Positions 1 through 64,000 of a DNA stretch of 64,000 nt are shown in pieces. A program made the position numbers and the translations under genes. Origin of the DNA: Mya arenaria. Its lineage: Eukaryota > Mollusca > Bivalvia > Myida > Myidae. The stretch spans positions 35,084,598-35,148,597 of the forward strand of contig NC_069138.1 of NCBI RefSeq assembly GCF_026914265.1, given 5' to 3'. Positions within the stretch are counted from its first letter, which is position 1, and every line of letters starts with the position of its first letter. The notes under the pieces were generated by a model. The model saw nothing but the letters and a program-made list of their open reading frames with translations, was not told the DNA's origin and made no database searches.

Positions 1-137
1 TTATTATGTAGATGAATAAATGGAATACAAAATTTCGTTGTCCTGTATCTTCCGTTAACACCAAACATTAAAACAATCGGTAACGTACCAACCGTCCTAC
101 AGGAATACGGAACCAATCAAAGTAGTTTTAATCAACG

Positions 138-2590
138 TTAAATAACAGCACTGAAGACCTCCAATCCAACCAGAAGTTTTCTGCTCACTGGACAGAATGA
201 TAAATTAAACGGAGCATTCTGGGACCCAAAGTCTTTTAAGGATAAGATTACTTTCAGATTCCTCTCCTTTCCGTTTATCAAAACTATATGACAACGACTG
301 CGAGCAATCACTAGTATTCGTTCCTTTCCGACGTTGATGGGTTGAGATGACAAGTTTAGAAACGGGTCTTTATATATGTTCAGCAAACTACCGTTGAAAT
401 TCAGGTGAAAGATACGCTTATTGCCAGACTCTATAACGTAAATTGAGGAAGAGCAAACGGTTATATACCGTACATCTGTAGGCTTTGTTGTAAATGATTG
501 CAACACTTCTCCAGCCATCGACATCCTTTCTACATACGAGTATGCTGGTGCTTTTTTGTAGTGTCGATAGGATACAAAAAGGCTTTTATCAGTGTAAGCT
601 AGTCCATAGCATGAACCGGATACTTCGAAATTTGTCCCAGCAATTACCGAATCGTTTTTAACGCTCACAAATTGTACTTTGCATTTAACTCGAAGAGCAA
701 CAGCTGCGTGGCCGCTGGGGAGGGCACACACCTGCCAAGGTTTTCCAAGTAATTTAATGTGTGACAAAACGTTGTTGTCGTTGATATCTACCAGTTTAAG
801 ACATTTATTAGAAGCGTCGGCCAAAAGACATTTTCCTGGTTCCACAAGAGCGGAACTTGTTATTTCGGGTCCATCTTTGTCTTCTGTGCATGAAATGTCC
901 AGCTCGGCATCTTTTGTCCATTCCACAGTGGATAGATCGATGTCTGTCTCTGATGTTATTCCTGAAATGAAAGAAGCGTAGACTATTTAAGTAAAAGTAA
1001 GAAAATATACACGAGTAAATAAAATTGAAAGGTCGTTATATAGTTATATGCTTTGATACAGAAATTTAATCAGCATTCGCCGAACGACCCCATTTGACAG
1101 AGATCGACTAATACGTATTGAAACACTATTACATATTATTGCCCTATGGCTTGCGTTTTATAAGAATTGTTTCGTATTAGACATATTTAAAATGCAGATG
1201 TCTAATGATACTTTTCAGATACGTGACGTCGACCGCGAGAATGAGTCCTGCAGCGGTAGAAAGTTCATTTGTGCAAACTTACTGTGTCTCATAAGCAGAC
1301 AATAAGTACAGTAAAACCCCGTTGGCTCAAACTCCCAGGGACCGGCGAAAATACCTCGAGCGTCGTAAATTTTGAGCCAAGCGAGAATGCTTACATTCAG
1401 TAAAAAGAAATCGCTCCTTTACATCCAGTTCGAGCCAACGAGAGATTCGAGCCAAACGATTTCGAGCCAACCGGGGTTCGAGCCAACGGGGTTCGACTGT
1501 ACTATTTGGATTACCAGTATTTAAAAGTTATCTCTTATTCGAATTGTATACATTTTTTAATATTATAATCCAATCGCTTGTTTAAATTCAGTTTTTGATA
1601 ATTATGTGAATGCCAACTCGTGACTCATTTTCGCAGACGACGTCACAATTATTAATTAAATGCAGATTTGATACTTCTAAGATCTTAACCTTCATTGGAG
1701 AAATCGACCCGTCCGAAAAAGTCTGAAGAGTTGATCAGAGCTTCCGTTTGTATGTCTTTTAGGAATGTGCAACGAACAGACGTGTCCAAAATGATCTCTG
1801 CGTTGATCTTATTGATTTCTTCTTGCAGCTTCACAAGTTGCTTCTTGGCCATTTTCGCACAAATAAAATGCTGGTGTAACTGTTTTTCTGTCGTCTGCAT
1901 GCCTGTATTCGTTTCTGATAGAGTCTGTTTTAAGCCTTTTATTCCATCTCTCAATTTTGAAAGTATCTCTTTTTGTTTGATCTCGTTTTCTTTCATACTT
2001 TTCAGCAACATATTTTCTCTTGTATCCAGAACAAGATTTATGTGTGCCCTAAATGTCCTCAGTTTCTGTATTTCTTCTTTTGTGTTTTCTGATACGAACA
2101 CTTCGGAATCGTTTACTTCGTTGTTTAAAGCGGAAATCACAGTTTCCATGTGTACAATGTTTTCGTTTAGAGTCTTATACTCCAAGGACTCTTTGTATTG
2201 TTTTGCTGTCTCTGACAAATACTCAACCTTACAAGTTCTGTGGTGAAACACAACGCAGTCTGAGCATCCGAGGTCATCATGGGTTGGACAATAAAACTTT
2301 ATCATTTCACTAGTGTGTTCATGACAAGGTTCGGTAGGCAGAAAATCAGCCTTGTCTTTGTTCGTATAAAAAGAAGGCATTTTATCTTTTGTAAGGAATA
2401 CATGATTTCTTGACATGGCGAACCTCTTGTGGGCAGATATACAAGGATCACACATAAACTCCTTGCAAATTTTGCAGAAACCATTGGCGCTGATCTCCCT
2501 CCCGTCTTTCAGGCACGGCTGACAATGTAAAACGAACTCTGTTGAGGCATTCTCATTGTCATTGTCTGACTTTCGTCCACCAACTTCCAT
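138..2590 (-). CDS. TRIM-like protein A: two B-boxes, coiled coil, NHL-like propeller (no RING)
   Basis: Two exons join as complement(138..961, 1690..2590), giving 574 residues. Exon 1 shows B-box 1 (C23, C26, C39, C42, C47, C50, H54, H63), B-box 2 (C89, H92, C101, H104, C109, C112, H116/H117) and a long charged coiled coil at about 125-275. Exon 2 encodes a propeller at about 302-574 with an NHL-like motif near 475-497 (GNKRIFHLNFNGSLL). The donor GAAG|GTTAAG and acceptor TTTCAG|GAATAAC join in phase 1 to make a glycine codon. The start is well supported: just upstream is an acceptor (TTTTTACAG) followed by an in-frame TAA two codons before the ATG, so a 5' UTR exon probably precedes. The domain order resembles TRIM2/3/71-type proteins, but without RING a ubiquitin-ligase role is unproven. 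Cytoplasmic scaffold or innate immune recognition is inference. Confidence 0.87.
962..1689 (-). other. Intron of gene A, containing a pogo-like MITE
   Basis: This 728-bp phase-1 intron separates the B-box/coiled-coil exon from the propeller exon. The equivalent introns are 703 bp in B, 727 in C, 671 in E and 660 in F, but only 261 bp in the pseudogene D. Copies A and C are about 97% identical here, much closer than their adjoining exon 2 sequences. A MITE occupies 1309-1499. I see no other coding signal. Confidence 0.8.
1309..1499. mobile_element. pogo/Tigger-like MITE in intron of gene A
   Basis: The ends are inverted copies (CAGTAAAACCCCGTTGGCTC and its complement, reading GAGCCAACGGGGTTCGACTG) and are flanked by TA on both sides. 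The interior repeats the decamer TTCGAGCCAA several times near the right end. TA target duplication and a CAGT-type terminus are usual for the pogo/Tigger branch of Tc1/mariner. No transposase is present. The insertion is shared by introns A, B, C, E and F, so it predates the array. Confidence 0.75.
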
Positions 2591-2599
2591 GATTTACCT

Positions 2600-4243
2600 G
2601 TAAAAATCGTTTCCGTTGATTACACACAGGTGACTGTAGGAACAGGCCAAAAAGGCATACATTTAACAATGAGGATAGGGATCAAAGTCATTCAAAGTAT
2701 TCTGAACGATAAATATCAGTGCCACAATGAAGATTCACACATATTTTATGTATACATATATCGTCATAAGTAATTGTTTAAGTTACAGTTCATTATATTA
2801 TCTCTAAAGGACAGACGGAACATTAATACTATCATATTACACCATAGGGTTCATTTCAATCACGCACACAAAACGCGCCAGGGGAAGTAAGCAAATTGAA
2901 TGATCCTACTTCACAAAGAGAATCAATACCAGTGTTCATGCATGAGGTATTTCAAAAAAGATATTTAGTTTAATGGTATGATCAAATCAAGTTGTCTTTA
3001 ATGCTTTATTGTGTTTACATCAACTAGAACTCCATGAATCGGATTCATTGCTTATTGAGAGCGCCGTTCTGCTGAAGGTCACCATGACATCAACAACAAC
3101 TGCTCCATTCGCACCACCTTTTTTCTGGGTGCGGAACATGTCTGTACGGTAGCGTTGTATGTGTCGTTTCTTAGCAGATTCGAGCACTCAATACACTCTA
3201 GGTGCGTGATATTGAAATGGATTCCCATTTTAATGATGAGCCTTAAAGTGTATAATAAACTGAAACTTAGACTTCAGCAATATCAAGCAGGAAGTAAATT
3301 TGTTTACCTTTTTTTCAATCTGCAAATATATCACTTATATCAGATAGCTCACTAGTACACTTCCACTCAGTTTACAAATGTATACACATTTTTCATGTAA
3401 TAAACATTATTATGTATTATTTTAAGTTGTAATTTTGGTTTAAACAAATGGAAACTACGCTCATAGACACGACAAAACAAACAGACGTCACGTGTTCGTA
3501 CTATGAACGATTTCATAGGGCGATATAAACATCATTGCTATCGTAGCTACTCGGTAATTTCCGGGGTTGGCAACTCCGACTCTACATTCGGAGCATCTCG
3601 GCCTTTTTTACGAAAACAACCTCAGATGTATGCCGGTACATCAGTAGAAGTAGTTCGTAAAATTTTGAATTATATTATTAATAAATTGTAGTGTTTTAGG
3701 TTGTTTTTGTAGATCTAAGTTTAAATTGATTGCCAGTGAAGTGTATTATTGCAAACAAAATTAAGATTCACAAGAGTTGAGTCATTAAGTTTAACTGCTA
3801 GATTGAAATGACTTAGCGATCTAGCGATGCCCCCCCCCCCCCCCCCCCACCGGAAATAAGGAAAAAACATTCCAAGTTTACTTTGGAGTCAAAGTCAATA
3901 TCGGAGAAAATAGTAATAAAATACGCGCAAATTTCACCATTATGGATAAAAAAGGTTTAAATTGTCTGGGGTGAGTACCTCCAAGTCACCCTACAAACGT
4001 TCAAAACTATTTCAATTTAGGTTGAGGGAGAGGCGAATGTCCAAAGGTGTGCCCGTAAATATAGCCCCCTCTTATGCCAATTCCTGGACCCGCTCCAGAC
4101 AATGACCGTTTTTATTTCTATTAAAAAACCCTTTTTATTCAAGTAGTAATAGTGTCAAGTGCAACGGCTTACTCTGACATTCAGGCTATTACTTCATAAA
4201 GTCATAAATATTTTTCATTGGGACTATATTGTCCAATTGTTAA
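2600..4243. other. 5' flank of gene A: first intron and candidate promoter
   Basis: This stretch lies between the acceptor before the start codon and the TTAA MITE. No protein-coding exon is visible. It holds a block near 2840-2910 conserved in front of A, C, F and E (46220-46300), a candidate regulatory cluster at 3484-3565, one arm of a foldback MITE (about 3585-3650), and a C-run at about 3831-3848. The 5' UTR exon must lie here or further right, but I could not place its donor with confidence. Confidence 0.5.
3484..3565. promoter_or_regulatory. Conserved candidate promoter: CRE/E-box, TATA-like and kappaB-like motifs
   Basis: The segment contains GACGTCACGTG (a CRE half plus E-box), TATAAA at 3534-3539 on the plus strand, and GTAGCTACTCGGTAATTTCC, whose complement GGAAATTACC is close to a kappaB site. 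The same order recurs about 0.9 kb upstream of exon 1 in C (about 19041-19122) and F (about 54715-54800). It recurs about 5.7 kb upstream in E (about 46882-46965), where the satellite and LINE intervene, and in weaker form in B (about 11565-11657). The TATA-like box points away from gene A, so this may be a divergent or bidirectional promoter. Function is inference. Confidence 0.35.
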
Positions 4244-4247
4244 TTAA

Positions 4248-4731
4248 AGGGACTGTGTCACAGATTGGCACCAGTTTTTTTCTGTAACGAATCTCAGGAC
4301 AATTATCTAATAGAATGTGTTACGCTTTGTTATCATAATTGTAAAAAAGTACCAAAATGTAAAACAAAAAATGGTGTCGGAGACCGGGTTCGAACCCGCG
4401 TCGCCAAAATTGTAGTTACGCTTCTTACTCACTGCGCTACATAGGCTTATTCTAATCAGGTGACATAATTAAGCTAATAAACCTACCTCGGTAATATCAC
4501 GTGATAACACCGACTAGCCAATCACGCATAAGGAATGAATTCTACCAGGTAGACATACTCAATGGAAATTTAATGGAAAAATACGAAATAACTGCTAAAC
4601 TTATATAAATTGTAAACTATGTGGTACTTAGTTAGTAAGTTTCAATACATTGTTCACGATGCCAAGTTTATGTCAGTTTTCGACAATTTTCTCTGTTATC
4701 CCGCTTTTTTATCATACGTGAGACAGCCCCT
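4248..4731. mobile_element. TTAA-flanked MITE with tRNA-like core (unit A)
   Basis: The 484-bp element starts AGGGACTGTGTCAC and ends with the inverted partner GTGAGACAGCCCCT, flanked on both sides by TTAA. The related sites at 27320-27335 and 48315-48330 carry a single TTAA and no insert, which defines the target duplication. On the minus strand the interior has a tRNA-like A box (TAGCGCAGTGAGTAAG) and a B box (GGGTTCGAACCC) about 45 bp apart. There is no transposase gene. TTAA duplication is the piggyBac habit, but the termini do not start CCC, so the family assignment is tentative. Confidence 0.8.
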
Positions 4732-4735
4732 TTAA

Positions 4736-5740
4736 TACTTAAAGAAAATTAATAATCACCAAATGAATCAAGTTTGATTGTTGTTTTATTGGATAGGTAA
4801 ATGTAATAACCAAAAATAAATCAGCTCAGCTGTTGTTGATTTTCTAAAGTCTGAAGATGGTGTTAGTACACAAATATACATTTTTGAGACAAAGCACTTT
4901 CACCGTGGCTACGCAGGAACCAGGTCTGTGATATAATACAATGTAACTTTATACAACCTAATGTGTGCATACGCTGGTGGTGTTCGTGATCCTCCGCTGC
5001 TAAATCAAGGTTTTTTAAACTGTTGTACGGATTTTGGACGAGGCACTTCATCGAGGCTACGAAATTGTAGTACAATATACAAGCAGCTACATCAATGTAC
5101 CAAGTTTATAGAACGTCTATACTGTCTGATACATTCAATTTTCAATATATACCCATTATGTTATAGTGAGATGACGTGAAGTAAATTAAAGAGTGATTAA
5201 GAATGGGCGAACTGAGCGTAGCGTACGAGCCCTTCTTAATCGTTAAGATTATACTTCAGGTCATATAACTGACTAAGAATACAACCTCGTTGGCTGATAC
5301 ATTGTCAACGCAAAATCTCACACAGGAAAGGTGTATCGGATGAATGGCAGAAGGCGGACCTTTAAAAACCCGGGAAAGTTGAAAATCTTAATGATTTAGT
5401 CTAGTTCTTAACGATTGCTTATCTGCAATTTCATTGGCTGACAATGTTGGCTGTATTCTAAATTCAGGTATAACTTCTGTATTTTCAAATTCGATTTTCT
5501 CGATTATTGTTCAAGAAAAATAGTTTTAATTTAACACACTATTGTTTGGCAACATTGGCTAAACAAAAACTATAAACTCACTCAACTGTGGCGATCGGGT
5601 CAGTTTTACGCGTGGTGCAGGAAAGATCTCCCAATTTTGCACGAGGAAAAGTAGGTGAGCAAACATATCGAATTTTGTTCTCATTTAAGTTTTCTATCGT
5701 AAAAATATAGAATCATTTATGTGTTCGAATAAATAATCAA
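4736..5740. other. Noncoding flank with a conserved hairpin
   Basis: No gene is seen. At 5195-5245 an imperfect palindrome has arms reading GATTAAGAATGGGC and GCCCTTCTTAATC around a GC-rich loop. The same hairpin occurs at about 20750, 27786, 48772 and 56445, one per flank. The rest is AT-rich sequence shared with the other units. Confidence 0.5.
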
Positions 5741-5744
5741 GAGC

Positions 5745-6075
5745 GAGAAAAGTATGGTGGTGATTTGGTGATGGTGAGGACCGGAATGTCATTACACCTA
5801 GCCCCACTTGTTCAAGAGAACTTTAACGCCGCTAGATATCAACATGATATTTTGGTACCAGTTGTTATTTCGCACCTACGAGGCAGTGGATGTGGCATGG
5901 TAATGCTGCACGAGGGCACCGGTCCAAACAACGCGTGCGACACAGGCGTTACTAGAGCAGTAGATCGTCCGGCGGCAGCCTTTCCCTTCCAAGCCGCCAA
6001 ATCTCAACGTTATTGAGCATGTGCGAGACGAGCCAGACAGACGACTAAGGAGGCGACCCGAATCCTCTCTGTTTT
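5745..6075 (+). pseudogene. Tc1-like transposase fossil (C-terminal part), unit A
   Basis: Plus-strand translation resembles the catalytic C-terminal half of Tc1/mariner transposases: a GGGSVMV-like start (clearest in unit C), a segment like NLNAARYQHDIL, a first-strand PHLRG-like stretch, then DLNVIEH-like and EPDRRLRRRP residues around the last catalytic acidic position. The reading frame is broken by shifts near residue 83 and several substitutions remove key acidic residues. Related fossils lie in four other units, so the insertion is old and passively copied. Confidence 0.7.
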
Positions 6076-6284
6076 TTGCTCATCGGTGAAATGCACCGTC
6101 TGTTTGACGACGTCGTTATCAGACGTTTACATGACGTAAACATATTGTCATTTTTGCAAACTAATTTAGATTTATTTTTTGAACATGCAGTGTATCAGTT
6201 TTGGATTCACTATAGCACATGTAGCAGTAATGATTACCTTACATGTTTTAAAACATACACTTAGATTGGTTATTTCATATCAAG

Positions 6285-6394
6285 TTTATTGCCAGAAAAC
6301 GTAACATATGACATGTGGTCGGCGGGTTGGAGTGGTCACGTGGACAGGCTGAACCAGACGGTGATGAACTCGGCCTCCGATATCTTATGGTCCA
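6285..6394 (-). CDS. Orphan EF-hand terminal exon (unit A)
   Basis: The acceptor TTTACCCACAG lies at 6395-6405. It is followed by 59 coding bases (6336-6394) that complete an EF-hand loop and end in TGA, then by AATAAA at 6285-6290. Reading in the phase of the EF-hand gene at the right end gives VDHKISEAEFITVWFSLST. Compared with the native exon (59225-59283), one loop residue is D to H. No upstream EF-hand exon exists in this unit, so it is either a silent passenger or an alternative last exon reached by long splicing. It lies 2.3 kb downstream of gene B and 3.7 kb upstream of the start of gene A. Confidence 0.6.
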
Positions 6395-6399
6395 CTGTG

Positions 6400-7290
6400 G
6401 GTAAACATGGCACATGGATTATACAATATGTGCACATTTGGCACCGGCTTTGTCAGAGTCTAGGATCACAGTGTTTTCGATAATAACACCATTTGGGGCC
6501 TGAGTTGTTATAAGGTCAATTGTGAACGACAGCTATACTTGTACTTGGTGTCCCCTTCCATTCACGGTTTGATGCATAGAAGCCAGAACTGGTAACATTT
6601 TTTTCAGAAGTAAAGATACATTTTTACTGAACGGGCTCGAACACGTAGGCTCTTGGCTAAGAGGCGTACACATACACCACTTGACCACTTACACTCAAAA
6701 CTGTGTGTGTATGCTCCCCGAGGTTTCAGATTTAGAACGAAGAAAAAACCCACATCTGAACAATTTTTGTCACTCAATACTATGTACAAGTTTTGGGAAA
6801 GTGTTCAGGTTATAGGTAACCTAATGCAAATGATATTTTGAAATGGCTATATATGACGTCTGACCATAACTTTGAAGATGTGTGACTGACACACTGTATT
6901 TATGAGTATTTATGAAGCGGTCACAAAGTGGCCAACCCTTTGATACTTATGTGTGGCCTAGACCTTGAAGTGTCCGCTCGACAGGTCAGACCTTTTTGCT
7001 TAGTCAATATGAAATTCTTCAATCGGTTGAGGGGCAATAGAGCGGACATCAAACGGTTGGCGGATGGACGGTAATATGGACAAGGTGGTCCCTTTTGAGA
7101 AAATAAAATGCCACATAGTGCTTTATAAAGAAGCCATGAAAAGAGGGCACGAAATGATACCGAATGGACGGTCAAACAGTGGTCTCTTTGGGTATAATTG
7201 AAATATAACATGGTGGCTTATGAAGTTGCCATGTATAGAGGGGACATAAACTAGTTCTCAGAATCGTGCACTCAGTAAAACCACGGTCTT
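6400..7290. other. Noncoding spacer shared with EF-hand gene intron
   Basis: No gene is supported. The part from about 6880 to 7290 matches 22420-22850 and also 61040-61490, which lies in the last intron of the EF-hand gene. This spacer is therefore derived from that intron, upstream of the copied terminal exon. Confidence 0.6.
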
Positions 7291-7293
7291 TAA

Positions 7294-7479
7294 AGCTGCA
7301 CTCTCACAGATATACCATTTTTACAACTTTTTTATTTTTGTCTTGGAAAGAGCAAATTTTTGCGTAAATATCTTCAAACTAATGATATAAGATTGCTGAC
7401 AAATAATCAGTAATAATTAGTTCCAAGACAAAAAATAAAAAAAAAGTTGTCAAAACGTTCAATCTGTGAGAGTGCAGCT
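7294..7479. mobile_element. TTAA-flanked MITE, AGCTGCACTCTCACAG type (unit A, internally deleted)
   Basis: The terminal inverted repeats AGCTGCACTCTCACAGAT and ATCTGTGAGAGTGCAGCT are flanked by TTAA on both sides. The paralogous site at 61490-61496 has one TTAA and no insert. The copy in unit C is 351 bp. This one lacks its central 165 bp, with TAGTT microhomology at the deletion ends. Confidence 0.82.
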
Positions 7480-7483
7480 TTAA

Positions 7484-8650
7484 AGATAAGCCCTCACAGA
7501 GTTCATGTTTGCTATAATTGATATCAAAACGTGTTCTAAATGAGTTATTTTATCGAAGCCCCAAACCTTCTCTTCCGGCAAGATGAAATCGTTTTGCTAT
7601 ATTTTTAAATAAGTTAGAACAAAAGGACTCTTATTTGAAGTTCTGATGACTACTTCGTATTGTAACAAGGAGTTTGCGTATATAACAAGCGATCATAAAT
7701 TTTCACATAAATTGGCTATTTTCAAGAAAAGAAATAAAAAAAGTTGTCAAAGCGTTCAATCTGTGAGAATGCAGCTTTTCTAACGGCTTTGAACGCTTCG
7801 TTGTTGTGTGTTGCATGATTGGTTGATTAACATTATCACGTGATGTTATCAATGTATTGAAAATGCCAATTTGCTCTAAAACTTTAACCGGACGCTGACG
7901 CTGACGCTGACACCAGGTCGAGTAGTATAACCCCCATTATACTTCAAATAGTCGAGGTAAATAAATGTTCGAGCACTTGTTTATGTTTGAAATGATTGTG
8001 TACAAAAGGAGATGTTCCGGACCATTTAGCTTCAAGAAAACGTTTGGAAAAGGGATAGCCAAAACGTAACAAATGGTAAGTAATGTTCATTTTGTTATGT
8101 AGTTATATTTTGTACAATATTCTCCGTGTTACAAGTGAGATACTCAATTGATTAAAGGGAAGTAATAGCAATTGTTTTAAAAAGTAGTGTTTGAAGATGT
8201 TATTTTCGCTTCTAAGCTTGCAGTGAAACTTCCACTGTTTATGTCCACTAATAAAGCACCTTATTTCACAGAAAAACATGAACGAAATAATAATCTACTA
8301 AGAGTCTAGATAGTATACACTACGCTAAATTATATAGTTTCCTTTAGTACATATGACCACACACTATAAGATGTTCCTTTTCATCTTTACGTAGATTTTC
8401 TGATCATGCACAAGATGTCCTTTTCCCAGTGATCGGTGTTCTTGTGTACACTATGATACTCCCGCCTCCAGAGTTTGATTATACTGTTATATTGGTAGAC
8501 ATACAGTTGACTTGGCGCGTTCTTGTTGCACATAGGTAGATGAAAAAATGGAATACAAAATTTCGTTGTATTGTTTCTTACATATACACCAACCATTAAA
8601 ACAATCGGTAGCGTACCAACCATCATACAGTAATACGGAGTAGGTTTTAA
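7484..8650. other. 3' flank of gene B
   Basis: No gene is seen. It contains a solo right end of the AGCTGCA MITE family at about 7730-7785, a CTGACG triplet-like run at 7891-7912 that opens a dispersed repeat (GACACCAGGTCGAGTAGTAT), and at about 8067-8082 a plus-strand ATG followed by the strong donor GTAAGT, preserved in four units. Confidence 0.5.
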
Positions 8651-8656
8651 TAAACG

Positions 8657-11072
8657 TTATACAACAGCACTGAAGACCTCCAATCCAACCAGAAGTTTTC
8701 TGCTCACTGGACAGAATGATAAATTAAACGGAGCATTCTGGGACCCAAAATCTTTTAACGATAAGATAACTTTCAGGTTCCTCTCCTTTCCGTTTATCAA
8801 AACTATATGACGAGAACTGCGAGCAAACACTAGTATTCGTTCCTTCCCGACCTTGGTGGATTCAGATGACAAGTTTAGCAACGGGTCTTCATATGTGTTC
8901 AGTAAACTTCCGTTGAAATCAACTTGAAAGACACGACTACTGCCAGACTCAATAACGTAAATTGAGGAAGAGCTAACGGTTATATATCGTGCAGCTCTAG
9001 TCTGCATTGAAAATGATTGCAACACATCTCCAGCCATCGATAATCTTTCTACATACGAGTATCCTGGTGCTTTGTCGTGGTGTTCGTAGAATACAAAAAG
9101 GCTTTTATCAGTGTATGCTAGTCCATAGCATGAACCTGATACGACGATATTTATCCCAGCAATTACTGATTCATTTTTAACGCTTACCAATTGTACTCTG
9201 CATGCATTTGGAAGAGCAACAGCTGCGTGGCCGCTAGGGAGAGCACACATCTGCCAAGGGCGTCCAATCAGTTCAATGCGTGACAAGACCTTGTTGACAT
9301 TAATATCTACAAGCTTAACACATTTATTATTATTGTCGGCCATAAGACATTTTCCTGGTTCCACAAGAGCGGAACTTGTTATTTCGGGTCCATGTTTGTC
9401 TTCTGTGCATGAAATGTCCAGCTCGGGATCTTTTGTCCATTCCACAGTAGATAGATCTATGTCTGTCTCTGATGTAATTCCTGCAATGAAAGAAGTGTAG
9501 ACAATTCAAGAAGAAAAAGTAAGAACAATTCACGAGTAAATGAAATTGAAAGGTCGTTATATAGTTAGAGGCTTTCATACAGAAATTCAATCAGCATTCG
9601 CCGAACGACCGAAATAGAGATCGACTAGTGTGTATTGAAACACTATTACATATTATTGTCCCAGCTCTGCGTTTTATAAGAATTGTTTCGTTTTAGATAT
9701 ATTTGAAATGCAGATGTCTAATAATACTTTTTCAGATACGTGACGTCGACCGTGAAAATGAGTCCTGCAGCGGTAGCAGGCAAATTTTTGCAAACTATCG
9801 TGTCTCATAAGCAGGCAATCAGTACTGTCAACCCCCATTTGCTCGAACTCCCAGGGACCGGCGAAAATACCTCGAGAGTCGGGAATTCCGAGCCATACCG
9901 GAATGCTTACATTCATTATAAAGAAATCGGTGCCTTACATCCAATTTTAGCCAAAGAGGAATTCGAGCCTATCGAGTTCCAGCTAACGGAGTTTGACTGT
10001 ACTATTTGGATTATAAGTATTTGAAAGTTATCTCTAATTCGAATTTTATTTATTGTTTCATGTTATAATCAAATCGCTTGTTAAATTCAGTTTTTGATAA
10101 TTATATGAATGCCACTACATGACTCATTTTCGCAGACGACGTCACAATTATTAATTTTCTATTGATACTTCTCAGATTTAAACCTTCATTGGAAAAGTCG
10201 ACACGTCCTAAGATGTCTGAAGAGTTGATCAGAGCTTCAGTGTGTTTGTCTGTCAAAAATGTGCAACGAACAGACGTGTCCAAAATGATCTCTGCGTTGA
10301 TCTTATTGATTTCTCCTTGCAGCTTCACAAGTTGCTTCTTGGCCATTTTCGCATGAATGAAGTGCTGGTGTAACTGTTTTTCTGTCGTTTGCATGTCTGT
10401 TGTCGTTTCTGCTAGAGTCTGTTTTAAGCCTTTTATCCCAACTCTCAATTTTGAAAGTATCTCTTTTTGTTTGATCTCGTTTTCTTTCATACTTTTCAGC
10501 AACACATTTTCCTTTGTATCCAGAACAAGATTCATATGTGTCCTAAATTTCCTCAGATTCTGTATTTCTTCTTTTGTGTTTTCTGATATGAACGTCTCGG
10601 AATCGTTTACTTCATTGTTCAAAGCGGAAAGTACAGTTTCCATGTGTGCAATGTTTTTGTTTAGTGTTTTATACTCCTCGGACTCTTTGTATTGTTTTGC
10701 TGTCTCTGACAAATATTCAACCTTACAATTTCGGTGGTGTAACACAACGCAGTCTGGGCATCCAAGGTCATCATGGGTTGGACAATAAAATTTTATCATT
10801 TCACTACTGTGTTCATGACACGGTTCGGTAGGCAGAAAATCAGCTTTGTTTTTGTTCATATAAAAAGAAGGCATTTTATCTTTCGTTAGGAAAACATGAT
10901 TTCTTGAAATGGCGAACCTCTTGTGGGCAGATATACAAAGATCACACATAAACTCCTTGCAAATTTTGCAGTAACCATTGGCGCTGATCTCCCTCCCGTC
11001 TTTCAGGCACGGCTGACAATGTAAAACAAACTCCGTTGAGGCATTGTCTAATTTTCGTCCAGCAACCTCCAT
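8657..11072 (-). CDS. TRIM-like protein B: two B-boxes, coiled coil, NHL-like propeller
   Basis: Exons join as complement(8657..9480, 10184..11072) for 570 residues. The donor GAAG|GTTTAA and acceptor ATTGCAG|GAATTAC keep phase 1. It is four residues shorter at the N-terminus than A (DNASTEF rather than SDNDNENASTEF). All B-box cysteines and histidines are present. Unlike A, C, E and F, there is no in-frame stop between the upstream acceptor (AATTTTACAG) and the ATG, and the frame stays open for 15 codons into intron sequence. I still choose the ATG at 11072 because it aligns with the other copies. Its 5' flank is the most diverged of the intact set and lacks the TTAA MITE and the orphan EF-hand exon. 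Confidence 0.85.
9826..10005. mobile_element. pogo-like MITE in intron of gene B
   Basis: The ends read CAGTCAACCCCCATTTGCTC at the left and GCTAACGGAGTTTGACTG at the right, a degraded version of the termini in intron A, with TA flanks. It is an orthologous passenger of the insertion seen in the other introns. Confidence 0.65.
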
Positions 11073-11119
11073 TATCCACCTGTAAAATTTGTTTACGTTG
11101 ATAATATGCACAGGCACGC

Positions 11120-14100
11120 CAATCAGTCATACAGTTTAACAACAGGTGTTCGACACATAGCCTGGACACTAAAATAAGGCCTTTCAATCCTTTGATACTG
11201 TTTAGATAGTATTATTATTTCTATTTAAACAGAGACTAGCACTGAAAAGGAATATTTTAGTGTCAGATCTATTTGACGTACACCGTCCGGTCGTGAGTTT
11301 ATCTTTGAGAAATTAACTGGGTTACTTGCTATCTTGTCTGTAGTTTAGATTTTAGAAATATTAAGCGATTTAGCAGGAAGTAAAATTGATTACCTTTTTC
11401 AATCTGCAAATATACCAATTCTTTCAGATAACTCACTAACTACTAATACATTTCCACGTATACAAACGATTCATATAATAAACATTTCCAATTATATAGT
11501 GTTGTATTTAAAGCTATAACACTTGGAGACTACAAAACAAGGAGACGCCGAAACATGCAAACGTCACATGTTCGTACTATGAACGATTTTATTGGTCGAT
11601 AATATGACATTCATACATCGTTTATTTTGTAGCTACTCGGCAATTTCCGGTCTCTGATTAGATAAAGGGAAATATTACATTAAGGGAGGTTAAACTTTAT
11701 ATTGCAATGACTGTGTTCAAGTCTAATGAAATGTTTTAATTGTAAACTGCAGCCGCTGGCTCACTCTTTTACTTATGAATTCACACGATGTTTGTATTTG
11801 GCAGACTCGAGCGTACAAAGGAGATACAGGAATACAATAACAAATGTCAAAATGATAAAAAAGTATTCATGAGCGCTCATTATTTTTACTAGAACATAAA
11901 TCGGCTCATCTGTCCAAGTCCATCGTATATTTAAAGATGGTGCTAGTTCATTATTGTAGTTATTGAGACATTGAAATTTTGACCGAGGCTTTCGATGTAC
12001 CGGGTCTGTGATCTAATTCAATTTATGCAACTGACTATTGTCTGGATACGATGGTGCTGTTTATGATCATCTGATGCTAGTAGTAGGCGCTTCTACAACA
12101 TTGTACATGTTTAAGACAAGACATGTTTCTCCAAGGCTATGCATGTACCAGGTTATCATTGTAGTACAATATTCAAGGAACTGCATAGTGGTAACTGCTC
12201 TTCCGAAGTTCTTTCATTAACATAAGGAAAGGCAATGATAAATTCATTAAAGTTGCACGTTTTATTTTGTGACCCGGGATCCACCACGAGGAATAGATTC
12301 AGCCATTTCAACTTTGAATATCCCATTACAAAGACTGACCACAGGAGTGACATATTCACAACCTTTCATAATCTGCCGGGGCAATTCATAAACATGTAAA
12401 TGCGTTCCGTTTACCAAATAAGTATATGCTACAAAAACCGTGCATTATTCTTCTATGTTAATCTGGAACCAGTACATGAACTTTTTATCGATAATCGCAC
12501 TCATTGATTGGTTATAGCTAGTAACGTTTCTATGTGATTTGTTTAAATTCATTAGAAAAAAATCTTATAAATATGAAATGGATGTTGCATTTGTTGCATT
12601 CTGATTTTGAAGTCTGCAAAACTTGAATAGTTTAGTATACATGTGTTAACTTACATTGCGACAAAAGAAGCACTGATTTGAAATACAGTGATTTACATTA
12701 CGAAAAGGGCTTACTTGTATAAATACATATAGTATTTATTATAGATACATATAGTATTTATTATATAAATATATATTTATTAACTTTAGTATAGATACAT
12801 ATAGTATTTATTATATAAATATATATCTATTGATTTTAGATCTCTACGATGATAATTTTGGTTTAAACCGTATTTAATGTATATAAGTACATTAGGCAAA
12901 GACAAAAAGTACATACATAATAAGTACGGGTTGAGCAAATAGCTAGAGCTAATATTGATACCTCTCTTATCTGTCATTTTATATAGTCAGCACCCAGCAG
13001 TGCATGATCATTTTGTGTATCATATTACAATGTGCATATTTTTGCAATATGCTACAATGCACACATGTTTTTTAGAAAATACTGCAAGATACTTGAATGC
13101 TCCGAAATGCTAGTCTTTGTTAAAGTATTTGTGCCACTAGGAGTAAAAACATGTGCTTTTAAGCATTACATTGTACGCATTGAATATAAACAGTATAGCA
13201 TACTGTTTGTTTACACAATTGTAATTACTCTTACCCCTGCCATTCCCTATCTTAAGTAAATACCTGAATCACTCAATAGATGAACCATCCACGAAGCGAT
13301 TTTTCATTTATTGATGAGTATGAAAAATAAAATAACATCAAAATATGTTTAGTTAACAAAGTAGTATCTTTAAAAACACAAGGAAGTCAGAGATTAAAGT
13401 GACACTGTTATTTAAAATCAATATATACACATGTATAACAACATAAATTTTGACTGATAAACCTTTAACATCTTACTAAATAATGCATTTATTGAAAATA
13501 TATTAACCGATAACACAATTGTAGCCGTCTTTTTAACAGCAGAAAGCGTAAAAATATTAAATGAATGGTGAATGCTAAAAGATTGACTGTGGTCAACTAT
13601 AGTCACATATGGTAGAAATACCGTGTTTTATGCTCATTTGTTTCAAATTTAACTCGGCATCCTTCATAAGAACCATCGTTTTCGACATTTATTCATCCTT
13701 TTTGGAATATTAAACAATAGTATTAATTGTTGTAAATCTTATTAGGGAATAAGTGTAGATCTTTAAAGGGATTCGCTAATGTTTTTTTTGTAAAAGGCAC
13801 GTTTTGTATGACGAAATAAAGTGTAGCAAATCATTATGAGTGTTAGTGTTAAAACTAAGCTCGAACCCTTCAGTAAATGTTAATATTTGCTCATTTATCA
13901 TCTTTGGAGACCACAATTTTCATTAGCAAACAGCTTTGAGCGATTCGTTGTTGCGTGTTCCGTGTTCCACGTGATAATATCAATGTATTGACGTCCATGT
14001 TCTTCGTATAAGTCTTAGTGGCCCAGTGGGTAAAAACGTCTGTTTTCTTTTTCTCTTGAATTTACCGGCATTGGTTTGCAAAACCAAAATACTTTTTATA

Positions 14101-14720
14101 CTACAATTGTACTTTTTTCTACAGGTTCGATATCATAAAGTAATGATAAAATTAGGTTTTTTTTTTTCAAATACCTTACCATGTATACTTTTTTGGTCCC
14201 AAACAGCCCCTTTCTGGAGTTATTTTCTCAAATAAATTTCAGGCATGTTCTGCATGGGCGCTCAAAAGCTTGTAATGATTAAGTAATACAAAGATAATAC
14301 ATATAGAAGATATTCGTTGATTTCAGTGTAAGATCGTCATTTATTTCATGAGTCTCATAAAAAAACACTTTTTCACGATTAGTGAATCCACGATTAATCA
14401 CGAGTCAAAATATTATACGATGTACACTGAAAAAAAAACAAATTTCTAGTTCCGTTCATGCTTATCAAGTTATGAGATAATATATTAGTTGCTAAATTTA
14501 TTTTTCAAAACGTCCCATTATGGCATACCTCTTTGCTACTCGTGGGACGCACCTCACGCGTAGTGCTACTTGTTGGACGCCCCTCACGCATAATGCTACT
14601 CATGGGACGCCCCTCACGCTTCAGATGAGATACTTTATTAACATTTTAATTTACCGATAAATTTTGGTTAACGCATTTATTTCTATAATATTGAAGTTAT
14701 AACTGAAAATGTCGGCTAGC
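11120..14720. other. Diverged 5' flank of gene B, no gene seen
   Basis: The part to about 12200 aligns weakly with the 5' flanks of A, C and F, including the kappaB-like block at about 11630-11657. At 12720-12840 an AT-rich motif (ATAGATACATATAGTATTTA) recurs three times. At 13660-13760 there is a block shared with 46120-46210. A TTTAAAGGG motif at about 13765 may be a degraded MITE end. I see no supported exon or RNA gene. Confidence 0.45.
14535..14624. repeat. Three tandem 30-bp repeats
   Basis: Three copies of a 30-bp unit start at 14535, 14565 and 14595 with the core GGACGCCCCTCACGC. They are GC-rich against an AT-rich background. No function is apparent. Confidence 0.85.
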
Positions 14721-14724
14721 CCTA

Positions 14725-15692
14725 AATCTTTAAATGGACACCGACGCTGACGCTGACACCAGGTCGAGTAGTATAACCCCCATTATTCAGGCTTCGAATA
14801 GTCGAGGTACAAAATTATGTTTAAGCACTTGTTTATGTTTGTTATGATTGTGTTCGAAAGCAGACGTTCCGGACCATTCAGCTTCAAGAAAACGTTGGAA
14901 AAGGGATAGCCAAAACGTAACAAATGGTAAGTAATGTTCATTTTATTATGTAGTTATAATTTTGTACAAATGTTCCGTGTTAAAAGTGAGAAACTCAGTT
15001 GATCAAAGGGAAGTAAAAGCAATTGTTTTAAAAAGTAGTAAATGAAGTTGTTATTTTCGCTTCTAAGCTTGCAGTGAAACTTCCACTGTTTATTTTAACT
15101 GATAAGACACCTTATTTCACAGAAAAACATGAACGAAATAATAATCTACTTAGAGTCTAGATAGTATACAGTGCGCTAAATTATATAGTTTCCTTTAGTA
15201 CATATGACCACACATATAAGACGTTTCTTTTCATCTTATTACAGATTTTATGATAATGCGTAAGATGTCCTTTTCCCGCATGATCGGTGTTCTGGTATTT
15301 AATGTATAGAGTAAGTAATATGATACTCTCGCCTCTAGAGTTTCATTACACTGTTATACTGCTAGGCATATACAGTTGTCTTGCTGCGTTCTTGGTGTAC
15401 ATAATTATGTAGATGAATCAATGGAATAAAAAATTTAGTTCGTGAAACGCCAAATATTAAAACACTCGGTAACGTACCAACCAGCCTACAGTGATACGGA
15501 ACCAATTATTAGTTCACGTTCCTTTCCATCTTAACGTAGGTTTAACGATGATGCGTTATTATGTAGATGAATAAATGGAATACAAAATTTCGTTGTACTG
15601 TATCTTCCGTTAACACCAAACATTAAAACAATCGGTAACGTACAAACCGTCCTACAGTCATACGGAACCAATCAAAGTAGTTTTAATCAACG
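14725..15692. other. 3' flank of gene C
   Basis: It opens with the same CTGACGCTGACACCAGG dispersed repeat seen before genes B and D, then the plus-strand ATG|GTAAGT block at about 14926. Part of the gene's 3' flank appears twice in tandem: about 15405-15530 and 15552-15670 share the run AATGGAATA and the ACCAACC..CCTACAGT block. No gene is seen. Confidence 0.5.
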
Positions 15693-18147
15693 TTAAATAA
15701 CAGCACTGAAGACATCCAATCCAACCAGAAGTTTTTTGCTCACTGGACAGAATGATAAATTGTACCCGTCATTCTGGAACCCAAGGTCTTTTAAAGATAA
15801 GATAACTTTCAGGTCCCTCTCCTTTCCGTTTATCAAAACTACATGACAATGACTGCGAGCAAACACTAGTATTCGTTCCTTTCCGATGTTGATGGACTCA
15901 TATGGCCAGTATAGTATCGGAGCGTCATATGTGTTCAGCAAACTTCCGTTGAAATCAAGTTGAATGATTCGTTTAACAGCAGAATCACCAGTCAAGTAAA
16001 TTGAAGAAGAGCTAATGGTTAGATAACGTGGAGATGAAGCATTTGTTGTCATCGATTGCAACACTTCTCCAGTCATCGATAGTCTTTCTACATACGAACA
16101 TGCTGGTGCATTTTTCTTATGTCTGTAGGATACAAAAAGGCTTTTATCAGTGTATGCTAGTCCATAGCATGAACCGGAAACGTCGAAATTTGTCCCAGCA
16201 ATTACTGAATCGTTCTTAACGCTCACAAATTGTACTTTGCATGCACTTGGAAGAGCAACAGCTGCGTGACCGCCAGGGAGGGCACACACCTGCCAAGGGT
16301 CTCCAATCAATTCACTACGTGACAAGACCTTGTTGACGTTGATATCTACAAGCTTAACACATTCATTCTCAATGTCGGCCAAAATACATTTTCCTGGTTC
16401 CACGAGAGCGGAACTTGTTATCAAGAATCGGTTTGTGTCTTCTGTGCAGGAAATGTCCAGATCGGCATCTTTTGTCCATTCCACAGTAGATAGATCGATG
16501 TCTGTCTCTGATGTTATTCCTGTAATAAAAGAAGCGTAGACAATTTAAGTAAAAGTAAGAACAAATACACGAGTAAATAAAATTGAAAGGTCGTTATAAA
16601 GTTATATGTTTTGATACAGAAATTTAATCAGCATTCGCCGAACACCCCATTTGACAGAGATCGACTAATGCGTATTGAAACACTATTACATATAATTGCC
16701 CTATGGCTTGCGTTTTATAAGAATTGTTTTGTATTAGACATATTTAAAATGCAGATGTCTAATGATACTTTTAAGATACGTGACGTCGACCGCGAGAATG
16801 AGTCCTGCAGCGGTAGAAAGTTCATTTGTGCAAACTTACTGTGTCTCATAAGCAGACAATAAGTACAGTCAAACCCCGTTTGTTCGAACTCCCAGGGACC
16901 GGCGAAAATACCTCGAGCGTCGTAAATTTTGAGCAAAGCTGGAATGCTTACATTCAGTAAAAAGAAATCGCTCCTTTACATCCAGTTCGAGCCAACGAGG
17001 AATTCGAGCCAAGTGAGTTCGAGCCAACCGGGGTTCGAGCCAACGGGGTTCGACTGTACTATTTGGATTACTAGTATTTAAAAGTTATCTCCTATTCGAA
17101 TTGTATACATTTTTTTATATTATAATCCAATCGCTTGTTTAAATTCAGTTTTTGATAATTATGTGAATGCCAACTCGTGACTCATTTTCGCAGACGACGT
17201 CACAATTATTAATTAAATGCAGATTTGATACTTCTAAGATCTAAACCTTCATTGGAGAAATCGACCCGTCCGAAAAAGTCTGAAGAGTTGATCAGAGCTT
17301 CCGTTTGTATGTCTTTTAGGAATGTGCAACGAACAGACGTGTCCAAAATTATCTCTGCGTTGATCTTATTGATTTCTCCTTGCAGCTTCACAAGTTGCTT
17401 CTTGGCCATTTTCGCACAAATAAAATGCTGGTGTAACTGTTTTTCTGCCGTATGCATGCCTGTTGTCGTTTCTGATAGAGTCTGTTTTAAGCCTTTTATT
17501 CCATCTCTCAATTTTGAAAGTATCTCTTTTTGTTTGATCTCGTTTTCTTTCATACTTTTCAGCAACATATTTTCTCGTGTATCCAGAACAAGATTGATGC
17601 GTGCCCTAAATGTCCTCAGTTTCTGTATTTCTTCTTTTGTGTTTTCTGATACGAACGCTTCGGAATCGTTTACTTCGTTGTTTAAAGCGGAAATCACAGT
17701 TTCCATGTGTACAATGTTTTCGTTTAGTGTTTCATACTCCTCGGACTCTTTGTATTGTTTTGCTGTCTCTGACAAATACTCAACCTTACAATTTCGGTGA
17801 TGTAACACAACGCAGTCTGAGCATCCAAGGTCATCATGGGTTGGACAATAAAACTTTATCATTTCACTAGTGTGTTCATGACAAGGTTCGGTAGGCAGAA
17901 AATCAGCCTTGTCTTTGTTCGTATAAAAAGAAGGCATTTTATCTTTTGTAAGGAATACGTGATTTCTTGACATGGCGAACCTCTTGTGGGCAGATATACA
18001 AGGATCACACATAAACTCCTTGCAAATTTTGCAGAAACCATTGGCGCTGATCTCCCTCTTGTCTTTCAGGCACGGCTGACAATGTAAAACGAACTCTGTT
18101 GAGGCATTCCCATTGTCATTGTCTGACTTTCGTCCACCATCTTCCAT
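15693..18147 (-). CDS. TRIM-like protein C: two B-boxes, coiled coil, NHL-like propeller
   Basis: Exons join as complement(15693..16519, 17247..18147) for 575 residues, with one extra residue in exon 2 (around GDSAVKRI). The donor GAAG|GTTTAG and acceptor ATTACAG|GAATAAC keep phase 1. An in-frame TAA follows the upstream acceptor and fixes the start. By hand count, exon 1 differs from A at about 13 of 301 residues, while exon 2 differs at about 67 of 262. Those changes lie in patches between conserved strands such as PWQVCAL and SCYGLAYTDKSLFVSY. All zinc ligands are kept. The contrast between exons suggests selection or conversion acting on the propeller. Confidence 0.87.
16868..17058. mobile_element. 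pogo-like MITE in intron of gene C
   Basis: Left end CAGTCAAACCCCGTTTGTTC and right end GAGCCAACGGGGTTCGACTG with TA flanks. It matches the intron A copy almost exactly. Confidence 0.75.
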
Positions 18148-18149
18148 GA

Positions 18150-19792
18150 TTTACCTGTAAAAATCGTTTCCGTTGATTACACACAGGTGACTGTAGGAAC
18201 AGGCCAAAAAGGCATACATTTTACAATGAGGATAGGAATCAAAGTCATTCAAAGTATTCTGAACGATACATATCAGTGCCACAATGAAGATTCACACATA
18301 TTTTATGTATACATATATCGTCATAAGTAATTGTTTAAGTTACAGTTCATTATATTATCTCTAAAGGACAGACGGAACAATAATAATATCATATTACACC
18401 ATAGGGTTCATTTCAATCACGCACACAAAACGCGCCAGGGGAAGTAAGCAAATTGAATGATCCTCATTCAAAAAGAGAATCAATACCAGTGTTCATGCAT
18501 GAGGTATTTCAAAAAAGATATTTAGTTTAATGGTATAATCAAATCAAGTTGTCTTTAATGATTTATTGTGTTTACATCAACTAGAACACCATGACTCGGA
18601 TTCATTGCTTATTGAGAGCGCCGTTCTGCTGAAGGTCACCATGACATCAACAACAACTGCTCCATTCGCACCACCTTTTTTCTGGGTGCGGAACATGTCT
18701 GTACGGTAGCGTTGTATGTGTCGTTCCTTAGCAGTTTCGAGCACTCAATACGCTCTAGGTGCGTGATATTGAAATGGATTCCCATTTTAATGATGAGCCT
18801 TGAAGTGTATAATAAACTGAAACTTAGACTTCAGCAATATCAAGCAGGAAGTAAATTTGTTTACCTTTTTTTCAATCTGCAAATATATCACTTATATCAG
18901 ATAGCTCACTAGTACACTTCCACTCAGTTTACAAATGTATACACATTTTTCATGTAATAAACATTATTATGTATTATTTTAAGTTGTAATTTTGGTTTAA
19001 ACAAATGGAAACTACGCACATAGACACGACAAAACAAACAGACGTCACGTGTTCGTACTATGAACGATTTCATAGGGCGATATAAACATCATTGCTATCG
19101 GAGCTACTCGGTAATTTCCGGGGTTGGCAACTCCGACTCTACATTCGGAGCATCTCGGCCTTTTTTACGAAAACAACCTCAGATGTATGCCGGTACATCA
19201 GTAGAAGTAGTTCGTAAAATTTTGAATTATATTATTAATAAATTGTAGTGTTTTAGGTTGTTTTTGTAGATCTAAGTTTAAATTGATTGCCAGTGAAGTG
19301 TATTATTGCAAACAAAATTAAGATTCACAAGAGTTGAGTCATTAAGTTTAACTGCTAGATTGAAATGACTTAGCGATCTAGCGATGCCCCCCCCCCCACC
19401 GGAAATAAGGAAAAAACATTCCAAGTTTACTTTGGAGTCAAAGTCAATATCGGAGAAAATAGTAATAAAATACGCGCTAATTTCACCATTATTGATAAAA
19501 AAGGTTTAAATTGTCTGGGGTGAGTACCTCCAAGTCACCCTACAAACGTTCAAAACTATTTCAATTTAGGTTGAGGGAGAGGCGAATGTCCAAAGGTGTG
19601 CCCGTAAATATAGCCCCCTCTTATGTCAATTCCTGGACCCGCTCCAGACAATGACCGTTTTTATTTCTATTAAAAAACCCTTTTTATTCAAGTAATAATA
19701 GTGTCAAGTGCAACGGCTTACTCTGACATTCAGGCTATTACTTCATAAAGTCATAAATATTTTTCATTGGGACTATATTGTCCAACTGTTAA
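18150..19792. other. 5' flank of gene C
   Basis: Near-identical to 2600-4243. The candidate regulatory cluster lies at about 19041-19122 and the C-run at 19387-19398 is shorter than in A. No coding exon is seen. Confidence 0.5.
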
Positions 19793-19796
19793 TTAA

Positions 19797-20280
19797 AGGG
19801 ACTGTGTCACAGATTGGCACCAGTTTTTTTCTGTAACGAATCTCAGGACAATTATCTAATAGAATGTGTTACGCTTTGTTATCATAATTGTAAAAAAGTA
19901 CCAAAATGTAAAACAAAAAATGGTGTCGGAGACCGGGTTCGAACCCGCGTCGCCAAAATTGTAGTTTAGCTTCTTACTCACTGCGCTACATAGGCTTATT
20001 CTAATCAGGTGACATAATTAAGCTAATAAACCTACCTCGGTAATATCACGTGATAACACCGACTAGCCAATCACGCATAAGGAATGAATTCTACCAGGTA
20101 GACATACTCAATGGAAATTTAATGGAAAAATACGAAATAACTGCTAAACTTATATAAATTGTAAACTATGTGGTACTTAGTTAGTAAGTTTCAATACATT
20201 GTTCACGATGCCAAGTTTATGTCAGTTTTCGACAATTTTCTCTGTTATCCCGCTTTTTTATCATACGTGAGACAGCCCCT
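19797..20280. mobile_element. TTAA-flanked MITE with tRNA-like core (unit C)
   Basis: Same element, site and TTAA duplication as 4248-4731, carried along by the duplication. The tRNA-like A and B boxes are on the minus strand. Confidence 0.8.
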
Positions 20281-20284
20281 TTAA

Positions 20285-21285
20285 TACTTAAACGAAAATT
20301 AATAATCACCAAATGAATCAAGTCTGATTGTTGTTTTATTGGATAGGTAAATGTAATAACCAAAAAATAAATCAGCTCAGCTGTTGTTGATTTTCTAAAG
20401 TCTGAAGATGGTGTTAGTACACAAATATACAGTTTTGAGACAAAGCACTTTCACCGTGGCTACGCAGGAACCAGGTCTGTGATATAATACAATGTAACTT
20501 TATACAACCTAATGTGTGCATACGCTGGTGGTGTTCGTGATCCTCCGCTGCTAAATCAAGGTTTTTTAAACTGTTGTACGGATTTTGGACGAGGCACTTC
20601 ATCGAGGCTACGAAATTGTAGTACAATATACAAGCAGCTACATCAATGTACCAAGTTTATAGAACGTCTATACTGTCTGATACATTCAATTTTCAATATA
20701 TACCCATTATGTTATAGTGAGATGACGTGAAGTAAATTAAAGAGTGATTAAGAATGGGCGAACTGAGCGTAGCGTACGAGCCCTTCTTAATCGTTAAGAT
20801 TATACTTCAGGTCATATAACTGACTAAGAATACAACCTCGTTGGCTGATACATTGTCAACGCAAAATCTCACACAGGAAAGGTGTATCGGATGAATGGCA
20901 GAAGGCGGACCTTTAAAAACCCGGGAAAGTTGAAAATCTTAATGATATAGTCTAGTTCTTAACAATTGCTTATCTGCAATTTCATTGGCTGACAATGTTG
21001 GCTGTATTCTAAATTCATGTATAACTTCTGTATTTTCAAATTCGATTTTCTCGATTATTGTTCAAGAAAAATAGTTTTAATTTAACACACTATTGTTTGG
21101 CAACATTGGCTAAACAAAAACTATAAACTCACTCAACTGTGGCGATCGGGTCAGTTTTACGCGTGGTGCAGGAAAGATCTCCCAATTTTGCACGAGGAAA
21201 AGTAGGTGAGCAAACATATCGAAGTTTGTTCTCATTTAAGTTTTTCTATCGTAAAAATATAGAATCATTTGTGTGTTCAAATAAA
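20285..21285. other. Noncoding flank with conserved hairpin (unit C)
   Basis: Equivalent of 4736-5740. The hairpin lies at about 20745-20797. No gene is seen. Confidence 0.5.
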
Positions 21286-21289
21286 TAAT

Positions 21290-21625
21290 CAAGAGCGAGA
21301 AAAGCATGGTGGTGGTTCGGTGATGGTGAGGACCGGAATGTCATTACACCTAGCCACACTTGTTCAAGAGAACTTTAACGCCGCTAGATATCAGCATGAT
21401 ATTTTGGTACCAGTTGATATTTCGCACCTACGAGGCAGTGGATGTGGCATGGTAATGCCGCACGAGGGTACCGGTCCAAACAGCGCGTGCGACACAGGCG
21501 TTACTAGAGCAGTAGATTGTCCGGCGGCAGCCTTTCCCTTCCAAGCCGCTAAATCTCAACGTTATTGAGCATGTGTGAGACGAGCCAGACAGACGACTAA
21601 GGAGGCGACCCGAATCCTCTCTGAT
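21290..21625 (+). pseudogene. Tc1-like transposase fossil (C-terminal part), unit C
   Basis: This is the best-preserved start of the set: the translation begins EREKHGGGSVMV, then has NFNAARYQHDIL and a stretch like ISHLRGSGCGM. The frame stops after about 99 codons, and the DEPDRRLRRRP part continues in another frame. It is a degraded DNA-transposon relic. Confidence 0.7.
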
Positions 21626-21835
21626 TTTTGCTCATCGGTGAAATGCACCGTTTGTTTGACGACGCCGTTATCAGACGTTTACATGACGTAAACATATTGT
21701 CATTTTTTGTAAACTAATTTAGATTTATTTTTTGAACATGCAGTGTATCAGTTTTGGATTCACTATAGCACATGTAGCAGTAATGATTACCTTACATGTT
21801 TTAAAACATACACTTAGATTGGTTATTTCATATCA

Positions 21836-21947
21836 AGTTTATTGCCAGAAAACGTAACATATGACATGTGGTCGGCGGGTTGGAGTGGTCACGTGGACAG
21901 GCTGAACCAGACGGTGATGAACTCGGCCTCCAATATCTTATCGTCCA
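21836..21947 (-). CDS. Orphan EF-hand terminal exon (unit C)
   Basis: Coding part 21889-21947 after the acceptor TTTACCCACAG, with TGA stop and AATAAA at about 21837-21842. It reads VDDKILEAEFITVWFSLST. One change (S to L at loop position 9) separates it from the native exon. There are no upstream EF-hand exons in this unit. Confidence 0.6.
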
Positions 21948-21949
21948 CT

Positions 21950-22850
21950 GTGGGTAAACATGGCACATGGATTATACAATATGTGCAAATTTGGCACCGG
22001 CTTTGTCAGAGTCTAGGATCACAGTGTTTTCGATAATAACACAATTTGGGGCCTCAGTTGTTATAAGGTCAATTGTGAACGACAGCTATACTTGTACTTG
22101 GCGTCACTCTCAATTCATTGTTTGATGCATAGAAGCCAGAACTGGTGACATTTTTTTCAGAAGTAAAGATACATTTTCACTGAACGGGCTCGAACACCTA
22201 GGCTCTTGGCTAAGAGGCGTACACATACACCACTTGACCACTTACACTCAAAACTGTGTGTGTATGCTCCCCGAGGTTTCAGATTTAGAACGAAGAAAAC
22301 CCCCACATCTGAACAATTTTTGTCACACAATACTAAGTACAAGTTTTGGGAAAGTGTTCAGGTTATAGGTAACCTAAGGCAAATGATATTTTGAAATGGC
22401 TATATATGACGTCTGACCATAACTTTGAAGATGTGTGACTGAAACACTGTATTTATGAGTATTTATGAAGCGGTCACAAAGTGGCCCACCCTTTGATACT
22501 TATGTGTGGCCTAGACCTTGAAGTGTCCGCTCGACAGGTAGGACCTTTTTGCTTAGTCAATCTGAAATTCTTCAATCGGTTAAGGGGCTATAGAGCGGAC
22601 ATCAAACGGTTGGCGGATGGACGGGCATATGGACAAAGTGGTCCCTTTTGAGAGAATAAAATGCCACATAGTGCTTTATGAAGAAGCCATGAAAAGGGGG
22701 CACGAAATGATACCGCATGGACGGTCACACAGTGGCCTCTTTGGGTATAATTAAAATATAACATGGTGGTTTATGAAGAAGACATGTATAGAGGGGACAT
22801 AAACTAGTTCTCAGAATCGTGCACTCAGTAAAACCACGGTCTTTAAAGCT
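21950..22850. other. Spacer derived from EF-hand intron (unit C)
   Basis: Equivalent of 6400-7290 and of 61040-61490. No gene is seen. Confidence 0.55.
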
Positions 22851-22856
22851 GCACTC

Positions 22857-23207
22857 TCACAGATATACCATTTTTACAACTTTATTTTTATTTTTTGTCT
22901 TGGAAAGAGCATTTTTGCGTAAATATTTTCAAACCAATGATACAAGATTGCTGACAAATAATCAGTAATAATTAGTTTTTCATATTTCTGTTCGAAAATT
23001 AATGTGTTATGGCTTAAACCGTTACTAACGGTTTAAGAAAAATGCATAAAACATCAATTTTTGAACGTACATATAAAAATCTGCGATCTTTTTTTTGTCA
23101 GCAGTCTAATATAACTGGTTTCTATGGATTTTCGCAAACATTGGCTAGTTCCAAGACAAAAAATAAAAAAAAAGTTGTCAAAACGTTCAATCTGTGAAAG
23201 TGCAGCT
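22857..23207. mobile_element. TTAA-flanked MITE, AGCTGCACTCTCACAG type, fuller copy (unit C)
   Basis: This 351-bp copy has inverted ends AGCTGCACTCTCACAGAT and a one-mismatch complement, with TTAA on both sides. The centre contains a short inverted motif (TTAAACCGTTACTAACGGTT). The unit A copy is a deletion derivative. Confidence 0.82.
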
Positions 23208-23209
23208 TT

Positions 23210-24445
23210 AAAGATAAGCCCTCACAGAGTTCATGTTTGCTATAATTGATATCAAAACGTGTTCTAAATGAGTTACCTTATCGATATCTGTGAACATACA
23301 CTTAGACACGGGTTACCATATTAAAGTGACATATAATTTTTTGAACGGGAATTTATTAATCCAACCCAAACCTTCCCTTCCGGCAAGATGAAATCGTTTT
23401 GCTATATTTTTAAATAAGTTAGAACAAAAGGACTATTATTTGAAGTTCTGATGACTACTTCGTATTGTAACAAGGAGTTTGCATGTATAACAAGCGATCA
23501 TAAATTTTCACATAAATTGGCTCGTTTCAAGAAAAAAAATAGCGTTCAATCTGTGAGAATGCAGCTTTTATAACGGCTTTGAACGCTTCGTTGTTGCGTG
23601 TTGCATGATTGGTTGATTAACATTATCACGTGATGTTATCAATGTATTGAAAATGCCAATAAGCTCTAAAACTTTAACCGGACGCTGACGCTGACACCAG
23701 GTCGAGGAGTATAACCCCCCATTATACTTCAAATAGTCGAGGTAAATAAATGTTCGAGCACTTGTTTATGTTTGAAATGATTGTGTACAAAAGGAGATGT
23801 TCCGGACCATTTAGCTTCAAGAAAACGTTTGGAAAAGGGATAGCCAAAACGTAACAAATGGTAAGTAATGTTCATTTTGTTATGTAGTTATATTTTGTAC
23901 AATATTCTCCTTGTTAAAAGTGAGATACTCAATTGATTAAAGGGAAGTAATAGCAATTGTTTTAAAAAGTAGTGTTTGAAGTTGTTATTTTCGCTTCTAA
24001 GCTTGCAGTGCAGTGAAACTTCCAATGTTTATTTCCACTAATAAAACACCTTATTTCACAGAAAAACATAAACGAAAGAATAATCTACGAAGAGTCTAGA
24101 TAGTACACAGTGCGCTAAATTATATAGTTTCCTTTAGTACATATGACCACACACTATCAGACGTTTCTTTCCATCTTAACGTGATTTAACGATGATGCGT
24201 AACATGTCCTTTTCCTGGTGATCGGTATTTTGGTATTCATTATTTATGATACTCCCATCTCTAGAGTTTAATTATACTGTTATACTGGTAGACAAACAAT
24301 TGACTTGCTCCATTCTTATTGTACATATGTAGATGAAAAAATAGAATACAAAATTTCGTTGTATTGTTTCTTACATAAACACCAACCATTAAAACAATCG
24401 GTAACGTACCAACCATCATACAGTCATACGGAATAGGTTTTAATT
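23210..24445. other. 3' flank of gene D
   Basis: Parallels 7484-8650, with the solo MITE end at about 23535-23566, the CTGACG block at 23680 and the ATG|GTAAGT block at about 23858. No gene is seen. Confidence 0.5.
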
Positions 24446-24449
24446 AACG

Positions 24450-26400
24450 TTAAATAACAGCACTGAATACCTCCAAACCAACCAGAAGTTTTCTGCTTAC
24501 TGGACAGAATGATAAATTGCACGGGGACCCAATGTCTTTTAACGATAAGATAACTTTCAGGTTCCTCTCCTTTCCGTTTATCAAAACTATATGACGAGGA
24601 CGGCGAGCAAACAGTAGGATTCGTTGCTTTCCGACGTTGATGGATTCATATGGCAATGCTAGTAACGGGTCCTTATATGTATTCAGCAAACTGTCGATGA
24701 AATCATGTTTAAAGATATGCATACCGCAAGAATCAGTAACGTAAATTGAGGAAGAGCTAATGGTTATATATTGTGCATATACAGCCTTTGTTTTAAATGA
24801 TTGCAACACTTCTCCATTCATCGTTAATCTTTCTACATACCAGTTTGCTTCTTCGTGGTGTTTGCAGAATACAAAAAGGGTTTTATCATTGTATGCTAGT
24901 CCATAGCATGAACTGGACACGTCGATATTTGTCCCAGCAACTACTGAATCGTTTTTAACAGTCATAAATTGTACTTTGCATGCATTTGGAAGAGCAACAG
25001 CTGCGTGGCCGCTAGGGAGGGCGCACACCTGCCAAGGGTCTCCAAGCAGTTCACTGCGTGACAAGACCTTGTTGACGTTAATATCTACAAGCTAACACAT
25101 TTATTGTTATTGTCGGCCAAGAGACATTTTCCTGGTTCCACAAGAGCGGAACTTGTTATCCAGGATTCGTATGCGTCTTCTGTGCAGGAAATGTCCAGCT
25201 CGGCATCTTTTGTCCATTCCACAGCAGATAGATCGATGTCTGTCTCTGATGTTATTCCTGTAATGAAAGCAGCGTAGACAATTTAAATAAAAGTAAGACA
25301 AATAAACGAGTAAATAAAATTGAGAGGTCGTTATATAGTTATAGGCTTTATTACAGAAATTCAATTAGCATTCGCCGAACGACCCCATGCGACCGAGGTC
25401 GACTAGTGCGTTTTGCAACAATAATAAATAGTATTGTCTGAGCTCTGCGTTTATAAGAATTGTTTCGTATCAGATATATTTAAATGCAGATTTCTATCTA
25501 TACTTCTAAAATCCAAACCTTCATTGGAGATGTCGACACGTCCTAAGATGTCTGAAGAGTGTGCTCGTCTGTCAAAAATGTGCAACGAACAGACGTGTCC
25601 AAAATGATATCTGCGTTGATCCTATTGATTTCTCCTTGCAGCTTCAAAAGCTGCTTCTTGGCCATTTTGCACGAATGAAGTGCTGGTGTTACTGTTTTTC
25701 TGTCGTTTGCATGTCTGTTGTCGTTTCTGCTAGAGTCTGTTTTAGGCCTGTTATCCAATCTCTCAACTTTGAAAGCATTTCGTTTTGTTTGATCTCATTT
25801 TCTTTCATACTTTTCAGCAACATATTTTCTCTTGTATCCTGAACAAGATTTATTTGTGGCCTTAAATTCCTCAGTTTCTGTGTTTCTTCTTGTGTGTTTT
25901 CTGATATGAACGCTTCGGAATCGTTTACTTCATTGTTCAAAGCGGAAAGCATAGTTTCCATGTGTGAAATGATTTCGTTTAGTGTTTTATACTCCTCGGA
26001 CTCTTTGTATTGTTTTGCTGTCTCTGACAAATACTCAACCTTACAATTTCGGTGGTGTAACACAACGCAGTCTGAGCATCCAAGGTCATCATGGGTTGAA
26101 CAATAAAACTTTATCATTTCACTAGCGTGTTCATTACACGGTTCGGTAGGCAGAAAATCAATTTTGTCTTTGCTCATAAAAAAAGAAGGCACTTTATCTT
26201 TCGTTAGGAAAACTTGATTTTTTTACATAGCGAACCCCTTGTGGGCAGATATACAAGGATCACACAAACTCCTTGCAAATTTTGCAGAAACCATTGGCGC
26301 TGATCTCTCGTCCGTCCTTCAGGCACGGCTGATAATGTAAAACAAACTCTGTTGAGGCATTCTCATGGGCATCGTCTGATTTTCGTCCACCAACCTCCAT
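24450..26400 (-). pseudogene. TRIM-like copy D, broken
   Basis: The exons correspond to 24450-25257 and 25519-26400 but do not encode a full protein. Relative to the intact copies, exon 1 has a TAA in place of the serine codon after AM (26225-26227), a 2-base loss near 26264, a one-base loss near 25671, and an 18-base loss near 25561. Exon 2 has a one-base loss near 25092 and small in-frame losses. The intron is cut to 261 bp and has lost the pogo-like MITE. The propeller from 25064 down to 24450 still reads openly for 204 residues. A host pseudogene is the clear call. It could still serve as a donor for gene conversion. Confidence 0.88.
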
Positions 26401-26457
26401 GATTCAACTGTACAAATAGTTTCCATTGATTATACATAGGGATATGTAGGAACAGGC

Positions 26458-26567
26458 AAATTTTGCAGAAACCATTGGCGCTGATTTCCCTTCCGTCTTT
26501 TAGGCACGGCTGACAATGTAAAACAAACTCTGTTGAGGCATTCTCATTGGCATCGTCTGATTTTGGT
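26458..26567 (-). pseudogene. Duplicated fragment of exon 1, upstream of copy D
   Basis: About 110 bases repeat the first part of exon 1 (26277-26390), from the FCKIC region back to the SDDANENAS region, at roughly 92% identity. It sits just upstream of the real exon in direct order. It is not in a frame that could be used. It reads more like E than like D at several sites, so it may be a separate crossover scar. Confidence 0.8.
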
Positions 26568-26569
26568 CA

Positions 26570-28270
26570 GTTTACAAATGTATACACACTTTTCATATGA
26601 TACATATTTTTATATATTATATTAAGTTGTATTTTGGCTTGAACAACTGGAAACTACGCACATAGACACGACAAAAGATTCACAAGAGTTAAGTCATTAA
26701 GTTTAACTGTGAAAATGAAATGACTTAGCGATCTACTAGCAGCGTAGTTAAAGTGTCCCGATTTCTGACATTGTAAACCGTCCATAAATATCCGAGGTTA
26801 ATTTCGTAGAAAATCGTCGAGGAGTTTCGAATGCCGACTCTAATGTAGCCATCTGAGGGAGATACATTAAAATTGACAGCAACAGTCTCTAGCGGACCGG
26901 GGGGGGGGGGGTGAGAATGCTCTTCCCTCACCGAAAATAAGGAAAAAAGAATTCCAAGTTAACTTTGGAGTCAAAGTCAATATCGGAGAAAAAAGTAATA
27001 AAAATGGCGCAAAATTCAACACTACGGATAGGAAAAAGGTTTAAATTATCTGGGCTGAATACCTCCAAGTCACCCTACAAACGTTTAGGACTATTTCAAT
27101 TAAGGTTTTGAGAGGGGCGAATGTCCAAGGTGTGCCCGTAAATATAGCCCCCTCTAATGTCAATTCCTGGACCCGCTCCTGACAATGACTGTTCTATTAA
27201 ATAAAATAATATATTCAAGTAATAATAGTGTCAAGTGCAGCGGCTTACTCACTCAGGCTTTTACTTCATGGAGTCATAAATAATCTTCATTCGGACTATT
27301 TTGTCCAATTGTTATTTAATACTTATACGAAAATTAATAATCACAACATCAATCGAGTTCGATTGTTGTTTTATTCGATTGGTAAATGTAATTACAAACA
27401 AATAAATTAGCTCAGCTGTTATTGACTTTCTTATGTCTGAAGATGGTGTTAGCACACTATTGAACAGTTAGAGACAACGCACTTTCACCATGGCTACGCA
27501 GGAACCAGGTCTGTGATATAGTACAATCTAACTGAGTACTTTCTTATGTGTGCATACGCTGGTGGTGTTCATGATTCTCTGCTGCTAAAACAAGGCTTTT
27601 CAAACATTGTACAGGTTTTGGACGAGGCACTTTACCGAGGCTACGCAATAGTAGTACAATTACAAGCAGCTACATCAATGTACAAGTTTATAGAACGTCT
27701 ATCCTGTATGATACATTCAATTTTCATTATATGCACATAAACTTCATTATTTAATAGTTAGATGACGTGAAGTAAATTCGTAGTGATTAAGAAGGGGCGA
27801 ACTGAGCGAAGCGAATGAGCCCTTCTTAATCATTTAGATATAAATTCAGGTCATCTAACTGACTTAGATTACAACCTCATTGGCTGATACATCGTCAACG
27901 CAAAATCTAACGCAGGAGTGTGTATCGGATGAGTGGCAGATGGCGGATCTTTAAACACCCGAGAAAGTTAAAATTCTTAATGATTATGTCTAGTACTTAA
28001 TGATTGCCTATCTGCGATTTAATTGGCTGAAATGTTGGCTGTGTTCGCAATTCAGCTATAACTCCTGAATCTGTATTTTGAATTCGATTTTCTCGAATAT
28101 TGTTCAAGATATTTAGCTATACAAAACTGTAAAGTCATTCAACTGCGACGATCGGGTCCGTTTTACACGTGGTGGAGGTACGATTTCCAAATTTTGCACG
28201 AGGAAATGTAAGTGACCATAACTTTCGAATTATTTTATCTGTATATTACTCCATCGTAAAAAGAACCATT
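26570..28270. other. 5' flank of copy D with empty TTAA site
   Basis: Diverged relative of the A/C/F 5' flank. It retains the right arm of a foldback MITE (26770-26845), a G-run (26900-26912), the empty TTAA target at about 27325 and the conserved hairpin at about 27780-27835. No exon is seen. Confidence 0.5.
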
Positions 28271-28275
28271 TACTC

Positions 28276-31200
28276 ACTCAATACGTGAGTAAACTAATTA
28301 TTCACTAATCTCAAAATACAACAACACAAACAGTTTAGGAATTGGCAATGTATTTGGTGAACATGTCGAGACAAACAAAGAGGGTACTATTTAATCGATT
28401 ATTGTATTATATTTTCTTATAATTGATGTTAAAAATAAATACATATGTATAACATTTAAAAATAAAAACAAATACTACCTTTAAAAACGTCCATACCAAA
28501 TCGAAATCCTCAAGACAGTCTTCAACCTATATAACCCGAGAAACGTGTATCCATACCTTTAAACTATCTATCCTAGATATCACTAAATTGTCTCTATAAC
28601 TTAACATCTAACCTAAGTATAACAAACGGTTTCTATCCCTAATAATATCAACTTTATATCACAAAGTGTCTTTATCCCTAGCTATCAAAGCTAAATATCT
28701 GAAATGGGCGTCTAACTAACTATTTACATCACATATCACAAAAGAGACTCTAACCCGAAGCAAGATACCACAAATGGTCCTTTAGCTTTGACTATCCAAA
28801 CCTTTATCCAGAGTTATCTAAGCTAACGCTCACAAAAAGCGTTTTTGACCTTACTATGCTTAACATCACAATGTTCTCCCAACCCTGGCTGTCTAAGCTA
28901 ATTATCACAAAAGGTCTCAAACTCTAGCTATATCAGGTAGATATCATCTAACGGCCTTAACCTAGCCCTTGCTATCCCAGCCAACTATCACAAAAGGGCA
29001 GCTAGCCCTGGCTATCCAAGCCAATTATCACAAAAGGGCAGCTAGCCCTGGCTATCCAAGCCAAATATCACAAAAGGGCAGCTAGCCCTGGCTATCCAAG
29101 CCAAATATCACAAAAGGGCAGCTAGCCCTGGTTATCCAAGCCAATTATCACAAAAGGGCAGCTAGCCCTGGCTATCCAAGCCAACTATCACAAAAGGGCA
29201 GCTAGCCCTGGCTATCCAAGCCAATTATCACAAAAGGGCAGCTAGCCCTGGCTATCCAAGCCAACTATCACAACAGGGCAGCTAGCCCTGGCTATCCAAG
29301 CCAAATATCACAAAAGGGCAGCTAGCCCTGGCTATCCAAGCCAAGTATCACAAAAGGGCAGCTAGCCCTGGCTATCCAAGCCAAATATCACAAAAAGAGA
29401 TAAACATAATTATATTAAATTAACTTTTTATTCTACATTCCTAAAGAAAACACAAATAATAAAGTAATTTCTTAATATCTCTCTTCATTAAACCTTGAAT
29501 GAATATCTGTAAATGACAAATAAACATATCATAAATCTAAATTCAGTGTCACTGACAACCTTTCTTTTAAGGTTTCTTTTACATAATTGTCTTTGGAAGA
29601 CGCACATTTCCACCGTCCATGTTTTTGTAATAGTCTTTCGGATAGTTTCTTTTCAACACAAGCTGTGACACCACCAGAACGAAAAGAATGTAAACAAAAC
29701 TGACTGGCATCTAAACCTAATTCAACTAATTTTGTCTTAAAGGAATCATGTACAGTTGTGTAACTAATTGGTTTATCCAGACTTCTCAAGTTATAAGTAT
29801 TAGTTTTTCTACAAATTTGCACAGCTCTAAAAACATATTCTGATGAATCACTGGCTATGCCAGATTTTAACAAATAAGTACTTAACAATTGAACTGGACA
29901 AAATTCAGTATAGGTTTTACCTATAACAACGTTATTTCCTTCTCTATAAACGTCAGTCTTGGACTTTTCAATGCAAATTTCACAATGTGTGTCCAAAAAT
30001 ACTATATTAGAACGTCTTAAAGAAAGAACTTCATTAATCCTAAAAAATCCTGCAAATGCAAGCACGAAAATAGTAATATCTCTTAAGTCTCCCAGCGAAC
30101 GGTTCTCAGAAACTAAAGCGTATTTTAAAATCAATTTTTTTAGAATTTTACTTGTATTAGGCTCCTTTTTATTGACCGGTTTTACCACTTTCCTTATGCA
30201 ACCGGAAAGACAGAGCTTTAACCAAAAATCATCACAAGGATTGTTTTCATTAGCAACAACATGAGCCCAATTGATACCATAAAATATAGAATTCAGTTTT
30301 GATTTACTCACTTTATCTTCCTGAATAACGGTCACTAAATATAATGCCACCGATACAGGTAAAGCTGGTAAACTTTTTAAATTTGATTTTTCACACCATG
30401 CTCTAAATTTGTTAAACACTAAAGAATAGTTACGAACAGTAGAATGTTCTCTCCCAGATGAAATAACATCTTTAACTTCTGTGAACAGCTCCTCTTGAGT
30501 TGTTTGAGACAGTCTGACAAATGCTGGCTGTTTCCTGCCATCTAACAGATTCGAATATACAACCTGTATACAAAAACAAATCTTATTACAAATAAAACAA
30601 CTATTATATGATATTATCAATTATAATCAGTTGGCTTTAACAATAGATCATACATTAGGATTACACATTCCATGAGTACGCATTACACATCACAATCCAA
30701 TCTTACTACAAGAACATCACTTGTAAATCTTTCTGTCCAAATATTGTAGAAGTATTTCTACCTTGAACATAAATATTGTCTCTTCTAAACACCAAAACTT
30801 CATAAAAATATTTCTTAAATGAAGCATTCTCACCTATCAACATAGAAAAAAAGGGACTCGAAGGCCAATAGGGTGCAACTAAGGTCCCCACACCTTTACA
30901 ATATGCCAAATGATTCAACACTTTTGGTATCAAATAAACTGGAGGTACCAACAAATTGTTGTCTTTTCCCCAAAAAACAGTAAAAGTATCAACTGCCTCT
31001 GTGAAAGGGGTCCAAAACAATGAATTATATCTTGGCAACTTATGATTGTAATAATTAACAAAATTGTCTATACCATGCGGGCCATACAAAGTATTGAGAT
31101 AATTACAAAAGTCCTGACAAATCCCGTAATCATCGTAATCAACAATTCTACTTAACTCATCGGCCAACGAATTTAGTGATCTATGTATCCATACAACTTT

Positions 31201-33640
31201 CAATGAAACACCTTTAGAAGCACACATTGAAAATATATCACACGCTATTTCGTGAAGGGAACTGACTGTGCTACCCTTTTCAACGATACTCACACAATTT
31301 TGACTGTCTGTATGCCACTGAACAGTTTTACCTGCTAATTTGTCAAGAAAATTGGCAAGGGAAAACCTTATAGCCAAAAATTCTCTATAAGTTGAACTTT
31401 GAGCTTTTTCAAATTCCGACCAAGTTTTATGGGACACAGAACCCTCGTGGTCTATAAAGGCGGCGCCGGCAACAGCTGAGGCGTCAGAAAACACAAATAC
31501 TTCCGGCAAAAAATCTTGAAACATGCTCTTTGAAAAAGGTTTCTGCAAAACATCTTTCCAAAAATTTAAAAAAGTAATACAAGAAGAAAAGTCCATTTTG
31601 GCATACCAACTATTCCTTGATTCAATTTGTTTGAAAATTGGCTTCGTTTGCAATAAACAAACGTTTCCTAAAACTGGAGACATGGAAATTATCTTACCCG
31701 ATAACTGAGCTAGCTTTCGAGCTGATACCACAGTGACGTTGCTCAAAACGTATCCCAGACATTGAATTGTATTTTCAATACGCCTAATAGGGATCTTTAG
31801 ACACCCATTCTTTAAATCCCAAAGAAATCCTAATTATTCTAAACTTTGTGTGGGGTTAAAAATAGATTTTCTAAATTCACAATGAAACCGGCATCATTCA
31901 GTGTTTTTAAAACGAAGTTTGAGTCTGTTAAAGTTTTCTCAAAATCAGTGTTAATTCCCCAACCATCATCTAAAAACACAACTATTTTTAGACCGTTTTT
32001 CCTCCAATATTTTACTAAAGGACGAAGACATTTTGTGAATGTACGCAGGGCTGACTTGATACCAAAAGCTAAAACTGAGTAAACAAAATATTTGGTTTCA
32101 GACCCAAACCTCCAAGAAAACCCCAAAAACGTGTGATGATTTGGTTTGATTGAAATATGATAGTAACCGCTAGTTAAGTCAAATTTAAACATGAAACCCC
32201 CCGGAACAGCGTACTCTTTTGCTATTTTGTGATCTTCAAATTTTACTCTTTCGTCTTTCAAGAAAGTGTTCACAACACTCTCTCCAAAATTAATCTCTTT
32301 TTACCCGAAGAATTAACTGCAACCGAAAGAGGATTAACATTATGTGGAATAAAAGGAACTTCGTAAACACATTTTTTTCCCAATCAAATCAAGAATTGCT
32401 GAAGTAACAAACTCATTATTTCGTAACGCTGATTGATTGTTTTTCATTATAAAACTTGGTGGTTTAATAATAAAAGGTAAGACGTATCCATTTTCTATAA
32501 TAGCCAATATTTCATTATCAGCCTTTAAAATATCTTTCCAAAATATAAAACAATTCTTTAGTCTTCCTTTAACAGAATGTTGTGAAATATCAACCGAGTT
32601 TTCAAAATTTTCAGAAAAAAGAGTCTGCAGATCAGTCGGTGTGAAACAGTTTTCATTTGATAATAACCAATACTTATCGTAGTCACTGTCCGCCATTGGC
32701 TGGGAAGAACTGCTGCGTCTGTTGAGAGGCGGTTGCTGTAGCCACCGGTCTGGTAACTCCTCGGCCACGCCCGACACCCAGGGAGTTGGTGGTTCCTTGC
32801 AGGTCTGCGGCACAACCGCTGGCAAAATGTCCCTCTGAGCCGCATTTGAAACAGATGACTGTTCCACACTGAACGAAACGTCCTTCAGCCAGGGATCCAC
32901 GGCCTCGACCTCCTCGAAAGCTTCGAAAAGAAGAAGGCTGCCCAGCAGGGCCATTATTAACAAAGGAAGCCGACTGCTTTCTAGATTTTTCCATTTTAAC
33001 GAGAGCTTTCTCTTCAGCCTTTCGAATCCTCTTATCATCATCGGAATCACTAGCAACATCATACAACTGATATTCGGCAATAGTGTTCCTCCCGGCAGCG
33101 GAGTTATCGGCAATTCTAATAATTTTGTTTCGATTCTCAATTTTAGACTTTATTTCCTTTATGAACTGATGAGCTCTGTCAGCTTCTCTCAAAGTAATAG
33201 CTTTATCACAAGAGTCAACTAAATCGAGAACTTCCCAGTTAAATTCATATTGTTTTTTGTTGCCAGGTCTTTTAAGTGAGACAGAATTTTCAACTCTCAC
33301 CTTTTTTCTAGCCGACTCAGCCGCCCATTCCGTTTCTGATTCCACAGTCCTTTTCAGCTGGTCAAATTTCTTGTCAAAATACCCTGCAATTCTTTAACCA
33401 AAGAACTTTTCAAATTTATATCTTCACTTTCAGACATCGTAAAATACCTTCTAATGTCACCAAATACAAAACCTCGAGTGACGAAAACAGAATAATTTTC
33501 CCCATATAACCAACAAAAACACGAGGAAATCATGTTACTCGTGTCCCGCCAAACTAATCCACCTGGATACTGAAGTATTTGGTACTTGAACCAATCTCAT
33601 GAAATCAATAATGTATATATTTTTCGAAACGTAAATAATT
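28276..33640 (-). mobile_element. DIRS-type tyrosine-recombinase retroelement (fossil)
   Basis: The limits come from where homology to the A/C flanks stops and resumes, so they are good to a few tens of bases. Parts in order on the minus strand: a gag-like region with a CCHC zinc knuckle (about 32.3-33.4 kb), reverse transcriptase (about 31.8-32.3 kb), an RNase H-like part (about 30.7-31.8 kb), a tyrosine recombinase (about 29.5-30.6 kb) with the HSFRSGG and HGRW signatures of the family, then a 3' region with a 40-bp minisatellite. There is no LTR pair. Recombinase plus RT places it with DIRS/Ngaro-like elements. It looks broken, with about three to five breaks, and moderately young. Confidence 0.85.
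28962..29397. repeat. 40-bp minisatellite, about 11 copies
   Basis: The unit contains CAGCTAGCCCTGGCTATCC followed by AAGCCAAT/CTATCACAAAAGGG. Copies differ at one or two sites. Degenerate relatives (ACTATCC, ATCACAAA) extend left to about 28500. It lies beyond the recombinase end of the DIRS-type element and is probably part of it. Confidence 0.88.
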
Positions 33641-33644
33641 GTAT

Positions 33645-35185
<1,541 letters not shown>

Positions 35186-35189
35186 AAAT

Positions 35190-35486
35190 GTGATCCATTT
35201 TGCCTCAAGAAATCGTGTCACCTACGAGTCGGTGGATGCGGCATGGTATTGCTACTGGCGGGCAGCGGCCCAAAGAGAGCGTGCAACACAGGCGTTGCTG
35301 GAGCAGCAGAACATCCGGCGGTTGCCTTTCCCTTCCATGTCGCCAGATCTCAACGTCATTGAGCATGTGTGTGGACGAGCCAGACAGGCGACTAAGGAGG
35401 CGACCGGCACCCTCTCGCAGTTTACGTGATTGGAACCAAAAGTTCCATACCCATAACTGCACTACATAATGTCCATGAGACAAAGA
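35190..35486 (+). pseudogene. Tc1-like transposase fossil, unit D
   Basis: Translation gives LLEQQNIRRLPFPSMSPDLN followed by VIEH, the familiar end of Tc1/mariner DDE transposases, then DEPDRRLRRRPAPSRSL in the next frame. A frameshift near 35370 separates the two parts. The N-terminal half is gone. The third catalytic acidic residue region (DLNVIEH) is the most recognisable of all five copies. Confidence 0.78.
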
Positions 35487-35889
35487 GACTATAAGTATCT
35501 TCCATGGCCGAGAGTGTAAGGGCGTCTTTGGGCGCTTCGTTCTTCTTGTTCTACTGTGTCCGATCCTTGATACAATCGCCCTAACGACACGAACAAGGTT
35601 CAAGAACATTGTTCTCGGGTCAAAATTCCACACTACCTACAAACCGGGAGGACCGAGAACTACACGAGAACAAAATGGCGGAAAGTTAATGTAAGAACGA
35701 CGCGAGTATGATTTACAGCGAACAACTCTACTACCGGTTCCCGATGTTAGGGCGTTTTACTCGAGTTACACGTTCCGAATCGACTCGATTCTATCCTGGA
35801 AACAAGCGCCCAAAGACGCCCTAAGATAGGTTCATTCCGACCCGAGAGTAGGGTGTCTAGGGATCTACTTATCTGAGGTGTGAGAAAAA
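35487..35889. mobile_element. Foldback insertion inside the Tc1-like fossil
   Basis: The fossils at 49240 and 57805 run uninterrupted across this point, so about 400 bp have been inserted. Inverted internal repeats TAAGGGCGTCTTTGGGCGCT (35517-35540) and the complement near 35806-35828 face each other. No coding potential is seen. It is likely a MITE, and its exact ends are uncertain. Confidence 0.6.
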
Positions 35890-37270
35890 GGTATATGCAC
35901 GTCGTAAACCATTCGATGACACGCAAGGTATACGTTACTCGGATGTACGGATATGATTGTGATTCGGTGACTTTCCCATTGTTCTAGTTTCATTTTGTGA
36001 ATTTGGATTTTACAGTGATGTTCTTTTTTTACATTTCCAAAAAGGACATTATTCGCCGGGAAATAATCTAGTTATACCGAATAATATAAGTCTCGGGTTA
36101 GAAGAGGCCCAATGCGTGTGTGACTACATCACCAAATAGTTCACGTTTAAAAGTTATCAGCGATGTCTTTAATCACATTATTCACTTTAACAAAAAGTCT
36201 GAACAATCGGCCCATCATCTCCTTATTATTAAAAAATATATATAAATTCAGAACGCCCAGGTTCATATTTGTACTCTTGTTGACTTTGCCTGCGTACAGA
36301 CATAACGCTAAATATGATCGTGTTTGTTGACCATCTGTAAAACGTTACGTGAATGATAGACAAAACATTAATCGACCTCACCCAGACTTTAGGAATATCT
36401 CGTAATTAATTTGGAATGACCTTAAAAGTAACAATTATTAAACGAGCTTTAATTCATGGACACATAAATAAATAAGTTACTGTGACTAAAAAACATTTGC
36501 AACATATTGGATTAACGTGTGGATAACTTAAAGCGATATTCCAATATACCGAGTTACACACGATACTTAATGAACGGTAAGAAATCAGTTACTAGTGGTT
36601 GAACTGTCGGTCGACCGTAGAGTTACAAGAAACTATTTATTGTTTTGCTTTGATTTCTTTCTTAGTTGGATTTCAGAAATAAAAACATCATTAAAAATAG
36701 TATGTAGAGTGCAGATAAATTGCAACTTTATATAAATATACATTCCGTTACTTATTAAATATTTAGCTTCGCCTATTAGTGTAATATTTAATCGAAAAAA
36801 AGAAAACACTCTAAATAAACATTCGAGTAAAACATGTAGTTTAAAACTCACGAAAGTGCCGAACTACTAAAAGGGGTATGACTTCGAAACTTTCGCATGA
36901 CGTAAGACTGACGTTCGATTCCGTTTCACGTTCGTTAATTTGAAATCTAATTAATATCAAATCGTGAAGTTCGGTTCATTTTATTTCGCAGTTAAACGCC
37001 TCAAAGCGCCAAGTGTAACGTTTTAAAGCGAAAACTGTGAATCCTATTTTAAGTAGATTGGTGAGTTTTGCGCATCGGTGTAATGTTAAAATGATTCGCC
37101 TATTTGACGTCGCCGTTTTCAGACGTTTGCATAACGTCAATATCTTGTCATTTTTGCAAACTATTTTAGATTAATTCATACTTGAACATGCAGTGTATAA
37201 GTTTGTTTCATGGATTCACTTTAGCAGTATGGATTACCTGACAGGTTTTTAAAGATACACTTATAATGGT
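35890..37270. other. Flank of unit D, no gene
   Basis: Aligns with 49270-50320 and with 57845-58930, including the run AATAATATAAGT and the block near 36860-36960. No exon is supported until the orphan EF-hand exon. Confidence 0.45.
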
Positions 37271-37278
37271 TAGTTCAT

Positions 37279-37400
37279 TTCCAGTTTATTGATAGAAAAC
37301 GTAACATGTGATATGTGGTCGTCGGGTCGGAGTTGGAATGGTCAGGTGGAGAGGGTGAACCGGATGGTAATGAACTCGGCCTCCGATATATCCTTGTCCA
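37279..37400 (-). CDS. Orphan EF-hand terminal exon (unit D)
   Basis: Coding part 37342-37400 after the acceptor TTACCCACAG, ending TGA, with AATAAA at about 37285-37290. It reads VDKDISEAEFITIRFTLSTX. The loop keeps aspartates and the terminal glutamate although several other residues differ, so changes are mostly conservative. This is the most diverged of the five and is still open. Confidence 0.6.
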
Positions 37401-37404
37401 CTGT

Positions 37405-38885
37405 GGGTAACCAAGGCACGTGGATAAAAAAGTATTACCAAACTGGGCACCCCTTATTCTTCGAAAATTCGAAGTAAATTTAATTTATTTTCGAGCACTT
37501 GTATTCGTTTGTCCTGATTGTGTACGAAAGCAAATGTTCGAGCATTCAGCTTCAAGAAAACGTTTGGAAAAGGGATAACCAATACGAAACAAATGGTAAG
37601 TTATGTTCATTTTATTATGTAGTTATAATTTTTTAACATAATTTTCCGTGTTAAAAGTAATATACTACAATTGATTTTAAAAGTTGTTCTTAAACTTGTT
37701 ATTTTCGCTTCTTAGCTTGCAGAGAAAGCTTGCACTTTTTAATTTCACTGATAAAACACGTTATTTCATAGAGAAGAAACATGAACGGAAGAAGGATCTA
37801 CTAAGAGTCTAGATGGTCTACAGTGCGCTTATTTATACAGTCCCCTTACATATGACCACGCACTTTTAGATGTTTTTGTTTGCTGTGATACTTGGATCGT
37901 TCATTTTCAATTTACTTTACTATAGTTAGTATTAAGTACTATCCATGAACACTTTACATGTAACAGGCTGTTTTTGTGCATCTTATTAAAACGATAAACC
38001 ATCAAAAAACTAAAAGATGGCTTACAGAGTTTTTATAGAAATATAAGTGATTTTCCAAAAAAAGGAAAAGGGTAAACAGAATTGATGTCACAGCTTTATT
38101 TATTTTCAACATTATTTTCTTATTCATTTCATTTCAAACAAATTTCCTTTTAATTTAAAGGCCTAGTTTATGGACTGTTTGGCATGACAATCCCCTGCTG
38201 TGCATCTCCTGCAAATTGGACTGGTTTTTTTTGGGTTTTTTAAGGGTAGGAGGGGGGGGGGTAACTTTATCATTTGATTATTGGCTTAGGGCCATTAAGG
38301 GTGTACACTTTTCGAGTAAGATAATCTCATAGACTCACTAAAACATATAAACAATATGCATTACTAATGCATTTATTAATAAAACCGATTGGATATAAAA
38401 AATAAACAAATAAGAGTGTTAAGTTTTAAAATAGTTATGTAACATTAATATTAAACTCCATTTGAAATGAAGTCACAATTGGAATATCAAAATTGTGAAG
38501 CATCCTTGTTAAATTATATTAATGGGCTATTATATACCATATAACTCGTATTCTTATTCAAAGGTACTGTAATAATAATATTATTATCATTTGAAAACAA
38601 CAACAACAACTAAAAGAGAAGATTGTATTGTCCATTTCTATATAACTGCAAAGCTGGACACTCATATCGGTGATCTGATAAGCAGTACAAGGCAATTAAG
38701 ATAACGATCAATACACAGGTTGTGTACTATACACGGATTTGAGGAGGGGGGCACTTATAGAAGGCTTTAACAAGACCTTTAACGTTGATTTTACGAAATC
38801 ACGTAAAACGTACATTTCACGCATGCGGGCTCACGAACCATTCATCCTACAGTGGTACGGAACCAATCAGTTGTTTTAATTAACA
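37405..38885. other. 3' flank of gene E
   Basis: Holds the ATG|GTAAGT block at about 37593 and then sequence mostly unique to this unit, including a G-run at about 38254 and CAACAA repeats near 38600. No gene is seen. Confidence 0.45.
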
Positions 38886-41281
38886 TTAAACAACAGCACT
38901 GAAGACTTCCAGTCCAACCAGAAGTTTTCTACTTACGGGACAGAATGATAAATTGTACGGGTTATACAGGGGCACAAGGTCATTTACAGATAATATAACT
39001 TTCAGGTCCCTCTCTTTTTCATTGATCAACACTACACTAGCAGGACGGCGAGCAAACACTAGTATTCGTTCCTTTCCGACGTTGATGCATTCAGATGGCA
39101 ATGACAGTAACGGGTCGTTATATGTGTTCAGCAAACTTCCGTTGAAATCAAATTGAAAGATACGCCTTCCGGGACAGGCAGAAGCGTAAATTGAAGAAGA
39201 GCTAACGGTTATATAACTTATCTTTAAAGCCATTTTTGTAATTGATTGCAACACTTCTCCAGTCATCGATAGTCTTTCTACACAAGTGCTTGCTGATGAA
39301 TTTTCGTTATGTTTGTAGGATACCCAAAGGCTTTTATCATTGTAAGCTAGTCCATAGCATGCACCGGATACGTCAAAATGTGTACCAGCTATTACTAAAT
39401 CGTTTTTAACGCTCACAAATTGTACTTTGCTTTTATTTGGAAGAGCAACAGCTGCGTGGCCGCTAATGAGGGCACACACCTGCCAAGGGTCTCCAAGCAC
39501 TTCACTGCGTGACAAGACCTTGTTGTCGTTAATATCTACAAGCTTAACACAGTTATTTTGATAGTCGGCCAAAAGACATTTTCCTGGTTCCACAAGAGCG
39601 GAACTTGTTATATCGGGTCCATGTTTGTCTTCTGTGCATGAAATGTCCAGCTCGGCATTTTTTGTCCATTCCACAGTAGATAGATCGATGTCTGTCTCTG
39701 ATGTTATTCCTGCAATGAAAGAAGCGTAGACAATTTAAGTAAAAGTAAGAAAAATTCACGAGTAAATGAAATTGAAAGGTCGTTATATATTTAGAGGCTT
39801 TCTTACAGAAATTCAATCAGCATTTCCCGAACGACCCTATTTGACGGAGACCGACTGGTGCGTATTGAAACAATATTATAGTCCGAGTTCTCCGCTTTAA
39901 AAGAATTGTGTCGTACTAGATATACATGTATTTAAAATCTGATCTCCAATGATGCTTTTCATATACGTGACATCGACCGCTCAAATGAGTCCTGCAGCGG
40001 CAGCATGTTCATTTTTGCAAACTTTTGTGTCTCATAAGCAAACAATCAGTACAGTCAAACCCCGTTGGCTCGAACTCCCAGGGACTGGCGAAAATACCTC
40101 GAGCGTAAGAAATTTCGAGCCAAGCGGGAATGCTTACATTTAGTATAAAGAATTCGGTCCTTTACATCCAGTTCGATCCAACGACGAATTCGCCCCAAGC
40201 GAGTTCGAGCTAACGGGCTTCGACTGTACTGTTTCATACATTTTAATGTTATTATCTAATCGCTTGTTTAAATAAGTTTTGATAATTATATGAATGTCAC
40301 CTCATGACTCATTTTCGCAGACGACGTCTTAATTATTAATTTTAAATGCAGATTTCTATTGATACTTCTAAGAATTAAACCTTCATTGGAGAAGTCGACA
40401 TTTCCAAAGAAGTCTGAAGAGTTGATCAGCGCTTCAGTTTGTTTGTCTGTCAAAAATGTGCAACGAACAGACGTGTCCAAAATGATCTCTGCGTTGATCT
40501 TATTGATTTCTCCTTGCAGCATCACAAGTTGCTTTTTGGCCATTTTCGCATGAATGAAATGCTGGTGTAACTGTTTTTCTGTCGTCTGCATGCCTGTTGT
40601 TGTTTCTGCTAGAGTCTGTTTTAAGCCTTTTATTCCATCTCTCAATTTTGAAAGTATCTCTTTTTGTTTGATCTCATTTTCTTTGATACTTTTCAGCAAC
40701 ATATTTTCTCTTGTATCCAGAACAAGATTTATTTGCGCCCTAAATGTCCTCAGTTTCTGTATTTCTTCTTGTATGTTTTCTGATATGAACGCTTCGGAAT
40801 CGTTTACTTCGTTGTTCAACGCGAAAAGCACAGTTTCCATGTGCTCAATCTTTTCGTTTAGTGTTTTATACTCCTCGGAGTCTTTGTATTGTTTTGCTGT
40901 CTCTGACAAGTATTCAACCTTACAGTTTCGGTGATGAAACACAATGCAGTCTGAGCATCCAAGGTCATCATGGGTTGGACAATAAAACTTTATCATTTCA
41001 CTAGTGTGTTCATGACACGGTTCGGTAGGCAGAACGTCAGTTTTGTCTTTGTTCATATAAAAAGAAGGCATTTTATCTTTCGTTAGGATTACATGATTTC
41101 TTGACATTGCGAACCTCTTGTGGGCAGATATACAAGGATCACACATAAACTCCTTGCAAATTTTGCAGAAACCATTGGCGCTGATCTCCCTCCCGTCTTT
41201 CAGGCACGGCTGACAATTTAAAACAAACTCTGTTGAGGCATTCTCATTGGCATCGTCTGATTTTCGTCCACCAACCTCCAT
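38886..41281 (-). CDS. TRIM-like protein E: two B-boxes, coiled coil, NHL-like propeller
   Basis: Exons join as complement(38886..39709, 40381..41281) for 574 residues, phase 1, with donor GAAG|GTTTAA and acceptor ATTGCAG|GAATAAC. An in-frame TGA follows the upstream acceptor. All B-box ligands are present. Exon 2 is the most diverged of the intact copies: SVNDLVPLYNP replaces the usual SLKDFGSQNAP, NEKERDLK replaces NGKERNLK, and KHNENSSASTC replaces the RHKKNAPACS-type loop. Its 5' flank is displaced by a satellite and a LINE, so its promoter block lies about 5.7 kb upstream at 46.9 kb. Whether it is still expressed is open. Confidence 0.86.
40054..40226. mobile_element. pogo-like MITE in intron of gene E
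   Basis: Left end CAGTCAAACCCCGTTGGCTC with TA flank, right end GCTAACGGGCTTCGACTG. Slightly shorter than the A copy. Confidence 0.7.
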
Positions 41282-41399
41282 GATTCACCTGTAAAAATCG
41301 TTTCAATCGATTATACATAGGGGAATGTAGGAACAGGCCAAACAGTCATACATTTAGCAATGAGCACTTTCTTTTCTAACAGCTCAGATCGACAATAAA

Positions 41400-42375
41400 A
41401 TTAAAACAACATCAAAAGTATTGTTGACCTTGATCATAGATCGTAGATCGACAATGCATTGTTGACCTAGATCATCGATCGTAGATCGATAATAAAATTA
41501 AAACATCATCAATTGTATTGTTGACCTGGATCGTATATTTATGATGCATTGTCGATCTACGATCTACGATCCAGGTCGACAATATTTGTATCTATAACAG
41601 GTTGTCGATCTACGATCTACGATCCATGTCAAGAATATTTCTATGTATAACAGGTTGTCGATCTACGATCTACGATCCAGGTCAATCGATTTCTATGTAA
41701 AACAGGTTGTCGATCTACGATCTACGATCTAGGTCAACAATATATCTATGTATAACAAGTTGTCAATCTACGATCTACGATCCAGGTCAACAATATATCT
41801 ATGTATAACAGGTTGTCGATCTACGATCTACGATCCAGGTCAACAATATATCTATGCATAACAGGTTGTCGATCTACGATCTACGATCCAGGTCAACCGA
41901 TTTCTATGTATAACAGGTTGTCGATCTACGATCTACGATTCCGGTCAACAATATATCTATGTATAACAGGTTGTCGATCTACGATCTACGATCCAGGTCA
42001 ACAATATTTTTGATGCTGTTTTACTTTGTTGATCTACGATCTACGATCCAGGTCATCAATATTTCTATGTATAACAGGTTGTCGATCTATGATCTAAGAT
42101 CCGGGTCAATCGATTTCTATGTATAACAGGTTGTCGATCTACGATACAGGTGAACAATATTTGTATGTATAACAGGTTGTCCATCTACGATCTACGATCC
42201 ACGTCGACAATATTTCATGTATTTTAGTTTGACGAGCTACGATCTATGACCCAGATCAACTGATTCATATTTCCGTTTTTTAGTCGATCTACGATGTATG
42301 ATCTAGGTCAACAATGCATTGTTGATCTACGATCTACGATCCAGGTCGACCAATTTATTTATTTTTAAGTTGATG
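41400..42375. repeat. 52-53-bp satellite with an inverted left arm
   Basis: About 14 units share GTCGATCTACGATCTACG, ATCCAGGTCAACAATAT and CTATGTATAACAGGTT. From 41400 to about 41535 the same motifs appear in reverse complement (GATCGTAGATCGACAATGC), so the array is palindromic around about 41550. There is no variable spacer. It is a satellite rather than CRISPR, and its ORF is an artefact. Confidence 0.9.
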
Positions 42376-42422
42376 CACGCTCTACGAGCTACGCGCCAAC
42401 TTCACACATCTCAGATTTATTC

Positions 42423-42427
<5 letters not shown>

Positions 42428-42476
<49 letters not shown>
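42428..42476. repeat. (TA)n microsatellite
   Basis: About 24 TA dinucleotides at the junction between the satellite and the 3' end of the LINE. Confidence 0.95.
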
Positions 42477-42479
<3 letters not shown>

Positions 42480-45400
42480 ATAGTAACAAACCAAATATTT
42501 ATTTAAAGTTATATCACAGACTGATTAACAAGGTATTAGTGATGATATCTTTACTAATTCACAACATCATTAGAATGCGTTGGATACGTGTACGTCCGTT
42601 AATAAAGATTTAATTCAATGTGACAAATATATAACACCGGATAACCCATTAAAGTTATTCAACTCATTTCCAATGGGGTCCTTATGACATATATAATTAT
42701 TTGCCAAAATCTCAGTTGTAAGCTGTTTAAATTAGGTTTTATAATACAAAAATAACATACATGTACTCTGACTAGTTAAAGAATGATTAATGTTTTGAGA
42801 TCGTAATTCTTTTACAGTTATACAATGTAATGCAACCAACTGTAAAAACTATTTGACACTTTAGCATAATATGACAAAAAAATTATAACAGATATGCAAG
42901 CTTAAATGAATAACAATTAATAAAAGATAATTTTTTCTAATTCTGCACACTTCATACCAGCAATGAGATGTGATTTCATTTCTTTCTTAAAAGTATTTTT
43001 ATTTTTCAATTCTTTTAACTTTAGTGGAAGACTGTTCCAGTCCTGGATTGCTTGATAAAAGAAAGTAATTAATATAAAACTGTCAGCCTGCGACACTTTA
43101 AAATTGCCAGCACTATGTCTACTGTTGTAAAAATGTATAGATGAGACTAAAGTAAAATGTTCATGTAAGTATGGTGGGCATTTACTATTAAAGATTTTAT
43201 GTACAAGGTTAAGTCTGAGTTGCTTTATCCTATTTTCTATATGAAGCCATCCAAGATCACTGAAAGCCGAGGCTTTTAGGGAAGTTCTACAATCATAGCC
43301 ATTAATGAATCTGACAACTTTGTTCTGAGTGACCTGTAATCTATTCTTGAATATTTTAGATATACCACTGTACCATGATGTAGATACATAGTCAAAATGA
43401 CATTGTATTAAGGAGTTACATAACATTTTTCTTAGATTCATATCTAAAATAACGACTTTGTCTATATAAAAATTTTAACCTAGAATTAACTTTACTGACA
43501 ATATTGTTAACAATAGATGCAGCACTGAAATCATTGTCCAGTATACTTCCAAGATATTTAACAGATTTTATAGGTTTTATGATATGGCCATTGCAGTTAA
43601 CATTGAAGCTATCAACTTTTGTTAGTTTCCTTTTAGACCCAAATAAAATACATTCTGTTTTTCCAAGATGCAAAGACAGTTTGTTGTCAACTAACCACTT
43701 ACTACAGTGGTCAAGTTCCTTGCCGAGTTCATTATTTATAACAAAAGGATCTTTTGTGTGAGAAAAGGATAGCACTATCATCTGCATATAAAATTAATTT
43801 ACATTTTTCACTTATGCTTATACTCATATCATTGACATAGCATAAAAACAGTAACGAACCAAGTATGCTTCCTTGTGGAACGCCACAAGAGATGTTCATG
43901 AATTCAGACGTAGTATTATTTACATTGACAACGTGTTTACGTCCAGATGTATATGATTGAAACAAATCAATTGAATCCACACCAATTTCTTTTAACGTCT
44001 GACATATAAGTGTATGATCTACAGTATCAAACGCCTTTTGGAGATCCAACATAATAATCCCTGTATATAATCCTTTGGAATTTTGTTGTTTTATATGGTC
44101 AGTCAAATGAATTAGGCAGGAGTTAGTTGAATGTTTACATCTAAAACCACTCTGAAGTTCGTATAATAGTCCCTGTTTAACAAGAAAAGATTCAAGTTGG
44201 TTGTATACAACTCTATCTAAGATTGTGGAACTATACATAGTATACTTACAGGTCGATAGTTTCAAACATCAGATCTGTTGTTTTTCTTAAACAATGATTT
44301 AACTTTAGAGTATTTTTTAGTTCAGATGGTACAATGTTACTTGTGATAGAGCTGTTTATCAGAAATGTAACTGGTATCTTTAAAAATAGTGCAGCATCTT
44401 TTAAAAATCTTGCAGGAATGTTATCTAACCCTGTGCTTTTTGAACAATTTAGTTTACATAGTTCCTTGTAAATGTATTCTTCACTAGCAGTGTGAAGTTT
44501 AAATTTAACCGAGTCAGGATTTCTATCTTAAAATCGTTTAAAACAGTCAGACTCATAGTTAAACAAATTGAAGGGCAAAGTTTTTTTTACTAAAGTTGAG
44601 GCTAAGGTAATAAGAAAAGTATTAAAATGATTTGCAATCTTACATGGTTCAAAACAGTTTTCATCATCAATGTTTAAAACAGTATTTGGAGAAGATTTAC
44701 TTTTACTACTATATCCAAGATTTTTTAAATCTTGTTACATAATAGCTTTATCATCTAAGGGTTATATGCCCTAGTGAGTTAAATACCTAGGCACAGCCAC
44801 ATGCTTATCAGTTCTAGCTTAGATATCGTACAATACTTGTCGCAATAAATAGTTAGAGCACATTTAGTGTCGTTCTTATATTTATAGGAAATCCTCCATA
44901 ACATACTGACCACAGCTTTTTTGGATCATTTTTATTTTCTTCCAGCTTGTTTGACATATACTCTGATTTGGCCTTAATGACTTCTTTCTGAACAAGGTTT
45001 CTGTGTTTTTGTGGTTTTTGAATTTGAAATAAAAAGCATCTTTTCTGCTGATGAGTTCCAGAATGTTAGAATCTAGCCATGGTTCACTTCTTTGTTTCAG
45101 TCTGACTTCCTAAACAGGAGCAACAGTGTTCAAAACTGACAGAAATGTTTCTTTGAAAGATAGCCATGAATAAAATTATCTACACTGTAATGTTTCAAAG
45201 ATCTGATAGCAACATTCTTATGCATATTATACGTCACTTTCTGTGTTCTACGCGTACAAAATACAGGCAAATGATCACTGTGACCTATCGGAAGAGTACG
45301 AGACTGAACAATCTTGTCTTGATGGCTACATAAAATGTGATCTAACACAGAAGAGGAGGACTCCGAGATTCTGGTATGGTAATTTATGATCTGTTTTAGA

Positions 45401-46125
45401 TTAAAGATATTTAGAACTTGTTCAAACCTTTTAAAAAGAGCTGATTTCTTTGCAAAAAAAACAACAACAAATATTAAAATCACCTAGGATCTGGGACCAA
45501 TAATACAGATAATAATAATAATAATATTCTGCTTTATATCGACGTATAAACTATTGAAATATCATTTTTAAAACTAAATAAATGATGATTTTCGTTAGAC
45601 TACTCCTTGTTTTTAAACCTGTTCTGGTGGTCAAATACTGCCGATTTTTATTTAACGCCTCTCTTTAATTCACCGTTTTAACGCCATGCATTTTTTTATT
45701 AACGCATTTGATATCAAAGTAAAGGTAATGTATTCAGCTTTTTATCGGTGTATAAATTGTAAAAATGTTAAGTTTAATACTTAAGTAATGACACTTTTTG
45801 TGAAGGCAAGCACATTTCACTCGATACCACATCGCTGTAAATCTTAAAGCTCGCGCTGATATCGATCGAATCATTGTTATCAGTGATAAAATCAACAGCA
45901 TATTCAGACTGACTTATGCTGTATAGCTTGGTTTCCTCTCCATGTAATCTTACTCCCAGCTAGGATGTACCATTCTGTGTCAGATCTAACCATAGACAAA
46001 ACATTTTCAAAAATATCAACAAAATCAGTTTGTTTAGGTGGTCGATAGCATGAGCCTATTAAAATAGGTTTGGTTTTGGTAATAATATATCAGCCCAAAC
46101 TGCTTCAAGATTGTCCGTTTCATAA
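42480..46125 (-). mobile_element. CR1/Jockey-like LINE, 5'-truncated and degraded
   Basis: Minus-strand order: an AP endonuclease (start near 46.1 kb with SCYRPPKQTDF, end near 45.2 kb with LPIGHSDHLPVF), then reverse transcriptase (44265 down to about 42917) with LDLQKAFDTVDHTL, SCGVPQGSILG and LILYADDSA, then a thumb/C-terminal part (NRLQVTQNKVVRFING). Frameshifts near 44250, 43765 and 43440 split the RT, and about 300 bp of unrelated AT-rich sequence interrupts the endonuclease near 45.5-45.8 kb. The 3' UTR ends near the (TA)n tract. No ORF1 is seen. The exact clade is uncertain. Confidence 0.82.
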
Positions 46126-47039
46126 GAACCATTGTTTTTGACATTTATTCATCCTTTTTAGTAGATTAAAACATTTGTATTAATTGTGGTAAATATCATT
46201 TAGGAGTAAAAGTGCATCAATAATAATATCGTATTACACAATAGGGTTTATTCCAATCACGCACTCAGAACGCGCCAGGGGATGTAAGCTAATTGAATGA
46301 TCCTACCCCAAAAAGAGAATAAATATCAGTGTTTATGCGTGACGAGTATTTCCAAATAGTTATTAAGTAAAATGGTGTAGTCAAATTAAATAAATAAGTT
46401 GTCTTTTATGTTTTATTGTGTTTCAATAAACTAGAACTCCATAAATCAGGTCCGTTGCCTATTTTGAGCGCCTTTGTACTTAAGGTCACAATGATATCAA
46501 GAACAACTGCTCTTTTCGCGCAACCTTTTTTCTAGTTAACGGAACACGTCCGTAGCATTGAGTCGTTCCTTAGCAGTTAAGAGCCCTCCATACGCTCTGG
46601 GTGCGTGATATTGGAATGGCTTCCCGTTCTGAAGACAAACATTAAAGTGTAAAATAAACTGTAACTTAGACTTCAGCAATATCAAGCAGGAAGTAAATTT
46701 GTTTACCTTTTTTCAATCTGCAAATAGATCACTTATATCAGATAGCTCACTAGTACACTTCCACTCAGTTTACAAATGTATACACACTTTTCATGTAATA
46801 ATCATTTTAATTAATTATTTCGTGTTGTAATTTTGGCTTAAACAACTAGAAACTACGCACATAGACACGACAAAACAAACAGACGTCACCTGTTTGTACT
46901 ATGAACGATTTCATTGGTCGATATAAAAATCTTTGCTTCGTAGCTACTCGGTATTTTCCGGAGGGTGCAACTGAATCGTAACAAATCGGCCATCTCCGGC
47001 AAGCTTCCAGATAGACCCCGTAAATAGTAGTGAGGTTAT

Positions 47040-47400
47040 ACGAAAATATGCATTCGGAACTTCTCGGCCATTTTTTTCAAAAACAACCTCGGATGTATGC
47101 AGGTATATCAGTTGAAGTAGTTCGTAAAATTTTGAATTATATCATTAATTAAATGTAGTGTGTTATAGTTGTATTTATTGATCTAAGTTTAAATTGATTG
47201 TCATTGAATTGTATTATTGCAAACATAATTAAATATCACAAGAGTTAAGTCACAAAGTTTAACTGCTAAATATAATTACTACGCGATCTACTTGCAGCGG
47301 ACTTAAACGTACCACTTTTTTAGTATGTAAACCGTCCAAATACATCCGAGGTTGTTTTTGGAAAAAATGGCCGAGGAGCTCCGAATGGAAAATATGATGA
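47040..47400. mobile_element. Foldback MITE with both arms
   Basis: The left arm (CATTCGGAACTTCTCGGCC, then AAAAACAACCTCGGATGTAT) and the right arm (ATACATCCGAGGTTGTTTTT, then GGCCGAGGAGCTCCGAATG) are inverted copies of about 55 bp. A, C and F keep only the left arm (about 3585, 19140 and 54820). D keeps only the right arm (26770). No gene lies inside. Confidence 0.72.
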
Positions 47401-47944
47401 GGCCGCCGGCGATAAATACCATTTTCAATCCCCATAAAGAAGGCCCATTGTACTGTTATAAACAACAAGGAAATGGATTGTATTAATATATTATATGTGC
47501 TTGTTTTAGAGAAGATATTAATTGTAACATCAATGTATGTTCGAATTTTAATTTTCAGATTATTTTTTTCTTTTACTTGAAGCACTTTGTTTTCACAAGT
47601 AAAATCGTGAGCACACACAAAATGTACATGACAGTAATCGAAATCAACCGTCCATAGCATGCATAAAACAAACTCATAGTCCCTGTACTTTTAATTGTAT
47701 TAAGCTTAAATAAAACATCGGATTTAATGCATGTATATATGGAATAAATGTCAGCATTCTGTCAATTTGAGTAGGAATACTCTTCAAACTGTGGGTTTAA
47801 GTCATAGTTTGCTTATTTTTCAGCTTTCCTTGCCATGAAAACAACATTACTATTCGAACTGTGTGACTTGTGGTTGTTGGTCGGGGTGAGCTAGCTGCCC
47901 AGTTAGCTTTATTGCCATTCATGTGTTTGATTCAGTATTAAAAG

Positions 47945-48090
47945 CGGTTTGGGCTGCATACTGAACATGTTTGGTGTACCGAGTCAAGTGGGGGTGGGTG
48001 GGGACGGGGCGGGGACTAGTCACCCAGTTAGTTTAATGGGTAGTGTACCAAAGCCGAGTTAGCTAAGTTGGCAGAACTTTACTGTCAATT
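47945..48090. repeat. Dispersed 140-bp block (also 57325-57460)
   Basis: The two copies share GGGCTGCATACTGAACATG and AGCCGAGTTAGCTAAGTTGG at about 93% identity and include a G-rich stretch (GTGGGGGTGGGTGGGG type). Both lie just upstream of a Tc1-like fossil. Identity unknown. Confidence 0.6.
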
Positions 48091-48899
48091 CTGTTGGATA
48101 ATGGCCGAGGTATTCTGATTGTGGACAACTAAGAATGGGAGATAAATTAACCTTGATACCAACACTGACTGTTTTATTTTCTAATAAACCTTTTTTATTC
48201 AAGTAACAATAGCGTCAAGTGCAGCGGCCTACTCACTCAGGCTTTTACTTCATATAGTCATAAGTAAATCTCATTGGGACTATTTTGTCCAATGATTGGT
48301 AACCCAATTATTATTTAATATTAATACGGAAATTAATAATCACAAAATAAATCAATTTGATTATGTTTCATTGGATGGGTAAATGTTATAATCAACAAAT
48401 AGATCAGCTCAGCTGCTGTTGATTTTCTTATATCTAAAAATGGTACTAGTATACAATTATACAGATTTGAGAGAACGCACTTTCACCGTGACTACGCAGG
48501 AACAAGGTCTTAGATCTAGAAAAATATAACTTTATACAACCTTATGTGTGCATACGATGGTGGTGTTCATGATTCTCTGATGCTCAAAAAAGGCTTTTCA
48601 ACATTATACAGTTTTGGACAAGGCACGACGAAACTGTAGTACAATATACAAGCAACTACATCAATGTACATGAACCAAGTTAATATAACGTCTATGATGT
48701 CTCAATTTTCATTATATGCACATAAACTTCATTATTTAATAGTTAGATGGCGTGAAGTAATTTCGTTTTAATTAAAAATGGATGGACTGAGCGTAGCGAA
48801 CGAGCCATTCTTGGTCATTAAGGTATTACTTCAGGTCATCTAACTTACTAAAAATGCAACCTTATTGGCTGATACATTGGCCGGAGTGCTGTAACACAC

Positions 48900-49205
48900 A
48901 AAGAAAAACTTGAAGCTTGTTCAAGAGAACCATAACACCGCTAGATATAAACATGATATTTTGATACCGGTTGTTATTCCTCACCTACGAGGCGGTGGAT
49001 GTGGCATGGTATTTTGCTGCGGGATGGCCTCGGCCCGAACAGCGCTTGCGACATAGGCGTTACTAGAGCAGCAGAATGTTCGGTGGCTGCCTTTCCCTTC
49101 CACGTCGCTAGATTTCAACGTCACTGAGCATGTGTGGAACGAACCAGACAGGCGAGTACGGAGGCGACCGGCATCCCCTCGCAATTATCTTGAACGGAGG
49201 AATAT
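48900..49205 (+). pseudogene. Tc1-like transposase fossil, unit E
   Basis: Translation in pieces gives HLRGGGCGMVF-like residues and then VWNEPDRRVRRRPASPRNYL, the conserved C-terminal end of Tc1/mariner transposases. Frameshifts lie between the two parts. Best preserved at the EPDRRVRRRP end. Confidence 0.72.
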
Positions 49206-49209
49206 TCTC

Positions 49210-50325
49210 AAAGATTCATACCCATTACGAAGCTACATAATGCCAACGAGACAAACGTGTAAAAACGTCATGGGAAGACACACAAGGAATTATTTACTCT
49301 GGTGTACGGATATGATTGTGGTTGAGTGACTTTTTAAATTGTTTTGTCATTTTGTGAATTTGGTTTTAGTTTAATATGTATTTAATGATCAATTGAAGTA
49401 CGTCAATTTAATTTAATTTCTATGAAGTACGTGCGATGAGTTAAACTACTTATATTCCAAATTCGGACGTAGCCCACTCACAAATGATCTAGTTATATCG
49501 AATAATATAAGTGTCGGGTTAGAAGAGGCCCAAAGTGAATGTGAGCTCATCATCACACATTCCACGTTTAAACGTTTACAGGGATGTAGTTAATTACGTT
49601 ATTAACTTTAACACATTTCTGAACAAAAGCCCATTACCTTATACTTGTTAAAAAATAAACAAATTCAGAACGCTCAGGTTCACATTTGTACTTCTGATGA
49701 ATTTAAACGCGTAAAGACATAATGCTGAATATGATCGTGATTGATGTCCATCTGTTTAACTTGCAAACATTTAGCTCCGCCAACTGGTGTAATATAAATA
49801 ATCGAAAACAAAGAAAACACTCTAAAGTCAGGTTTAAAATATATATCGAGTAAAACATTTTGTTAACCTTACTTAATGTGCAAAACTCACGAAAGTGTCG
49901 AACTACTAAAAGGGGTACGCATTAAACCTTGCCGAACTTGCGCATGACGTTAGACTGACGTTCGATGCGGTTTGACCTTCGTTATCTTATTAATATCAAA
50001 TGGTGAAGTTTGCTTCATTTTATTTACGCTGCGTAACGCATCGAAGCATACAGACTACGTTTTAAAGCGAAAATTGGAAAGCCTATATTAATGAGATTGG
50101 TGAGTTTTGCGCATCGGTGTAATGTTAAAATGCATCGCCTATTTGACATCGCCGTTTTTAGACGTTTGGTAATGACGTCAATATCTTCTTTTTTTGCAAA
50201 CTAAATTAGATTAATTCATACTTGAACATGCCGTGTTTAAGTTTGTTTCATGGATTCTCTTTAGCAGTAATGATTACCTGACAGGTTTAAAAAGATACAC
50301 TTATAATGGTTAGTTCATATCAAGT
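49210..50325. other. Flank of unit E, no gene
   Basis: Aligns with 35890-37270. No exon is supported until the orphan EF-hand exon. Confidence 0.45.
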
Positions 50326-50375
50326 TTATAGATTGAAAACGTAACATGTGATATGTGGTCGGAGGGTTGGAGTGG

Positions 50376-50434
50376 TCACGTGGAGAGGGTGAACCAGATG
50401 GTGATGAACTCCGCCTCCGATATCTTCTCGTCCA
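50376..50434 (-). CDS. Orphan EF-hand terminal exon (unit E)
   Basis: After the acceptor TTTACCCACAG it reads VDEKISEAEFITIWFTLST and ends TGA. D to E in the loop is conservative. The AATAAA found downstream of the other copies is changed to TATAAA here, so cleavage may be weak. No other EF-hand exon exists in this unit. Confidence 0.58.
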
Positions 50435-50439
50435 CTGTG

Positions 50440-51443
50440 GGTAAACAAGACACGTGGATAAAAATTAATAACCAAACTGCGCACCCATAATTCTTCGAAA
50501 AGTCGAGGTAAATTTAATTTATTTTCGAGCACTTGTATTCGTTTGTCCTGATTGTGTACATAAGCTAATGTTCGAGTATTCAGCTTCATGAAAACGTTTG
50601 GAAAAGGGGTAACCCATTATGTAACAAATGTAAGCAATGCTCATTTTATTATATAATTATTATTTTTGACATAATTTGCTGTTTTAAAAATGAGATACTT
50701 AGTTTTTATCAAAGGGAAGTAACAGCAATTGATTTTAAAAGTAGTTCTTAAAATTGTTATTTTCGCTTCTTAGTTGGCAGTGAAAATGTTCACTGTTTAA
50801 TTTCACTGATAAAACACCTCAATTCACAGAAAACATGAACGAAATAAGTGATACTTAGAGTCTAGATATTATACGCTTATTTACACTGTGTCCTTACATA
50901 TCGACACACTATCAGATGTTTTCTGTGCATAATAAACACTTCAGTTTCTAGAGAAATATAAATGATTTTCTAAAAGTCAAGAAACAGGTAAACATCATTG
51001 ATGTCGCAGATTTACTTTGTTAATATAAGCTATATCTTCTTTTTATTTTATTTTCAAACAAAGGCATGTTTTTTGTGTATTTTTGAAAGAGATAAATAAC
51101 ATTATCTGATAGTTCACGTTTCTTTTCTTCTTAACGTACGGTTTTACGATGATGCGTAACATGTCCTTTTCCCAACATGATCGGTGTTCTGATATTTAAT
51201 ATTTAGCTTAAGTAATATGATACATGTACTCCCCTCTCTAGAGTTTAATTATACTGTTATACTGCTAGACGTACAGTTGACTTGCTGCGTTCTTGTTGTA
51301 CATATGTAGATGAATAAATGGAATACAAAATTTCGTTGCATTGTATCTTCCATTAACATCAAACATTAAAACAATCGGTAACGTACCAACCATCCTACAT
51401 GTACAGTCATACGGAACCAATCAAAGTAGTTTTAATTATACGT
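50440..51443. other. 3' flank of gene F
   Basis: Equivalent to the other 3' flanks. The ATG|GTAAGT block at about 50629 has lost one G here (CAAATGTAAGC). No gene is seen. Confidence 0.45.
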
Positions 51444-53828
51444 TTAAATAACAGCACTGAAGACCTCCAATCCAACCAGAAGTTTTCTGCTCACTGGACA
51501 GAATGATAAATTGCGCGGGTCATTCTGGGACCCAAAGTCTTTTAAAGATATGATAACTTTTAGGTTCCTCTTCTTTCCATTTATCAAAACTATACGATCA
51601 GAAAGGCGAGCACCCACTAGGATTCGTTCCTTTCCGACGTTGATGGATTGAGATGGCAATGCTAGTAACCGGTCGTCATACATGCTCAGCAAACTTCCAT
51701 TGAAATCAAGTTGATAGATTTGTTGAACAGCAGAATCAGACAAGTAAATTGAAGAAGAGCTAACGGTTAGATAACGCGGAGCTGAAGCATTTGTTATCAT
51801 CGATTGCAACACTTCTCCAGTCATCGATAGTCTTTCTACATACGAGCGTGCTGGTGCATTTTTCTTTTGTCTGTAGGACACAAAAAGGCTTTTATCAGTG
51901 TAAGCTAGTCCATAGCATGAACCGGATACGTCAAAATGTATACCAGCAACTACTGAATCGTTTTTAAGGCTCACAAATTGTACTTTGCATTTATCTGGAA
52001 GAGCAACAGCTGCGTGGCCGCTAGGGAGGGCACACACCTGCCAGGGGGATCCAAGCAGTTCAGTGCGTGACAAGATCTTGTTGTCGTTGATATCTACAAG
52101 TTTAAGACATTTATTAAAAGCGTCGACCAGAAGACATTTTCCTGGTTCCACAAGAGCGGAACTTGTTATCCCGGGTCTGAGTATGTCTTCTGTGCATAAA
52201 ATGTCCAGCTCGGCATCTTTTGTCCATTCCACAGTAGATAGATCGATGTCTGTCTCTGATGTTATTCCTGTAATTAAAAAAAGCGTAGACAATTCAATTA
52301 AAAGTAAGAAAAATTCACGAGTAAATGAAATTGAAAGGTCGTTATATATTTAGAGGCTTTCTTGCAGAAATTCAATCAGCATTCGCCGAACGACCCCATT
52401 TGACGGAGATCGACTGGTGCGTATTGAAACAATATTATAGTCCGAGTTCTCCGCTTTATAAGAATTGTTTCGTACTAGATATACATGTATTTAAAATGCA
52501 GATGTCCAATGATGCTTTTCAGATACGTGACATCGACCGCTCAAATGAGTCCTGCAGCGGCAGCATGTTCACTTTTGCAAACTATTGTGTCTCATAAGCA
52601 GACAATCAGTACAGTCAAACCCCGTTGGAAATTTCGAACCAACCCGGAATGCTTACATTCGGTTTAAAGAAATCGGTCCTTTACATCCAATTTGAGCCAA
52701 AGAGGAATTCGAGCCAACGGTGTTTGACTATACTATTTGGATTATAAGTATTTGGGAGTTATCTCTTATTCGAATGTAATTCATTGTTTCATGTTATAAT
52801 CCTGTCGCTTGTTTAAATCTAGTTTTTGATAATTATATGACTGCCACTTCATGACTCATTTTGGCAGACGACGTCACAATTATTAATTTTAAATGCAGAT
52901 TTCTATTGATACTTCTAAGATCTAAACCTTTATTGGAGAAGTCGACACGTCCGAAGAAGTCTGAAGAGTTGATCAGAGCTTCAGTGTGTTTGTCTGTCCA
53001 AAATGTGCAACAAACAGACGTGTCCAAAATTATGTCTGCGTTGATCTTATTGATTTCTCCTTGCAGCTTCACAAGTTGCTTCTTGGCCATTTTCGCATGA
53101 ATGAAGTGCTGGTGTGACTGTTTTTCTGTCGTTTGCATGTCTGTTGTCGTTTCTGCTAGAGTCTGTTTTAAGCCTTTTATTCCATCTCTCAATTTTGAAA
53201 GTATTTCTTTTTGTTTGATCTCATTTTCTTTCATACTTTTCAGCAACATATTTTCTCTTGTATCCAGAACAAGATTTATGTGTGCCCTAAATGTCCTCAG
53301 TTTCTGTATTTCTTCTTGTATGTTTTCTGATATGAACGCTTCGGAATAATTTACTTCGTTGTGTAAAGCGGAAAGCACAGTTTTCATGTGTTCAATGTTT
53401 TCGTTTAGTGTTTTATACTCCTCGGAGTCTTTGTATTGTTTTGCTGTCTCTGACAAATACTCAACCTTACAGTTTCTGTGGTGTAACACAACGCAGTCTG
53501 AGCATCCAAGGTCATCATGGGTTGGACAATAAAACTTTATCATTTCACTACTATGTTTATGGCACGGGTCGGTAGGTAGAAAATCAGCTTTGTCTTTGTT
53601 CATATAAAAAGAAGGCATTTTATCTTTCGTTAGGATTACATGATTTCTTAACATGGCGAACCTCTTGTGGGCAGATATACAAGGATCACACATAAACTCC
53701 TTGCACATATTGCAGAAACCATTGGCGCTGATCTCCCTACCGTCTTTCAGGCACGGCTGACAATGTAAAACGAACTCTGTTGAGGCATTCTCATTGTCAT
53801 TGTCTGACTTTCTTCCATCAACTTCCAT
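51444..53828 (-). CDS. TRIM-like protein F: two B-boxes, coiled coil, NHL-like propeller (mosaic copy)
   Basis: Exons join as complement(51444..52267, 52928..53828) for 574 residues, phase 1, with donor AAAG|GTTTAG and acceptor ATTACAG|GAATAAC. Zinc ligands are intact (CNMCKEFMCDPC in B-box 1, CHKHSSEM in B-box 2). An in-frame TAA follows the upstream acceptor. The gene is a patchwork. The first 25 codons and the 5' flank match A/C, while the rest of exon 1 and the intron match E. The N-terminal part of exon 2 (NKCLKLVDINDNK) is A-like, the middle (KKNAPARSYVERLSMTGEVL, then NASAPRYLT) is C-like, and the end (LKDFGSQNDP) is A/B-like. Confidence 0.86.
52612..52732. mobile_element. pogo-like MITE remnant in intron of gene F
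   Basis: The left end CAGTCAAACCCCGTTGG is kept, but about 60 bp that follow in the other copies are missing. The right end is degraded (CCAACGGTGTTTGACTA). Confidence 0.62.
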
Positions 53829-55485
53829 GATTTACCTGTAAAAATCGTTTCCGTTGATTACACACAGGTGACTGTAGGAACAGGCCAAACAGGCATACAT
53901 TTAACAATGAGGATAGGGATCAAAGTCATTCAAAGTATTCTGAACGATAAATATCAGTGCCACAATGAAGATTCACACATATTTTATGTATAAATATATC
54001 GTCATAAGTAATTGTTTAAGTTACAGTTCATTATATTATCTCTAAAGGACAGACGGAACATTAATAATATCATATTACACCATAGGGTTCATTTCAATCA
54101 CGCACACAAAACGCGCCAGGGGAAGTAAGCAAATTGAATGATCCTACTTCAAAAAGAGAATCAATACCAGTGTTCATGCATGAGGTATTTCGAAAAAGAT
54201 ATTTAGTTTAATGGTACGATCAAATCAAGTTGTCTTTAATGATTTATTGTGTTTACATCAACTAGAACTCCATGAATCGGATTCATTGCTTATTGAGAGC
54301 GCCGTTCTGCTGAAGGTCACCATGACATCAACAACAACTGCTCCATTCGCACCACCTTTTTTTTCTGGGTGCGGAACATGTCTGTACGGTAGCGTTGTTT
54401 GTGTCGTTCCTTAGCAGCTTCGAGCACTCAATACGCTCTAGGTGCGTGATATTGAAATAGATTGCCATTGTAATGACGAGCCTTGAAGTGTATAATAAAC
54501 TGAAACTTAGACTTCAGCAATATCAAGCAGGAAGTAAATTTGTTTACCTTTTTTCAATCTGCAAATAGATCACTTATATCAGATAGCTCACTAGTACACT
54601 TCCACTCAGTTTACAAAACATTTTTCATGTAATAAACATTTTTATGCATTATTTTAAGTTGTAATTTTGGCTTAAACAACTGGAAACTACGCACATAGAC
54701 ACGACAAAACAAACAGACGTCACGTGTTCGTACTATGACCGATTTCATAGGGCGATATAAACATCGTTGCTATCGTAGCTACTCGGTAATTTCCGGGGTT
54801 GGCAACTCCGACTCTACATTCGGAGCATCTCGGCCTTTTTTTACGAAAACAACCTCAGATGTACGCAGGTACATCAGTAGAAGTATACGTAGTTCGTAAA
54901 ATTTTGAATTATATTATTAATTAAATGTAGTGTTTTAGGCTGTTTTTGTAGATCTAAGTTTAAATTGATTGCCAGTGAAGTGTATTATTGCAAACAAAAT
55001 TAAGATTCACAAGAGTTAAGTCATTAAGTTTAACTGCTAAATTGAATGAATTAGCGATCTAGCGATGCCCCCCCCCCCCCTCTCACCGAAAATAAGGAAA
55101 AAACATTCCAAGTTAACTTCGGAGTCAAAGTTAATATCGGAGAAAATAGAAAAAAAAACACGCGCAAATTCACCATTATGGATGAAAAAAAGGTTTAAAT
55201 TGTCTGGGGTGAGTACCTCCAAGTCACCCCACAAACGTTTAAAACTATTTCAATTTAGGTTGAGGGAGAGGCGAATGTCCAAAGGTGTACCCGTAAATAC
55301 AGCCCCCTCTAATGTCATTTCCTGGACCCGCCCCTGACAATGACTGTTTTTATTTCTATTAAATAAACCTTTTTATTCAAGTAATAATAGTGTCAAGTGA
55401 AGAGGCTTAATCTGACACTCAGGCTATTACTTCATAAAGTCATAAATATGTTTCATTGGGACTATTTTGTCCAATTGTTATTTAA

Positions 55486-55970
55486 AGGGACTGTGTCACA
55501 GATTGGCACCAGTTTTTTCTGTAGCGAATCTCAGGACAATTATCTAATAGAATGTGTTACGCTTTGTTATCATAATTGTAAAAAAAGTACCAAAATGCAA
55601 AAAAAAATGGTGTCGGAGACCGGGTTCGAACCCGCGTCGCCAAAATTGTAATCTAGCTTCTTACTCACTGCGCTACAAAGGCTTATTTTAATCAGGTGAC
55701 ATAATTAAGATAATAAACATACCTCGGTAATATCACGTGATAACACCGACTAGCCAATCACGCATAAGGAATGAATTCTACCTGGTAGACATACCCAGTA
55801 ATCTTTTTTAATGGAAAAATACGAAATAACTGCTAAACTTATATAAATTGTAAACTATGTGGTACTTCAGTTAGTCAGTTTCAATGCATTGTTCACGATG
55901 CCAAGTTTAAGTCAGTTTTCGACAATTTTCTCTTTTATCCCGCTTTTTTATCATACGTGAGACAGCCCCT
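55486..55970. mobile_element. TTAA-flanked MITE with tRNA-like core (unit F)
   Basis: Third copy of the element at 4248-4731, at the same site and with the same TTAA flanks. The left flank (GTTATTTAA) matches the empty site in unit D exactly. Confidence 0.8.
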
Positions 55971-55974
55971 TTAA

Positions 55975-56970
55975 TACTTATACGAAAATTAATAATCACC
56001 AAATGAATCAAGTTTGATTGTTGTTTTTTGGATGGGTAAATGTAATAACCAACAAATAAATCAGCTCAGCTGTTGTTGATTATCTAAAGTCTGAAGATGG
56101 TGTTAGTACACAAATATACAGTTTTGAGACAAAGCACTTTCACCGTTGCTACGCAGGAACCAGATCTGTGAGATAATACAATGTAACTTTATACAACCTA
56201 ATGTGTGCATAGGCTGGTGGTGTTCCTGATCCTCCGCTGCTAAATCAAGGCTTTTAAACTGTTGTACGGATTTTGGACGAGGCACTTCACCGAGGCTACG
56301 CAATAGTAGTACAATATACAAGCAGCTACATCAATGTACATGCACCAAGTTAATAGAACGTCTATACTGTCTGATACATTCAATTTTCAATATATACCCA
56401 TTATGTTATAGTGAGATGACGTGAAGTAAATTAAAGAGTGATTAGGAATGGGCGAACTGAGCGTACAGTACGAGCCCTTCTTAATCGTTAAGATTATACT
56501 TCAGGTCATATAACTGACTAAGAATACAACCTCGTTGGCTGATACATTGTCAACGCAAAATCTCACGCAGGAAAGGTGTATCGGGTGAATGGCAGAAGGC
56601 GGACCTTTAAAAACCCGGGAAAGTTGAAAATCTTAATGATTTAGTCTAGTTCTTAACGATTGCTTATCTGCAATTTCATTGGCTGACAATGTTGGCTGTA
56701 TTCTAAATTCAGGTATAACTTCTGTATTTTCAAATTCGATTTTCTCGATAATTGTTTTCAAGAAAAATAGTTTAAATTTAACACACTATTGTTTGGCAAC
56801 ATTGGCTAAATAACAACTATAAACTCACTCAACTGTGGCGATCGGGTCAGTTTTACGCGTGGTGCAGGAAAGATCTCCCAATAGGTGAGTAAACATATCG
56901 AATTTTGTACTCATTTTAGTTTTCTATCGTAAAAATATAGAATCATTTAAGTGTTCGTATAAATAATCAA
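55975..56970. other. Noncoding flank with conserved hairpin (unit F)
   Basis: Equivalent of 4736-5740, with the hairpin at about 56440-56492. No gene is seen. Confidence 0.5.
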
Positions 56971-56974
56971 GAGC

Positions 56975-57770
56975 GAGAAAAGTATGGTGGCGGTTCCGTG
57001 GTGGTGAGGACCGGAATGTCATTACACATCTAGCCAGACTTGGGACTTGTTCAAGAGAACTTTAACGCCGCTAGATATCAGCATGATATTTTGGTACCAG
57101 TTGTTATTTCGTCATAGGTTCGATTGGATTTTGTGTAGAAATAAATACAAATTACTTAATAAACATTTGAATGTCGCATCGATTACGAGGTTACTGATCT
57201 TGTTGGTTCCAGGATTCAACGTCAGAGGAGGGAGGGAGGGGCTAACTTAGGAGCATAACCTTTTGACTTGCGCACTCCCTCAGAACCGGATTATTTTGGT
57301 TCAATGTGTTGGGAGGAGTTGATAGGCGGTTCGGGCTGCATACTGAACATGTTTGGTGTACCGAGTCCAGTGGGGGTGGGTGGGGGCGTGGCGGGGACTA
57401 GCAACCCAGTTTAATGGGTAGTGTACCAAAGCCGAGTTAGCTAAGTTGGCAGAACTTTTCTGCACACTAAGACAGACTTGTTCAAGAGAACCTTAACGCA
57501 GCTAGATATCAGCATGTTATTTGGTTATTTGTTGTTTTTTCCGGACACACGAGGCAGTGGTTGTGGCATGGCATTGCTGCATGACGGCACTGGCCGAAAC
57601 AGCGCGTGCGACAAAGGCGTTACTAGAGCAGCAGAAAGGACGGAGACTGCCTCTTTCTTTCAAATCGCCAATTCTCAACGTTATTGAACATGTGTGTGCC
57701 GAGCCAGACAGACGAGTACGGAGGCGATCGGCATCCTCTCCAAATTTACGTGCACGGAGGAATATTCTCA
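56975..57770 (+). pseudogene. Tc1-like transposase fossil in two pieces, unit F
   Basis: The first piece (56975-57115) covers the GGGSVMV to NFNAARYQHDIL part. About 360 bp of other sequence follows, including the dispersed block 57325-57460. The second piece (57477-57770) restarts with the same CTTGTTCAAGAGAAC motif and runs to the EPDRRVRRRSASSPNLRARR end. The restart duplicates about 50 bp, so the locus holds two partial copies or an insertion with flanking duplication. Confidence 0.7.
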
Positions 57771-57774
57771 AATA

Positions 57775-59170
57775 TTTCATACCTATTATGAAACTATATA
57801 ATGTCATTAAGACAAAGGTATGTGCACGTCGTTAGCCATTGGAGGTGCGGCACGCAAGGTATAAATTACTCGGATGTACTGATATGATTGTATTTTGTGA
57901 ATTTGGATTTTACAATGATGTTTTTTTAATTGTTACGTTTGATATGTATTTAATAACCAATTGAAATTAAATTACAATGAAGTACATATTATGAGTTTTA
58001 TTAATTATATTCCAAATTTGGACATTATTCGCTAACAAATAATCTAGTTATACCGAATAATATAAGTGCGTGGTTCAGAAGAGGCCCAAAGAAAATGTGA
58101 CTACATCACCAAATATTTCACATTTAAAATATTCTGAACAATCGGGTCATCATCTTCTAATTGTTAAAACACATATAAATTCAGAACGATTAGGTTAATT
58201 GTGTACTTTTGTTGGATTTGAATGCCTTCAGACATATTGCTGAATATGATCGTGCCTCATGTCTATCTGTATAACTTTCCTGAATCCTGTGAATGGAAGA
58301 CAATACAAAATCGAGCTCACCCAGGCTTTAGGAATATCTCATAATTAATTTGTAATGACCTTTAAAATCAGCAATTATAAAATGGGCTCGTACTGTTATT
58401 CAACAAGCATTTGTCCCATATTGGAGTAACGTATGGATACCTTAAAGTGATATTCTAATACACGGAGTAACGCAAGATAATAATTGAACGATAATAAATC
58501 AGTTACTAGTGGTTGGAAGTATATGTAACTGTCGCTAGACGGTGGTGTTACCAGTAACTATAAATTTATGTTATCCTTTGGTTTCTTTCCTAGTTGGATT
58601 CCAGAAAAATCAACATAATTAAAAACATTTCGATATGTAGGGTGAAGATATATTGCAGATATGTATCAATATACACCTCCGTTAATCATTAAACATTTAG
58701 CTCCGCCTACTGGTGAAATAAATAATCGAAAACAAAGAAAACACTCTAAAATCAGGTATAAAATAAATATTCGAGTAACACAATTTGCTAACCTTGCTAA
58801 ATGTTAAAAACTCACGAAAGTGTTATAAGGGGTATGACTTCAACCATTGAAACTTACGCATGACGTAAGACTGACGTTCGACTCGGTTTGACGTTGCAAA
58901 CTGATTTAGATTCATACATTTTTGAACATGCAGTGTATCAGTTATGGATTCAACATAGCTCTAATGGTTACCTGACCGGTTGTTGTGTATATTGGCAATC
59001 TGGGGTTGCGCTCAAAAGATAATAGTGGTGTGTAACCGAAAAAATATTGTTGAGTCGTAAATTTAGGTAATACAAAATAACACGTGTATGTGAATTCTAT
59101 TCTTTCTTCCCCAAAATGTTAAGTAAAAGAATAACAAGGTGTAAAAATAATCTAATAGTTAGTTCATATC
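57775..59170. other. Flank downstream of the EF-hand gene
   Basis: Aligns with 35890-37270 and 49210-50325. A stretch at about 58985-59155 is unique. No gene is seen. Confidence 0.45.
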
Positions 59171-59173
59171 CAT

Positions 59174-62100
59174 TTTATTGATAGAAAACGTAACATGTGA
59201 TATGTGGTCGGCGGGTTGGAGTGGTCACGTGGACAGGCTGAACCAGACGGTGATGAACTCGGCCTCCGATATCTTATCGTCCACTGTGGGAAAACAAGGC
59301 ACATTGATAAGCACTTGACAACTCATCTCAAAACTATGTGTATCCTCCCCGAGGTTTAATAAGAAAGAAGAAAAATACACATCTGAACAGACCAATTTTT
59401 GCCTATGTTCAAGTGTGAAAGTTTTTAGGTTATAGTAAGGCCTTTGTTTTTATTATTCTGTGTTTTACAATCACCGCCGCTCAAACAAACTCATTTATGA
59501 AAATAAAAATAAAATTGTGATTTCGTTTTTGTTTTATTTCCGCCTATGAAACTATATCGAGGTAAATCATTTAAAGCATTTAAAACGTTCATCGGATTTG
59601 CAGGGTTGTGCTAAAACCCCGGTATCCGGTACCTGGTATCGCCCGGTACCTGGTATCACTTCGATTCCGGATTATATTGATATCGGAGTTATTATCAGAT
59701 GATAAAACCAATTATTATATGCCTATCAATTTCCTTTTTTATATCTAACAGTTAAAATACAACACACCGTATTGAAAAATCCGTAACACCATATACTGTC
59801 GTTTTCCAATATCGTATCATTCGAGAACCGTGTGTAGTCTAAGAAATACTTTCGCGTTGCTAAACATAGCGTGACAAAAAAACTGGTAAAACCTGTCAAC
59901 TTTTATATAAAATACATAAAATTATCCAGCTTTACTCACCCTCCAGAAGTATGTAAATATTAAGAAACATGGTTCTTCAAAGAAACATGAGGATAAGTAC
60001 GAAGCAGAGAACACTTTCAATCTATTTAGACAACTAGATGTTTGCCATTTCGAAGTTCATAAATTAGAATTATCATATACATGAGCAGCTCGCCAATACA
60101 AAGAAGAAGGAGAATTCGCGTCATCGAAAGAAATAGAGATTGACTCCCGACCTTCCCTCAATTCTGCATATAATTACCGTCAAAAATCCCACGAATACTC
60201 ACTTCGTTAAAAATTCTGTAACTTCTGAATTCGTTTCGCTGTAGTAGCATCCCCAATACACAAAGTGCGTAAGACATTCATACGCGCAAGCCATTTCATA
60301 TTTTGATATTTGACAGATGGCGGTAAATTTAAATCAAATTGAAACCGAAAAATAAAAAGGAATAATTAGATAAACAGGTATGAAATAAATGGAATATTAC
60401 GATAAAACGCTTTTCTGGTGACCTGCATTACGTCTCGTTCGGTATGTAAACATGTATCAGTCTCGACCTTCGGTCTCGACGGATACGTGTTAACACACCG
60501 AACTCGACGTTATACAGGTCACCAGAAAAGCGTCCTATCATAATATCCCCTATGAAATCACACGGTCCATTATTTATTGCCTATTGACAACCAATGCATA
60601 CTTTGAAAAACCTGGTATCAACATAATCCGGTATCATAAACTGTAGTACCGGCTTTTCCCGATATCCATTCGCTGTATGGAGAGGGGAACAAACAGATAA
60701 AAAGTTCTTTTGTTAACTGTAAAAATTATGACACGGTTGGTAAATAGGTATCGGACAATTTGCAGCCAATACAACACATTGGTGTGAAGGCCGATTCCTT
60801 AAATCCTAAGTCGGCAACTCCGACAAATAAAATTAAATTTACAGAAAATAATTGTAGTTTTTATGTCACTTGTCAATTATAACATGCATTTACAAAGTAT
60901 AAAGAAATGTAATTTTATTTTTATTTTTATTTCCTACGATACTTTATGTCTCTGGCCGTTCGTAAAACATTTAATTAAAATCGGCCTAAACAAAGGCAAA
61001 TAATATTTTGAAATGACTATATTTTGATCTCTAATATTGGCATTGACTTTAAAGAAAATTAACTGACAATTTTATTTTATTTTTTGCTATATTTTCAACG
61101 GTTGATAATTAATGAAGCAGGCACAAGTGGCCCTCCCTTTGATACTAATGTGTGGCCTAGACCTTGAAGTGTCCGCTCGACAGGTAAGACCTTTTCCTAA
61201 GTTATTTTGAATACTTTAATCGGTTGAGGGGCTATAGAGCGGACACCAAAATGATGGCGGGTGGACGGGCATATGGACAAAGTGATCCCTTTTGGGAAGA
61301 ATGAAAATGCCACGTGGTGCTTTATGAAGCAGACATGAAAAGGAGACACGAAATGATACCGCATGGACGGCCACACAGTGGCCTCTTTGGGTATAATTAA
61401 AATATAACATGGTGGTTTATGAAGTACCATGTATAGAGGAGACATAAACTAGATCCCAGAATCGTGGACTCAGTAAAACCACGGTCTTTAAAGATTCGCC
61501 CTCACAGAGTTCATGTTTGCTATACTTATTATCATGATGTGTTCTAATTGGGTTATCTTATTGTTATCTGTGAACATACTCTAAGGCACGGGTTACCATA
61601 TTAAAGTGGCATATAATTATTTGAACGGGAATTTGTTAATCCAAGCCCCAAACTTTCTCTTCCGCCAAGATCAAATCTTTTTGCTATATTTTTAAATAAG
61701 TTAGAACAAAGGGACTCTTATTTGAAGTTCTGATGACTAATTATTAATGTTACAAGCAGTTTGTGTATATAACAAGCGAATTAAGAAAAACAAATAAACC
61801 CTATAAAGCGCGAGAGTCCCTGTATTTGTTTATAAAACAGGCACGCACGCACGCACACAAACTCACCATCCCTGTCGAAATAATAGAAGAGCCTGACGAA
61901 GTCTGGATTCCGGGAAATGGCGCCATCTTTGTCAGTGTCCATGCGGTGGAAGAGCGTCACCGCGTGTTCCAAGTCGCCGAGGTGAAGCAGCGTCCAGTGA
62001 GCGATAAACTCCGTCTCGTCAATCTCGCCGTCACCTGGGTTGGATTAATGTTGGTTTGAAATACACAACAGAACAAACTGGCCATCGAATTGGGGGCTTT

Positions 62101-63767
62101 CCCCTCAGATGAGCATTCAAATGACCTCTTCGTTTGCTTTATACATGTCTTCAATAAGAAGGTATATTTGTTTTGGTTGTCGTTCGTTTTGCTCGATCAT
62201 TGAAAACATTTCGTCAAGCGATTTCGATCATTTTTCAACTACTAATATGTGAAATGTTTAAACGTAAGAGGTAGCAAATTATTAATGAACATGAAACTAT
62301 GAAGTATTTTTTTTTGTTATTTGAAAGTATATTTTAAATGATAAGTCTGAGGTTTTTATAATTCGTTTTATAATATATTTTTTACAGATGTTCTACCATT
62401 TTTGTCTATTTTAGAAAATTCACCCACGTAGGAATAACCGATGCAGATCGAGATTGGGCAAGCGATTATCGCGACGTCTTTTGTAAACGACCAATTTTCG
62501 ATAAGTCCTGGCCCCAATATCACAAAAATACTTAAGTCAAATCTCAATCTCAGTCTCAACTCAATTTACCAGATAAAACGCATACTATGACTGAACATCT
62601 TGCATGTTTTTATACTTTTTGGAAGCGTATGTTCTCCTAGTATGTGTTGTTGAAAGGATTTTGTCAATATTTCGAAGAAAACTAATTCTAGAGCAAAAAA
62701 TGTACTTGTGTAGTTGTTAAAAACAATGAATTGTACTCAAATACATTTTTGGCTATAGAATATTTTCCCCTTGGAATTTTTATCAATGGCGTTAAACAAC
62801 ATAGCAAAAAATGTACTTGGGTAGTTGTTAAAAACAATGAATTGTACTCAAATACATTTTTGGCTGTAGAATATTTTCCCCTTGGAATTTTGATCAATGG
62901 CGTTAAACAACATAGAAAAAAATGTACTTGTGTAGTTGTTAAAAACAATGAATTGTACTCAAATACATTTTTGGCTGTAGAATATTTTCCCCTTGGAATT
63001 TTGATCAATGGCGTTAAACAACATATTCTATCATAGAATGTGCTTTTAAAAAGTGTAAAATTCATATATGATTTTTGATAACTTTTGATATAATGTGATG
63101 AAAGGAGTTGAAATTGAGATTGAGATTTGACTTAAGTATTTTCGTGATATTGGAGCCTGATCGTCGTTTTATCCCTATAAGCTATAAACATCAATGTAAA
63201 TCAAATGCAATAGAGAAGGAAATTGCCCAACCCCACTACTTACCCACCCAACATCGGCTTCGAACTGTCAGGTTCAATACTTCAAAGAGTTTAGATTGTC
63301 ACCGCGTCGTTCTCGAGTGCGTTATTAAAAGCTAAATTTACTTGATCAGTTGAAGTGAAATCAATGAAAACTGTACATATATGTATGTATTGCGGGATGC
63401 TAAGCCCTGCCTCTTCAGTATTTCCACGGCAGTCGGTTTCTATAGTGTGTGATGCCGATCGACAGGCTATAGATATTTTACCTGATTTGAAATGCACTTG
63501 ATGGATTGGGGCTGAGTTAAAGCGAGGACGATGTGAACCCTTGAACTACTCAGTCCATTCGCAAACAGCAGTATCACTGACAACATGTAGACTTTGAAAA
63601 TATTTAAACTGACGCCGTTACCGTTCAAATCAAACTTGGAGAAGATGTCAGCCATTTCGTCCTCTGTAAGGAAACCGTCGATGGTCCTGTTAGCTTCCGC
63701 CGTCAGAAAGATGTGACGGGCTACGGGATCATCCGGGATTTCGGGCCGACCGGGGTTGCTTAGCACA
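59174..63767 (-). CDS. EF-hand calcium-binding protein, four EF-hands, 3' end complete
   Basis: Exons on the minus strand are 63622-63767, 61867-62034 and 59225-59283, followed by AATAAA at 59174-59179. The first seen exon starts after the acceptor CCCACACAG and continues an open frame, so upstream exons lie beyond the window. Both junctions are phase 1 and rebuild canonical loops. The loops are NRTIDGFLTEDE (weak first position), DLNGDGEIDETE (canonical, across junction 1), DTDKDGAISRNP (lacks the last Glu) and DRDVDDKISEAE (canonical, across junction 2), ending WFSLST. Four hands fit a small calmodulin-like or molluscan mantle-type calcium-binding protein, and I cannot be more exact. The last intron (59284-61866) contains the sequence that was copied into the array. 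Confidence 0.83.
59284..61866 (-). other. Last intron of the EF-hand gene; right edge of the array homology
   Basis: From about 61040 to about 61790 it matches the spacers of units A and C. Homology stops about 75 bp before the preceding exon's donor. It contains a 159-bp hairpin (60391-60549) and an empty TTAA target (61490-61493). Blocks rich in GGTATC/GGTACC flank the hairpin at 59622-59690 and 60610-60660. No further exon is found. Confidence 0.65.
60391..60549. repeat. Long near-perfect palindrome (hairpin)
   Basis: Two arms of about 79 bp face each other around TCGACCTTCGGTCTCGA. The arms share ACGCTTTTCTGGTGACCTG and TTCGGTATGTAAACATGTAT (right arm with a few mismatches). The short direct repeat TATGAAAT lies just outside both ends (about 60380 and 60551) and could be a target duplication. 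Probably a foldback transposon. Confidence 0.85.
62508..63158. mobile_element. Non-autonomous TIR element with internal tandem repeats
   Basis: Inverted ends of about 55 bp read CCAATATCACAAAAATACTT, then AAGTCAAATCTCAATCTCA at the left, with the complement at the right (63103-63158). There is no transposase. Between the ends lie three 111-bp repeats. The ends resemble a MITE family common in molluscs. The target duplication is unclear. Confidence 0.75.
62694..63025. repeat. Three tandem 111-bp repeats
   Basis: Copies start near 62694, 62805 and 62916, each with ATGTACTTG, AATTGTACTCAAATACATTT and CCCCTTGGAATTTT. They are over 95% identical. Because 111 is a multiple of three, open frames run through both strands, but these are chance products of the repeat. 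Confidence 0.92.
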
Positions 63768-64000
63768 CTGTGTGGGAAGGATGGGTAGGAAAGGAATGCA
63801 TTCTACGATTTTATGCAAGCACTAGTAAACAAAGATATATGTTGATTATTGTCTAAGAAATAAAAAAATACAAAACGGTGGGCTCCCGCCTTCTGGAAAA
63901 TGTGACGCGGGACAAGAGGTATCCGGAATCGCAGGTCTAAATATTGAGACTTTATGCGGGCAAATTTTATTTTAGTTTTTAGACAGTTTTGATAATGAGC
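63768..64000. other. Upstream intron of the EF-hand gene (partial)
   Basis: On the minus strand the sequence next to the exon is pyrimidine-rich (CCTTTCCTACCCATCCTTCC), as expected before an acceptor. No further exon is seen before the window ends. Confidence 0.55.

Follow-up and report, generated by a model that had tools for sequence, protein, structure and literature searches.

The 64,000-nucleotide stretch of the Mya arenaria genome analysed here (the window; contig NC_069138.1, positions 35,084,598 to 35,148,597) carries six tandem two-exon copies, A to F, of a gene family; copy D is broken. Codon models read against a predicted fold indicate that diversifying selection is strong across the family and concentrated in the loops of one predicted face of the exon 2 product. 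Sequence has also moved between copies, and exon 1, the intron, exon 2 and the flanks have different histories. The original prediction had put forward two alternative causes, import of exon 2 tracts and positive selection acting on the propeller, and both hold, each for a different part of the observation. The exon 1 product has no RING and comprises two B-boxes with a coil-like stem, and the exon 2 product is a probable NHL-like propeller (Table 1).

Table 1. Copies and features in the window (positions counted from its first letter; loop residues numbered on the exon 2 alignment)
Feature	Positions	Strand	Remarks
Copy A exon 1	1690..2590	-	B-box 1, B-box 2, coil-like stem; phase-1 donor GAAG/GT (slash, exon end)
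Copy A intron	962..1689	-	96.3% identity with C
Copy A exon 2	138..961	-	probable NHL-like propeller; stop codon 138-140
High-divergence block, A versus C	207..930	-	dense mismatches, jump to 11-22%
Copy A d-a loop ahead of blade 1 (27-32)	864..881	-	selected sites 28-32
Copy A b-c loop, blade 1 (49-52)	804..815	-	selected sites 49, 50
Copy A d-a loop, blades 1-2 (71-74)	738..749	-	site 73 selected, 3/4 clusters
Copy A b-c loop, blade 2 (90-93)	681..692	-	selected in C8a, C8b, C13; whole-exon test of C17 negative
Copy A d-a loop, blades 2-3 (111-116)	612..629	-	selected in C8b, C13; whole-exon test of C17 negative
Copy A b-c loop, blade 3 (132-141)	537..566	-	site 132 selected, 4/4 clusters
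Copy A d-a loop, blades 3-4 (158-163)	471..488	-	site 162, 3/4 clusters
Copy A b-c loop, blade 4 (177-181)	417..431	-	
Copy A d-a loop, blades 4-5 (197-207)	339..371	-	
Copy A b-c loop, blade 5 (220-224)	288..302	-	
Copy A d-a loop, blades 5-6 (242-251)	207..236	-	
Copy B exon 1	10184..11072	-	12 bases less than A, in frame
Copy B exon 2	8657..9480	-	
Copy C exon 1	17247..18147	-	
Copy C exon 2	15693..16519	-	one additional codon
Copy D exon 1 remnant	25519..26400	-	frameshifted, pseudogene
Copy D exon 2 remnant	24450..25257	-	frameshifted, pseudogene
Copy E exon 1	40381..41281	-	
Copy E exon 2	38886..39709	-	
Copy F exon 1	52928..53828	-	
Copy F exon 2	51444..52267	-	

The family had been described as TRIM-like with an NHL-like propeller. 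The B-boxes of exon 1 bear out the first of these, with matches to PF00643 and PF22586 around or over the cut-off, Cys/His residues invariant at 16 of 19 positions within residues 1-129 (nine copies), and PDB profile matches to TIF1-beta and MID1. The TIF1-beta match covers 13-207, and for the coil-like region the Pfam hits to helical families are under the cut-off. No RING was found in Pfam scans of exon 1 from five C17 copies (A, B, C, E, and F) and one C8 gene, and for this reason the family is called TRIM-like and not a full TRIM family. Of 16 C17 copies, 12 have an in-frame stop 6 bases ahead of the ATG and 3' of the predicted acceptor; the stop in B, I, P, and K is 30-57 bases ahead of the ATG and beyond the predicted acceptor, so an upstream coding exon is possible there.

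For exon 2, weak profile matches and blade periodicity make a six-bladed NHL-like fold probable. PDB profile matches to NHL propellers (Thin and the TRIM2 NHL domain; E 0.011-0.071) supply a strand register, and a manual reading gives five blade-to-blade intervals of 42-47 residues. The same best matches include the YncE propeller (0.016) and a shark antibody (0.044), and the Pfam NHL model (PF01436) scores 12.4 bits against a cut-off of 20, in one of five exon 2 members. SPRY/PRY is absent from the matches of the five exon 2 proteins (E up to 10, under filters that remove most matches above 0.1). Because of propeller topology, the b-c and d-a loops (the top loops) would lie on one face.

Copies A and C had been read as nearly identical outside exon 2, and exon 1, intron, and near flanks (2-3% difference in the latter) are indeed alike: 25 of 901 bases differ in exon 1 (2.8%; 97.2% identity; protein 96%), 27 of 727 in the intron (3.7%), 3 of 210 in the near 5' flank, and 4 of 139 in the 3' flank, and the block 1-7422 matches 15556-22977 at 96.1% identity. 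In exon 2, 123 of 822 bases differ (85.0% identity; protein 75%). The earlier counts of changed residues (13 of 301 in exon 1 and 67 of 262 in exon 2) agree with these protein identities, and the earlier figure of about 18% base difference in exon 2 stands as a local value but not exon-wide, where the figure is 15%. In 200-base windows, the difference is 0-6.5% from 1001 to 7400 and 11.5-22% in the four windows over 201-1000; the jump is restricted to the exon 2 block in Table 1, and over the final ~70 bases of exon 2 (138-206), A and C are alike again. The changes are patchy, as had been noticed, and the patches fall together with predicted loops. Synonymous divergence, which on the original prediction should be unequal, is 0.223 (dS) in exon 2 versus 0.053 in exon 1, with an intron K of 0.038. 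The exon 2 value is that of old paralogues, falling within the range of the other nine pairs of intact window copies (0.133-0.229). Because exon 2 dS is raised, the contrast between A and C must come from exchange of exon 2 tracts or from exon 2 having been spared homogenisation, and not from point selection since duplication. For this pair, dN/dS is 1.37 in loops, 0.32 in the remaining exon 2, and 0.67 in the whole exon.

Exchange between copies is visible in several comparisons. Recombination is signalled in both exons and in the intron, with 0 of 1000 permutations reaching the observed signal in each. Copies M and K are hybrids with an A/C-like intron (4.2-4.6% difference), B-like flanks (4.3-8.9%), and an exon 2 of their own, and F contains an L-like tract with 4 mismatches in 285 bases. 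As a control for age, P and B, the neighbours within the two-gene unit, show differences of 2.6% (exon 2) and 1.3% (intron), against 14.8-14.9% and 3.7% for A versus C, H, and J; this control is qualified by the unrelated 3' flanks of P and B (61.6%). No close donor of the A exon 2 was found in the genome, where the best other match has 80% protein identity, and copying-model painting of this exon gives many short segments of uneven quality. On these two grounds, a single donor was dropped and the donor is left unnamed.

In the Mya arenaria genome, there are at least 141 exon 2 matches and at least 131 exon 1 matches; 20 of the 141 exon 2 rows are on C17 and 121 elsewhere. Of these 121, 49 were taken, picked by cluster; rows with internal stops were passed over, and L028 (C8c) was excluded from counts. 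For the selection tests, a sequence was dropped if it had 97% or more protein identity to one already kept, which left 12 of 13 sequences in C17, 12 of 13 in C8a, 18 of 22 in C8b, and 11 of 13 in C13. Left out of the C17 set of 13 are H, I, and J, which nearly duplicate C and B, and the two broken copies, D and Q; the modelling of 18 C17 copies left out the partial copy L017 at 35.51 Mb and an exon 1 fragment at 35.437 Mb. In ten C8/C13 loci, tblastn located no exon 1 within the 1.5 kb flanking exon 2 on either side; in the single C8 gene followed over a longer distance, exon 1 begins about 2.2 kb ahead of exon 2.

Loop labels follow the strand register of the profile matches, with blades marked after the C17 variation had been seen; the fixed-label test is that of the C8 and C13 clusters only, where the same loop map was used unaltered. 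In C17 (11 copies), dN/dS is 1.52 in top loops, 0.32 in bottom loops, and 0.52 in strands. Top loops exceed the rest of the exon in 54 of 55 pairs, and their dN/dS is above 1 in 52 of 55, in line with the expectation that it would not be well below 1. Top-loop dN (0.365) is greater than intron K (0.101-0.165 in the nine pairs that intact window copies form apart from A/C). Variable columns, as anticipated, lie mostly outside strands (38 of 74 loop positions versus 14 of 161 non-loop positions in C17). With labels unchanged, the three other clusters give 0.97, 1.15, and 2.05 in top loops and 0.32, 0.49, and 0.53 in bottom loops, the 0.97 being that of C8a averaged over pairs and so not above 1. 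In the rotation test, the observed C17 value (11 copies) is reached by one of 272 shifts, a shift by one; with the filtered clusters, each cluster's observed value is reached by no shift in C17 or C8a, by three in C8b (1, 42, and 43, the last two equal to one blade), and by one in C13 (a shift by one).

Codon models (M1a/M2a) point the same way, with 2dlnL of 106, 96, 229, and 176 in the four clusters. The selected sites fall inside predicted top loops in 61 of 70 cases, and 11 positions are common to three or four clusters versus 2.1 expected; the recurrent sites in the exon 2 alignment are 29, 32, 49/50, 73, 132, 162, 179, 220, 249, and 251, to which a longer list adds 116 and 203. Recombination can inflate site tests. 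With thirds of exon 2 given their own trees, nine of nine tests are significant (three clusters; C8b left out), with 10 of 68 selected sites outside top loops, although the thirds may still contain breakpoints. When the exons were compared separately, exon 1 gave no selection signal in nine copies (2dlnL 0.00), whereas exon 2 in eight of these gave 65; a numerical warning arose during the fitting for this comparison. The replacement excess in top loops of recent pairs (17:3 versus 18:11) is not significant alone (p 0.11). Thus modelled, positive selection falls in variable loops of the C-terminal domain, as in finTRIM and TRIM5-like genes, the loops here being predicted ones.

For the A/C contrast, the most likely event is that most of exon 2 was replaced by conversion from other copies, whose donor sequences would since have diverged or be absent from the assembly. 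Alternatively, A and C could be old, their flanks, exon 1, and intron having been made alike by conversion while selection purged conversions of exon 2; exon 2 would then be the old part and the remainder new. The paralogue-like exon 2 dS and the missing close donor fit this account, and so does the pair A/F, which differs by 1.7% in the near 5' flank (600 bases) versus 7.2, 13.0, and 14.2% in exon 1, intron, and exon 2, so that flanks can be homogenised alone. It is nevertheless unlikely, if a serious contender, as it requires at least two tracts ending near both exon 2 edges, and the units P+A, B+C, and I+J have the appearance of block duplication, which favours a single later replacement of exon 2. 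Uncollapsed haplotypes or chimaeric contigs could also yield a tandem pattern: B+C and I+J are 99.4% identical over 15.5 kb with about 359 kb between them, bivalves are highly heterozygous, and the clam assembly as published is described as phased (PMC10663159). Such an artefact is very unlikely and was set aside, given that the selection tests used sequences below 97% protein identity, that the pattern is seen on three chromosomes, and that C, H, and J all give the same contrast against A (14.8-14.9% difference in exon 2 and 3.7% in the intron).

Diversification of the loops by selection must likewise be weighed against other causes. Drift of exon 2 under relaxed constraint in redundant tandem copies would suit the broken sequences in C17 (copy D as a whole, Q in exon 2, and K, L, and M in exon 1, the last with one stop), but we give it hardly any credence: C17 strands and bottom loops keep dN/dS at 0.32-0.55 over the tests while top loops exceed 1, and the exon 2 frame is open in 16 of the 18 modelled copies. 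Hypermutation directed at loop codons, whether germline or somatic, might explain why some recent pairs differ mostly at the ring (in the C13 pair L020/L025, 13 of 20 changed codons are in top loops, and all 13 are replacements). Yet synonymous differences per site in top loops are merely 1.1-1.4 times those in strands (0.209/0.145, 0.213/0.158, 0.191/0.161, and 0.081/0.071), so a raised mutation rate alone does not yield the replacement excess; this idea, too, is highly improbable and was set aside. The proteins could instead be regulators that, like Brat, LIN-41, and Mei-P26, bind RNA through the top of the propeller, the copies having diverged toward different cellular or viral RNAs. Their domain order presumably matches that of Drosophila Brat, a RING-less TRIM-NHL protein (B-box 1, B-box 2, coiled coil, NHL), although Brat is a single RNA-binding regulator and the clam family is large and fast-changing. 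Brat is given in brackets within subfamily C in one account (PMC3503706), NHL top surfaces are described as binding RNA (PMC9070667; PMC5908797), and TRIM56, with its NHL-like domain, is reported to restrict some RNA viruses, helped by RNA binding (PMC11768893). Against this stands the lack of a steady positive charge at the 20 recurrent sites (net charge averaging 0.0, 0.9, -0.2, and 1.4 by cluster, with extremes of -5 and +4), and we regard this reading as improbable.

The explanation that we favour, and hold to be rather probable as a whole, is that of a large bivalve family of RING-less, TRIM-like host genes, amplified in tandem, with exchanged sequence and selected loops, that would serve recognition of non-self. 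Each gene joins a conserved stem exon (B-box 1, B-box 2, and coil-like region) to a separate exon for the probable propeller. The predicted face of b-c and d-a loops would be the binding surface, the constant stem would multimerise and couple binding to a common output, and the repertoire may recognise changing non-self ligands (RNA or proteins of viruses or microbes), much as TRIM5 and fish finTRIMs do with their B30.2 domain. A recognition or immune role for the family is inferred.

Fish finTRIM, btr, and trim35/hltr are likewise described as multigene families with a conserved N-terminal module, and positively selected variable C-terminal loops are described for fish TRIM families and primate TRIM5alpha (PMC3137616). 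Unlike all of these, which end in B30.2/PRY-SPRY, the clam family has a probable NHL-like propeller and no RING in the copies scanned, and it occurs in a mollusc. The antiviral TRIM56 is reported to have two B-boxes, a coiled coil, and an NHL-like C-terminal domain (PMC11768893), but it has a RING and is one gene, whereas the clam family is expanded. The six-bladed NHL fold, probable in the clam, is that of human TRIM2/3/32/71, whose paralogues are said to differ in the loops that join the blades and at the opening on the top (PMC9634614). High conservation is described for the non-SPRY TRIMs (group 1) and rapid evolution for SPRY group 2, which is said to be missing from invertebrates (PMC2533329); by contrast, the NHL-like family of this invertebrate evolves fast. 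Among the literature matches listed, no open-access title or abstract concerned a rapidly evolving NHL-like TRIM family in molluscs, and some bivalve genome papers mention TRIM genes. Tentatively, and at somewhat less than even chances, the family may be a germline repertoire of more than 100 genes with an NHL-like propeller, and not B30.2, LRR, or Ig, as its variable head, in which a ring of top-loop residues is diversified by point selection and exon reshuffling on a constant B-box stem. It would then be an invertebrate counterpart of TRIM5 and finTRIM, independently evolved on a scaffold held to be conserved.

Fast, pathogen-style TRIM evolution has hitherto been linked with vertebrates and the SPRY domain (PMC2533329). 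This bivalve family, whose domain is probably NHL-like, shows that signature too, in four clusters spread over three chromosomes, and the residues under selection are named. It would offer a direct test case for many recognition specificities in animals without antibodies, and a short list of positions is available for ligand-binding tests. Because Mya arenaria is reported to suffer from a transmissible cancer (PMC10663159), candidate recognition genes in this species would have an obvious experimental use.

The window (C17:35084598-35148597) contains six tandem copies (A to F), all of them on the minus strand in head-to-tail order, each with two coding exons around a phase-1 intron (junctions GAAG/GT ... 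CAG/GAAT; AAAG/GT at the donor side in F). Both exons are open in A, B, C, E and F, with products of 570-575 residues, and D carries frameshifts in both. At about 1305-1500, the intron of A has an element that resembles an inverted repeat, has TCGAACCCCGTTGGCTCGAA-like ends and may be a small DNA transposon. B, E and F have a shortened form of it; it is missing from D, which has a large deletion in the intron.

Gene copies and other elements, in window positions
Feature	Position	Strand	Remarks
Copy A	138-2590	-	
Copy B	8657-11072	-	
Copy C	15693-18147	-	
Copy D	24450-26400	-	
Tandem array, 40 bases	28962-29395		
Retroelement remains	29529-33393	-	Neighbouring Phage_integrase (tyrosine recombinase type), RNase H, reverse transcriptase and zinc knuckle ORFs, which together suggest a DIRS-like element
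Copy E	38886-41281	-	
53-base tandem repeat, 13.6 copies	41549-42260		Directly upstream of copy E
Second retroelement fragment	43732-44268	-	Between copies E and F; RVT_1 ORF, E 1.4e-24
Copy F	51444-53828	-	
Tandem array, 111 bases	62692-63025		

By Pfam and profile matches, exon 1 encodes two B-boxes, the first of them AnCHR-like, and a coil-like helical stretch. Across nine copies, 16 of the 19 Cys/His positions within residues 1-129 do not vary. The TRIM-like character originally proposed holds for the two B-boxes; Pfam scans of exon 1 of five C17 copies and one C8 gene found no RING. In 12 of 16 copies, an in-frame stop precedes the ATG by 6 bases; in B and three copies outside the window (I, P and K) the distance is 30-57 bases, past a predicted acceptor, so these may have an upstream coding exon. 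Exon 1 of one C8 gene shows 38% identity to that of A; it encodes the same B-boxes, and a stop codon lies immediately before its ATG. Exon 2 gave no Pfam match above cut-off in five copies scanned, but among solved structures its profile best resembled propellers (Thin NHL, E 0.011; YncE, 0.016; TRIM2 NHL, 0.063-0.071); a shark antibody chain (E 0.044) is probably a chance match. The predicted NHL-like propeller is thus probable rather than proven. One genome search each found at least 141 exon-2 and at least 131 exon-1 matches, lower bounds that count matches and not genes, the former on C17, C8, C13, C14, C9, C12 and C10 and the latter additionally on C6 and C1. Exon 2 is open in 16 of 18 modelled C17 copies (closed in D and Q); exon 1 adjoins it in 16 and is free of stops in 12 of these, with one stop in M and broken frames in D, K and L.

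Copies A and C differ by 14.8% in exon 2, compared with 2.8% in exon 1, 3.7% in the intron, 2.9% in the 3' flank and 2.3% in the 5' flank, and a sliding comparison confines the jump to A 207-930, which bears out the original observation of a divergent exon between near-identical surroundings. Point selection since the duplication should leave synonymous divergence equal; dS is 0.223 in exon 2 and 0.053 in exon 1, and intron K is 0.038. Judged from these sequences, such selection does not explain the A/C difference, and exon 2 has another history, in line with the proposed import of tracts. H and J, which lie some 340-360 kb away, have the exon 2 of C, making A the odd one among the four. P+A form a two-gene unit that is seen again as B+C and I+J. 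Its other half differs little between P and B, by 2.6% in exon 2 and by 1.3% in the intron, which marks the unit as young, though the 3' flanks of P and B are unrelated (61.6%). The simplest account is that most of the exon 2 of A, or of the C/H/J ancestor, was replaced, although the A/C flanks may instead have been homogenised around an old exon 2. The B+C block (7320-22798) matches C17:35451192-35466656, about 359 kb away, at 99.4% identity over 15.5 kb, which points to either a duplication of very recent date or a haplotype that was not purged. Exchange among copies is general. In M and K, introns like those of A and C go with B-like flanks and an exon 2 of their own; A and F have a common near 5' flank (1.7% different) but not gene bodies; and the exon 2 of F contains an L-like tract. 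Recombination was detected by a pairwise homoplasy test in exon 2 (11 copies), in exon 1 (10 copies) and in the intron (8 copies), with 0 of 1000 permutations in every case.

By the established topology of propellers whose blades are four-stranded meanders, the b-c and d-a loops share one face and the a-b and c-d turns the opposite one; here they are called the predicted top and bottom loops. Exon 2 was divided into six blades with a spacing of 42-47 residues, following the register of strands in the alignments to Thin and TRIM2. Among 13 C17 sequences, pairwise diversity reaches 0.5 or more in 55 columns: 38 of 74 top-loop positions, 3 of 38 bottom-loop positions and 14 of the remaining 161. 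The labels were drawn with this variation known, so C17 is not an independent test. In 11 C17 copies, dN/dS is 1.52 in top loops, 0.32 in bottom loops, 0.52 in strands and 0.27 at the N-terminus. Top loops exceed the rest in 54 of 55 pairs and 1 in 52 (medians 1.53 vs 0.47), and for A/C alone the values are 1.37 and 0.32. As an independent test, the labels were carried unchanged by alignment to three further clusters, C8a (C8 at 41 Mb, 12 sequences), C8b (C8 at 48 Mb, 18) and C13 (11), where dN/dS was 0.97, 1.15 and 2.05 in top loops, 0.32, 0.49 and 0.53 in bottom loops and 0.48, 0.56 and 0.43 in strands, respectively. The contrast was matched by 0, 3 and 1 of 272 label rotations (in C8b, two one blade away and one a single step; in C13, a single step). 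Two close C13 exon-2 copies, L020 and L025, differ at 20 codons, 13 of them in top loops; all 13 are replacements, often in adjacent codons.

Codon models M1a and M2a (own implementation; scaled IQ-TREE branch lengths) gave significant exon-2 2dlnL values of 106 in C17, 96 in C8a, 229 in C8b and 176 in C13. Across the four clusters, 61 of 70 selected sites (posterior >0.9) lie in top loops, and 11 of 12 labelled top loops have one in at least one cluster; the short last loop (267-269) has none in any of the four. Recombination can inflate such tests. However, selected positions repeat across clusters: 20 occur in at least two and 11 in at least three of the four, against 14.2 and 2.1 expected from random placement of sites within loops and within non-loops (equalled in 19 and 0 of 5000 draws, respectively). 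Exon 1 also recombines, yet it gave 2dlnL 0.00 (9 copies) against 65 for exon 2 of 8 of these. With exon 2 cut into thirds on separate trees (C17, C13 and C8a), all nine tests were significant (p 0.00084 or less) and 58 of 68 selected sites were in top loops. The repeated positions and the exon-1 control argue that recombination probably does not account for the selection signal. Both alternatives originally offered, selection on the propeller and import of exon-2 tracts, are at work.

The model for how the family would work is the B30.2 head of TRIM5 and fish TRIMs with its loops (PMC3137616), in the clam family set on a probable propeller. Human TRIM-NHL paralogues likewise vary chiefly around the top opening and in the loops that connect blades (PMC9634614). 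Group 1 TRIMs, however, are described as conserved, and invertebrates are said to lack the fast group (PMC2533329); by contrast, the clam NHL-like family diversifies its loops in an invertebrate. RNA may be a ligand of the propeller face, but the mean net charge of recurrent selected sites (-0.2 to 1.4) is not steadily positive, which speaks against a single conserved RNA-binding patch and for varied partners. The sequences display a conserved stem, a head exon with its own history and diversifying selection in the loops of one predicted face. The predicted top face would bind varied ligands, and the stem would multimerise and relay a common signal.
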